From Trileptium ribeirensis (lineage: Eukaryota; Nematoda; Enoplea; Enoplida; Thoracostomopsidae), in contig JASANE010012312.1 in the NCBI GenBank assembly GCA_030248225.1, positions 41,588-105,587 on the forward strand: DNA of 64,000 nt, given 5' to 3'. The notes under the pieces were generated by a model. It did not search any database. It had not been told where the DNA came from and saw only the letters and a program-made list of their open reading frames with translations. Positions 1 through 64,000 of this stretch are shown piece by piece. Each line of letters begins with the position of its first letter. Within the stretch, counting starts at the first letter, position 1. A program made the translations under genes and the position numbers.

Positions 1-2538
1 GAGAATGCAGACGTCTTCAGCACGCACGATTTTGACCTAGGGCGTTACACTGAACATAGGCACCGCATAGAGACCGGAGATGCTAAGCCGATTAAGCAAG
101 CACCGTATCGACTAGCACATTCCTTACGCGAACCGCTTAGAGAGGAACTCAATAGTATGCTAGACGCGGGACTGATATCACCATCGAGCTCACCTTGGGG
201 ATCACCAATAGTGTATGTAACCAAGAGTGATGGCTCACTCCGGCTCTGTGTGGACTTCCGGAAGGTAAACACAGTAGCAGAACAGGATGCATATCCATTG
301 CCTAGAATAGACGACATTTTAGGATGCCTCCGAAACACTAAATTAATGTCTAGTTTAGATCTAAATAAGGGTTTCTGGCAACTAGAGTTGGACCCAGAAA
401 CAAAAGATAAGACATCTTTTGTAACAGTTCATGGACAGTATGAATACAATGTTCTGCCGTTCGGATTAAATTCATCCCCGGGGGCCTTTCAGCGTTGCAT
501 GTCCATGATTTTGAAAGGGCTGGAATGGGAAAAGTGCTTAATCTACATAGATGACATACTGGTATTTTCACCAACGTTCGAAGATCATTTAACGGATTTA
601 ATCCGGGTTTTCGACCGTTTTCGCAGAGCAAACTTAAAATTAAAACCATCAAAATGCCACTTTGGCCGAGGTAGTCTAAAATATTTAGGACACATAATTA
701 GTACAGAGGGCGTAAAACCAGACCCAGAAAAGGCAATAGCGATCGAGGAATTTAAACGTCCGGAGACATTGAAGCAGCTTCAAAGTTTCCTAGGACTAGT
801 GGGGTATTACCACAAATTTATACCAAACCACTCGGACATATGCGATCCACTCAACGAATTAAAACACAAGGATGCAGTATTTAAATGGACTCCTAAGTGT
901 GAGGACGCATTCAAGAAACTGAAACAGGCACTATTAGACGAACCCGTGCTAGTGCACCCCGATTTCACGCAGCCGTTTATCTTGCAAACGGACGCTTCAG
1001 GATACGCAATGGGCGCAGTGTTATCGCAGAAAACTAAGCAAGGTCTCAAACCCATTGCGTATGCAAGTAAAGCTCTACTAGACTATCAGCGTAGATATCC
1101 CGCAATCGAAGCCGAAGCTCTCGCGATTAGATGGGCAGCGCTACACTTTAAGCATTACTTAGTAGGGCACAAATTTCATGTCGAAACTGATCATAAACCA
1201 CTCAAGGCTTTATTTGACAAACCGCCTCGCAACTCGCGCTTATCCCAGTGGCGCAGTGAATTACTGCTTGAATTCGGAGGATTCGAAATACTCTATAGAC
1301 CAGGTAAAGAAAACGGCAATGCTGATGCTTTGTCACGGGACCCCAGGTACGACCCGCACATAACTGAGGAACAAGGAGATACCTATGAAATATTGATGAT
1401 GGGTCGAGGACGACCCACCGGCCCTCGTCCACCAACAACTTGCGCAGCATGGGATCAAGCACATCTACCATATCCCGTACGCACAGTAACACCGCTCGCA
1501 ACTGGGGCGCCAACAGCCGTAATAGGAAGCCCCATCGCTCCCCCAGGTCAACCAAACCCCGAGGCAATCCCATCGCAACTAGTCCCCGACACGCAGATAA
1601 CTACAGTACCCCCAGCAACGCTAACACAGCAAGCAGCTACGCTCAGCGCTATCCCAATTAGAATGGAGCCAGGAGAAACACCAGTAATGTCAGTACGTAC
1701 CACAACTATCTCGGGTTCTGGAGTCGGACCTCAGGCTCGAGGATCAAAAAGGCCACACCGGCCTGAATCAGAAACCATGGGTCTAAGAGCAACCACACTA
1801 CCAACTGAACAGGAATTCGATAGGCTCATGAAACTAATGATGCACTACGAAACTGAAATATTACCAACCGTTAGGATCGAAGACGCACAGGATACCCAGG
1901 AGAACATATACTTGCCGTTCTTTTCGGACCTCCCAGATTTTAATTTAGTACGGCTCCTACCATATATACATCGAAACGACCCCGAACTGGGTCCAATTTG
2001 GTGGTATTTGTACAACAAAACACGGCCCAGGGCCGAGCTAGGCGCACTAAGGATAGAAATGCGAGCTCACTACTTCGAGCTAGCTCAAGACACGAAAATA
2101 TTATATATGCACCCATTACAACCAGGGGACATAAATTATAAATTGTGCGTCCCATTTACATTAGTACAGCAAATACTCAAACATGAACACAACAATCTGT
2201 ATGGAGGACATCCTGGCCGTGATCGGCTAATAGCAAAATTGAAACAATTTTATTACTGGAAAGGTATGTCAGAACACGCACAACAATGGATCAGGCGATG
2301 CACTCTATGCCAATCCGCGACGGACCCGATTTCTCGGATAACCACCGGATTGGGCAGGGTTCCGTTGGCAAATCAACCAATGTATCGTGTATTCGTGGAC
2401 ATACTCGACATTCAGGTCAGATCACAAGCAGGCAATCGCTACGTTATTTACATTTATAGATCTATTTACAAAATTTGCAGTAGCAGTAGCGATCAGGCAC
2501 CAGGATGCACACACTGCCGCTCACATATTTTTATATGA
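1..2538 (+). CDS. pol: Retrotransposon Pol: reverse transcriptase, RNase H and N-terminal integrase (5'-partial, frameshifted at 3' end)
   Basis: This enzyme polyprotein copies element RNA into DNA and begins its integration. Counting residue 1 at base 1, the RT domain covers about residues 30-260, with LCVDFRKVN near 82, LPFGL near 152 and the catalytic YIDD box at 182-185. RNase H follows, with the TDAS aspartate at 331, ETDHKPL at 395-401 and the closing NADALSR. Residues of about 445-640 form an unusual Pro/Thr-rich linker. The integrase zinc finger is visible (H730, H737, C767, C770), and the first catalytic Asp is probably D800. The true frame leaves this ORF at about 2445-2455. The last 28 or so residues before the stop at 2538 are out-of-frame junk. 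There is no start codon in the window; the first in-frame ATG (157) is internal to the domain order. Identification is secure. Confidence 0.95.
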   Translation, partial: ENADVFSTHDFDLGRYTEHRHRIETGDAKPIKQAPYRLAHSLREPLREELNSMLDAGLISPSSSPWGSPIVYVTKSDGSLRLCVDFRKVNTVAEQDAYPLPRIDDILGCLRNTKLMSSLDLNKGFWQLELDPETKDKTSFVTVHGQYEYNVLPFGLNSSPGAFQRCMSMILKGLEWEKCLIYIDDILVFSPTFEDHLTDLIRVFDRFRRANLKLKPSKCHFGRGSLKYLGHIISTEGVKPDPEKAIAIEEFKRPETLKQLQSFLGLVGYYHKFIPNHSDICDPLNELKHKDAVFKWTPKCEDAFKKLKQALLDEPVLVHPDFTQPFILQTDASGYAMGAVLSQKTKQGLKPIAYASKALLDYQRRYPAIEAEALAIRWAALHFKHYLVGHKFHVETDHKPLKALFDKPPRNSRLSQWRSELLLEFGGFEILYRPGKENGNADALSRDPRYDPHITEEQGDTYEILMMGRGRPTGPRPPTTCAAWDQAHLPYPVRTVTPLATGAPTAVIGSPIAPPGQPNPEAIPSQLVPDTQITTVPPATLTQQAATLSAIPIRMEPGETPVMSVRTTTISGSGVGPQARGSKRPHRPESETMGLRATTLPTEQEFDRLMKLMMHYETEILPTVRIEDAQDTQENIYLPFFSDLPDFNLVRLLPYIHRNDPELGPIWWYLYNKTRPRAELGALRIEMRAHYFELAQDTKILYMHPLQPGDINYKLCVPFTLVQQILKHEHNNLYGGHPGRDRLIAKLKQFYYWKGMSEHAQQWIRRCTLCQSATDPISRITTGLGRVPLANQPMYRVFVDILDIQVRSQAGNRYVIYIYRSIYKICSSSSDQAPGCTHCRSHIFI

Positions 2539-4945
2539 GGTAGTTAATAAATACGGAGCTCCCAGGGAGCTATATTCTGATAGAGGAGGTGCTTTCACCG
2601 CACACATGTTTGAAAGCCTGTGCCAGGAAATGCACATATTTCGGCACATGAGTTTAGCATATCCCCCTCAGGCAAATGGTGAGATTGAAAGGTTCAATAG
2701 GACACTATTATATTTACTACGAGTAAGCGTACCGCAAGATGACCACCATTCATGGGATGTATCATTACCATTTTGTGTAATGGCTTACAATTCCTCGGTA
2801 CACACAGCCACCAAATATCCACCATTTTTACTAATGCATGGATTTTACCCTAGGCTACCCGTAAAATATGACACGCATAGTGCAGCCACAGGATACACTG
2901 GAGCTCACTCATATAGAGCCAACGCGCAGCGCTGGATGGCTTCTATTAGGGAACGCGCATACCAATCAATGAGAGCCGCTCAGGAAATAAATCGGCTAAG
3001 GTATAATAGGCGAGCTCGCGAACCACGTTATCAAACAGGTGAATTAGTCTGGGTCTATAGACACGATACCACACCAGGAACATCTAGAAAACTCACGCCT
3101 CGTTGGTGCGGACCATACGAAATACTAGGGATTACATCACCATGCATGCGCGTAAGAATGCATTCAAATCCGGAAGGTATGGCGCATGTGGTACACCTCA
3201 ATAGAACTAAGCCGTGTTTTAGAGCATTGGACCCAGTGCCTAATGTAGGAGACTGGCTAGGTCAGGTACACGCTTCTGTATTAGAAAGGGGCTTAAATGA
3301 ACCCATCCAAAGAATTATTGCTGATAGGGATTTTGTGACAGAAATAGAACCCGTAGACGAAGTAGCAGTGCGCACAGTAAGAACAGCAGTTAGTGATAGT
3401 TCGGACACCGAAAGTATAGAAATGGGTGACCCCAATGATCCCAACTTCTACCGCCGGACGTACGCAGAAATCGAGGCCGAACAAGCAGCAATAGAACACA
3501 TTGAGTATCGGACGGACGAATACGAACCGCAGAATCCAAGGACGGTCAGGAATCGGATTCCGCTGACTGATCCGGATAGAGAAATAGAACCCTCTTGGCC
3601 ACCAATATCGCAAGAGCAGGTTACCAGCCAAGAGGCCTTTTCATACATACCAGAACCTGGTAGCCGAGATACGCAGGTCGAATATGGACGACATACCGCA
3701 CCAGTGACGACGATGGAACGAATAGCGGCCACCAGCGAGGAGGTTCCATTCGGCGTACCGACTGTAGGTGTTGGAATACTCGAAGGACAACACTTTTATC
3801 CAGCGGACATCACGCTGTCTACAACACCAAGAGGAGCTTCAGGAGGAATCGTCGTACCTGGACCATACACCTCCGGAGATCTACGTTATGCAATCATGCT
3901 CGCTGCTCAGGACCATCCATTATTTCAATCGCGACCCGCCGAACATATTATGGCGTCACGACTACGGGTACCAATGGAGATGGCAACTCAAACTGTCGGG
4001 GACTATACAACAATGCGTCCCTATAGCGCTCCACCAGCAGCTGCCGACAGACCTATGTCTCCCCACCACTATGTCTTTCGTGAGGCGGCTGTCACTCAGC
4101 CACCTCCAGGGTCGCCGATGTCCAGCTATTTGTCGGAGACTTCGGGAGAAGGTACCACAGTGGACGTGAGAGCAGCTGAGGCAGACGACGAACTAACCAG
4201 CCGAACATCGCAGGAACCATCTTCCACCGAGCAGCTCGGTCAGGCAGGACAGGAAACATCGAATAGTGACTCTAGGACGCAACCGGGAACTTCTGGCTCA
4301 TTAAGCGAATTCACACTTGCCGGATCAAGTAGTGAAGCACCAGCACCTCAGCAAGGAACCAGTCGCCCAGTCACCTTGAGCACCCCTCCCCGCACGAGAG
4401 CCCCGCCGGAAGAGCGCGGAAAGGGCCTTGTTGGACGAGCCACACAACGGAAACAAGTCACATCGACACGAAGAGGCTCAACCATTCAGTTTGCTAGTAC
4501 CGAACAACCAGGACCGTCCACGGTGACTATCACTGATCTAGTACACCCCACTACTACTCCTACTACTACCTCCTCAGGAATAATACGACTCAGCACCGCC
4601 CAAGCAACAGCACCGACCAGACACCTTCTTCATCGCCAGGCTAGGGACCGGGTCTTTAGACCATATGGCGCAGCATCGGACGAGGAGGTAGGAGACGCCT
4701 TACGTAAACCCAGACGAGTGACTTTCCAGGAACCAGCAGCGACTACTAGCGAAACGGCTGGAACCTCTACCAGACTGGCATCTACTACTCGCACGCAGTC
4801 CACCAGTGTCACCACCTCAATGACCAGTGCACCAATCCCGGCACCCCAACAATTTCGTAGAGACGCACGCTCCCTAGGTGAAAACCAACCATCAACCTCA
4901 TTCCCACGCTATCCTTCTAGCCAGGAGCTATATCCTGCAGCTTAG
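2387..4945 (+). CDS. pol: Retrotransposon Pol continued: integrase catalytic core, GPY/F module and Pro/Ser/Thr-rich C-terminal tail
   Basis: This is the continuation of the upstream Pol in the next frame; real homology starts near 2450 and the GTG at 2387 is only where the frame opens. The core has YSDRGGAF with the second Asp codon at 2579 and NGEIERFNR with the Glu codon at 2687. That spacing is exactly D-x35-E, as expected for retroviral-type integrase. At about 3030-3210 come the GELVWVY and RWCGPYEIL blocks and VHLNRTKPC, the GPY/F module typical of Ty3/gypsy integrases. No chromodomain was recognised after it. From about 3400 to the stop the protein is a roughly 520-residue low-complexity region rich in Ser, Thr, Pro, Glu and Gln, with no family I recognise. 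Such a long tail is unusual and could contain a structural or targeting function. The frame break lies between the first and second catalytic Asp. Confidence 0.92.
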   Translation: MYSWTYSTFRSDHKQAIATLFTFIDLFTKFAVAVAIRHQDAHTAAHIFLYEVVNKYGAPRELYSDRGGAFTAHMFESLCQEMHIFRHMSLAYPPQANGEIERFNRTLLYLLRVSVPQDDHHSWDVSLPFCVMAYNSSVHTATKYPPFLLMHGFYPRLPVKYDTHSAATGYTGAHSYRANAQRWMASIRERAYQSMRAAQEINRLRYNRRAREPRYQTGELVWVYRHDTTPGTSRKLTPRWCGPYEILGITSPCMRVRMHSNPEGMAHVVHLNRTKPCFRALDPVPNVGDWLGQVHASVLERGLNEPIQRIIADRDFVTEIEPVDEVAVRTVRTAVSDSSDTESIEMGDPNDPNFYRRTYAEIEAEQAAIEHIEYRTDEYEPQNPRTVRNRIPLTDPDREIEPSWPPISQEQVTSQEAFSYIPEPGSRDTQVEYGRHTAPVTTMERIAATSEEVPFGVPTVGVGILEGQHFYPADITLSTTPRGASGGIVVPGPYTSGDLRYAIMLAAQDHPLFQSRPAEHIMASRLRVPMEMATQTVGDYTTMRPYSAPPAAADRPMSPHHYVFREAAVTQPPPGSPMSSYLSETSGEGTTVDVRAAEADDELTSRTSQEPSSTEQLGQAGQETSNSDSRTQPGTSGSLSEFTLAGSSSEAPAPQQGTSRPVTLSTPPRTRAPPEERGKGLVGRATQRKQVTSTRRGSTIQFASTEQPGPSTVTITDLVHPTTTPTTTSSGIIRLSTAQATAPTRHLLHRQARDRVFRPYGAASDEEVGDALRKPRRVTFQEPAATTSETAGTSTRLASTTRTQSTSVTTSMTSAPIPAPQQFRRDARSLGENQPSTSFPRYPSSQELYPAA
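2440..2456 (+). other. Frame disruption in integrase
   Basis: Integrase-like residues end in frame 1 (GNRYVI) and resume in frame 2 (TFIDLFTKF) within a few codons. This fits a one-base length change in the T-rich stretch around 2448-2452. It splits the catalytic core between its first and second Asp. Programmed frameshifts in Ty3/gypsy elements occur at the gag/pol junction, not inside integrase, so decay or a sequencing error is more likely than recoding. Confidence 0.8.
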
Positions 4946-5170
4946 CGACAACGGACACAACGACCACCAACGTACGAAGAATCTGATTCGGACGATCAAG
5001 ACTTACGAGTAGACTAACTCAACCCATGCTAGCACGTATCTCTAATCATGCAAACGAACAACCATAAGAGGGGGGGGAATTAGAAGAGGGGTCCAGGAAT
5101 ATATACACAATTTTATTAGGAGACAAGATAATCTTTAGATTTGGACTTATTCCCAATTTGTACATTATAG
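4946..5170 (+). other. Spacer between pol and first NADAR ORF, with purine tract
   Basis: This 225-bp spacer contains a run of eight G in a purine-rich context (about 5066-5094), which resembles a polypurine tract used to prime plus-strand DNA synthesis. Two meanings are possible. It could be an internal (central) tract of a longer element, or the original 3' tract of a shorter ancestor to which the NADAR ORFs were added. No LTR-like TG follows it directly. The spacer ends in the acceptor-like sequence before the ATG at 5171. Confidence 0.45.
5162..5170 (+). promoter_or_regulatory. Candidate 3' splice (or spliced-leader) acceptor directly before ATG of NADAR ORF 1
   Basis: The pyrimidine-containing stretch ending TACATTATAG lies with its AG immediately next to the ATG at 5171. 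Retroviral and errantiviral env genes are expressed from spliced mRNAs, and trans-splice acceptors often abut start codons. The match is short, so this is inference. It is strengthened by the same arrangement before the second ORF. Confidence 0.4.
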
Positions 5171-6001
5171 ATGCATCGAGCCCACAGCACGAACAACATC
5201 AATGCCCGTTTGATCCCAAAGGGCGTGCGGCACGCACCGGTGGACATCGACGGGCACGTGTTCCCCAAGGTGCCCCAATATTCCTTGGATCGAGCAGAGC
5301 GGTGTGAATTCTTCTCGCTCAAAAGCAAAAGGTGGAGCTACCTATCAAACGAACATTCCTCCGCCGATCGTTTCGAACACAACGAGAGGCGTCTTGCCAG
5401 TGCTGCCGAGCACTACCATATCAGCATCCTGGAGCTGTTGGGACGCGACGAGGAAGCAAAGGAATTGGGCGAAATGGACATTTTCCCAACCGAATTCCAG
5501 CTCCGCAGCATCGCCCTACAGCACCAGATTCCGCACAGTGTTCGGCGGTGGCACATGTCATACAGGGCACACCTGATGCGGCCGATTCTGTTGGCAAAAT
5601 TCAATATCGATGAGTACGCCGAGGAATTGGAAAAAACCGGCAGCCGGCAACTCCTTAGCGACTCAATGGACAATTTCTGGGGCACGGGCATTCCCCCGGC
5701 CCAATGCAGCAACCACCGAACCATCTGCCATAACGTTACAGGCCGGTTGCTCGAGGAAATCCGAGCTTTCAACCGAGATGGTTTCGTTCGATGGCCACGG
5801 GTAATCGTCGTCGGTGACGAGCAAGCCCTGACGCTTCTCGACGTAGCTGACGAGCACCACTGGCTCGTCCTCACGTACCCAACGTTGACAATGGTTGAGC
5901 TTCTGCAGTGGGCCAACGCCTTATTAACACCGCAGACGGACTGCATCTTCGTCCTTGGCGGCTATGACGACGTCTGGCTAGAACCCAGAAAATACTTTTA
6001 A
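5171..6001 (+). CDS. NADAR-domain protein 1 with C-terminal SGNH-like domain (frameshifted)
   Basis: This is a 276-residue ORF starting at the ATG after the acceptor-like AG. Residues of about 45-200 carry the NADAR blocks in order: FFSLKSKRWSYLSN (LSN at 58-60), AAEHY (E80, matching the SVEHY catalytic Glu block), MRPILLAKF, FWGTG (W170) and CHNVTGRLLEEIR (188-198). Known NADAR proteins (YbiA and the DarG antitoxin relatives) are N-glycosidases acting on ADP-ribosylated guanine or riboflavin-pathway intermediates. Residues 207-276 open a second domain with VIVVGDEQ (215-218) and FVLGGYDD (260-267), which resembles SGNH blocks I and III but has Glu in place of the nucleophilic Ser. The ORF stops at 6001 before the domain ends; the rest lies in another frame. 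It is clearly paralogous to 6717-7958. The NADAR assignment rests on motif order and is fairly strong; activity is not shown. Confidence 0.75.
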   Translation: MHRAHSTNNINARLIPKGVRHAPVDIDGHVFPKVPQYSLDRAERCEFFSLKSKRWSYLSNEHSSADRFEHNERRLASAAEHYHISILELLGRDEEAKELGEMDIFPTEFQLRSIALQHQIPHSVRRWHMSYRAHLMRPILLAKFNIDEYAEELEKTGSRQLLSDSMDNFWGTGIPPAQCSNHRTICHNVTGRLLEEIRAFNRDGFVRWPRVIVVGDEQALTLLDVADEHHWLVLTYPTLTMVELLQWANALLTPQTDCIFVLGGYDDVWLEPRKYF

Positions 6002-6441
6002 CATTTAAGCCCGCCGCATACTTTAAACGCGTCAAGCGCCACCTGGGAGTCCTGGATTGGCGCGCCCGGGAAGATGCCGCCATCTACGTTGCGTCGCCTC
6101 CCCCACATTGGGACGCCAACAACTACACGGGCGACACATGGGGTCGGCAATTCTGCACACGTAAGACGGAGCTTACCCTCAGCCACCAGTCTCTCCGCAG
6201 CGTAATTATGCCACGGTGGCCAGCGTCGCTTATGGGGACTGAAGCCTGGGACACGGTCGGACCGTTTAACCAAGGTGAAGATCGTCGGCGTTGGAACCAA
6301 CCCGTCGTGACTCCGGCGTTTCATCATGAATTGGTCGCCTGGGTAGAACAGAATCTGCAAAGTGCAGACATTATCCGGCGACCTATGGAACGACCACTGC
6401 CAAGAGAAGAATATCAGAAGTATCCTGACAGTGAGTCTTAA
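6001..6441 (+). pseudogene. Out-of-frame C-terminal remainder of NADAR protein 1 (SGNH-like domain)
   Basis: In frame 1 the sequence from 6001 stays open to a stop at 6439-6441. It contains FKRVKRHLGVL, which aligns with FKKVKRHLGVL of the second ORF at the matching position. It also contains FHHELVAWVEQNL, which could correspond to the C-terminal SGNH block V helix. A single-base length change around 5990-6001 therefore separates it from the first ORF. The piece cannot be expressed alone as written; the only internal ATG that opens it (6208) is well inside the domain. This copy of the gene is most likely inactivated, unless the break is an assembly error. Confidence 0.7.
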
Positions 6442-6716
6442 AAAAGATGAACGAAGCTTCACAAAACCGGGTAAAGCAACCTCATATAAAGGTGGGAGGG
6501 GGAAAGAAACTAATGTCCCAGGAAAGAAACTAGACTTCGAGATCATCCGGAGATGATAGAATCTTGAGTTACCACCCAGACCAAATTCAACCAAAGCAGG
6601 TGTACTAGATCTAGGATACTAATAATACATAATTCTCGTAAGAGGAACACACGTAACACGAAGCGCTGCGACAATTAAGTAATTGACAAGCATACTTATT
6701 TAAATTCCCTTTACAG
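6442..6716 (+). other. Spacer between the two NADAR ORFs; possible intron end
   Basis: No ORF of substance is present. A donor-like GTGAGT lies at 6431-6436, just before the stop of the first unit, and an acceptor lies at 6711-6716. Joining these two would not bring the two ORFs into one frame, because exon 1 would end one base into a codon. A two-module fusion by this exact pair is therefore unlikely. A purine-rich tract (about 6489-6508) is also present. Confidence 0.4.
6699..6716 (+). promoter_or_regulatory. Strong 3' splice (or spliced-leader) acceptor directly before ATG of NADAR ORF 2
   Basis: The sequence TTTAAATTCCCTTTACAG ends exactly at the base before the ATG at 6717. A pyrimidine tract followed by CAG is a canonical metazoan 3' splice site. 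It would yield a subgenomic mRNA whose first codon is the NADAR start, by cis-splicing from an upstream leader or by trans-splicing. Usage is inferred, not observed. Confidence 0.5.
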
Positions 6717-7958
6717 ATGAGCACCAGCAATGTGGATGTAACGCCAAACCGAAAATCCGGCGGACGATTGCCAGCGGTCGGACCGTACGCTCCGCCGGAG
6801 ATGGCCCTATTCAAGCTACCAACGATTCCAGTCTACCGGGTACACTTGAACAAGCCGTTCGCCGCATTCCTGTCGCATGGCACAGACTGGCCAGAGCTGT
6901 CGAACATGCACGAAACGGCAGCTCCATTCAGCAACGACGGCGTGCTAGCTAACTCCGTGGAGCGGCACTATCACGTCCAGGTGCTGGCACTTCTCGAGCA
7001 CCATGATGCTGCACGCGAACTGATGGACACAACTGACTCGCCCTTGCAGATCAAGTCGCGAGCCCGGGTGCTAAAAGACGAACTAATCGATTACGTCACC
7101 AGCGCTCGCTTAAAGCCGTTATTGGAGCACATCATGCGCCCAATATTGCTCAAGAAATTTGCCATCCCGGAGTACGCACACGTCCTCCAACTTACTGAGG
7201 ATCGGCAGTTGCTTGAGGCTTCAACGGACGCTTTCTGGGGTGTCGGACGCTCCAGTCAGCAATTACAAAACAAGGAGGCGCCTGGGCGCTGCCATAACGT
7301 AATGGGACGCTTGCTCGAAGAGGTGCGCGAATTCCGCGCCACAGGCAACGTGCGGTGGCCCCAGACAGCCATTCTGGGAGACGCGTTGGCCCTGCCTTTG
7401 TTGGAAATGGCTGAGGACAACAAGTGGTTGGTCAATGGATGGCCAGACACTCATCTTGCCCGACTTGTCCAGGCCGCCAACGCCATCGTCACGCCGCAGC
7501 TGAAGTGCATTATCTTACTGGGCGGCTACAATTACATCTATCGAAAGGCGCCTCTGGAGCAGTTCCATGCGACAAATCCTAACGCGGCATTCAAGAAGGT
7601 AAAGCGCCACCTCGGGGTTTTATCAAAACGGGTAGCGCCAACTACCACCATCATCATGACACCGCCTACACCGCGTTGGGTCGCCACTAATCAGGACGCA
7701 ACCTCCTGGACGGCCGAGTTAAAACAGTTCCTGATCAACCATCGTCAGCGCTACAACACGCTCCACAACGTGTTCATTCCAACGTGGTCCGTCGCGTTTA
7801 ACACTCCTGACGCGTGGGAGCGGGACGAGCCACACATGGAGTGGGGCGAGCGACCACAATTTCGCGAGCCGATGGTGTCAAATTACTGTCGTCGCAATCT
7901 GCGCGAATGGATGACCCACCTCGTGCGCGATGCTGAGTTGGGGCGCCTCACCCCATAG
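6717..7958 (+). CDS. NADAR-domain protein 2 with C-terminal degenerate SGNH-like domain (intact)
   Basis: This is an intact 413-residue ORF. After a basic N-terminus, NADAR blocks run from about residue 45 to 205: ELSN (60-63), NSVERHYHVQ (E82, the SVEHY-type catalytic Glu with one extra Arg), MRPILLKKF (140-148), FWGVG (W174) and CHNVMGRLLEEVREF (192-206). Residues 212-405 form a second domain: TAILGDALA (GDA 221-223), ILLGGYNYI (N272) and a late helix with MVSNYCRRNL. The spacing is like SGNH/GDSL hydrolases (GDS, then GxND, then a late His), but Ser is replaced by Ala and no clear catalytic DxxH is seen, so it is probably binding or structural. It shares long blocks with ORF 1 (RQLL...FWG.G; HNV.GRLLEE.R; VRWP), consistent with tandem duplication. 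There is no signal peptide or membrane segment, so it is not an env glycoprotein. A plausible but untested role is removing ADP-ribose marks from nucleic acid placed by host defence. Confidence 0.78.
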   Translation: MSTSNVDVTPNRKSGGRLPAVGPYAPPEMALFKLPTIPVYRVHLNKPFAAFLSHGTDWPELSNMHETAAPFSNDGVLANSVERHYHVQVLALLEHHDAARELMDTTDSPLQIKSRARVLKDELIDYVTSARLKPLLEHIMRPILLKKFAIPEYAHVLQLTEDRQLLEASTDAFWGVGRSSQQLQNKEAPGRCHNVMGRLLEEVREFRATGNVRWPQTAILGDALALPLLEMAEDNKWLVNGWPDTHLARLVQAANAIVTPQLKCIILLGGYNYIYRKAPLEQFHATNPNAAFKKVKRHLGVLSKRVAPTTTIIMTPPTPRWVATNQDATSWTAELKQFLINHRQRYNTLHNVFIPTWSVAFNTPDAWERDEPHMEWGERPQFREPMVSNYCRRNLREWMTHLVRDAELGRLTP

Positions 7959-8971
7959 ATAGTTGTAGGTGCACTGTGTAACGTTAGCAGCTGACGCGAG
8001 CGAGGAACGAAATAAGAGCATGAAAGGAAACGAAAAGATCAGTCAGTATGACTTGCTAGGAGACGCATTGAGAGTGGTAGTTAGGAGCACGAAACGCATC
8101 TAGGTAACAGCAGTGAGATGTTCCTAAGACAGCAATTTAAAATACTATCTACGAGCAATGCAGGTAACCTGTAACTGAACCAGTCAGGCGTCATCGATAC
8201 GACTTGGTGGGTTAGGAGATCTACCAAGCTAAAGTACAAACTTTAAATAGAATACTCAATATGGCGAACACCAAGGACCAACTTTAGATGAGATTAAGCT
8301 AAACCAAACGGGCAGACCAATCCCCACTTGCAACTGGAAATAGCTTAAAATAACCCCTGGGTCAGGGCATAACCGGCAGCCGGGTCCTTTCTTGGGGTGA
8401 ACCAAAGCTACGATGGAGGTACGTGCTAGAGACGTGTAAATATATATATGGTTTCTGTAATGATGTTGTATATGCATATGTATAACGTTTAGAACGTTGG
8501 AAAAATTTTACAATTAGGTCAGGCAGGAGATTTTTCTGAACCACTACAACAAAACAGGAATAAAACTTAAACTCAAATGTTATAAACCATAAGGGAAAAC
8601 TTACAAAACTACCGAAAATAAAGGGAGAAGGGACACGTTTTTGGTGATAACCAAACAAATTGATCGTCCTTCTACCCTCGTTTTAGCAAATTTTAACAAA
8701 TTTTTGGGAAATTCTTGGAAAATTTTCGAAATTTATTGTAAATTTATCCCCAAACGGGCTAAATTTTTGGAAAATTCTCGAAATTTACGGTAATTTTAAG
8801 CTCAAACGGGCTAAATTTTCAAATTTCATACAAATTTTACCTAATTGAAATCAAGGGCTGTGCATCACATGGAATTAATCACGCAAAATTTTCACTTTCT
8901 TTTCGTATCTCGACAAATTTAACTTACTACCATAAGTAAGGAGTCTATAAAATCCAAAAAATTTTAAGAGA
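7959..8971 (+). other. 3' untranslated region of the retrotransposon
   Basis: No ORF of substance occurs between the stop of the second NADAR ORF and the putative LTR. Around 8690-8830 the motif AAACGGGCTAAATTTT recurs twice in AT-rich short direct repeats. A purine tract (8613-8632) and the short AAGAGA just before 8972 are the only polypurine-tract candidates near the LTR edge. The last 160 bp or so resemble 30306-30498, which also leads into TGTAACAGCC. Confidence 0.6.
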
Positions 8972-9949
8972 TGTAACAGCCCGAAATTTTAGGGATTTCA
9001 ACAATATATTTAAATAAGGAAAATCAGTTAAAGTAAGGTCAAAATCAGTAAAACGGGGTACGATAGGCGATCGGATACCGGTGGAGCGTGACCTAAGTAT
9101 TATGTTGTGTATTAGCATTCATTATTGTTATAAAAATAAACTATGTTATGGATGTAATTGGTCGTATCGTCACGCCCCACACGCCCGAGGTGCACGGGGT
9201 GATTTTGGCACCAAGATGGAATACATGCGATTTCAAGTGTGGTATCCGGTCGACCCTAAGTGAATTCGATGATGACGTGTGCATTTATAATATATTGAAT
9301 GTATGCATAATGAAATGTTATATTATTTTAGTTTATGTGGTAAGAGAGTGGAGCACCGCGTGTCCGGGTGGGTCTGGGCAGTATATGGGATCCTTTAAGA
9401 GAAAATCTAATGGGGAAACTTTTGTCACATTTCTAACCTCGAGGACCCATCCTGGCATGCGCTTGCGGAACAACTGAGCCCAGGAGCGAAGCGAGAAATT
9501 TTCGGGAAAGAATAGCAACCGAACTTAACTAAACCGTAAATTTTATAGGGCCTACTCAAAAGCAAAATTTCAATAGTTTTTGGACATCCAAGGCCAAGTA
9601 GGCTTATCACATCGTTAATAGGGTCCCTTAAGGCTTCAAAATTTCGCGATCGGGCCAAGTTGGCTCTTACTGGTAGGTACTTAGGGACCCCTAAGTAAGC
9701 GTTTAAACCCCCAACTTTCAACGGCTCAGAGCTAAACCAAAATTACCAAAACTCCCCAATTTTTCAAGCTCGACACCTCCAAAGTATTGTACCCCAACTG
9801 TCTAACCGAAAACCGGGGTCACCTAACTTAACCGGTCCGAGAAGGACCCCAATAACCCTCCCGGGACACCAAAATTCTTTGTTTGAATCTCACGAAACGG
9901 CCCCTAACAGGTCATCCCGGAGGAGATACGTAAAATTTGATATTTCCAT

Positions 9950-10197
9950 CAGTAGGCGACCAGCCAGGGCGTGAACCTGGTCCTGCCCCCGGTCGCCTAC
10001 TGTTCTCCGTTGGCTCGCAATCATCGAGAACGCATCCAAATTTTAATGCAATGCTGGCGCTCTGAGCGCCCACATAAAGTTTCTCCTGAAAATCGCCTCG
10101 CCGACCAGCGCGAGGTTTTGTAGCAGTTGGCACCCTTCGGCCACCGCTCCCTGTTTATGTTGTTTTTATACTATGGGGTGTGAACCATAGTATAAAA
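9950..10197 (+). other. Cluster of four hairpins in copy E
   Basis: There are four perfect inverted repeats in 250 bp. The arms are CAGTAGGCGACC at 9950-9961 with 9991-10002 (12 bp, enclosing a CCAGG/CCTGG inner stem); GGCGCT/AGCGCC at 10056-10070; CCTCGC/GCGAGG at 10096-10115; and TTTTATACTATGG at 10164-10176 with 10185-10197 (13 bp, 8-nt loop). The density suggests a structured RNA leader or packaging-like region. Function is unknown. Confidence 0.6.
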
Positions 10198-10433
10198 GAA
10201 AAGGGCTCGACGCAGCGTCGGGACCAGTCGGGAGAGACGCCGCTAGAGTCGGCGGTTTTTGTTGTTTGCACTTGGCGGTTGTCGCCGTTTCGTTTAAAGA
10301 TTTCAAATTTTGCGTTTTGTTTTGGTTTCTTTTCATTGACCAGGGGTAGCTCCTACTGTGTAGAAACAGGACGAAGTGCCCCCTGGTGAGTTTCCTGTTT
10401 CTAAAATTGACTAGGAGGGGTCGCCCTTGCCGG

Positions 10434-10469
10434 TGCGGGTCCGTCCGAAGGATGCTCCGTGCACCCGCA
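10434..10469 (+). other. Hairpin conserved between copies E and G
   Basis: Arms TGCGGGT (10434-10440) and ACCCGCA (10463-10469) enclose CCGTCCGAAGGATGCTCCG. The counterpart at 31145-31180 keeps the inner GATGCTCCG but has a longer stem, with CGGGCGC pairing GCGCCCG and GGGGCATC pairing GATGCTCC. Both copies maintain pairing although the stem bases differ. Confidence 0.55.
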
Positions 10470-10842
10470 AGTGCGATCCCAACGCCGTTGATAAGGAGCA
10501 CGCTAAAACTATTCACGAAAAGTCAAATCTCGACTGGTTCCCCGCTCGCCGGGTCGCCATTTTTATTTTAGACCCGGGGGCGAAAAAATTTTATAACTTT
10601 AGTGATGTGAAAGGGGTACGGAATGAGGAATACACACGGGGAGGGGGAAGGACACAGGGACATGGGAGGGGTAAGGCAATTAAAGAAAGAAAAACCTAGT
10701 AGCGTGTTGACCTGGAGGCAGCCGCTAAGGCAGATGATAATAGAGTATAAGTAAGGATCTGAGCTAGGCTGACCCCTCAAAGTTCGAGCATTTGTCCCTG
10801 AGTGTTTCATTTAATCGGTCCTCTATTAGGTCGTTCAAAACC

Positions 10843-11783
10843 AGTCTTCCAGGCCGTTTAGACACGGTAGAAGACTTTGGTAATTTACAGCAATCAGTTT
10901 AGGACCCCGCCACAAATTGGCGTTATAAAACATTTCTAATTTTTCAAGCAACCTTCAAAAGACAATGGAGCCTCTCTCGTCTCGTGCTCCATCCGCGCTG
11001 GCTGTCGTAGTCGTAGCTTGAGTCGAGCCTAAGGTATAGGAAAATCTACTAGAACAACCCCAGGTCACACGACTCAAAGACCCAGTATTGGGGGAAGTAG
11101 AGCGAGCGGTCCGCTCGGGACGGACGCAGTCATTTGCACGCAAGAAGCACTTTAAAGAAATAAAGAACGGAACCCCTGACGCTAGCCTCAGAAATTCGAG
11201 CTTCTACTCTGAGATTTGTTTCCTTTTCAATGAAAATTCTATCGTCCCACCCAAAGTACAGACGGGTCTCAGGCAGTTTAGACACGGTAGAGTACTCTGT
11301 CACGTATTTTTACAGTGGAACAACTATCGATGGGTCGATGCGGCTGCCCCATAGGGAGCGAGGTATCAGGACCTTATGTGCGTTGTTTTCCCCACTTCTC
11401 ACGGTTTTGCAAATCTACAATGCTAACCATACAGGGGTATCCGAAATGTTTTCAAACTAAAAACCATCACTGCCGTCTTTTGGCTTTTGGTTCTCAAACT
11501 AAGAAATTCATCGAGGGCGCGGCAGCGTGCGCCCCTTTCACGTGTGTAAATGACTGCGGACCTCCACTAAATTCAAAGGAGTGCAGTACCAAATTAAAAA
11601 ATGAGACGGAGTCAGCTGCCACGTATAGTCGAGTCGAAATTTTAAGGAAACTCTTGTGCACGCACCCGTTAGTTGAGCGACGGCTCTGAGAAGACTACAA
11701 AGTGATTGTTTCCCCAAAGTTTTGTGTGAAAGAAATTCATAGGCGCGGACCCACAGACCGTTTAGACACGGTGGGTTTCCGCC
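10843..11783 (+). repeat. Three spaced hairpins sharing the loop CGTTTAGACACGG
   Basis: A CNGTTTAGACACGGT core occurs at about 10854, 11274 and 11758. Around the first, AGTCTTC (10843) pairs GAAGACT (10870). Around the third, GGCGCGGACCCAC pairs imperfectly with GTGGGTTTCCGCC. Around the second only short pairing is seen (ACAGA/TCTGT and CTC/GAG). Spacing is about 420 and 485 bp. Constant loops with different stems suggest a selected structure or a protein-binding loop. Confidence 0.5.
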
Positions 11784-13070
11784 ATGGTTTCATGTCAAAA
11801 TCATCAACTCAAGAAATCATTACAAGACAGACAAAATTCGGGAGACGCGGCAGCGCATCCCTCTTTTGATGACAACCCGCATTTTAAGCTGACCCTGGCG
11901 CACGCAGAGTTGATGACAAACTTTCATTACAAGTAACCAGCAGCTGACGTCCGGCCTCAAGATAAAGTACGAGATGGAGTACAAAGTGAAAAGAGGTTAA
12001 TGGCAGGAGAGTGTCCAATGACCCGGAGTTTTTCACAGGCGAAGTCAACAAGCGGTCGGCCAGGAAGGTTCATCTTTATGTCCTGTCAGGCGGGTAAGGC
12101 AGTCCACAGGGTACAAAACATAGGCGCCAGCTGAATGGATTTTTACATGGGGTTTAATCAGGATTCACATCACCCGTTCGGTATCTAAGTATATCACGGG
12201 TTGCCCTGCGAGGTACCCATACATTTTGCTATATATATGATACTTGTTATTGGAACGTCATAACTTGCAATTTGTCTGAATAAAGTGTTAGCGTGTGAAA
12301 CTTATAGTAGGCGATATGTGTTTAGTGCAGTGGTTAAACTAGCCCTTTGAACAACGAAGATACAAAGTGACCCTAAGGCTAATTTCAAAACTAGGTTTAG
12401 TCCTGAAATTCATAGTTAGGCTTGTTAAATGTTTGGTGCCCGACTTTACTCAAATTTTACTCGCGCTAGATAAGAACCCTGGCGATTGAGCCCCAGGTGT
12501 TCCCTCAAGCTACCGGTTCTGCAGGAAACCTCTTGTGGAACCGACGAAATTTATTGTCTGAACTAGGCTCCCGCGTACCAGACTAAAATAAGGAATCGCC
12601 CCTCCATTGAGGATTTAAATAGAATTGAGGGAAAGGGGAGTCAGCCTTATTACCTGTGAGCAGGCTTAGGGGTTGACTCTCCCTCAGGGGGACCTTCGTA
12701 CCACTAGATACGTGGGCCAAAATAGGGGCCAGGCCGAACACCCTGGTTAACCCGCCGGCAGCCTACTAAGCTAAGCGGTTCCCTTAGGTTATCTAGCAGA
12801 TCACCGGGGAGTCGTGGAAGCCGGGGTTGTCCGGGCACCACACCGAGAAAATTGGTGGTGCAGCTGGGATCCCTTAGGGCCAGAACTGGTCCTAGTACAC
12901 TATTACTACAAAAGCTGTATAAAGTGCACGCACGTCTCAACAATCGTTATAGGAATAAGAGCCTCTACTACTTTTCCTGTTAGAATAATTGCTATTATAG
13001 ATGCTCATAGAGGTAAAAGAGCTATGTCACACTTATGCGGCTTTACGTAACAAACGACCCTACATGTGGA

Positions 13071-13340
13071 AGTTTTGCCCCACAATTATGGTATATAGTA
13101 TACGCCTGTACTATGTAATAGAACAGATGATGTATGAGACACCATCAAGTTAAATGTAGTGTCTAAATCTGACTGTTCGATGGTGTCAATGACACCATGC
13201 CTAAATACATTATATAAGGTGTCTAAATAAAGTATGGTGTAGGTGACACCATATAGCGTTTTGAAAAATTTTATGGTGTAGTCTACACCATACCATTACC
13301 AACATTACAGTACCTATGTATACCTTTCATCGCATATAAT
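13071..13340 (+). repeat. Cluster of GGTGT/ACACC palindromes
   Basis: Three 19-bp palindromic units occur: ATGGTGTCAATGACACCAT (13180-13198), ATGGTGTAGGTGACACCAT (13234-13252) and ATGGTGTAGTCTACACCAT (13273-13291). Single GACACCAT and GGTGTCTAAAT half-sites lie between and before them. The first and third have perfect 9-bp arms; the middle one combines the left arm of the third with the right arm of the first. The flank ACATGTGGAAG at about 13073 recurs inverted near 51710, where a related ATGGTG/CACCAT hairpin lies, so this is probably a small dispersed element. Confidence 0.6.
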
Positions 13341-16300
13341 AGATGGTGGCAAAGACACCTGGGGTAGACAAAACTTTCACATGGAGGGACCTTAAAAGCC
13401 GCATTAGGCGTCTCGCCACTCTGCCAGGCGCTCAAGCGCCCGCCTGCCCCTTCAACAGAGCCGCAGAAGCTAAAACAACCGCTTCCTCACCCCTCCCCGC
13501 CCGACCGGCTAAACTCTTTTCGATTCAGATAGCCGACTTCTTTCCTGACATTCAGCCTACGCTCACTAGGACCTGGAACATCGAGGTGCGTGATTGCCAT
13601 ATATGTCCTCTACGCCAGTTAAGTAGTTATAAAATTCGCCCTTTGGTGTGGAATTGTTTTGTCCTTACTCATACATGCTGACGCTGTAAGGTCTCGGAGG
13701 CAGTTGGGGTGGGTGGGTGGAGGTCGTCTCAGGGGGTTGAGTCTTTCCAGGGTGTTGCTGAAAAAATTTGAGGACATACCCTCCCCGTCTACCCCCTGTG
13801 CTCATATTGCTGAATTCCACAACGTTATTTCTTCTCAATGTATTCTGAAGTTAACCTAAACTGTAGAAAAAGCAAAATTATGTATGTTAGTAGTATTACC
13901 TGACGCATTCCAAAAAGTCTTAATAGTAAACTGTTAAGATCTAGATATATATTCTTAATAAACATACAGAATTTTTTCAATTCTTATGTGAGTTCATATG
14001 AATGCCCACGTACGATGATTATTAGAATTTCGTATTCAACCGAATTAAATTATTTGACAAGATATTTAATGTACAACTCCATCTTCATTGAGATGCTTAA
14101 TATCATATATATTATTTTGGCAAACAAGCCTGTGCTACAGATTTTTAACTATCAATATTTCCATTTTCGTATTTTTCTGTAAATTTCCCTCAATTTTTCA
14201 AAATGATGGCTTACAATTATGGTTACTTATCGCTGCACGATTTTCAATAACTATTGGATTACTAAATCTCGAAATTTGCACGAAATCTATTCGTTGGTAT
14301 TTTAAATTGGTATGTTTGCTTAGTTTGACTCCATAACAAAATGCAAGACTACAAATGAATACAACAACAAAAATTCTTTGAGAACATATAATGTTTTTAA
14401 ACTATGTTCTGGAAAAGTCTGTCTAAAAATACATGTATTGTACAATTATACAATACCTAAAATGTATCAAAATGATTTTAGGAAATGCAACCAGTGAAAA
14501 TATCTCAAGTATTTTCTCAAATTGTGCGTTACGTTTTCATATTTTGCGTTGATTCATCAAAGATATACGTGTGTACAACGTGCTGCTTGCGGTATTTATT
14601 TACGTTGAATGTCTGGGTCTACATAGATTTTTGAAATGAGCCGTCCAAAACAAGTGAAGTTATGTATTACGCTATGTAACGTTTCATTATATTTTGTACA
14701 TGTATACGCTCAGCGCTTAGAATTAAAAAATTGGATACTACCAAACTATAATTTCCAAAGTTGCGACATATACTGTGTTATTTTTACAATACCGACTTAA
14801 TTTATGTAGCCAGTTTTCTTCTATTTTTGCCAATTTTTGTAGAAATTTTCAGCCTTCATCAGCGGAGGGAAGATCTGGCTGGCGGGAGTGCGACTCTTAG
14901 GTGGATAACCTCATACCTCTACTTCCAGTTGACATCCATGGTCAAGGGTCAATGAAATCTATTGGTAGAGTATATTGTCTTCAGTAGTCGGGTTATGTGT
15001 TCTGTATAAGCTATGATATGGTCTGGGTATAGAATGTTCGGTTACGCTGGATACGATGGCTTGGTTATGCAGAGAACATCACGTATATATTATGCGTTTT
15101 TAGTTGTTCTTGGTGGGTTGAGGTTCGATGAGGTTTTAGGGTTTCCAATGACTCGGGGCTACAGAGGTTTTAGTTTGGTGTATGCAACAAACACAAAGAC
15201 TGCTACAAGTAACTACACTAATGGACCGCTGATAAATAATACCATGACCGCTCTGTTTCACCCTCGCTGGCGAGGTGCTAGTACTAGTTATACCTGCACC
15301 CTGTTAAATAGTAGCTACCATTGATACCACGGCAGTAGCAATAAGCATGTTTTATGTTACAGAAAATGCAGGATTATACGTAGCATTAATTACAACGCCT
15401 GTAACATGTATACGGTATATCACTACCCGTTCGGTGGCAGCTGTCTTGATTGCTGCTACAGCTAGCAAATTTAATTGTAGCACTAATGATGAACATTGAC
15501 ACAAATTTAGTGCAATAAAAAGGCGGCGTTACAGATTTGTGAGCAATAAGAATTATGATTGACACAAATTCTTTAGGTATGAACACGACACTACATCTTA
15601 CAATGTTCAGTAAGAGCACACATTTACCTGTGAACTCTGCATATGGGATGGCAAGCAAATCAGCTTAACATGGCTAGCGGCAGTATGTATCTGTAACCGT
15701 TCCACTAATTTTGGAATGAAACTGTAATCCCTAGCACCCCATTTTGAATTATTCATTATTATGTCTATGCTTTATTTTTGCATTTGTGCTCTGTGCAAGG
15801 CCTTACGAGGTTGCTGAAACGGCAGAGTTGTTTATTTGTACGTAGCGGTTATAAACGTTGCTAGCTAGTAATTATACCGCTCGCTGCGCACTCGTGGGTT
15901 AACTCAACTTCTAGTGTTTTCAATTAATAGGTATAGTATGTAATAGGTGGTATAGTGAAGTACTTTTTATTTTCTCTAAGAACATTACTGTTTAAATGGC
16001 GCGATGACAAAGGTCACACAGCTTCCATAAATCACACGTTAAAATTAGAAATCAAAAGGTTCATAATCCCATTCTTTTGCTTACACATCATCTGGACAAC
16101 GAACAGAAACAAATATACATTGAGGTATGACACTTCACAAATCTCGTATGAATAAACAAACTAATCTGACGTCAAAAACCTGAAAAATAAGCTTCACGAG
16201 CGCTTTGGTTATGAACTCTCTTGTGATCGGCAGTCTTGATTTGATTAGTTTTGAAACTCTGGTCTGAAACTGTTTCTAGTCATTATTAACCACTTAATTT

Positions 16301-16384
16301 TTTCCAAACTTGTTTTTTTTAAAATTTTGTAAAAAAACAATAACTTGGGTGTTAGACTGATAAACAGGTGTCGAACTATGTAAG
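13341..16384. other. No recognisable gene
   Basis: About 3 kb of AT-rich sequence. ORFs are short (at most 112 codons) and show no family motif. No repeat boundary was identified by eye. Confidence 0.5.
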
Positions 16385-16467
16385 TGTAACAGGGCCGCTT
16401 CGGCCCTGTCACGAGCATTTCAGGACCTTCGTACTCAAAATCGTAGCAGGAAGCGTTGGCACATGGC

Positions 16468-16892
16468 TGTTTGTATAAAAAATATCATATACCGTTTGTA
16501 TAAAAAATGTCATAAACTGTTTTGTATAAAAAATATCATATACCGTTTGTATAAAAATGTCATAAACTGTTTTGTATAAAAATATCGTATACCGTTTGTA
16601 TAAAAATATCGTATACCGTTTGTATAAAAATTGTCATAAACTGTTTTGTATAAAAATATCGTATACCGTCTGTATAAAAATATCGTATACCGTTTATATA
16701 AACATTGTCATAAACTGTTTTGTATAAAATATCGTATACCGTTTGTATAAAAATATCGTATACCGTTTGTATAAAAATATCGCATACCGTTTGTATAAAA
16801 ATATCGTATACCGTTTGTATAAAAATATCGCATACCCTTTGTATAAAATATCGTATACCGTTTGTACAAAAATGTTGTATACTGTTTGTATT
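16468..16892 (+). repeat. 24-bp minisatellite, about 17 units
   Basis: Unit a is ATCGTATACCGTTTGTATAA plus a short A run; unit b carries GTCATAAACTG and an extra T. The order of a and b types is a b a b a a b a a b followed by a run of a, a partial higher-order pattern. As 24 is a multiple of three, both strands are accidentally open (199 codons on the minus strand). That ORF is not a gene. Confidence 0.95.
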
Positions 16893-17396
16893 AATTGCCG
16901 CAATTGACCATCGGGATGAGTGTTGTGTGAGGAACAGAATATCGAAATCAGGTTGATCAAGCCGATTTAGGATACTGGACCCTACGCTCCACACCGACAG
17001 AGAGTAAGCATCACGCTGGAACCACAACCAGCAGCCGCTACGCGTTAAAACCGTGACGGTTACGACCGTCCGGGAATAGGAGGCCCCTGACTGCACGTTC
17101 AAGAAAGCAAGTTTGTTAAGACCGAAATCAAAAATATTAAATTTACTTGGTTTTAGCAATGTACTGAGTAATGGTCACGGACAACAGCAAGTCAAAATAA
17201 GCGGAAATCACACTTTTGGTAGTCTTCGCAGGCATGCGGAACGACGGATGCCGGATTAATTCGAAGGCCCGCCACCGTCTAAGGTGCCGTGATCCGGAAG
17301 ATAACCACAATAGACGGGTAGAACACGTTGGGGAAGTGTTAGGGGACTACCAAAACCGCTCCGGACAACGCCAGAACTTCGCCTGTAATACGTAGA

Positions 17397-17428
17397 GACA
17401 ATCGCTACTTACGCTAGGTAGGATTGTC
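17397..17428 (+). other. Conserved-loop hairpin in copy A
   Basis: GACAATC (17397-17403) pairs GATTGTC (17422-17428), enclosing CTAC/GTAG around TTACGCTAG. The same loop, ACTTACGCTA, is found in copies B (29095-29128) and D (58181-58215), there with quite different but still complementary stems. Confidence 0.6.
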
Positions 17429-17619
17429 ACCGTGGAATCCGGACTATCACTTTCCATGTAGTTAGGGCATATCATATATAAAATATGTACATGTATCTAT
17501 TTATGTGTGTGCCCTGTGGACAACTTTTTAGGCAAAACCGCCTTGTTTCTGTAGCCTATTGCAGTATGCAACCAATACAAAACCCCACTTTCCGACATCC
17601 CCGTTGCCATACCCCGCGT

Positions 17620-18080
17620 CAGAACCGGCGCATGCGACCCCTCGTTTGGTCCACCGTGACTAGCTGAATCCAACGACATGCTCCAGACCTTCGTCCGAGT
17701 CCTTGCTGACTCGCGGTAGCCACGCAACGGCGCCTAGAAAGCTGTTGTCAACCGCTGATGGGCGCCGACAAATCGAGATTTTTCGCTCAACTCTAAAATG
17801 GGCGAACCGCCCCTCATTGGATTCGTCTTGATGAGACATCTCCAAAAATACCCGGCGGGTCTCGGTCCGCCGCCCCGTTAACCCTGGACAACCAACAAAA
17901 GCGTCCCTACCGTAGCCATCACTCTCCCTAATCGCCGCAATTTTAGTACCGTTTTTACTCCTGCCGTCCCAGTAGCAATATCACCCCTCGTTCGAATCGC
18001 CGTTGGACGGTGAGTCCAACGATACCCGGCGGGCGTCGCTCCGCCCATCCGTTAACGTAGGAGAGCCCGCTAAAGCTCCC
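17620..18080 (+). repeat. Internal direct repeats of copy A (CCCGGCGGG units)
   Basis: ATACCCGGCGGG at 17850 and 18025 is each followed by a short GC-rich stretch and CCGTTAAC. A more diverged unit precedes near 17630-17690. Copies B (28260-28640, inverted) and D (57190-57560, inverted) have three such units about 160-170 bp apart. Confidence 0.55.
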
Positions 18081-21000
18081 CATACTAATATACATCGGAA
18101 CCCATATGCGGGTCCCGACCCGTTACTACGTCCACCCCCCTTGTGTTTGGTATCAATCGACCCAATTTTCCGTCCTGGGACCGAATCTGACCCCAGCCCC
18201 TCGAAAAGCCCACTGGATTCCCCTTGTCCCGCTTCCCTTCCCACGCCCTCTTCGTGTCCTCGCTGTCCTTTCGCTTTTGTCCTCGTTCTCTCTCAAACCG
18301 ACGTTTATGGTCGGTTTCCTTCTTTGTCGTCGTTGATGTTGTTGTGTTTGTCGTGTCGTGTGTGTGTATTTATCCTGAGCGACCTTTCTGTCGCTCAGGA
18401 CGCCAATGTGTCTACTGTGTGTAGTATGTGTGTATATGTGTTTATATATATTATATATACATGTAAGAACTTCATACATATATATATATGAGGACATGAA
18501 AAACGGACGGACGAGGACATCGTACGTTAAAATTTATTAAATTTCAGAGTTTTACGGACGGACGAGATATGGACGGATAGGACGAACGGGGGGCGACTTT
18601 AGTGCCGTCCTGCGGACCTTAGGGGCCCTGGAGCTGGGCGCCTGACCAGAGAGGAGTACTTTAAGGTTTGCCCCGTCTCTGGCCCCGAGACGGACGACTT
18701 CCCATCGTCGGCTTCCCCCCGGCGAGCCGTCGGAACGTGAGGATTCGCTGAAATTTTAAATTAAGCTTGAGTTTTTTTGATGTTTTGCTGTGTCCTCGCG
18801 ACTCGGGTCACCTTCTATAACGAGATTGGGCTGAGTTGACGAGCGGCATATCACGACCACAAAGGAAATGTCGTTGTTTGCCGACCCAATTAAGACAGGA
18901 AGCTCAAACAGTCCAAAAGAAGGGACAGATTGCAACTTTTAAGGACATTACGGGAAATGTGTGGGGATCTAACCATCTTGGGACCGGATGTTGTCTTAAG
19001 AACGTGGGCGTTGGATTTGATTTCAAAGAACATCCGGCGCTAATTACAGGAAATTTGAACTTAAAAGCTCAGATTTCATGGGAAATTTGGGGCTAGAATC
19101 ACAGATGGTCAACTTCCGAGTACTCGGAAGATTCAAACTTGACGTCGGCAAATTTAATTGAAGCCGACTCTCCCTAAGGACATCGACGGTTTACGGTAGC
19201 CGTCAAGATTCAAATTTCCGGAAGTGTCCCCAATTGGACACTGAACTAAAACCCAAGAAAAAATGGGCGTTGCCCGACCAACGACGATTGGACGGCGACA
19301 AAATCGCCATCCTTAACTACAGACGAAAATTTCGAGGTTACGACCAACGCGTCGAATCTTGGAGTCAGTTCGACTTCGACAGCGCGGAGTTCGGTCGACT
19401 CTACTGACCGGCTCTGGCGCACTGTTTTAATGTGTTTAGTTTTCCTGCAGCTCTGACTTTTTCGTTTTTCGTTTCGCTTCGGATTTACTCGATGGACGAA
19501 AGGTTTCCGCGCAGGTATACACCTCGCGAAGGGGGTCCAGCTGGTGCTGCCCCAGGGATCGACAACCGTAAGTGTGAGGAAGGTTTAGTGACGACAGGGG
19601 TCTATTTTCCCTGTTAATTGAAGAGTAACAGACTATTCGTTTAGTTTCCTCTGAATGTAGCGCACCCTTCGTACTTAGGCAGAAATATTCTCGTTCAGGT
19701 TCTAACGGCCGGTTCCCCCGAAATGCTACACACAACCCATTTCTGGAATTAATCATTAATATCGAGTTCCGACGTAGGAGACGTTAGACGATTCGGGATG
19801 TACCCGTACAGAGTGCAGTGAGGACTGATCAAACCAAGGCGAAGTCTTTCTGATTCCCCGTGGTCTTAGGTAAGGCACAACAAAATGGACGCTTCTCGTC
19901 CAGGCTTTTTACATGACTTGCTTCGTTTGAGTTAGGTTCAATGAATTTTCCTGAGCCGACCACGGTAAAATTTCTTGAACGTGCATACCACGAAATAGGG
20001 ACTTGTTCGATGATTTGTTTTGATGGTTTTCCAAATTTGTAGCTTAGTGGATTGTTCAACGCCCATGCCGTGTTTGGGCTTGGACAGAAACGCAGATTAG
20101 GGACGGAGGACTAGCCTCCGTCGGTCTTTAGGAAGCCCTCAAAATTTCTTCTATTTCATCGAGTTAAGAAAATTTGGGAATTTAAAAGACCGAACAAATT
20201 CTAGGGACATTAACATGAGCCTAAGGTGTTTGCGGCTTTTACCGAATGTTGTCTTGGAATCATCCTTGCTCAGTTGATTGAGTCTGATTTAAGAGCATGT
20301 AGACGATATAGTCGGTAGGCATCTCAATTGCTCACCCATCGCATCGTGACAACTGACAGGATTAACTTTAAACGTCCCTCTAGACCCCGCTTTATTTCAA
20401 AAACGAGCTGGAGGAGCAAACCCCCAGCTGAACAAAATTTAGCCGACCTCGACCTAGGACGATGACGCTTCTTTCTATGGTAATACACAGGTTTTGGACC
20501 CAAGTAAGAACGCGATCAAAACACTTACATTTACTGGTGTTCACCGTTGCACTACGCAATGGTCTTCTCTCGAGACCATTGTCTAAAAGAACTAGGATTA
20601 AGGCTCGCCCTCTGAGCCATCGCTAGAAACCGCCGTTGCGGGAGAAACACACTGTGTCCCTGCCTTCAAACAAAATTTTTGGACTTTCTAAAAATAAAGA
20701 AAACTTACGTCCTCGCCCGGGCCATTTCGTCCCCAAACTGGGCGAGTGCAAAACCCCTTTTTCTTTTTGGAGCGAGTCGATCGCTGAGTTTAACCAGGTT
20801 TCACTATTTATCATGCGTGCCCGTTAGGCTATGTACTATGTATGCCCAGTTTCACTTTTCTATAGTTTCAGTGTCAGCCAGTTATAATTTTCCCCATTCG
20901 TGAATTGATCCTGGACGGAGAATTTAAGTCCGCTGCAGTTTCACATGTCTTAACCATTCAGCCATAGGAACACATCGACTTTCATTATTGAGTCGGTGAT

Positions 21001-22621
21001 AACTCAACTGTACAACGTAGCAGTTGAGACACTGCGTACAGCAGTGTATTAGGACGACAAAATCGTCGTTAGAGAGAGGCAAAAGACAAACATCCGAAGA
21101 GAAATCACAAGACGTAAAGGCGTCCGGGGCTGATCGCCCCTGTCCTGACGATCCAAAACGGCCCCAAAGGTAGTAAATGAGGCCGAGTCACTCCTCGGCT
21201 CGGTGCGTTGAGCCCGTAAAACTTGTTCCCACCAAAATTACAGCGGACAAATCAAACTGAATGCAATCGCTCAGGCTCGCCGCTGGGGGCGGCCTCGAAA
21301 CTTACCCAGAAGGGCATGTCGTGTCATTCAATGTCACGACCGCGTTCCCCTACCCGAATATACAGAATTTTACGCCCCCTTCTTCCCTCTTCTCCTGCTT
21401 TCCGTTCGGTCAGTTGTACCTTGGATAGACAAATTGATCAGAAACGATAGCGGAAATTGTTCGGTCGGCATGACAATCGAATCCACATCGAATATTCACC
21501 GGACCTCCGTATTGGTATTGTTATTAGAGCAGAGCTCGTAGGGCCAAACCCCGTTTTCACTTTCACTTTTCCCAATGGCTTAGTTTACTGGTGATCGCCG
21601 TATGTTTGCGTTAGTACGGCAGGAGCATTTTTCTGAAGCACTCTAGGGCCCCTGCTTGCTATGCCCCATAGCTGAAACAATCGCTAACATTGAGCTAAAG
21701 CAGGGATAACCGCCCCTAGTTCGCAACTTGGCGAATATCTGCACGCTCCTCCACTGTTCTCTTCTTGACGTCCCGCGCAGCCATACTGTGTTGAACTGCA
21801 GCGACCGCAGCAAGATACTACTAGACTCTCAGGAACACTCGTCCCTCCACTAAACTTTGATCTTGTAAATCAACGTTGTATCTTGACACACCGAGTACAG
21901 TCTTCTTCGATACCGAGACGATAGGGCGCTCTGCTTTTCTGGTTTGTCCGATCGGACGAGCAGGCACTGCCCGTCATGGCTTGTGGGCGAGAATATCACA
22001 AGCACTGGCGAGCAGGGCCTTCTGTTAGTTCTATTTTCGCTCTAAGGAAATAACCTGATAACACAAGCAAAATTTTATTAATTTATGACCGACATTCAAG
22101 ATTTGTTAGGGATCCCCTATTTTTGGATAAATCTAAACTTCTACTGGTCAAGGTACTAGTGCGCTCCCATAGAATTCACTGAAAAGCGCAGGCCACGCCA
22201 CTGATAATCCGACATTAAACTCTCAGGGCCTGTCGGAACCCTGTGGGGGCCACATAAGTCAATGCTCTAACACGGAGCATACCGCGATTTTAATCAGGTA
22301 ACTTATCTTGAGCTTCAAATTTGTAGGGACACCTTCACATTTTGTTTCCACACTTATCTCACTAAAATAGAATTAAACAACTTCCGATGAGTCTAAGATA
22401 GGGAATAGCGGCTAGTCTCCATGACCTGCGAGCAGGTGTCGGTGCTAGCCTCCCTGGGGGACCTCAGAAATCATACCCGATACTAGACACGTGCGCAACC
22501 CTTCGGGCGGGGTCCGAACACACCCCGTGAAGCGCGCCTGCGGCCTGCTAAGCTGCGTAGCTTCTTGGGTCTGACCAAGAATAGGTTCAAAATTTTATGA
22601 TCACGGTCCACCCTTGAGGTT

Positions 22622-23350
22622 ATGCATCATTCACAGAGACGTGCGTACACGAACTGCACACCGTAAGCTATTGCAGCAGCTATATTTTATTAAACCAATA
22701 TTGCAATGCATTGTATTATTGCAAACATAGTGCCGTCAATGGCACAAGCTAAAAATATTGCTGCTACCATAGCATTAGTTTCTATTGTATTCTCAATAGC
22801 GCAAGCCTAAATCATTGCTGCTACAATAACAATGGTTTGCATTGCACTCTCAATGGAACTCTCTAAAATATCGCTGCTTCAATAATATTGGTTTTTATCT
22901 CACAGCAGCTGAACTTTTCAGCTATTTCGCAGCAATATTTCTCTTGCTTGTATTGTTTCTACCATAGTAGTTAAAAACACGATGCAATATTGCACATAGC
23001 ATTTCTCATATCGGGATAGATGTGGAATATGATTATCAAAGAATGTAACTACGAAAAACAACGCATAACTAAAAAAGAAAACAGGCGAAATTTCATAAAT
23101 CGTTTCCGCTGGCGGTCAACCTTAGCCGTTCAAATCCTCTGACTAGGCATAGAAAAGTATATTGGATTTTAGATGACCACCCAATCGTATTAAAATTTAT
23201 ATATACATATCGTTCTAAACGTTTCCAAAGTTACATATAACCAAACAACGGAGGACTAGTTATATCTTCGAAATTGCACATGCAGATCTTATCCCGTTGA
23301 AAACCACAGATAAACAAGCCATCGCGTTTATCATACCAAAAAACAATTTA

Positions 23351-23408
<58 letters not shown>

Positions 23409-24530
23409 TATGTATATATATATTGTGATATTTCATGAAAACTCGGGTTATGTTATCATACTACTTTCGGACAAAGATAGCAAATCTGTGAAAATGCTTG
23501 ACGTGAAGGAAAAATTTACTTTTCATCATGTGGAAAGCGTGACCTATGACAGTTTCAAAGTTCATTAAGGCTTATATAATCGTTATTAAACCGTTATTAT
23601 TAAAGCTTATTTAACCGTATGTTAAGGCTTAACGTTCAAAAAGTTGATCTAAGTTTTGCTGAATTAAATTAAATGATTTAATGAAATTCATTTTACGTCG
23701 CTGACATAACCGAAAACAGCATGTTTTATTGAAAGATACTCTGAATCAAAAAAGAATTCGTCAGCTGATATACACATGAAATATTTAAAAATGAATTGGT
23801 CAATATATAAATATAAATTATATTAACATCGCGAGTGTTAAAATAGATGAATTGTTAACTGAATTAATGTTCGAACAATAATATTAAAATTAACGTCAAA
23901 ACTGCTAGATGAGAATATAGAAAACAATCTGTTATGGAAAAATATATAATTTTTGTGAAACATGTGAAATCGCCAAATTTTACATAAGTTTTCAGTCATA
24001 ACTTTGTTTCCCAAATAAAGATGATTCTCTATTTTTGTAGAAAATGAAGCATTCTAATCAAAGTCAGAAAAATTGTGACTAACTAACCAATAAGTTACTG
24101 AAAACGCACAGTAGCTTTTCACACAGTAAGCGTTTTTTAATGTTTTACTAATGTTGATTACGCGGCCATTGCGAAAACAAATAACTATTGTAGCAACAAT
24201 ACAGGCAAGCGTAATATTGCTACAAAACAGTTGAACATTTCTGCTGCTGTGCGATAGAAACCAATATTATTGCAGCAGCAATGTTTTAGCTTGTTCCATT
24301 GAGAGTGCAATACACACCATTCCTATTGTAGCAGCAATAATTTGGGCTTACGCTATTGAGATTACCGTAGAAGCCAATGTTATTGTAGCAGAAAAATTTT
24401 TAGGTTGTACTACTTACGGCACTATGTTTGCAATAATATAATGCATTGTAATATTGCTTTAATAAACTGTGGTTGCTGTGATAGCTCACGGCGTGCAGTT
24501 CGTGCACACACGTCTCTGTGAATGATGCAT
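22622..24530. mobile_element. Non-autonomous inverted-repeat DNA element, about 1.9 kb
   Basis: Both ends read ATGCATCATTCACAGAGACG inward, and similarity continues for about 350 bp on each side (22622-22975 and 24180-24530). Both arms contain the same series of blocks: CACGAACTGCAC, ATTATTGCAAACATAGTGCCG, and repeats of GCTGCTACAATA type. The centre is AT-rich with no ORF. It carries a long TA microsatellite. The flanks (TT on each side) do not give a clear target duplication. No transposase is present, so superfamily is not assigned. It truncates or sits at the end of repeat copy A. Confidence 0.85.
23345..23425. repeat. TA microsatellite
   Basis: An almost uninterrupted run of TA dinucleotides (23356-23401), flanked by TATACATATATATGTATA variants. 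It lies in the central part of the 22622-24530 element. Confidence 0.95.
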
Positions 24531-25889
24531 TTATGTAATTTTACGTTTAATTGCTAAATATTTTCTCACGCGTTCTTCGGGAGCGCAGAAGTGTTTACGT
24601 TTATGGAGACGGAGTTCGGGGCATTATAAAGGGATTTATCTATAATCTTCTGCGATATGTATACCAAAGTACTGTAATATGGCTAAATAATACATTCAAA
24701 CTCAGTTGCAGGGAATATACATATTTAAATATGACAAAATTTCAAAAAATCCGAGTATGTTTGTTATTGTTACATCAAAAAGTTTTGGTTTAACTCACCT
24801 GCTGTGTTACGATGTATTGCCTTGGGAACATATTCCTTCATGTGAAGTGGGGGTTAAGTATTAAGTCTGAAGCCGAACTTTTATGTCGTGAACCCCAAAC
24901 ACGGCGGGCCGAAGCCCTTAACTTCACTTCACATGAGCGAATTTGTTTACCTTATTTAATAATTTCGGATGCTCTCCCCGTTGGAAATAACTCTCCTTAT
25001 GTTGCGTCTATAACCGTTATATGTGTTGAACTACTGTGGGAACCATTCCGGTGGGAAAATGTAGGCCTTGCGTCATGTGTTTCTCATGTGCGTAATATGT
25101 ATGTTTTGTGTAATTTGTTTACCTCATACATACATTTAGTGTGCTTACGATTACATAATTCATGTGTAATTTTGCATATCTGATGAAAGTTTGAAATTGT
25201 TTGTTTTGTTGACTGCGTGTGAATCGTGTATAATATGTGTAATAGCCTGAAGATCACATTAGTTTTGACATTAAAAAGTTCCTAGCACAGCAAATGAAAT
25301 TTTTAACAGCTGGAGAAATCGTGCTAAAATTGGCAGGAGCAGGGGTGGTTTGGGCATAGCTGGATTTTTGACAAATGCCACAGGGTACGCTGTAGATTAT
25401 CTATGCCAAATTTGGCCACAATTGGCCCGCCGGTTAAGGAGTTACGGTCCTCATCACCTTTGCTATTTCTATCCTTGATATAAACTGAAGAATTTTATTA
25501 TTTCTTAGAAATGATAACTTTAAGAGCGTTCAAAACAACTTAAAATTTTAAGATTTATGTGCTGGAGATATAGTTGAGTTATCGGTCGGATTTGAGTGTA
25601 AACCCCAGGTGCCTTAACTATTGCACTTACATAAGGGGAAATGTAGAGATTGGTTCTAGAGGAATTCCTAGGTATTAGGTCATTGATCGCAGTTTATTTA
25701 AGTCGGTGCAGGCTGAGATTAAGTTTAGTTTTGTAATCAATGATCAACCAAGTTAACGTTGAAATGTTTACCAAATTTGCTGACCTCTAGACAATGCTCT
25801 TATGGCTTTTGATACTAATCGAACCAGATACTGACATAAAAGAAAGCAAGATAATCAGGTTAAAGTAGTGCACAGAAATCATTCCTGGC
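24531..25889. other. No recognisable gene
   Basis: ORFs of 80 and 123 codons (24551-24793 and 24812-25183) have no recognisable motif and biased composition. I saw no repeat edge here, apart from the start of copy B similarity near 25890. Confidence 0.45.
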
Positions 25890-27944
25890 GGACAGCAAAC
25901 ACCTTATGCTCAAGGTGAGATACTTAGAATTTGTTCAATCTTTTATGGTCCCAAATTTTCTTAACTCGGTCGGATAAACAAAATTTTGGGGCTTCCGGAC
26001 GCCCAACGGAGGCTAGTCCTCGGTTCCTAACCGTTAAGTCTGTTCGAGCTCAAACACGGCATAAGCGTCGAACGGTCAACTAAGCTATAAATTTAGAAAC
26101 CGTAACTGTTAACAACGAAGCAAGTCCTTACTGTTGCAACTGATACACATTGGAAAATTTTGCCGTGGTCAGTTCAGGAAATTCGATAACCCTAACTCAA
26201 GAGCGGCAAGTCATGTCAGGCAAATGGATGAGAGCGTCCATTTTAATTGGACCTACCTAAGACCACGGGGAATCAGAAGGACTTCGCTTTGGTTCCCACA
26301 ACTCACTACCATCCCGTGCAATTGTCCACAACGGCCAAAACGGAACTCGACTTGAGGAGGTTTGTCAAGGAACTTGTAAAAATGTAGCAAGTCGGCGGGA
26401 AAAAAGGGGGACGTCTAACGACAGACGTCAAGTCCACCTATAGGGTACGATCGGTGCTACTGTCAACTAAATTTCTATGAGCCTGGCACTGTTACATCTG
26501 GGGAAACTAAACCCCCATGATCCACGATAACCTCCAAGAGTTACTTACAACCTTCGATCCGGGGCAGCACTTGCTAGCCCCCTTCGCGAGACGGAAGATA
26601 TCTGCGCGGGTCGTCCAACGGTCGAATCCCATTCCAAACGCGAAAAACGGAAAGCACGAGAAAGCAAAATTATTGCGAAACCATACTACAGGAACTCTAG
26701 CGTCGGAGCCGGTCAGTAGGGTCGACCGAACTCCGCGCTGCCGAAGTCGAACTGATTCCAAGAGTCGACGCGTTGGTCGTAACCTTAAATTTTTCGCCTA
26801 TCTTGTAGGATAGCGATTTTGTCGCCATCCAATCGCTGACGATTTTTCTTGACGCCCACTTTTTCGAGTTCAAACCCGAGCGCCCAATCATAAAATTACC
26901 CAAATTTTATTTTTGACATGTATCGTAAACTCTGGGTCCCCTTTAGAGAAAGTAGGCTTCAATCGAAATCGCCGACATCAAGTTTGAACCTTCCGAATAC
27001 TCAGAGGTCAAACATCTGCGAATTTGACCCGAATTTTCTTGAAATTTTGAACCATGTCCCATCTGTATTTTCAAATTTATGTCAATCAGCTTAAAATTTC
27101 TTACGCAAAACCCATCAGTCGAATCTTTGAACCTCATGCCCAACCTAAATCCGCCGTTATTCCCCTACTGTCCTACGAAAGTGATTAAATCACTTGTCAA
27201 ATTCGAAATCAGTAAGTCGACTTACGTATGGGAACAGTTGGAATAAGTTAGGAATTTATCTTCGTTTCAGGTCAATCTCGTCTTCATGTTCCCATTCATC
27301 AAATTTTGTTGGCTAACTCGTATCTGTGAAGCTTAACTCCTATTATTCGGCGAGTTAGCGGTCCCATCCATCATATGCGCAAGCATCCTAAAAGTCCAAC
27401 TGGCGGCTAAATTCTCCATCAAACTCATGGATCAACGTGCAGACATTGCACGTTTATATGTCGGCTCGTGGGATAAAGCCAAACATCCTTTCTGACGTTG
27501 CCAAGTGTCGAGGCATAGTGTTTATAAGCGTCCCAGGGGGAGCCGGTGACGGAAACGAATCCATCTTGAGGTTGGGGTGCAACATACTCCTAGGGACTCT
27601 CAATGAAAAAGAGGCTCTGGTCGGGAGCGTCGGGAACCCGCGGGAATGCCCGAAACACACCACTTTCCTTCCCGAGAGTCTGTGTCCAGTCCGTCCATAA
27701 AACTTATAAATTTAGTGACATTTTGTATGTACTGTCCTCGTCCGTCCTGTTTTTGTCATGTCCTCACATATATAGATATGTAAGTCCGGACACTTATATT
27801 ATGTACATGCCTATATAGATATACATATGTATATATATACGCATATACATATAAATACTCATGAACACATAAACACACAATACACACAAGACACAAAGGC
27901 GACCTGAGCAACAGAAAAGTCGCTCAAGTTCGCAACAGAAACAC

Positions 27945-27977
27945 ACAACACAACAACAACAACAACAACAACAGCAG
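27945..27977. repeat. CAA trinucleotide microsatellite inside copy B
   Basis: About ten CAA units followed by CAGCAGCC. The surrounding purine-rich stretch (27990-28070) corresponds to the polypyrimidine stretch of copies A and C, and to the purine stretch at 56895-57000 of copy D. Confidence 0.9.
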
Positions 27978-28256
27978 CCACCGACCAAAGAAGTCGGTTA
28001 GAGAGAGAAAAAGAGAAAGAGCGAAAAGGGCAACGACGACACGGAGAGCGAAAACAAGGCGCATGGGAGGGAAGCGCGACGAGGTGTATCCCGGGGGGTT
28101 TTCGAGGGGCTGGGGTGAGATTCGGTCCCAAAACGAAGAACGGGGCCGATAGATACCAAACACGAGGGTGTGGACGTAGTATCGGGTCGGGACCCATATA
28201 TGGGTTCCGACATAGGTAAGTACGTAGGGCTTTAGCTGGCTTTCCCGCGCTAACGG

Positions 28257-28640
28257 TTGGGCAGAGCGACGCCCGCCAGGTATCGTTGGACTCGCCCTGG
28301 AAGGGAGATTCGAACGAGTGATTTCCTTGACCGAAAGGCAGCGGTTAGAGGAGCACTGAAATCATCACAGATAGAGAGAGTGACAATGGTGATGGGGTGC
28401 TTTCGTCGGCCGTCCCGGGTTAACGGGGCAGCGAGCGGAGGCCCGCCGGGTATATTTGGAGATGTCTCTACGGGGTGAACGCAATGGTTTGCCTGCTTTC
28501 TATTCAGAAATAAATTTTCGGGTGTTTTGTACCCACCTTCAGTTGGTATTCCAAACTAGGGGCATTTTGGCGGGTTATGGCTGGCTAGCGAGAAGTCGGG
28601 TGAGGTCCCGCCGTATATCGTTGTGTTCACCGAAGGCAGG
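28257..28640 (-). repeat. Internal direct repeats of copy B
   Basis: Three units carry CGCCCGCCAGGTATCGTTGG (28272), GGCCCGCCGGGTATATTTGG (28440) and GTCCCGCCGTATATCGTTG (28605), spaced about 165 bp. Copy D has the same three in the same order. Confidence 0.65.
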
Positions 28641-29094
28641 GGAGTTGAATAAGGTGTCGCATGTGCACATTTAATGTCAGTAATCGAGTACGGAGATGGT
28701 GCACAACAGCCAGGATGTCATGTCAAATTTTCGTAGTGTAATAATATACACTGATAATGAAACAGACAGATAAGTCGCATAACAGCGGGGTGACTTGTCA
28801 GGTCGAGACCCGCTTAGTCTCGTTAGATGCCTCGGTGGGTAGGCTACTCAAGGATGTGCACAATTCCGGTCGACGATTCGTCGATAAGAAAAAAGGCCGG
28901 TTACCATGGCGCTAATCAAGCGATTTTGGGGCTTTGAGGACGAGGGAGCACAGACATCTCGCACCGTAGACCTATACCATGGAAAAAGAGAGGATTTGTC
29001 CGGTGGGGTGGGGAGAAGGAAATACCGGGGCGCGAAAATCAAGTGGACAAACATACATATATATACCTAAGTCATATCTACTCCGGAACACTGT

Positions 29095-29128
29095 CAACAG
29101 CCAAACTTAGCGTAAGTAACGGCTGTTG
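29095..29128 (-). other. Conserved-loop hairpin in copy B
   Basis: CAACAGCC (29095-29102) pairs GGCTGTTG (29121-29128) perfectly. The 18-nt loop AAACTTAGCGTAAGTAAC is identical to the one in copy D. Confidence 0.65.
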
Positions 29129-30196
29129 TCTTCCCTTTAACGTGTTTGCCCCTCTGATTTAAGGTTAAATTCTTATGCGATGGGAGCAATTCCGGCCTCA
29201 TCAGGAAGCCCGTGAATTTCACTATATAAAAGTACTCGGGTCGTCTTCCCGAAATTACAGACGCTAGACGGCTACGGGCCGACAAACGAGCCCGGCGACC
29301 GTCATTTTCGAATACTCGGACACTACCGTACCCCTGATTTAAGCTGTTAGCTTCTCTTCATTACCGTGACCATGGCGACGTTTATTACGCGCTACCATGG
29401 TTACATATGTTATTCAGCTTGCGTAAATTTGATATTCTTGATTTCGATCACTAGTGGGCTAATGGTCTAGCTCGATTAATCGATGGCCTCCTATCCCCGG
29501 ACAATCGCAAAACTGAAGTTTCAATGGTGAAATTGGGGCAAGTGATCGAGTTCCGTTCAGTTTTCCTATCTTGATGCCAGTTAAAGACTCCTTTATATTC
29601 CTTTTGTTCTAAATTTTAACCCTTGGCCAAAGTAAGCTTCTTATGGGCTTACGTGAGTCCGTCCAAATATAAAATAAAACATGCACTGCAATATCAATGA
29701 CAAAAATTAATGTACAAGATATCAATAAGCAACGTGATTAGTGGTATTCATGGCACCATGCAACATACCCTTACTGTGTAAGTTTCGTTCCCACAAGCCG
29801 TGTCTTGTTAAATTTGAGGTGCATTCGAGTAATTTTAACGCCGAAACCTTGCAAAACCGCACGTAACGGGCCGGAAGGGTCCTGTTACATAGTTATCGAT
29901 CGCGAATTTTTCAGGCAGGACATAAGCCGATGTTGCCAAACCTTGGCAATGTTCACCAATACTATTATAGGAGCACTGTCTGGTGGTCTACAATTAAATT
30001 TCAGTAGAAGAAAAGGGCGGCCCTGCGTAAATCGATCAGGTACAAGATACATAGTGTTCCATTCGACATAAACCCATTTCTTGAAATATATTGTAAAGGA
30101 GGGCACGGTCAAGTTAATCCCAATCGGAAGGAGCAACACTTTTATACTACTTAGTAAGAGCCATACCTGAAAAATATAAAAACTAAATAATAGATA

Positions 30197-30305
30197 TGTA
30201 ATAACCCGGACGCGCTTGCATGACGCAACTGCCAAAGACTATGCTCGTAAGACTTCGGCTATCATAACGTCAAGGCTGGACGAGATATTTCGCGGATTGG
30301 ACTAC
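30197..30305 (-). repeat. Fragment F: end of a long repeat in minus orientation
   Basis: It reads TGTAATAACC at 30197 and then matches 52323-52400: the CGACTCCGGCTATCATAACC block of D corresponds to AGACTTCGGCTATCATAACG here. It represents the 3' terminus of a copy. Only about 100 bp are kept before the sequence switches to the next fragment. Confidence 0.55.
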
Positions 30306-31560
30306 TAACTAACTTCAAATTGTTGGAAACTTTTTCAAATTTAAAATTTTCAATATTTTAATTGAATTTATGAGCTGTACATCATAAGGAACTATGAGCT
30401 AAACCTTCCACATAAATTTCACATTTTCCTATATTCTCACACAAAATTGATTCTTACCCTAAGTAAAGAGTCCAATAAATCCGAAAATATTTAAGAGATG
30501 TAACAGCCTGAGATTGTTGGGCAATTCCATGGGATATACTAATTTAAACAACAAAGGGCTGATTTTCGCATTTCCGATTTTAACAATGGAAATTAAATGA
30601 ACCCGACTTGCAGGTATCCTGTCGATCCCACAATATTTTTATGTGTGCAATAAAATTATCATATGTCATAAAGAGTTTTGTTTTGAAAGGAAAGAACGTA
30701 TGTGCACCAGGATATGCCAGGGACAGTGGTCAAAATACTTTTATCAACCATTCTTTTGCTTCCACAATTTCAGTGCCCAATAGGTGATCCCGGTACGAAT
30801 ACCTATAAAATTAATTGTATTTTATATATACAAGATCATGATGCGTAGTGTATGGTGCGTGTCAGGACGGTCATGCGGCACAGTATAGAACGTTCGCGAA
30901 TTTGGACCTGGATATTTCGTAGCGACGCTACGACGCTTGAAAAGATCGGTTCTGGCAGGCATACGTAACTGTATTGTTGGTACATGGATACTGTAACATT
31001 TTAAGGAGATAAAAGACGGCGAAAAGAATCCGGCAAAACTCGAAGGAATATCGAAGGAATAATGCTTTGCGCATGAGTGATCTAAATTTCCAAGTTATTT
31101 ACTGCATGTATAACTAGTTTACAATTGCCATGGGGCCGGCCTTGCGGGCGCTGGGGCATCGGAATGATGCTCCGCGCCCGTAACTGCGTGAGCCCGAAAT
31201 GAAAATCGCGCTTTTTTCAAAAAATTCAATTTCCTTCGAGCTCGACTGGTTCCCCTACCCACCAGGCGCTCTCTACATGATATCAGTTTCTTGTTGGGTA
31301 GTTGCTTTAGTTTGTATTGTATTTATCTGTTACGTGATTAGCAAAAAATGGGGATCAGAAGGACACAGGATGAGTGGGCGATTTTTGTGGAATGTGTCAA
31401 CCTGGAGTCAGTTGCGACCACTGCCCGGGGTCTAGTCAACAACAAAATAACCGGTGAAGCCACCATCAAGTGTAAACGGTGTTTCAATACAGTGGCTGGT
31501 GGTGCTCAAGTAGCTCCAGGTTCGTCAGGAATTTACATGCATTCAGTCATAATGTCATAA
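30306..31560 (+). repeat. Fragment G: second copy of the retrotransposon 3'UTR/LTR junction
   Basis: Bases 30306-30498 resemble 8810-8971, including AAGTAAAGAGTC close to AAGTAAGGAGTC and TTTAAGAGA. Both lead straight into TGTAACAGCC (30499 and 8972). Downstream blocks also match copy E: the GATGCTCCG hairpin (31145-31180), CTCGACTGGTTCCCC (31239 with 10530) and GTGTCAACCTGGAGTCAG (31387) with the GTGTTGACCTGGAGGCAG block at 10703. The shared junction is the best evidence that 8972 is a true LTR edge. Confidence 0.6.
31145..31180 (+). other. 15-bp hairpin in fragment G
   Basis: CGGGCGC pairs GCGCCCG and GGGGCATC pairs GATGCTCC (one G-T pair), with one bulged T and loop GGAAT. It is the counterpart of 10434-10469. 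Confidence 0.65.
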
Positions 31561-32339
31561 TATCTACACACATATCCTTGGAGAATCGCAAACGAAAATT
31601 AAGAGAACCGGACGAAGCCATTTGCAAACCAGATCGAGGATGAGAAATTGCAAAACAGTAATGTACGGTCTCCGTTGACGCATTTTTCAAGATTCGAAAT
31701 AATTGCCCTCGTACTTTTCATACTACTGAGGATGACCCATCCTTGAAAACTTCGACGTGTATTTTCCGTGCAGCTACGGTAGGGAGAATCGTTTTATCTT
31801 GGATAGCAACTAATATCGGTTGCGCAGAGACGTCCCTTCCGCATGCAGGGTGACGTGTCCTAGCCTATATGACGTTACGTCCCACCCAGCTCCCTATAAC
31901 GCTTCAACGAGAATGCTGTTTTGGTACTTAGCTATCGGAAAACACTTATGCATGATTAAAATTAAGCTGCGTGGCCTTCCATCGCCTATTGAAATCAGTG
32001 TACACGAAATTCATTAAATTATATGAGAACAAAAACTGTGGCTTTTAGGTAGTGCATCCAAAACGTAAATGAACAATAAATGGACTGCTTGCTGATTGCT
32101 TCTGAAGTGTTAGCGGACACCTTACTTCTCGACTAAAGGTTAAAGTCGTTAATTTCCGATTTTGTTATCGAACGCAAACACGGCAGTTTTCCGTTTTATA
32201 ATCTTGTTTGGAAACTTAATAATCTACTGCCATAATTATATTCAAAACGTTCGCTAACGCAGTTCTGTAACAGTCTATTATAAAATACAAAAGTCTCTAA
32301 TAGCTATCCATTTGAATTTCAAATATTTAATGGTTGGCT
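31561..32339. other. No recognisable gene
   Basis: AT-rich sequence with a 65-codon ORF of no known type. No clear repeat was identified. Confidence 0.4.
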
Positions 32340-32350
32340 GTGAAAGATTT

Positions 32351-32380
32351 TTGTCTCTTACAGTTGGCTGTAAGAGACAA
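32351..32380. repeat. 13-bp perfect inverted repeat
   Basis: TTGTCTCTTACAG (32351-32363) and CTGTAAGAGACAA (32368-32380) are separated by TTGG. Looser copies of the arm (TTTCTAACAGCC and AAATCTGTTACAGC) follow within 60 bp. Function is unknown; this could be the core of a small fold-back element. Confidence 0.75.
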
Positions 32381-32439
32381 TAGTTTCTAACAGCCGGCCA
32401 TTGGAAACAAAAATCTGTTACAGCAAGCTCACCATTGGC

Positions 32440-32656
32440 ATTGGTGCCCCCTCAATTAGGATATTGGTGCCCCCTTCAGCTTGATATTGGTGCCCCCTCC
32501 AGTTAGACATTGGTGCCGCCTACAGTTTAATAATGGTGCCCCCTCCAGTTTGACACCGGTCGCCCGATCCAGTTTAATATTGGTGACCCCTCCAATTTGA
32601 TAGTGGTACCACCCTTCAGTTTGATATTGGTGCCCCCTCTAGTTTGATATTGGTGT
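32440..32656 (+). repeat. 24-bp minisatellite, about 9 units
   Basis: The consensus is ATTGGTGCCCCCTCCAGTTTG plus ATA or close, with scattered substitutions. The unit length equals that of the 16468 array, but the sequence is unrelated. Confidence 0.95.
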
Positions 32657-33714
32657 CAAACGAGCATTAACTAATGGGAAAGAAGTTAAAAACGATAATT
32701 ATATACTATTTTATAGAAGTTATTAAAAAGTTATGCAAATTACTATATTATAAAAATTGCATTTTTACAGGTTGATATGAGTTCTTTAGTTTTTGGTTAC
32801 CAATTTGCTCAGATTTTGCCAGGATTCCAACTATTGAGCTTTTGTAGTTTTAGCTGCTAATTTTGTTATTGCGTTCTCCTTTTACTTTCTATATTTTTGC
32901 AATGAATACTATTAAAGTCCTGAATACGGGATACTCTACTTGTTGCTACAAATTTTCGAGACACAAACCGGTGAACGATACCTATGGTTTATATAATTAA
33001 TAGAGATTCACTTTAGGAGAATCTTTATGCGTCGTGCACGCTAAGATGCGTGCACAGGTGCAAAGCTTTAACACCCACTCGCTGCGATACTACGCAAAAT
33101 AAGGAGAATGCGGTGCCATTACACGCGAGTTACAAATAACGCACAGCTATCACCACATCTCTTGCGATATAGCAACCATTATTTCTGTGCCTGACCTGCA
33201 ATGGTAGCGACCATGTCCGCAACTCGTTTGCCACCATGATGCCAATATCTACAACGCACATACAATGCTGATAGCCATGCCTATCAAACGACTGTATCCA
33301 CAGCCGGCGGGCGTGGAATCGTAGCGACCATGAGAAAATTTTATAAAACAAAAATTTGGTAAACAGAAATTAGATAAGCTTTCTAAGGCGTTCCAAGATT
33401 AGACGTTCGAATATATTGTATTTGATGCATGAATATTTCCACTACATATCATCGTCATAAATGGCCATACGGGTTTGAGGTTCTGACTATAACATAACTA
33501 GATTACAGCATATTATTAAACCTCACTGCAGTAGGCATGCTTTACGGTTTACGTCCCTCAGGAACCGCAACTGATACAGCTAATGTTGTAACTGATTTCT
33601 GGAGCACGTTGTTACTGTATCATATACTATTTCTTTTCGATGACATAAACAAAGTGCTTTGTACATTATAATTACATGTTTATTTTACAGAATCGGTAGA
33701 TACTTTATTTTTTT
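32657..33714. other. No recognisable gene
   Basis: AT-rich, with only shadow-sized ORFs. No RNA gene or repeat edge was seen. Confidence 0.4.
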
Positions 33715-33842
33715 TGTTCTCTCCAGGGTCGTACTAGCATAGCTTAGCTATTCATTTTGTTTACGAAGGGGCGGAAGTGGCTGTGCGTTTTTGTCACGAG
33801 CCGAAACAGGCCCTAGGTGCACACATCTTAAGGTAAATGATG
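33715..33842 (+). mobile_element. Remnant of the 47835-49572 type inverted-repeat element (one end only)
   Basis: The blocks AGCTTAGCTATTCATTTTGT, GTCACGAGCCGAAACAGGCC, CTAGGTGCACACATCTTAAGG and TAAATGATGC follow the order of the right end at 49450-49572. The left end was not found. It abuts TTTACGCTAAG, the loop of the conserved hairpin of the long repeat family, as if it had inserted there. Confidence 0.6.
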
Positions 33843-34950
33843 CTTTACGCTAAGTTTGGCTATTGGCAGTTGTTCAAAATGGGCGTGTTTAGTACGGTTA
33901 TGTATGTTATGTATCATATATTTGATTTTAATGCACTCGAATCTCCTTCTCCACTTCTCCGAACGAATCTTCCCCTACCACCATCTTTCAATGGATATCT
34001 ATAATGCCTGAAGTGACATGTCTTATCATTTGCTTCGATCGCTTTAGTCAAGTCATCGCGGTTGTACTCTTTTCTTCTCACGGGTCACGAATCCCTCACA
34101 GGAATCCGATACTCCGCTGACAATGCTCCACCATCGGATAACTAACGACCGCTATCAGGCCTCGTCGCGCTCTTCGGTCCACCAGCGGACAGCAGTAACT
34201 TGTTCGTTCGTTGTTTATTTGCCGTCGAACATTTTTCGCGACCTTTTGGCTGCTCTTTTGATTTTTTGTGTCGTTTCTTGTCTGCGACTTCTCGGTCTTC
34301 CCTTTTGTCTTTCATCGTCTTTTTCTTCCTCTCTTTCTCTTTTCGTCCTCGCATTTTTCTTACCCTTTCATTTTTGATTAAATTATAATAATTATTATTA
34401 GTAATGTTCGTTAAAACCTACATATATATTTATACATAAATGGGCTAGACGTACACATGAAATAATTAATATATATATGAACAAAATGACCACATATATT
34501 TACCGAAATTTATAAGTTTTATGAGATTTCAGAGGTATACATATATTATGCATATATACATAGCGGTGAAGGGGAGGTTTGGAGTCCGGCCGTGGTCCTG
34601 GTGGGTCCCGGGCGGTGGTGTTCTCTCGGCGGGTGGTTCCTAGGGGCGTTTGGACCCCAATACTGGCGTGGATTCCACCCGGTGACTTAGTCCCTTCGTA
34701 GAGCATCTGAGCTCTAGTTTCCTGGAAAGGTACCAATGGAGATAAATACAAATTTTTAGACAAATAGGTAAACGTTTAATGTCTACACGTCTATCTGTGG
34801 CACGCATTGGAATGGGGCTACGGGTTCTTTTGGTAAACGTAAAAATTCTTAGACTTGAGGTATGTAAAAGGATTAGACTGTTTGTATTTCGAGTTACAGC
34901 ATAAATATCACAGACGGGAGAGCAGACGGTGGTCACAGCATAGCTTCATA
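33843..34950 (+). repeat. Long repeat copy C, part 1
   Basis: It begins with TTTACGCTAAGTTTGGCTATTG, split by position at 33845-33866, which is the loop and right stem arm of the conserved hairpin of copies A, B and D. A polypyrimidine stretch (34240-34375) and a TA-rich stretch (34415-34500) follow in the family order. The block CCTAGGGGCGTTTGGACCCC, then GGATTCCACCCGGTGAC (34640-34685), matches the complement of 27545-27595 in copy B. Confidence 0.55.
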
Positions 34951-36379
34951 GACGGTATTATTTCTAATGTTTGTTCGCACCTGGGCGATCAGCTCGTGTG
35001 TTTCCGTACAACAATCTGATTGATTTTTTGTTATATACGTATTTTCTGCAGTTATATCTCGGGAGAGATTGTCTATGCACCAGTAAAATTAAAATGCGCC
35101 CAGTCATAATCCTATTTTGCGACATCCGATCGGTGACCGCAATGTGTTGTTATGAAACAAACTGCGGTTGTGCCACCCATTTTTGGCTAACGATATTCGG
35201 TCGGATTGCGATTTCGTGATGCAAAATTGAATTTTGTAGTCGAACTAGCAAATTTATTTTGCTAATTCGTATCAAAATGATTAAATAACACGCCGAAAGC
35301 GTATCGTAGCGATAGTTGACGCTCTTGAATCCACCGCCTTGGTAACTTCATGTTCTTAAACTGAATACTCGCTCGTTGAGGTGGTAAATCATGTTATGCT
35401 GCTGCTATCTCCTTCATTAACACGAAAACAGAAAACAGAAGCGTTAACACGAAATAGTTCGCGAACAGTAATATTCAATATCACTAAAGCAAATACATAA
35501 AATGATCTTAATACCAACGATTTATAACAACAGAATCTGACATTAAATGTAAATATATTTTCTAGACCAACACATATTGTGTTCGTGATCACTTGGTCAG
35601 AGTATTATGATACGCTGTGTCAAATCATATTGTTTCGCAGATACATAACTCAGACCCATAACACTATGCAATATGATCATACATGGTAATCGCCTAGGTT
35701 TCAGGCGGTAGCCGGAGTCGACGGGGATGTTCGCGAACAGTTACGTTTAATATTATTCTAATTAAATCAAATGAAATCCGCCATAATGTAGTCATGTTTG
35801 AGAACAACAAAACAGTGTCGGCTGTTCGCGAACAGTGGTGCGATTCACTATTCTAATTAAATTGAATTAAATATCCCACTCGCATAAGTCATTCATGTTC
35901 GCGACCAACAATCGATACCCGCACGCTACCTAGTCCGCATTTTTGTTCGCTAACAAAATTTGAGGTCGGGTGCTATACTGTTCCCGAATGACAAGTTTCA
36001 AATTAAAATGGTGTAAAATTATGATCAACAACAACTTAACAATTTCATTAAAATGTTTGGTAACATTATTCATCCGGTTTGAGGCACGTGACGCAAATGT
36101 TTTTGAACCGTTTGAAGATGGATATGGGATCCCCAAAAAACGTTCGACTGCCGATTTTTTTGAAAATGATAAAAGACGATTGTTGGTGGGCGTATACAAA
36201 GTGTAGTCTGCCATTAGACAAGATCGGACGTATCGTCGGATTGAAACAGTCTATTTCATTGTCATTTTCATGATAGTTTCTAAGTTGTTAGAATAACTTT
36301 CGACCCAGACGGCATGTTAGTTTACAAATCAATAGGGCTTCAATTTCAAATGTGAAATTATAGTTTCAACTTCGACCAA
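34951..36379. repeat. Segment interrupting copy C, with repeated TGTTCGCGAACA palindromes
   Basis: The palindrome core GTTCGCGAAC appears at 35456, 35730 and 35823 (there as 14-bp CTGTTCGCGAACAG). Degenerate forms lie at 35896 and 35941. ORFs here (at most 94 codons) lack motifs. The same palindrome returns at 39233, 39322 (core only) and 39363. Boundaries were set by loss of similarity to the long repeat family and are approximate. Confidence 0.5.
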
Positions 36380-39120
36380 AAGCTGCAGGTGTAAATTTTC
36401 TCGGGTCCAGGCGCCACCGGTTTACGGTTGGCCGACCAGTACAATAAACTATACAATATTATGATTGGACCCGAAGCTCGAAACTAAAGAAATCGAAATA
36501 TAGTTGGAATTTAAATGTGAATGTTAGGCGAAAAAAGTTGAACCGCTCTCTATAGACGAATCAGTTAGACTTCCGCAGCATGAAGTTCAGTTGACTTTAC
36601 TGACCGGCTCCGTGGCTTTATTGAATAGGTGTGTTTGCGACGTATTTTTTTTGTTTTCTTCTCTGTACATGGGTACGGCTCGATGGTGGGTTTGGTGTGG
36701 ACGCGGATTATTCCATTTCAAACGTTCTAGCGGTCAGGGCTTTATTTCCCCCGAGGCCCAATTAGACGTATGTACGTGCTCGCGTACACACATGTACCTA
36801 TCAATGCATGAAATGTTAGCGTTGAATGTAGCCAGTTGCTCACTCCCATCGAGTGGATTCTGCGTCGGCCTTCGCGCAAAACCCACCTTGTTCCTGAATT
36901 GCTACATGGTGAGTTGCTTGGTGTTCTTTTAGATGGTCGACTTCTGATTTGTGTGATTTGAAAATGATTACTAGCCGAAGTCTTTCTAGTTTGTCATGGT
37001 TTTAGGTAGACCCTAAAATCACTGGACGCAAATAGGGTCACGTTTTACAAGACTATTGAGCTGAGCTAGCCTTGTAGAATTTTTGCTGAGATGGCCACGG
37101 TTAAAACTTTCTTTAGAAAAAATAACTGAGAACCTGATTACATTTAGGTGTCGCTTTTGGCTTTCTCGTTTGGGAGTTCATTTCAAAATTTGTAGCTTAG
37201 TAGATTGTTCGTCGCTTATACCGAGTTTGGGGCTCAACGGATTCGAGATGTAAGATAGAGCACGGGTGCTATCGCGGGCCTCCACCAAGTCTAACGGTTG
37301 GGTGAAATGTTACGATTCTTATCTTGAGTTAGGTCTATTTTGGACTCAAGCCCGCTTTTGAGACTAGGTTTGACCTTCGGGCCAGGGTTTCATGACGGAG
37401 AAAATTGTACGATTTGAATTACTTGAGTCTAGTAGCTATCGATTCTGGAAGAGGGCACTCATGCTTTGTTTTGTTTTACTGGCTTTTTTGTGTTTGCGTG
37501 GCTTTTTACATTCATCTTGTCTTTGATTTTGTATAATATATGCACAATTATATGCAATATGCAAAATCTAACATTCTGATAGTAATACTAGTGTTGTAAT
37601 ATAGTTGAATATCTAAAGAAACTGATCTAAGAAAATCACATAGTTTGAGTCGCAACTAGAAAATAATAATTCAATTAAAAACAGTAATTCGATTCTAATG
37701 TCATACAGACACTGTGCTATACCGGCACCTAAGGAGCACATACGTAGAGAACCAGGTGCTCATAAGATGCGTTCGGATTCCGCAGATTTCGAGCGTTCCA
37801 TGGTCTACCTATTTCAATAGGAAGCTTCTTGTCAAATTACAAACAAAATCGAAACAATCACTTCTCAATGAATAAATTTAGTTTTGGGCATAATTGAATT
37901 AGGAAAATTCTTTTTCGGACTTCAAGCAGTTGGCTCTGAAAATTAGGTGTTTATCGTTGCTTAGGCGGCATTAAATACAATAGACCACGGTCTACTCCTC
38001 GCTTCGAAATGAGGGTGACTGAAAGTTACTCAAACGAAATAGGTAAGGACTGACGGTTGGCTGGAACAACCCGGCAACCTACATGATCCTTCCTATGACC
38101 GTAAGCTTAAGCCAATAGGGTACAAACCACGCATCTGAAGCGAGACCAAGAGACCACTTGGAACACAATTACAATAAATTGAGGACACCCAAAATGTCTC
38201 CACGCCCTCCCATATAAACATAAAAAATGCCAACAAATTGTATTACATGAGGCCACAATTTTTAGGATAGATCCGACGAAAAGGTTCCGAATGTTTCGTA
38301 TTCAAATGTTATAGGATAATCCAAATTGAAGTTACCGAGCGCTCCGCCCATAAGTTTTATAGAATACTTTACGCCCAAAATTGCCGGAACCCCACATCTT
38401 AGGATTACTGAGTAATTGGGGCAAAATTAGTAAGCGCTTCTGACTCGAATTTGTATTTGGCGTAGGCATCGCTGGCAAATAATTATAGGTTAGAGACGCG
38501 TCCTAGCATCAGAAATGTAGTCGTTTGCTTGCTTCACAGCCAACCAGTAAAAGCTTTAAATTGTCATCATAGGCCGCTATATACTCGATCGAAACAGCAT
38601 CGAATTTACCTAGGCCCTAGTGAACGTCGGCTCATGGACCGGCACTAGAGTATGTAATTTCAGCTTCTTTTCGGTACGGATGGTATCCCTAAGAACTATA
38701 AAAAAGTAAAAAATTTAGCCTAAGCCATAGGGCGCGTAATTGGGACAAAATACAACGCATAGTTCACCCACCAACCGGTAGAAGATTAAACCTGATCTGT
38801 GGAAAATTTAGACCTCAGACTGGGTGGACGTAAAACCAAGCCCCTTGAGTTTTCACAGCGACTTGATCGCTGAGTTTTTACATTTTTGTTTTATCATGGC
38901 GGCCCTTTAGGCTTTCAGTCAGCATCCACATATATGTTTCAGATTTAGATTCAGTTTCAGGTTGGGTGTTCTCTCTCTCTACACATCTTTGTACATGAGT
39001 AAACTTAATGTGACCCCGCCAACTATCCTAATCTGTCATTACCGATATCGAATCGCAAACCTTTCTTGCGGAAAACAGGGTTAATTTCAGTCGGTTTTCC
39101 GCTAACCCAAAATTGTCAAA
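36380..39120 (+). repeat. Long repeat copy C, part 2
   Basis: Blocks shared with copy A in order are: CTTTACTGACCGGCTC (36596; A 19400), CCGAAGTCTTTCTAGTTTGT (36975; A 19838), GGCCACGGTTAAAACTTTCT (37093), TTTGTAGCTTAGTAGATTGTTC (split, 37188-37209; A 20034) and TTGATCGCTGAGTTTTTACA (38863) with GGCCCTTTAGGCT (A 20776). No ORF is supported; the 113-codon ORF at 36591 lies on these shared blocks and has no domain. Confidence 0.6.
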
Positions 39121-42100
39121 ATTAAATTCAACTGCCAGAAATTAGACTTTGTGTTCGAACAGAATTTTGGCGATTTCAGTTTGCAGAAATTCTGTTCCCT
39201 GATGTATTATCATTTAAATTTGGATTGTACAGTGTTCGCGAACAAATTTAATGCAAAAGTGACGTCACAATCAAGTCGACAAATTTTCGTTCTCAAACAT
39301 TTGGGTAATTTTATTTCAATTTTCGCGAACACTAAATGGTTAGATTTCAATCGCGAGCGCTGTGTTCGCGAACAGTTTTAAGCCGAATTTCAATTCACCA
39401 AAAAGCGTTTCGTAACAAGTTTAATCCAAAAATACAAAATAGGATGGTTGCCGGGGTCATTTTAAATTTACTCGCGCATTAGTATCAGTGATTGGCACGA
39501 TGACTGATTCGCTCGGGCTCGATTGGGTTGGGCCAACCCAAGTGAAACATCAAAATTACGAACGTTGGTGCGGTACGCTCTGCAGTAGAAACGCATCGCG
39601 CAGCACAAAACACGACACAGAATGACACAGCACAGCGACAGCACAAAACACGAAAGGGCGGAAGAAAAAGGGGAGAAAATAGTAACAAAGAAGGAAAATT
39701 TAGTACTTGGGATCGAGAGCAGGACGACGAAGGGGGACTGAAGTTAGAGTTGGGTCGAGAATGCTCACGGTAAAGAGGCCTAATTGAGGATGATTCCGGG
39801 TGTTAGGGTTTTTGAGATAAATGTTAGAAATTTATGGAAATTTGAGCCCAATTTGGGCACAGCCACAAGAGCTTAACTTATACTTTAATTATAGGGCGGT
39901 TACAAGACCCAGTAAATTCATTCGGTGCAATAAAACAGGTTTCGGTTAGCGAGGGGATCGCCGAAAATCGTATAAATCTCCCTCCCACCACACCAAAATT
40001 GTCGTTGAAACTTTAGGTGCGAGCAACACCTAAAAGTGCTTGGAAGTGCTCCCACGCCAACTATAGCACAGCTCGGCCAATTTTATACCACAAAGATCTT
40101 TATCAGTGTGGTACAAGGCCGATTCGTGGCATTAGGCTAGTTTAAAATCGCCCCTGTAGCCCGCGTGAGCCTTGGGTATATTGCTACTCTTAACCGACGC
40201 TTGATATCCTAAGCTTACTTATAATTAAATTTTTCAACACAGCGAAGACCGTTTATTTAAGCAAACGTTAAATAATTATAAAAAAATAACAATAAAATGT
40301 CGTAGCGCCAATTACCCGACTGGCAGCAACCTTGAGACAACTGAGACCTCAAGACAGCTGCTCAGCCTCTTATGGCAAATTCGCGGAATCAAAAATATAA
40401 ACAAAAATCTAAATTTACCTCAATTTTTGAAATGATTTGCGTTAGCTCTGAATTCCCAGAATTCACACATAAAAATGAACCCAATTAAAAATCCCACTTT
40501 ACACTCAAATCGACATGGCAATGTAAATTCACTCATTCACAGGGAACAATAAATGCAAAAATAAATTCAAAAATACAGAGCAATGTTGGACAAATTTTAA
40601 TCAAAACATAATACTGTACCAAAAACTGTCCCAAAATTAACAGGATTTCGAAATATCCAGAACCAACTATTAGTTTTACATTGCCATTTGCCACACCCGA
40701 AATCACATGTTATGCACATCTCAATTATATACACAAAAGCACGCTTATGCACAGACTTTACCCAATTTTTACAGTAGAGATACACATATTTTACACGACA
40801 AATTCACACCAAAATCCTCTTACAAATTATATAAAAGCATACACATCAAACATTAATTTGCCACTTAAGATAAAATCATTATAACAAGTATGTGCTTAAA
40901 TTGGTCATCAACAGTATCCCAAAAAGTGTTTCGCGGTCGTAGAAATACAGACCGTTATCCCTGGAGGATCTTTACCAAATAACGAACACAAAAATAACGA
41001 AAAGTTGAAGAATACTGAAAGATTCCCCAAGGATTCGAACCCGCGACGTTTCGCGTGAGAGTCTTAACCAGTCGACTACAGAAGATCTGAGATCTTCGTA
41101 AACTGCCATGCACAAAAGCGAAAAACAATATTTTACATTTTTCGTCATTTGTCAGACTGTATATAAAACATAGCAGAAACCTATTGTTTTCGACTTTTGT
41201 ACTGGCTGTACATTATAAACTTTGCTCTTGTCAGAATTGTGCAAGAAATTTATGGTGAACCTAGGTTGAAATCCACTTCCCCCAGTTTCGAATATTGGGG
41301 TTTTAGATCCCTTACCGACAACAAGGGAATGGGTACAATTTATTAAAGACACTATTTTAATTATTAGCTGACGTTTTATAAAAATCAGTTTTGGTGGGGG
41401 GCATCATTAACATTGGGGGGAGGGGGCGGCTATATGTCATTCTTCTTTTATGATTAGGAACATTAAATTAGGTTAAAACAACGGAATTACATCTTTTACG
41501 CTGTTACATCCCTAAGACCAAATTCGCTACTCGAGATAGGGGTCAACTTCGGCTTGCCGTAACCCCGTTCTAAATTATAAATTACGACCCTGTGTTCTAT
41601 CTCGATAAACGACTAATAAGGCGACACAAAACGCACCTAACGAGCAGACGCAACTAAAATAGGCTGCGCTTCCAGGGCTCATAATAATACTCGATGCTTC
41701 GGCTTACGATGAAAGTTAGTGTAAGTCTTTCCAAGTTAAAGACCACCAGGATTTTCCCAAAACGCCCTGTTTACGGGGCATTTAAGGATCACATTTTGAT
41801 GACTAGAGCGCAAATATATCATCCGGTTGGTGGTTTGATTCATGCCCCATCCGTTAAATAGCAACTCCCGGGTGACGTGAATATAGGGCAAATTCACAGA
41901 ACATTAGGAACTGAAGAGAAAATAACAGATCTTTGTCATCTAGATCGATTCATATGATGGTATCGCTCGTGCGATGTGAAATTGCTAATGAAAACCTGAC
42001 GCTGGCACTGTAGACCTACTGAATGGGAGTATGAGTCCCTTGCAAAGAAATCCCAAGTCTGGAGTTTATAAAGCGATATAAAACTGTTAGGGTGGAAGAA

Positions 42101-42559
42101 CGTACAGGTTGCAACACCAGGATCCACGTAATGTTGATGAATTTCCCCATTCAAGCAGGACTATTCGCTCAAGAAATTTACCACATTTTTGGGAAGTAAG
42201 GGGCTACCGTTCTCGCACTTGGCATCGCATTGTTCACGTCTCTGGGCGATACAACTAATCGTACAACTACGGATATACAGAAGCCTTTGGTTAACACAAA
42301 AGAAATGATCTTGGTTACATGGAATGTACTTAATTCCGGGAGTGATCCACCTCGCCCAAAGTATTAAGTCATAGTCACCTCATGGCAGCGTTTAATACCT
42401 GTTATATTTCATACATGATTGGGCAGCCGTGAGTATAATAAATTGTGAGAACTGCCGTGAGATTTCCCATCCGGGAGACAAAGTAGAGTTATTATTTAGG
42501 GCTACCAACACTATATAACATCTATGGGGATAGGGATGCGTACCCAAATCACCAAATGT
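39121..42559. other. Mixed AT-rich segment interrupting copy C
   Basis: It holds three TTCGCGAA palindromes (39233-39374), a tRNA-like remnant on the minus strand (41021-41088) and a CTGTTACA at 41501-41508, which on the minus strand would read TGTAACAG like an LTR start. It also holds G-rich runs near 41390-41430. No gene is recognised. Confidence 0.4.
41021..41088 (-). pseudogene. tRNA-like sequence (degenerate tRNA or tRNA-derived SINE head)
   Basis: On the minus strand it shows a D-arm like TAGTCGACTGGTTAAGAC and a T-arm/B-box GCGGGTTCGAATCC at about the right spacing for polymerase III boxes. The acceptor ends pair in only about four of seven positions, the T stem is broken at two pairs, and the anticodon arm does not fold convincingly. 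It is therefore not a working tRNA. No second copy of the unit was seen in the window. Confidence 0.4.
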
Positions 42560-43832
42560 TTGTAATCAAGCACTGATTTACTATTTAATGTACCATTATT
42601 TTATGTTTTACCTCCTGCGTTGCTTTTCGTCTTTTCTTGTTGCCGTGTTGCAAAAAGTGGATTTTCTTTTGAACTTTCCTCGTCATGAACCGTTTATCCT
42701 CGATAAGCGATAGCTTTCTGCAGGTCATAAATGCCGAAAAGACCCACCCTTTGTTTTTTCATGGTTTATTTTCTACGAATGATGGCAGCGTCGAGCGTTA
42801 CGCGGAGCGAACTTCGAAGCGCATCAGAACCAGTTCCTGGATTCATAGCTGACTCAAGTTTCGCCAAAATTAGAGATAGCAGAAACAACAATTTTCTGTT
42901 GCCCCTTTGTTGGGTTCATAGTCGCTCCCCAGTCAGCCATTGGCCCGGGTCGGACGAATGATGTGTGGTATTAGGTAGCTTCCCGGATTTCTTTGATTGC
43001 TATTGTAACGATTATACCATTGCTTGATATGTATGTCCCTATTGTCCATGCACAGCTTTTAGAAAATTAACCCAAGTGTCTCGTGTTATTCATGTTAGCA
43101 GCGTTATATGTTTTCTTTGGTTTGTCCGCTCGGACTAGTCAACCCTGAGCGCTGCCACCTGCGGATGAGAGATCTCAAGTCCCGACGCGCATTTTCTGCT
43201 ACAAGTGTTAACGAATCAGAGTAACGGAGTTATTGCGAGGAGAATCAACAAAGAATCGCTCATGCAAATATAATAGTCCAATCACGAATAAAATTTATTA
43301 GGTAAATTTCATCCCCCAAACGAATAATTACAGTTGACAAGCGTCGATCTAAGCATCAGACATTAAACTACCAGAGACCGTCGGCACACTATGATGGCCA
43401 CATAGGCTACATCAAATTAATAGTGTTAGAATTATAACCAATTGAGTCTGTGTCAAAATTTATACTGTTTCTAAACTCATGCACAAATCTATCCTCTGAA
43501 AAAACCGGCTCAGACTACTTCCAAATGTGATCAGCATAGGATTATTGGTTGGGCATTATGACCTGTGACTAGGTGTCCGTGCCAACCTCCCTGGGGAACG
43601 TCAGCAATCATACCGAACGTTAGACACGTGCGCAACCAACCGGACGGGATCCGAACACACCTGGTCAACGCACCTGCGACATGCTAAGCTCCATAGCTTC
43701 TTGAGTCTCAGCAAGAAAAGTGTCAGTGTCGAAAATTCAAAAAAATATGGTACACGTTTGAGGTTATGATACCCGGGGTCATATTGGCTTGGTGTTAAGA
43801 GTTGTGCCATGCAGCTGCGTACCGTTATTACA
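42560..43832 (+). repeat. Long repeat copy C, part 3 (3' terminus)
   Basis: It shares with copy A the blocks TGGTTTGTCCGCTCGGACTA (43119), ACATTAAACTACCAGAG (43359) and GGCCACATA, CTCCCTGGGGAACGTCAG (43587) and TTAGACACGTGCGCAACC (43620). It ends TGCAGCTGCGTACCGTTATTACA, split at 43810-43832. The end matches the complement of the start of copy D at 52323-52345, fixing the terminus. Confidence 0.65.
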
Positions 43833-44027
43833 AAGGACAGTCTGACTAGTCAAAATTTGGCTCCACGTTTTTTCAGTTTAGGTTGGGTGTTCTTTTTCGT
43901 ATCCATGTAACCAGGAGTTCACGATGAACCGTTGAGTATGAGCTTGACATTCATTTTACGCTACGTTACGTACGTTGTGGGATGACGTGATCTGTTTTTC
44001 TGGTAGTTTTCCACTTTCAGTGAGGCA

Positions 44028-44272
44028 AGTTTCCCACTATTTTAATGTCTCCACCTTTCACCCTGTCCCCCAGCCGTCGTCGTGCCTTTCCAACTTTTGT
44101 TCTTTCTTCCTCCCCAACTTAGTTCTCTCGCCTCAAGCTTTTCTTTCAAATAAGAACAAAAATATACAATATTTTTGTTCGAATTTGAAACAAAAGTTAG
44201 GGGGGGAAGGACAAAAGTTAGGAGAAACACGATGACCTGTCTTCTTACATTAAAAGTGGGACAACGAGTTAA
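44028..44272. mobile_element. Small fold-back element
   Basis: The left end GTTTCCCACTATTTTAATGT and the inverted right end GTTGTCCCACTTTTAATGTA are similar. CCAACTTTTGTTC and CCTCCCCAACTT on the left are mirrored by GAC/ACAAAAGTTAGG and AAGTTAGGGGGGGAAG on the right. The centre is a perfect hairpin, GAACAAAAATA (44154) with TATTTTTGTTC (44170). Two overlapping ORFs, one on each strand, are explained by the inverted repeat. Confidence 0.65.
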
Positions 44273-44551
44273 AAAATACAACGCTTTATACCACTGCGTA
44301 CAAATGTGAGACATTAGTGTCACGTGTCACACTCTTTTCAAGGTTTATCACGAACTCTTTGTGTAATGCAATTCCACTTATAATTACATACAGCTAGTTA
44401 GACGTTAGTATATGCGTTGCTGTATATATGTTTAGTTATGTAGCAATATTGTTGCTCGAAATACGCTTACTTGCACATTGTAAGCCTATGATATATCAGG
44501 AAACTTGGTGAAACCGTCATAAATTCATAACAACGGAAATCTGTTCAGTTG

Positions 44552-44592
44552 GACGACACACAGAGTGACACAAACGAGCTCTGTGTGTCGTC
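44552..44592. repeat. 14-bp perfect inverted repeat
   Basis: GACGACACACAGAG (44552-44565) and CTCTGTGTGTCGTC (44579-44592) are separated by 13 bp. The context is AT-rich and no gene is adjacent. Confidence 0.8.
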
Positions 44593-45202
44593 TTTTGTGT
44601 GCCATCATTGTGATAGTAAGGCGTGCGCTTGATTTAACTTTTATCTTTGCCTTCGAACGTTTGATTGAAATCATTTACGCTTCACCCAATTAAGTTTCTC
44701 TGGATAAGTGTATAATTGTGTGGCTAAATGGTATGCGCTAAATTAAAGTTAACTAACTGTGGCGAAACAGTTCGAAGACTCGCGGGCATAGTAAATTAAT
44801 CAAAATTTAGTCTGCCTCTTGATTTAAAGGATGGCTTGGCAGTATCAGTGCTGCATATTCACTCTTTTTGTCATAAACTTCACGTTGTGACGGTGTTTCA
44901 ACTTTCATCATATTCCGAATGGTGATTTAGCTAAATACCTAAAATGCACTTATTCTATAAAGCAGCTTAGTATATTTATTGTCGGCGTTGATATCATCAT
45001 AAGTGCTACTAGGGATAATATTTTTGTTCGCGTATATTGTCATCGAATGGCGATATAAAATCGGTGACAGACTTGTAATGCGACTCTGGTGGTATATCAA
45101 ACTAACACACAAACTGCAGACTCGTGTGCGTTGCTCCGAACCAAACGATTCTTATATAACCAATGTTGCGGCAAAAATTTGATCAAGATTTTACAAAATA
45201 CA

Positions 45203-45259
45203 GAACATATACATATACATACAAACATATACATATATATATATACATATACATATATC
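45203..45259. repeat. TA/CATA microsatellite
   Basis: ATACATATACATACAAACAT followed by TATATATATATACATATAC. Overlapping ORFs on both strands here are low-complexity artefacts. Confidence 0.85.
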
Positions 45260-45749
45260 AGCGAAGAACAAAAGTCTGTTAACATGCAATGCTTGCTTAT
45301 ATAACACCAGACAGACATTATTAACATATGAATTACATTTCGCATGTGTAAAATATAGTCATGCCCATCTGGTTATGGTATAGAGAACGGTTGATAATGG
45401 GGATGGTTTTCCGTATTAGGTTGTCGATGTGGCAGTGGGCTAAAGTTAACTTGTCTAGGTAATTTTTTTGAAAATTCGTATCTTTTAACATCGGTGTAGT
45501 GCTAAACTTGTACTAGAAAGTGTCATTAATCAAAAACTTTTTGTTTTATCACATCTAGCGAATTGGTGCTGCTCTGTCAGATTTGATTCGATATAATCCC
45601 AAAAATAGAGCCTGTTTAACACTTTTTGCTAAAAAAACAAAACACAGCTTCTGTTCCTAAATCTTACCGTAATTGTGTTTATTCTGGAGCTTGCCATTTA
45701 TTAAATGTTCCTGGACGTTTTAAAATAGGATGCTCTTAACGATGAAGGA

Positions 45750-46075
45750 CGTTCACACGTCAAAACTTTGGCTGAAATATTGATCAAATCTTGATCAAAA
45801 TTTGAATGTAATTTGTAATGGAAAAATATGGCATACAGTTCTGCTTCAAAATGTGAGCTCAAACATTGAGTTCAAAATTTGTCAACTTCTATTACGTTGC
45901 CCTGGTTGGATAATGTAATAGTTTTATCAAAATAGTGGAAAAATTTGAATAGTGTTTACACGTTCGAATTCACCAAAAATGATCAAAATGCTTTAAAGTT
46001 TTTATCGAAATTTTAGCTCAAAGGTTGATCAAATTTTGAGCTCAAAATTTGAGCAAAAAGTATGACGTGTGACTC
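45750..46075. mobile_element. MITE-like element, about 330 bp
   Basis: The left end reads CACACGTCAAAACTTTGGCT and then TTGATCAAATCTTGATCAAA. The inverted right end reads CACACGTCATACTTTTTGCT and then CTCAAATTTTGAGCTCAAAA. TGATCAAA and GAGCTCAAA motifs recur throughout. There is no ORF. Target duplication is not clear. Confidence 0.65.
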
Positions 46076-47834
46076 AGTTTTATAGCGAATTATATAATGG
46101 AAATACATTTGCTGTGAAATGTTCGTTTAGTTTTGGCCGAATTGTCGGAGTTAAAATAAGGTGGATATATAAATAGTAAAATGTGTTTACAGTAAATATT
46201 TTGTATGTACCAAGCGATTTAAGCGCACTCTAAAATATCACTTACGTAAGTTCCAGGTTCGTATTGCAGCAAGACGCATGTTTATTCATTAAGAACAGCA
46301 TCACGTATGGTTGTAGGAAATACCAGGGTGTATGCCAAGCTGTATATTATTGCAAAGTTGCACGGCAAAATTTCAAACTTGATAGCAAATTTATATGCCA
46401 TACGTGCATTGGATATTTATTTCACAGTATATTTACGATGTTGCGAATTATTGTATCGGAAATATTATCGGATTTAGCGGGCAGCGTAATATTAATAAAC
46501 CGTGTTGTGCGCCACCGGATAAAACTTACTCAAAGCCAAGTGGTAATATATAATGAAAAATTACAGTTGTTCCTTGCTATCTATCAAACAACGCTCTATG
46601 ACCTAATTAGCTTTCGTCCTGCATGAACGATATAATATATGTCAACGCCATGCACCGAGTTCCACGTTGTGCCGTTGTCCAGTTTCGTCTTCTTATATCG
46701 GTCATCTATCAATATTTAAGTAAGGAAATCTTTCTTCTTAAATTCAACTGTCGGCGTTCTAAAATCAAACCATAGACAACTTGTTCAGGGGAACAACTGG
46801 CTTCAATTCTATTTATGTTTACCGCAACACTTTGAGCCTTTCGCTAGCGTTTATTTTGTGGAAAAATCACATTGTATCTACTGTGTACTCTGCTAGTAGA
46901 GTAGCCTTAGACGCTATACTGTTCACAAACACTTGACGTATCACAAGAAGTATCATATTTGTAGCATAGCTTTTACAGGTCTTTGGCTATATTGTATTAT
47001 TGTAAGTGCAAGAAATAGTTTACACTTTTTTGCTCAGTTATTTGTAAGCGGAAATTTATAACAACATAGAACACGTAAACGGAATTTTCTATTTTCAGCA
47101 CCTGCCTAACAAGTTGTATGTATGTATGTATGTTCCGTCCAAGGTACAGTTTGCAGGTACGTATAGCTATAACTTATTAGTCTTTACAGCTTGATATAGT
47201 GTTAGAGAGCTAATATAGAACTCACAGTAACTAAACGTCGCAAGTAGTTTTTGCGCCAAAGTGCACTGCAGAAACAACAAGATGTCAGCAAGACCGCTGC
47301 GGGTCCACTAGTGTAGTTGTTAATTTTGTGACTAAAAAGTATATATATTGTCCGGCATTCTAACCCAGACTCTAACGATCAATAGGTGAATATAAGGGAC
47401 AGTAGGTATAGTTCCGCGTTATGCCTCCTGAGGGAAGGTCTTCCCTAAAAGAGTTGTTTTGAGGCGTTTGAGACACCATACCCGCCACCCCGTCACAAAA
47501 CCCCCAAAAACAAATATAAGCAAAATTGCTAAAATTCTGAGAAAACATTGTATAAAATCGGGAACTTATGAAGATCCGGAAAAATTTTTGGTTACCTCCG
47601 GGCCTACCACTATCCTTAGCGCAACCCACCCGCAGCTATGACCATTTAGACACTGAGCCGACGGACTTTATACGCCTATTGCATAGATCGAAACAAAATT
47701 TGGCGTAAAATGTCAACAAGACTTACAAGATCGGAAGAAAATTTTTGGATACTACTGTATGCACTAGTTATAGTTGTGTTTTTAAATTAAATTGAGCTTT
47801 GCCGCGTACCGAACACTCGCTTTTTCTCAGCTTA
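46076..47834. other. No recognisable gene
   Basis: The longest ORF (46264-46626, 120 codons, plus strand) has no recognisable domain; its Cys and Ile richness looks like chance. Four TATG tetranucleotides occur at about 47114-47131. Confidence 0.4.
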
Positions 47835-49572
47835 TGCATCATTTACCTTAAGATGTGTGCGGTAGGGCCGGTTTTAGTCACAGACTGCCACCGCTTTAAA
47901 GCCAAGCTTGGCTATCCACGATTAACCAGTATGACATTTTCGGGCCGAGCCAGACCCTACAAATATATTAACTAATAGTAAAGCGGGCTAAGAAATTGTC
48001 ACAATTGCCACGGATACGGCCCTCAAAGCCAGAAATATGTATAAGCTCATAAGCCGACAATGAAAAATCACGAAAAAATAGAAATTGGCAATACATATGA
48101 CTATATATTCTTAAAATATCCTTCCAGTTACAGTAATATAATTTTCATGCATAAAAGAGCATGTTCTACATAGCTACTAGGTTTGCTTCTTAAAGACGCC
48201 TGAACAACAATTTTGAAAATAGCGATATTTGTGTTTTGCTGAATTTTTGTGTCTTACTTTAAGTACTATTAATCTTGCGTTTTATGCAGCTAAATATTTT
48301 CCCTGCAACACAATTAGCTAAACTGAACGTAATAAATATTTTTTCAGTAGTCCGTCCCGGCTATCAAACTCTGAAGTAAAGCCGTTTCCGGCTCGTACAA
48401 ACATACTAGCATACACTCTTAAAAATTAGCATTATATGACATACGTATGACATCGCACAGTGTCATACATTATTTGTGTGGTCTAGTTTACATACACATT
48501 TTAAGTGCGATAGTTCATACATTTGTAAAGTATGGATATCAAAACAACTGTGTACGGAATTTGATAAAGCGGTTTTATCGTTTGTCTGAATTTTTAGATA
48601 CACTTGTATAAAAATACAACTGTAGCTCATTGAAATTTATCACTGTTTAGTCTGAAATATACAACATAATGTAAAAATCTTCACATGTATTGGTATCACA
48701 TACGATACCTGCATTGTATTAATTTGAATATTAATTGTATAAAACGCAACATATACAAGGTATGAATTTTAATATGTATGAAAAATAATGTATATATTGT
48801 ATGAATTTTTATATTTGTTTGTATGAGATTAAATATATTTAAACTCTAAATTTTCATATTTTTTGTATCAAATATGACATATCTAATGTGTATATTTTTA
48901 TAAATGTTTGTATGAAATAAGATACACCTAATGTATGAATGTTTGTAGTTAACTGCTATTTTTGTACTAGTTTTCAATTTTATGATATATTTGCTTTATA
49001 TAGCTTCAAAAATTATGTGTTACAAAAAACATTTATTATCTGAAATTTCATACAAATTATGTGAAAATAATCATACATTTTTGTACGCAATTTCGTGCAA
49101 ATCATGTACGATTTATCATACATATGTTGTATGTAATTTCACACAAAGGAATATGTAACAAGTCATACATATTTTATGTGTAAATTCATACAAAGCATAT
49201 GTAAATAATCATACATATTCTGTGTTACAATTCATACAAATTATGTACAATGTGTCCTGCATTTGTTGTAGTTATTTTTTACAATTTATGTTGATATAAT
49301 CATACATAATGTACAAATTAGTGCACAGTTCATGTAGGATTTGTTCGCCGTACAATGGTCTGTATTTGTGTTAATTTTTATACAAATTGTAGCGAAATAA
49401 TATCACACAATAATTGCAAGAAATTATCGTCATACAAATTTTAAGAGAGTAGCTAAGCTAATTATTTTATTTATGAAGAGACGGATTTGCCTACGCCTTT
49501 TTGACACTAGCGGAATTGGCTCTGTGACAGAATTCGGCCCTAGGCGCACTTATCTTATGTAAATGATACATT
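47835..49572. mobile_element. Fold-back element, about 1.7 kb, with GTATGAAT/ATTCATAC core
   Basis: The left end ATGCATCATTTACCTTAAGA, then GGGCCGGTTTTAGTCACAG, pairs with the inverted right end AATGTATCATTTACATAAGA, then GGGCCGAATTCTGTCACAG. The core changes polarity: GTATGAAT-type words dominate 48730-48960 and TTCATACAAATTATGT-type words, in units of about 44 bp, dominate 49040-49320. The whole region could therefore fold into one imperfect stem. It has no ORF of note. A remnant of the same family lies at 33715-33842. Confidence 0.8.
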
Positions 49573-51539
49573 AAATTTGGTAAAGCACAACGGTTGCGCC
49601 TATCAAAGAAAGGTTATATGACCTCGAGGATTTTAGTGTGTTAAATATTATGTAAACATGCCTTTTTATTTGTCGACATATTAAATATTGATTTGAATCA
49701 AATTTCTAATTCAACGAACAAATTACACAAATAATTATATTTTTGGAGTTTAATATACCTGAATTTCTTATCTCTCGTAAAATATCTAGGATCATAGTAA
49801 GCGTCATCGTTTGATACCGGGTCAGGCGGTCTTTAAACTTAGCAGATAATTTTGTAGCATTCTAAGCAAACGCGAGGTTTAGGCCTTGTATTTATTATAC
49901 AATGCAATATTAGCACTTGTCCGACGCACCAAACATTAAAACACAAATAGGTTTGTATACTTGTTGTTTGTGAAAAGTTGCGCGACGTTGTCAATTGGTA
50001 GTTAGGTAGCATATATGTTCTAGTGACCTAAACCTTATCGGTAGCCAGGTATATGAGGCGTTTACAGGGTCATGTGACGACTAAAAATTTTGTCTTACGG
50101 TTCTTGAGCGCTCGAAGATCGAATACGTCGAAATAGCTTTATGACATGCAAAAATATAAGTTATGTTTCTTAGAAGGCCCCAGTTTCGTGAATGGTTTTT
50201 GGCAAGCTGTTTCAGTAAAAGGAAACAATCACTTGTTTCAGATATCTGAATATAACCATCAGACCCTTAATCGTATTGCTTGATGCCTCTATAACAGCGA
50301 TTCTAACGGTGAATTTGATTTTAGAGGCGAATACCGGACGCCAAGTGTCTTAAACGTGTGCGCAACAACGGTATATTTATGCTGTAGAAAAAGCATGAAC
50401 ATCTTAGCTCAGCACAGTTTTGGGGCATACAAAAAGACTAATCTCCGAAAATATTCTATATATTTCTGTGGCATGAAATTATTCAACAGAATCAAATTTT
50501 TAGATATTAAGAAGCTAGCTCCAGGTTTGTCGTCTTTCCTTATATGTTCGATTAACGTATATAAACCACGTTGCTTCCAGGGTCGCCAAAACCATGAAGC
50601 ATTACTATGGCTTTAGTCGCAGAGTGAATAAAGCGTTAAGGTTATCAATTCTCGTTTAAAACAGCAAAAAGACACGGATGTATTTTGATCATTTTTCTTC
50701 GTCACTCTCTTACATATTGAAATTCCTCTTTTCATTCTTAAGATGAATTGTCATCTTTCATTAAACTCAAAAACAATCGTTTTAGCGTCATTTCTGCAAA
50801 AAGCGGTGTTGTCAAGCAAATAAACGTACGTTCATATTGTCATGTTTTTCATCGGAATGCGTACAAGCTACGCGAAAAGCGTCGCACGAACAGTGCTACG
50901 CTGATAAGATATTAACCTGCGAGTCATAGGAAGGCTTGTGATACAAAAATGTGAGACTGGATCGGAACTACTTGCTTCGACTTTTGTTGTACCACGGACA
51001 AACAGATACTCCGTCTTGATCGGTTATCTCTAGCTTCAATCAATACAAATTTTCAAGTAAATTTTATCTTACTGTTTGTACAGTATATTTTTGCCAATCC
51101 AAATTGGTACACAGTTTAAATTGGACTGTGTTTTGAAACGAGATAAATTTTGAGATTTTTTGCCTAGCAAGCACAATATTTTGTTACTCGTGCACATTCT
51201 CGCTGATTATGTTGAATTTACCCTATAAATTGCCAACCAAGTGGAAGTGTTGGCCACGTAAAGTCTTTGTAACAGTGTTAACGATACCTTATACAGGACA
51301 GTACCGCAATTTTCTTTCTATATCTACACTGTGTTTTGAACACTATCAGCTGTTCTCTATAGGTGCCGTAGACATTCATTCTTAAATCCTTGTTAGCTGT
51401 GTTTTGGGAATGTGTTTCGTTTTTCCGTTATAAACAGCTTGTTCAATACAAGTTTTGTCCATACACTTCCCGCGCAAGGATATAGACGATGGGGTGGGAT
51501 GCCATCAACTAGCAAATAATACGAATATTTGCGGACCTT
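49573..51539. other. No recognisable gene
   Basis: AT-rich. The 86-codon ORF at 50356-50616 shows no domain. No repeat boundary was found by eye. Confidence 0.45.
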
Positions 51540-51740
51540 TTTGCCGGTTTTTTAAGCTGCCTTTTCAAACGTAGGGTGTGGAAGACACTACATTATGTTG
51601 CACATGGTGTCTGTGGCACCATCATTTGTATCGCATGGTATACTTAACCGACAACCATGCAGCATGGTATGGGCATGACTACATAGGCACAAATCTTCCA
51701 CATGTTTGACATTTTATATCGTAAACACCACCTTAGCTTG
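51540..51740. repeat. GGTGT/ACACC palindromic element, second copy
   Basis: ATGGTG and CACCAT arms at 51604-51622 lie next to GGTGTGGAAGACACTACATT. The segment ends with CTTCCACATGTTTGAC, the inverse of ACATGTGGAAG at 13073. It is probably related to the 13071-13340 cluster. Confidence 0.5.
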
Positions 51741-52322
51741 CACTGCGCTAAGTGATTAGTTTATAATTAGATTGTAATCAAGCCGCCGTTTCTTTGTTTT
51801 GCTTGGAAACTTTGAATTGTATTAGTCGTGAGGTAGCGGCATTGATTATATTTAGCGTCAAATGCGTTGTATTTCATTACTTGTGTTGCAGTCGAAGTGC
51901 AACTTCCTTGCACCCGTACACACTGTGTGATCGTCGAGCGATAAACGTCTCCAATGTAACTGTAGCAGACATTGTCTGCAGATAATACTGTTTATAAGTC
52001 AACTGTGCTGTGTAGTTTTTTAAATTATCGATATTTGTATCTAGGCTATATGAACATTGATGTAATATACCGGCACACTGTCAATAAAACTGCAAGAAGA
52101 CATGGCGTTCTTGACACTGTTGAGAATTGGCTCCTAGCTAGCTACCTTGGAAAAAATTATCAAAAACATGAGGGTGTCCAAGACGCCCTGTTGTCGAACG
52201 TGTGCCTGACCCTGTGTGGTGTAAATAGGTTCGAAACGTTGGGGACACTTTAACGTGAACACCGCATAATTCAGCAACCTTCCATTTGCTTATCATGTTC
52301 ATGTACCAAAATGTACTTTATG
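51741..52322. other. No recognisable gene
   Basis: ORFs of 63 and 93 codons are present without a family match. The sequence is unremarkable up to the edge of copy D. Confidence 0.4.
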
Positions 52323-55300
52323 TGTAATAACGGTACGCAGCTGCATGGCGCAACTTCCTAACACCATGCCCATACGACTCCGGCTATCATAACCTCGAGA
52401 GTGGACCGTGAATTTTGTAATTTTGACACTTTTCTTGGTCAGGCCCCAGAAGATATGGAGCTTAGCAGGCCTCAGGCGCGCTTCACGAGGTGTGCTCGGA
52501 CCCCGCCCGATTTGTTGCGCACGTGTCTAGTAATTGGCATAATTTCTGAGGTCCCCAGGGAGGTTGACATCGAAACCTGTTCACAGGTCATAATGTCAAA
52601 CCAATATTCACTATACTAATCTCAAACGGAAGTTGTTTAGTCCGCCTTAGTTAGAGTGAAATAGTGTGAGACTGTAAGATTGCTATGTGAATTTTGGGTT
52701 CAGCTCGATTAAGTAATTGTCCAACACTTCAGCTTTTTATAGCCCATGTGGCCCCCACAGGGTTCCGACTGTCCCTGAGAGTTTAACGTCGGATGCTTTG
52801 ATAAAAACCTTGCTAGTTGTGATTGCTTATTGTGGACGGCGCGTACGGCCTAATAAGTTTTAGCGTGATTCGCTTTTAGTTTATTTCGGTTCGCGACCTC
52901 GATTATCGACTTTGAGCACTCCTTACGTACGAACTCCAGCATTTCCCGATAATAACATAAATGGCAAACCCTACGCGTCAGAGCTTGGGATATTCTCACC
53001 CGCAAGCCATGGCGAATAGGATTGACCGGTCCACTTGGACGAAAATATTGTGCTTTTGTCGAATAACACGGGACACGGCTGTTAATTTTCAAAACTTTTA
53101 TTCCAAGCAAGGTACACGTAGAAACTGGCATCTGAGGTAGAATACAAGGCAGGGGACACGCTTGGTATGGTGGTATTCCGAGTTCTACCGTGGGTAGAGG
53201 ATGGCAAGCGGCTGAGACCCTAATCCGAGGGCGCCAAAAAAGTTGCTTCCGCAAGTTCCAATTTTGGACGACATGTTATTCGGCTATGGGTTCGGAAACA
53301 ATAAGTGGTGTGCTTCGAAATCCGCTCTGGGTAACGCGCGGCGCTACCGTCACCCGAGAAAACATGAGAATGCCATCCGCTACGTGGGGTCTGCGGGGTT
53401 CTTGGCAGGTCAGGGGACGGGAGAGTAAGCGGAGGCTGAGAATAGAACTCGACGTATTCATACCGCGCGGGTTGACTAGTGCCCATGATATTAAGGCGTT
53501 CGCATGGGTGATTAAAACACACGCCGAGTTACGGAGTCCTGTATAAGCTTATGGTACCTTTCATATGGTACGAACCCACGCATACATGCAAGTATCAACT
53601 CGGATACAGTATAAATCGGCTCATGGTCATATGGTACAAATCAATGCATATACACACGTATGTTCGGTCACGTTAGAGCGGGCATTTTCTACCCGTTTAG
53701 TCAAAGCCTAACTCCGGACGTTTCTCTCCGACTTCTGCAAATTTCAAGTGATACCCTTAAAACACTAGTCTACCGTTCCTGCATAACAACGAGCCATGGG
53801 CTAGCTTCAAGAGCGGTTATTTCGATTCGCTAGCTCCCAAAAGTGCGACATGACTCCTGTTTCCGTACCCTAGGGGATCTCCGGCGGCCTAAACGTTGCC
53901 CGTTGCTCGGTGCTTCCACTTCGGAGCTACTTTAAAAGTACCTATTATTCCAATTCAGTCGGTCTACCTCGCCAACAATACTTTTTCGTTCAGTCATTTC
54001 GTCGCACGGGGGACTGTATTCAGTGATTGTATCCTAGGATGGTCTGGTGCGTTGTTCAAATTACGCTTACGCTGCGTAACAGCGAGCTGGGGGCGGGCGG
54101 CCACAAACATTGTGTTGACGATAGGTGATTTTCGATGCAAGGCTATTACACAGAAATTATCTGTTCAGGTGCAAGACCAGGGAGCATGGTTTACTACAAG
54201 ACCATGGGGCATAGTTTACTAGAGCTTAGGTAAAATTAATACTGCTGTATCTGAATAAATGATAACAAGTGGCGACAGGCTAATACCACTGCTGGTCGGC
54301 GATGTGGCGAGAGCATGGCTGAATTTTCTGGACGCTAGAGCAAGGCTCTAGCTGGCGTTCGATCGCAAGCGATGTAGGGTCCGCAACGCCCATCTCGGCC
54401 GTCGCATTAACTCTGAGTACTGGGAGGGTGCATGCCAGTCTTTTTCTGCATCGCCCTGAAAGATCTGGGGGAGGGCAAGATGTTGAGTAGTTCTATCCCC
54501 TGTTCTATCGGAGTTGATCCGTATGCTGGAATCTCGTGCGCAATTATCGGTTCCCTTCGACTCGTGCTGCGTAGCCCTATTTTACATATACTGCATTGCC
54601 CCGATTTGGTTGGGAATGGGGCAGGCAAATTTTACTGATCGGCCGATACTCTTTCAGATGAACAAGTTCCAGGCAACTTGTTCGAGCTACATCCCTAGAC
54701 CTAAAGGCACATTTCCTAGCTCCTAAGCATGGCTTTCAAACTGCAGTTACGCACGTCTCGTATGCCACACACATGCGTAAGTATAAAAACGTGCACATTA
54801 TAAAGCACAAAAAAGTAGCAAAACGAAGGAAAGCATAAAAAAACAAGACATCGCAAGGTGTGGTTCGTTCCCCGTACAACAGTCCCTGAACTCAGGTATC
54901 ATAAATCCTAAAAATTTGTTCTTCGTTTTGAATGACCAATTTTGCTTAACTCGGAGCAAATATAGTAAATTTTGTACATTCGGAGGACTTCGGGGCTCCT
55001 AAGACCATCCATCCGCCATCCTACATTGAGATGCGTCCAGCCCCAAACTAGGCATAAGCGCCAAATGTTCTATTAAGCTACAAAATTTAAAACGAGGCAA
55101 CTAACAATGAACCCAAAGCAGTATGATCATCCATCCTAATCCGCAATTGATCCAAGGGAAATTCTAACCGCGGTCGTCTCAGGAAAAATTCGCTAAGCCT
55201 ACCTCAGCTCAATATGCCATGTAAAGATGTGGATCTATTACATCCCTTTAGACTGATTTGAGTTCTACCTAAGACCGCTGGGGAACCAGAAGGACTACGG

Positions 55301-57189
55301 TCAGTGAGCTCATTTTCCCGCCCACACACATAAATCAGAACTCGACTCTATCACGTAAATTCCAGGCAAAAGTAGGTGTAGATATCCACGGGACCGGTGG
55401 ATCCGCCAAGAGGCGTATGGAAAATCAACTAGAAGGAAGGGGTAACTTTTTACATTTTGTAATGGGCTTTTACGGGTCTGCCGCTCCTTCCGTAATAGCA
55501 ATCGCCAATATCTAATTAACCCCTAAAAATTTCTTCTTCGTTAATGCCCGCGCTCCAAACTCGGAACCGTCCCCAATACAAACCATGATCGAGAAAATCA
55601 AAACATGTGAAGAGCGTAAACCGTTAAAACATGAAATAAACTGTAGCAACAGAGCCGGCGTGTAGAGTCGACGGAACTCCGTTCTGCCGAAGTTGAACTG
55701 ATTCCTCGATTCAGAGTGTCGCTCGCAAGCTCGAAATTTTCGGCCATGTTGTGGGATGGCGACTTCATCGCCATTCAATCGCTGTTGGTTGCTGAACGCC
55801 CACGTTTTCCTGGGTTTCACCACGATATCCAATTAGAATTTTTTCGGAAGCTTAAAGTTGACGGCTACCGTAGGCCGTCGTTGTCCTTAAAGAGAGTCGG
55901 CTTCAATCGAAATCGCGGACATCAAATGCGAACCCTCCGAATAGTCGGAGGTCAACCATCTGTGATCTCGACCCCATTTTCTTGAAAGTGTGAACTTTCA
56001 ACAGCCGTTACTTCCGGTAATCATCGCCGGATGCTTCTGTAATCAGATCCAAAACATCGCTCATTAAAACGACATCCTATCGAAAATAATTCCAACTACT
56101 AACAACGACTTCCGAGATGCAATTTCCTGCCCTTGATCTAAGTTGGGTCAGAACTAAAATATGTCTCTTCTTTAGGGGTTATTCAGTCGCTTCCTCGTCG
56201 TTTAAATCAACCATGTAACGCCGTGCATAATCGCCGTAAAACGAATAAGGATAAAGCAGCGCGAAATACACACCAATCATCCGCGCAATCCTTGAAGAGC
56301 GCCATTAATCTACTAAGCCGGTAATCTGGCGAGTTACACCTCGCTCGTGCGTCTTCCAACTACGGCGTCATCTATCAATTTCCTCTTTGTTATCTTTGTT
56401 GTCGCTGGACGCCGCCCAGCTAAATGGGCTATATAACACAAACGAAACGTGACCCTCTAGCGTGAGGACATCGCGGAACGTCGAGCCAAAGTCGTTCTCG
56501 TTATGTGATTTCCAGCTCCTATGCCAGCCTCGCAGCGTCCCAGGGGGAGCGTGGATTATCAGACGGGCCTGAACTCGGGTCGGGGACGTGACACCCATCC
56601 GAAGAGCGTTCGGCGCGCCGACATCCTTGATCGGGCCTCTCGTGGGCCGCTACCGGTCCTCAAACCTACTCTCTTTTTTCCACGCCGGCTCTACGTCCAT
56701 ACTTATATACATATACGTTATATACTTATAAAACTAAAATTTAATTTAACTTATATATAAGTATAGATACATAAATATATATTTATATTTTTTTCTTTTG
56801 GGTGTCCTCACGATCGCTGTTGGTGGTGGTCGTGAGGTCGGTGAGGACACGACGGAAGTCGACTACGCATAAGGCGAGTCGCAACGAACACAACCGATGA
56901 TCCAGAAGGTCAGTGGAGGAGAGAAAAATAAAAGAAGGAAAACAAAACAACAACAAGGAAAGAGAGCGAGAAAAGAGCGAGGAAAAGAGAGGGACACGGG
57001 AAGAGTGGGGGCAAGGGTTCCAAGGGGAATATCGGCGGGTAAGGGTCGAATTCGGTCCCAGGACGAAGAACGGGGTCGAATGATACCAAACAAAGGGGTG
57101 CTAGACGCAGTATTGGTTCCAGACCCACTCGAGTCAATCAATCTACGTACATTAGTACAGGGGGCTTTGCCGGGATCTGAACGACACCG

Positions 57190-57560
57190 GTCGGGCATCA
57201 TTGGGCTCGCCCCGACCAGGCGATACCCTAGTCCCACGGGCAACATGTGAGGAGGTGTTAAAAAGGTGTCAATAGAGAGAGTCTCGGCTGCGGCGGGTGT
57301 GCTTTAGGTGGCCGTCCCAGGTCAATGGGTGAAAAGTCGGAGGCCCGCCGGATATTTTTGGAGAAGCCTTGACGTGGTGAACGCAATGAGGGGCGATTTA
57401 CCCACCTTGGAGTTGGGAATAAATTTCAAGTATTTTGTAACCACCCTTAGTTAGTGCTCCAAACTAGGGGCATTTTGGTGGGTCGTAACAGGCTAGCGGC
57501 AAGTTGAGCGGAGGCCCGCCGTACATCGTTAGACTCGCGAAAAGTAGGCGAGTAAAATAA
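57190..57560 (-). repeat. Internal direct repeats of copy D
   Basis: Units lie around 57217, 57342 (GGCCCGCCGGATATTTTTGG) and 57512 (GGCCCGCCGTACATCGTTAG), in the same order as in copy B. Each is preceded by a run that differs between units. Confidence 0.6.
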
Positions 57561-58180
57561 GGGGTCGCATGTGTACACTTAGAGTCAGGAATCCGGTACG
57601 GAAATGGTGCAAAACAGACAGGAAATTATGTCAATTTTATAGTACACCAAGGAATCGTCGCAAAACAAAAAGGCAACTCGTATAGCAGCATGATTTCTGG
57701 ACGGATCGAGACCCGCTTGGGCTCGTTAGATGTCCAAATGGGTGGGCTACGTGCGGAGGTGCGAGATTCCGGTCGGCAATTCCGCAATAAGAAGAAGGAC
57801 CGGTTACCATGGCGCAATTAAAGCAATTTTAGGTGCTGATGGCTTGAAAACGGAAGTTTCGGCGGCCGTCCTCTGGCGGATCAAAGGGCGCAATTAGACG
57901 CAGCGCCGTTCTTTAGTTGTCCGGTGACATATGTTGTTTGGTGAAATAGCCGGTTCCATCGGTGGTGGCCTTGTTCGCACTAAGACGCCGCAAAGGCGAC
58001 GATCCCACAAAATCGGCTGGGACCACTGACCAGATATGGAGATTTCGGATATTGGGGTTGACACAGGGGACACAAATTAGAAGATTCGGCCGATGGGGAC
58101 GAGAAAAGACGCAAGCAGCGTTGAAATCAGCTATATACCTACATATATACATATATAAATACGCCTGTCCCAAGCCACTA

Positions 58181-58215
58181 CCAACAACCAAACTTAGCGT
58201 AAGTAACGTTGTTGG
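58181..58215 (-). other. Conserved-loop hairpin in copy D
   Basis: CCAACAAC (58181-58188) pairs GTTGTTGG (58208-58215) perfectly, around the loop shared with copy B. Confidence 0.65.
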
Positions 58216-59100
58216 TTCAATTCTGACGTGTTTTGCTGCTTAATATTACGGTTAGATCCGCGTGCGATTTGAGGTATATTGGCCTTATCAGAAAGCCCGT
58301 AAAACCCTCTATCAAAAAGCACTCGTGGCGTTTGCCCGAAATCTGAACGGGTAAGGGGCTACGGGCCGACAAACAGGCCCGGAAGCCGTCGTTTCCGAAT
58401 AATCGGAAGCTACCGTACCCCTGATTCCCACCAGTTTAAGGTTTTAGTTGTTCGTTGTTTTCGTGACCATGGCTATATGTATTATTTAGCCCAAGTATAA
58501 TTGATACTTTTGGTTCTGATTACTAGCGGGCCAATAGTCCCACTTGAGTAATCTATGGCCCCCTATTCCCGGGCGGTCATAATTTGAAACTACAACGCTA
58601 TGGGGTGGGTGGTCGAGTCCTGGGATGCATTCTCCGAATCTACAGCAAAGCCTAATTTTCAGTTCACAATTAGCACATTGTAAGTGGACTCTTAATTGCT
58701 CCAACACAAACTCAAACCAGGTTACACCTCTTCAACTCATACCACGCAGTTCCGTCCAGTAAGTCCTAAATGAAAGCCCGACACAATATATATATGAAAA
58801 TGATACCTGCAATGGCAAAGGTTATAATCACATATCAAAGCAATGGGTTATGATAAACAAAATGAGCAATAAATGTTAATAATCAAAGGTTATTAAGCGG
58901 AATAGTATTTCTAACAAACCATGGCACTATGCACTAATTTTTGGTTATAAATCGCATTTACACAAGTCTTACGCGAACACGCTGGGATACTGTTAGAAAA
59001 TCGATATACTGTGGTCCTGTTCAACTTGGGATGTATTCAGGTGGTTCGAGCGCCCAAAGTCCAACAAACACACCTAACGGGCCGGAACGGTCCTATTACA

Positions 59101-60693
59101 AATGAACTTCCTTTTCCGAAATTATAGACAAATTTTCAACATGTCCCTGCAGTAATTTATATGGAATGGGCTGTTTTTCGTTTATTGCATATACAAAACT
59201 AGATTTTATATGTAAACGAACGTAATATGGTTAAAAATAGCTGAAAATGTCTGAAACACCATGATAGTACTAAGACTACAGGGATATATAAACCAGGGTT
59301 CGAAACAAAATAGACCAGTCGCGATATGGAATATGCCATGCTGTGAGCCGGATTTAACTATACTCATAAACTAAAGTACGCTTAGTTCATTTGATACATA
59401 ATTTCATGTGGAAGACTACAAGTTGACTTTCATAGTGAAAATAATTCAAGCCTTAATTGTTCTGGAAATTGGCAGGTCTTCCGTGCCTTGACTAAAAGGG
59501 CAGTACAGCTATATCATATAAAGCTCACGGAGGGGTGAGGTGGGATCGACTGGGGCGTTGCACCCCTAAGGAGTTCCTTACGCGTAGAATCGCTCTGGTG
59601 CGACCCCGGTCATCGCATGTAGTCGTACTAAGCCCCCCTCGGCGCCTCAAAATTTCACGAAAATTGTCACAAACGGCGAAAATTAGAAAAATAGGCACAA
59701 TTCGCACAAATTAGAGGACATTTTGGCGATAACTGTACAGAATTAGTAAAAATGAGACAACTGAGCAAAATCACTTAAAATTATGAACTGTTATAAATTT
59801 ACCCTCCCTTCGTCGCATACCGCCTGTCCCCTCCCGCCTAGAATTATCCCGCTCTGACTCGCCCCGCGCCACCCCTCGGTCTGGTGACTGACCCTCCCCC
59901 GCATAAAGGTCGAGCTCCCCTCAGAAACTTATCCTTTGGCCATGGATCTTGAGCATGTATTAGCTATTTGGATAGCATGACATTCCAGTGTACACAATCT
60001 ACACGTTGGCTACAGGCAGCTACATAGTCAGTGAGGTCTATATAGTTGCATTAACACATTGTCATTGGGTGCTGTCATACATGCTCATAGCAGAGAGAGA
60101 TTTATCATCACTAGGGCTCGAAGCCCCTATCGCCAAACTCTTTGAGCCATCTTCTTCCGCGCGCAAAAGGCACGCGAAAACTTAGCAACAAACATGGGCA
60201 GATATCGAGGGAAAATAGGTAAAAGTTGAGTATAATGAGCAAAAAACGGGGGAGAATTGGGAAAAAATTTTGAGTTCCAAAAACTATGGAAAATTTATTA
60301 TACCCTCCCCGTGATGACCTGCCTCGTCCCGCCGATCGGCTGATATTTCTGGCGGGGGAAGGAGGGGCAGGCGAAGGTCACTTAATCCCCTCGCCGTACC
60401 TGTCGATATTCCCTTTGGAAATCGGACCTCGTGCAGATATGGGCGCTGTGTATCTTTGAATAGGCACATAGCTGTTCTTTGAACTGAAAGAGGAAATGTT
60501 TCTCTTTATTAAGCCATGTATAAAGATTAACTCGATGCCGTTGTAAACTGTCCTCGCCACTAACAGTTGAGAGTATTTGAGATTACTAAAACACCGTGAT
60601 GCCATTTTACAGCACTGCCATTAATAAACTTTTTTACAGCAATTCCACTAATATTCGTTCGAATATTAATAGTCGCGTTCTTGTTGAGTACGT
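59101..60693. other. No gene; two diverged CCCTCC-rich direct repeats
   Basis: AATTTACCCTCCC followed by CGTCCC/CTCCCGCC-type sequence occurs near 59795-59850 and again near 60290-60340. Each is preceded by A-rich sequence with GGCACAATT-like words. ORFs are short. Confidence 0.4.
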
Positions 60694-61746
60694 ATAATGC
60701 AGTTTTCACAAAGAGTTGTGCGCAGTCACTGCACATCGTGGCAAAATTTTTAAAAAAGTTGCCACATGATCTGTTTTACTTTTGGCAAAACTGCCAGAGA
60801 AATTGTGTAACTTTTAGAAAAACTGCTTGGGGTGGAGTGCGCGCATTCTGGGGCACCCGAACCAATATCCCGTATGGCCGAAAACCTTTATTTGTACTGG
60901 TTGCTTCATATTTCTCTTATGATGGATCCCTCATTGGAGATCATAGATCCGCCTGCAAGAGCGCCCATAGCATATATCAAATATTAAATGCTTCAGAACA
61001 GTTTATTAAATGTATATGCCAAATTTTATCAGAAGTGCAGATCAGATGCCAAGTCGAATCGGCCCAGCACGGATAAGGTGTGGCCATAGACGCGACTCGT
61101 GTCATCGGGTCAAAGTCGGGTGTAGCGACGAATCCAAAATGTCGACGCAAATCATGTTTCATGTGTAGTTCAGAATTTTGCATAGTCCCAACGCAAACTT
61201 TGGCTGCTGTGATAAACCAGAATGCTTGCGTAAATACATATTCTATAGGTAGATATAAGTACAGGGCAAAACACACGGGTATGCGAACACATATTTTTAA
61301 ACATTTTTTACTGTTTTTATGCCAAATATTTTATGCTACGCATACAGAATATTTCATTGGCTTATTAGGCTATACAATTTACCGAAATTTTTATTGCGAT
61401 CATTTTGTGGGTCCTCTTATGCAATGTAGTAATTTATCCAGTGACGGCAGCATTATTTCAATGTAGGTGCTGAGTCATACTTTGCATTACAAAGCATAGC
61501 TGCCTATGGGGGGGGCGTGGGTGAGCTTAGTTGCCTCTAAGTCGCGTCCCAAGCCCCTTCGCCGTAACAGTTTCTGTAGCACTTTTGCTAAAACTGACAC
61601 AGTTTTTGTAGCGATATTTTGTAAAAGTGAGACAGTTTCTGAAGCAATATCTTGTAAAAGTGACACAGTTTCTATAACAGAGTTTTAAAAAATTTTGCCA
61701 CGATATGCAGTGACTGCACACAACTCTTTGTGAACAATGCATAATA
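60694..61746. mobile_element. Non-autonomous inverted-repeat element, about 1.05 kb
   Basis: The left end reads ATGCAGTTTTCACAAAGAGT, then GCAGTCACTGCACATCGTGG, then CAAAATTTTTAAAA. The inverted right end reads ATGCATTGTTCACAAAGAGT, then GCAGTCACTGCATATCGTGG, then CAAAATTTTTTAAAA. Near-identical arms of about 65 bp suggest recent activity. The 131-, 128- and 60-codon ORFs inside have no transposase motifs. Flanks are TA-rich (ATA on both sides), compatible with a short TA-type target duplication. Confidence 0.85.
61566..61684 (+). repeat. 33-bp tandem repeat inside the 60694 element
   Basis: About three and a half units of GACACAGTTTNTGTAGCNAT plus ATTTTGTAAAAGT. The unit is 11 codons long, which is why both strands look open here. 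Confidence 0.8.
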
Positions 61747-64000
61747 TCTGTATGAGTTAAGACTTGGCTCAGCGTAGGCCACTTTATACGCTTGTAATAT
61801 GAGTTTTCGATAAATATAGCAGTTTATATTTACGGATTTCATTTTATGCGATAACTATCAACCGTTTTGTGTTGGTTGAACCATAATGCCTTGCACCCCA
61901 CATTTGAAAACTACTACTGGAAGACCTTTTATGTTAGTTCTCTATGCCACAATAGTATTAATACAAATTTCTGTCATCCAGAGCAATTCAATTCCGTAAA
62001 GAACCGTTTCTATTTGGTTTATGGACTGGTTCATTTTAACCTGGATTTACTGTTCTACAAGCAGTTGTTTTATATACTCACTTAGGTTGAAATTTGACTC
62101 TTGTGTTGCCACTGAGAGTAACTGGTGGTTTCATAAAAATACTCTGGAGTCTCGTTATGTCACATTATATTGCTTGGCAGTAGCTGCCACGAAGCTTTAT
62201 ATATAGCCTTTTATCATACAATTAGCTTTGTTTTATATACCAGTCCAAATGATAAGACATCAACTATGTTATATACAGGACAACACATCTAATAATGGTT
62301 CCAGTTATAGCTCATTATCCTATCTACTGTTAAGCGTGTGCACCTGCTTACATGAATAAGAAATACCAATCAAATAAGAGAAACAAGAAATCCAACAAGA
62401 ACTGCATTTCAAAAATATAGCCAATATCTCAGAAATCAAATCATTGTGTAATGATCTACCTCAAAGCTGACTGTATGTTAAGTGGAATATTTAGCTGTAT
62501 GGCAGCAATAGATAGATAGTTTTATTGTAGGTTACACCAAATATTTAATGGCCTGACTTTAGCTTTGAACCTGGTATTGCACGAACTCAAAGACGAACAT
62601 TCTAAATGCTGTAAAGCCAATTGGGCAATTGGGAGCGCGTCACTAAAAGCAATCATTGATAGACTATGATAGATAAAATGTGTTATGTCATAAGGCATCA
62701 AGCGTCCAAAATCCCAAAGTCAGGCTTTGTTGCTTTACTTACTAAAATAGTTGAATTAATTTCTTCGTAGATTTTGCAAAAATTACATTATATATGCTGT
62801 GCTATTAGTTACTTTTTCTTGCCGCTTCCTAACTTCCAGAATTGTCACAATTTTTTTGAATTTCTTTTGTAGGAGTGCGTTTAAAATCCTAGCCTTTCTG
62901 GTTTACATTTCACTATATATTCCCTTGATCGGGAGAGTGTGTTGAACAGCAACGTTTTTGGTTGAATCAGCCAACTTTGGCTGCTGTTGCGTGTGATTTG
63001 GATGCTACCATTACCGGCGGACTCAAATGGATCATATGTTTAACATGTATGTGATGTTACGCAACTTGCCTGTTCAAATGAATTTACTTCAAGGTTCGCT
63101 CCTACAAGTAAGTAATCCGGTGTGGCAGGAAGTTTTCCCCAAGACATGTTGTCTCAGAGAAAGTGTTCGGTACAGTTTTGCTGTTAAAAATATGTGTATT
63201 TAAGTAAGCTTTCCCGTGTTACGAAATTCTTGCTCTCTCAGAAAATTCCTTTCCCATTTACGAATTTTTTTCAGCTTTCAGGCTTGTGTGTTATGTATGC
63301 TGTATCTATGACAGTAGCAACATCGTAGTGACTTTCAAATATAGTTTGAATGTGTCAAATAAATCGAATGTCTTTTAAATTTGTTCTCGTTCCAAAAGTG
63401 GTTAGCGAATAATTTGACTAACGCGCTTCGAACAACTCTATTTCTACACTAATGCGCAAGAACTGTTTGTAGGCATGAGGACATGGAGTTGCGTATATTT
63501 CGGATTTGCTTGCGCAACTGCCCAGCGGCGGCTTGTTTGCACTAGTGAAATAGCGGTTACGCTCTACTTCTGGCAAAGCCATAGGCTAACCAAAGATGCC
63601 ATGTGTCATAAAGTGAACTAGTTTGTTCCGTATTTGTAATGAAAAGTTATATTTGTTAAACCATACACACTCACCCAAGTTTGCTATTTTTATATGTAAC
63701 TCCGAAACGCGTGGATTATATGATTGTGAGTTTTACAGTCGGTGTAGCGTCTTTAAATTACACTTATTTATTTTCTTAACAGTACACGCAATAAAAGAGC
63801 CACCGTTCAGGCTTACATCAAATAAAACAGCGAAATATTATTGTCACAATCCACAAAAGGCTGATGGCTGAATCTGTTTCATATGGACTAAATCGTCAGC
63901 ATTGGAGGGCTCAGAAAACACCATTTAAGACATAATACACAAGTTTGAAAATCTTTCGGAAAATATATACCACAGGTGGCTGTACTAAACAGCAATACGT
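61747..64000. other. No recognisable gene
   Basis: AT-rich. ORFs of at most 82 codons have no motif. I saw no RNA gene and no repeat edge. Confidence 0.45.

What the first reader, a model, noticed from the sequence alone, without database searches (positions are those of the whole stretch)
5171..7958. A Ty3/gypsy retrotransposon appears to carry two NADAR-domain proteins where env would be
Both ORFs directly follow an integrase-encoding pol on the same strand and lie before the putative 3' LTR. Each shows the ordered NADAR blocks (LSN, S/A-V/A-E-[R]HY, M-RPILL-KF, FWG-G, HNV-GRLLEE-R). NADAR enzymes known from bacteria, phages and giant viruses remove ADP-ribose from guanine or process riboflavin intermediates. 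An LTR element carrying them suggests a counter-defence or genome-protection role: undoing nucleic-acid ADP-ribosylation during reverse transcription. The family assignment rests on motifs; the role is inference. I know of no described case but could not search.
Basis: partly seen in the sequence, partly recalled or inferred. Interest (0 to 1): 0.93.

Follow-up and report, generated by a model that had tools for sequence, protein, structure and literature searches.

The report
Paired NADAR genes in giant retrotransposon
A very large jumping gene, present in many copies in one eukaryote's genome, carries two related genes of a family known for stripping ADP-ribose from nucleic acids, in the spot where relatives keep a coat gene, and selection has kept them largely unchanged.

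Summary
After a Ty3/Gypsy-type pol lie two NADAR genes (Pfam 53.0 and 33.9 bits; cut-off 35.1); the first carries a frame break here. A copy elsewhere has two ~4.3-kb TG...CA LTRs and spans about 27 kb. A second subfamily has the same pol-NADAR-NADAR order. Median dN/dS is 0.04 (ORF B) and 0.09 (ORF A). ORF B keeps both distal-ribose glutamates but lacks the lysine that guanine de-ADP-ribosylation needs; ORF A lacks both glutamates in register. So 'undoes guanine ADP-ribosylation' is inference, with evidence against. NADAR in Gypsy elements is already published (brown algae, inside Pol; PMC12477816); I found no report of two paralogues in the env position.

The parts
1..2538 (+). pol, first part: reverse transcriptase, RNase H, integrase zinc-binding domain (window begins inside pol)
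   Evidence: Pfam RVT_1 2.4e-31, RT_RNaseH 1.2e-33, Integrase_H2C2 2e-17; 68-69% identical to two metagenomic proteins over the RT-RNase H part
2387..4945 (+). pol, second part in another frame: integrase core, GPY-type module, long low-complexity C-terminal extension; frame break near 2450 in this copy
   Evidence: Pfam rve 1.7e-9; P0006 match switches frame between 2448 and 2453; the two copies that cover the break (L077, L078) run through it in one frame
5171..6001 (+). ORF A, NADAR domain part (first NADAR gene, cut here by a frame break)
   Evidence: Pfam NADAR 4.8e-8, 33.9 bits; 37% identical to ORF B; open across the covered part in 11 of 23 other copies that cover most of it, dN/dS 0.091 among those 11
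5998..6441 (+). ORF A, C-terminal part, in the next frame
   Evidence: 27% identity over 124 aa to ORF B C-terminus, 3e-12
6697..6716 (+). splice-acceptor-like tract abutting the ORF B start codon
   Evidence: YAG|ATG in 29 of 30 loci, window included; a YAG|ATG also precedes ORF A at 5171 in the window
6717..7958 (+). ORF B, second NADAR gene: NADAR domain (about residues 56-206) plus a ~207-aa C-terminal domain with a weak SGNH/GDSL resemblance
   Evidence: Pfam NADAR 6.2e-14; Lipase_GDSL_2 0.0075 on the C-terminal part alone, below cut-off; dN/dS 0.040 over 276 pairs
7959..8971 (+). 3' untranslated part of the internal region, ending in AAGAGA
   Evidence: aligned in other copies; junction AAGAGATGTAACAGCC exact in 25 of 29 other copies
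8972..12899 (+). 3' LTR (TGTAACAG...TAGTACA), 3928 bp
   Evidence: matches the 5' LTR of the copy on contig C12847 in four pieces (73-87%) and ends at the same base as both its LTRs
30332..31255 (+). diverged 3' UTR/LTR fragment of a related element (junction at 30499)
   Evidence: 70% identity over 195 columns to 8816-8994 and short collinear blocks downstream

Best explanation
Shown: a giant (about 27 kb in one copy), multicopy Ty3/Gypsy-type LTR element carries, between pol and the 3' LTR, two paralogous NADAR genes that move with it and, in the copies that kept them open, were under strong purifying selection. Inferred: they are accessory proteins made from spliced subgenomic mRNAs (AG abutting the ATG), like env in retroviruses. 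ORF B most likely works as a ribosyl N-glycosidase on an NAD- or ADP-ribose-derived N-glycoside, with altered phosphate recognition, to undo a host modification or signal that would restrict the element's RNA or cDNA. ORF A is a diverged partner, perhaps for ligand binding or targeting, since it lacks the glutamates in register. The C-terminal domain may guide localisation.
For: NADAR assignment. Membership in the element: 29 of 29 other loci align to the same repeat around ORF B; 23 carry most of ORF A, 3 only its tail and 2 nothing of it because the contig begins there, 1 lost it by deletion but has pol upstream; 26 run past 8972. pol in one alignment upstream of ORF A in 5 of 5 and in both second-subfamily copies fetched. 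LTR pair of about 4.3 kb each. Selection: ORF B dN/dS 0.040 among the 24 of 30 loci free of stops; ORF A, not the search query, 0.091 among 11 loci; pol 0.096. ORF B keeps E82, E167, D171, W174 in 24 of 24 and in both second-subfamily copies. The two NADAR starts are 2 of the 5 YAG-preceded ATGs among 131 in 1-8400; YAG|ATG before ORF B in 29 of 30 loci. Between subfamilies ORF A (46-47% identical) and ORF B (69%) changed more than pol (79-89% over integrase and extension), as host-facing genes may.
Against: The Lys essential for guanine de-ADP-ribosylation (K50 of the P. nicotianae enzyme) is V or L in ORF B and I or V in ORF A; no basic residue stands at the R79 and R93 positions of ORF B and no Trp at W89 (placements depend on distant alignments). 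ORF A has stops or frame breaks in 12 of the 23 other copies that cover most of it, and is deleted in one. NADAR ORFs have GC3 0.57-0.69 against 0.36-0.45 in pol, unexplained. ORF B copies were chosen by protein score and for lack of stops, which biases dN/dS down. No activity, structure, splice junction or expression was seen.
Confidence: 0.5

Rival explanations
1. The NADAR proteins are no longer hydrolases but ligand- or RNA-binding proteins (as one could imagine for SNA-3 or LINE ORF1 proteins), used for RNA packaging, export or localisation.
For: Loss of phosphate-contact residues in ORF B and of both Glu in register in ORF A; nematode SNA-3 is a multi-NADAR protein needed for SL1 trans-splicing whose first NADAR domain lacks the conserved residues (PMC9303266 passages); NADAR-like ORF1 of oyster Tx1 LINEs (PMC12477816 passages).
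Against: ORF B keeps E82, E167, D171 and W174 in 24 of 24 stop-free loci and in both second-subfamily copies, which pure binding would not obviously demand.
Confidence: 0.33
2. The two ORFs are host genes, or genes of another element, that merely lie beside a truncated Gypsy element.
For: GC3 differs from pol; this copy is 5'-truncated.
Against: Same order and contiguous alignment in dispersed copies; genes lie inside the LTR pair; A-over-T skew of 4946-8400 is reached by 0 of 496 background windows.
Confidence: 0.02
3. The proteins stand in for an envelope or membrane function through their C-terminal domain, as in GDSL ORF3 proteins of bdelloid LTR elements, the NADAR part being secondary.
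For: Env position; weak Lipase_GDSL_2 match (0.0075 to 0.025; 4 of 8 members); bdelloid precedent (PMC5408684 abstract and part 1 of section 7).
Against: Match far below cut-off; at my recalled place of the GDS serine ORF B has Ala (GDALA); no PDB hit for the C-terminal part up to E 10; the NADAR part is at least as constrained as the C-terminal part (0.031 against 0.036).
Confidence: 0.1
4. The NADAR genes act in riboflavin-intermediate clean-up like YbiA, as a metabolic gene captured by the element.
For: TIGR02464 riboflavin-intermediate N-glycosidase model matches ORF B at 1.9e-12, under its cut-off (47.7 of 73.7 bits).
Against: No riboflavin gene was seen beside them; a mobile element gains nothing obvious; two diverged paralogues are kept.
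Confidence: 0.04

Closest known systems
Ectocarpus Gypsy families with a YbiA-family NADAR domain (e.g. Gypsy-12_Ec32; PMC12477816, passages read)
   Same: Gypsy LTR elements that acquired NADAR, kept in all families of one lineage
   Different: [quoted passage not shown] here two separate, paralogous genes after pol with a second C-terminal domain, in a ~27-kb element.
Bdelloid rotifer LTR retrotransposons with enzymatic ORF3 (GDSL esterase, DEDDy exonuclease; PMC5408684, abstract and part 1 of section 7)
   Same: Non-envelope enzyme genes in the env position
   Different: No NADAR named in the parts I read; GDSL residues intact there, while any SGNH relationship here is weak
NADAR-like ORF1 of Crassostrea gigas Tx1 LINEs (mentioned in PMC12477816)
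   Same: NADAR in a retrotransposon
   Different: Non-LTR element; NADAR in ORF1
DarT1-NADAR antitoxins, P. nicotianae NADAR, YbiA (PMC11543638 and PMC11125620, passages)
   Same: Same Pfam family; distal-ribose Glu pair, Asp and Trp kept in ORF B
   Different: Essential Lys and several phosphate contacts absent; extra C-terminal domain
SNA-3 of nematodes (PMC9303266, passages)
   Same: Several diverged NADAR domains in a eukaryote, one lacking the conserved residues

Membership tests
NADAR (PF08719) | Match above Pfam gathering score | tested here: met
   ORF B 53.0 bits against 35.1; ORF A's front part 33.9 bits, just under
NADAR (PF08719) | Distal-ribose Glu pair (E43, E125), D130, W133 | tested here: met
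   ORF B E82, E167, D171, W174. ORF A keeps only D and W in register, so not met for ORF A
Guanine-ADP-ribose hydrolase NADAR | Lys (K50/K95) or Arg at the phosphate-binding position | tested here: not met
   V or L in ORF B, I or V in ORF A
Guanine-ADP-ribose hydrolase NADAR | Hydrolysis of ADP-ribosylated guanine | not testable with these tools
   Needs biochemistry
Ty3/Gypsy LTR element | gag zinc knuckle, then protease, RT, RNase H, integrase | tested here: met
   zf-CCHC and protease in L082; RT, RNase H, H2C2, rve in window. Seen on different copies in pieces, not on one joined sequence; no gag capsid model matched L082 at E 0.1
Ty3/Gypsy LTR element | Two LTRs with TG...CA ends flanking the internal region | tested here: met
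   One copy, C12847: about 4.3 kb each, 84.0% and 88.3% alike in the two parts compared; the middle of the 3' LTR was not fetched
Ty3/Gypsy LTR element | Target-site duplication | tested here: not met
   TATAT against GTTCA at copy C12847, the one copy tested
Ty3/Gypsy LTR element | RT phylogeny inside the Gypsy clade | not tested
   Only domain order and homologue hits were used
Retrovirus-like element with env | An envelope fusion protein after pol | tested here: not met
   The two ORFs in the env position match NADAR and no envelope model in Pfam
SGNH/GDSL hydrolase (C-terminal domain) | Significant profile match and catalytic Ser | tested here: inconclusive
   E 0.0075, 17.2 of 32.9 bits; no PDB hit; structure prediction never ran

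The most novel reading that the evidence does not exclude
The element encodes a two-subunit NADAR machine: ORF B supplies the catalytic glutamates, ORF A the aromatic ligand clamp (it keeps a Trp at the W89 position that ORF B lacks), and together they remove a nucleic-acid or small-molecule ADP-ribose adduct that the host uses against retroelements. The host's NADAR-rich DNA elements answer the same pressure, which would point to an ADP-ribose-based arms race.
Probability: 0.15. Interest if true: 0.88.

Novelty: new variant of a known kind. Interest (0 to 1): 0.64.

Why it matters
NADAR enzymes are widespread in eukaryotes with unclear roles (PMC11125620 passages). A mobile element that keeps two of them at dN/dS below 0.1 among open copies, in the place of env, through at least two subfamilies makes the question testable: which NAD-derived modification or signal would otherwise stop the element? 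With NADAR in brown-algal Gypsy and oyster LINEs it suggests repeated recruitment by retrotransposons, and in this genome also by virus-like DNA elements.

Tried and rejected
Rejected: (1) a 3' LTR starting at the G-rich tract near 5066: no TG follows it, and the junction shared by copies lies at 8972. (2) Homology of the short reading frame before the 30499 LTR to the ORF B tail: 905 of 5000 shuffles and 930 of 2921 window 35-mers scored as high. (3) Similar spacers before ORF A and ORF B: 9 of 200 shuffles reached the score. (4) Host genes beside a truncated element. (5) Relatives elsewhere: none for the whole ORF B among the candidates scored (5,464 at E 0.001 or less; 8,000 at E 10 or less; by the tool's length rule ordinary 150-180-aa NADARs are not candidates); viral contigs none; 10 phage records match the NADAR part at 26-32% identity; 13 distant Gypsy loci in bacterial assemblies, 35-41% identical, none with a tblastn match to the NADAR ORFs, but these contigs are only 3.7-6.1 kb. 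(6) Rfam (15 matches, none at gathering score) and tRNA scans (0) of the window.

Not obtained: structure prediction and so no fold search; genome-wide LTR and integrase counts (genome search answered only; busy at 4, 10, 29, 36, 47, 56, 68, 73, 79, 92, 93, 95, 97, 101, 103, 105, 111, 113, 116, 118, 120, 122, 130, 133, 138, 143).

Dropped rows: for pol dN/dS I left out L080, whose match changes frame near the end of pol, and used L077, L078, L079, L081 and the window. dN/dS of ORF B used 24 of 30 loci, of ORF A 11 of 30.
Full report
WHAT IS THERE. The window starts inside the pol gene of an LTR element. ORF 1-2538 matches reverse transcriptase, RNase H and the integrase zinc-binding domain, ORF 2387-4945 the integrase core. 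The two are one gene with a frame break near 2450: the match to a metagenomic relative switches frame between 2448 and 2453, while the two other copies that cover this point run through it in one frame (L077, L078). Then follow ORF A (5171-6001, continued in the next frame at 5998-6441) and ORF B (6717-7958). Pfam NADAR: ORF B 6.2e-14, 53.0 bits (cut-off 35.1); ORF A's front part 4.8e-8, 33.9 bits. A and B are 37% identical over 267 aa; ORF A's second piece matches the C-terminus of ORF B (27% over 124 aa, 3e-12).

DO THE GENES BELONG TO THE ELEMENT? The host genome (687 Mb, 20,229 contigs, unnamed) could be searched twice. With ORF B, 101 places were scored out of 2,629 candidates, all with E below 1e-195: 57 at 75-100% identity (52 of them 86% or more) and 44 at 68-70%. 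I compared the 29 best other loci with the window. All 29 align around ORF B. ORF A is mostly covered and aligned in 23; 3 show only its tail and 2 nothing of it because the contig begins there; 1 (L068) lacks it by a deletion that brings the end of pol near ORF B. 26 run on past 8972; a few have gaps. Of five copies extended upstream, five have pol directly before ORF A in one alignment, 88-90% identical at DNA level. Two second-subfamily copies have the same order: pol 79-89% (integrase and extension), ORF A 46-47%, ORF B 69% identical at protein level.

WHERE ARE THE LTRs? The sequence TAAGAGA|TGTAACAGCC around 8972 recurs in a diverged fragment in the window (70% over 195 columns) and, as AAGAGATGTAACAGCC, exactly in 25 of 29 other copies (26 with at most two mismatches). 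On contig C12847 the block that begins with TGTAACAG occurs twice, before a gag-like ORF and after the NADAR genes, and both end in TAGTACA, where the match of the window copy also ends, at 12899. From the coordinates the two are 4,319 and 4,316 bp, and the element spans 27,141 bp; the middle of the 3' LTR and part of gag-pol of that copy were not fetched. The two parts compared are 84.0% (363 of 432) and 88.3% (1,436 of 1,626) identical. The short flanks differ (TATAT and GTTCA), so no target-site duplication was found in this one copy. The window copy shows no LTR match in the 10 kb upstream, and its match to another copy's gag-pol begins about 1 kb before the window: it is 5'-truncated.

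SELECTION. Among 24 of 30 loci (window included) whose ORF B frame is free of stops, median dN/dS is 0.040 over 276 pairs (dN 0.029, dS 0.741; range 0.012-0.158); the NADAR part 0.031, the C-terminal part 0.036. These loci were picked by protein score and for open frames, which lowers dN. ORF A was not the query: 11 loci are open across the covered part, dN/dS 0.091 over 55 pairs; 12 of the 23 other copies that cover most of ORF A carry stops or frame breaks. The integrase and extension part of pol gives 0.096 over 10 pairs, with L080 left out. So among open copies the NADAR genes are as constrained as pol within the subfamily. Between subfamilies ORF A and ORF B have changed more than pol. 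The break near 5998 in the window's ORF A was not seen in the other copies compared; intact copies exist.

EXPRESSION SIGNALS. The start codons of ORF A and ORF B each directly follow a pyrimidine-rich stretch and YAG (tacattatag|ATG, ccctttacag|ATG). Of 131 ATGs in 1-8400 only 5 follow YAG, and the two NADAR starts have the best pyrimidine tracts of the five (9 and 11 of 14). Before ORF B, YAG|ATG is kept in 29 of 30 loci; for ORF A this was not counted. This suggests spliced or trans-spliced mRNAs; no RNA was seen.

ACTIVE SITE. I mapped residues through the printed alignments to 8bau, taking its numbering as two above that of PMC11543638 (passages read), and by a second alignment with phage and DNA-element NADARs. 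ORF B keeps E43 (E82), E125 (E167), D130 (D171) and W133 (W174), invariant in 24 loci and present in both second-subfamily copies. It lacks K50 (V or L), R79 (D or N), W89 (R) and R93 (L or E, by alignment). ORF A keeps D and W, has A or T where E43 belongs with a Glu one place on, S, V or N at E125, I or V at K50, and a Trp at W89. The paper found the Lys essential for guanine-ADP-ribose hydrolysis, replaceable by Arg in vitro. ORF B may therefore act on another substrate; ORF A is probably not active in the standard way. A weak SGNH/GDSL match in the C-terminal part (0.0075 alone, 0.025 in the whole protein, under cut-off, 4 of 8 members) stays a lead.

COMPOSITION. The A-over-T skew of pol (0.187) continues across 4946-8400 (0.159; 0 of 496 background windows reach it), but third-position GC is 0.57-0.69 in the NADAR ORFs against 0.36-0.45 in pol. 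This speaks for a foreign source or for separate codon pressure; it does not undo the linkage.

PRIOR WORK. Papers naming NADAR or YbiA with retrotransposons or transposable elements were sought (104 papers, 20 listed; 15, all listed; 7, all listed; 1,732, 25 listed; 1). [quoted passage not shown] its authors suggest processing of RNA intermediates. PMC5408684 (abstract, section 7 part 1) describes enzyme genes in the env position of bdelloid LTR elements. PMC9503650 (passages) reports NADAR in animal RNA viruses and supports the proposal that they target host ADP-ribosylation. I found no report of paired NADAR genes after pol.

VERDICT. A real, multicopy, selected feature; a new variant of a known kind (NADAR recruited by Gypsy elements). 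Role inferred only.

Noticed in passing
L016-L045 (host genome): NADAR is multiplied in this genome: 150 scored of 2,317 candidates, all over the cut-off. In 28 of the 30 loci fetched NADAR sits with at least one recurring neighbour gene; 25 of 30 have a Pox_A32-like ATPase, and many have a TATA-binding-protein gene (PF00352, 1.1e-32 in L019). They look like Polinton/adintovirus-like DNA elements (name from recall); two of the 30 gave a weak tblastn match to ORF B.
   Followed up: partly
L032, L044: Two further NADAR loci lie beside an ORF that by eye looks like a helicase; no profile search was made.
   Followed up: no
L082 (reverse strand): gag-pol of another copy is one open frame of at least 2,167 aa with about 2,000 aa of protein without a Pfam match (E 0.1) between the zinc knuckle (52-67) and the protease (2089-2166).
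   Followed up: partly
L086, L087 against window 3401-7958: Between element subfamilies pol is 79-89% identical but ORF A only 46-47% and ORF B 69%: the NADAR genes change faster than pol.
   Followed up: partly
window 5171-7958: Third-position GC of the NADAR ORFs (0.57-0.69) differs sharply from pol (0.36-0.45).
   Followed up: no
window 10190-10225: TATAAAAG inside the 3' LTR with a CAGT about 30 bases on; a plausible LTR promoter, seen by eye.
   Followed up: no
window 16469-16891; 17833-18489 and 27813-28468; 19011-19416 and 55650-56052: A 24-base tandem array and several dispersed repeats, some inverted.
   Followed up: no
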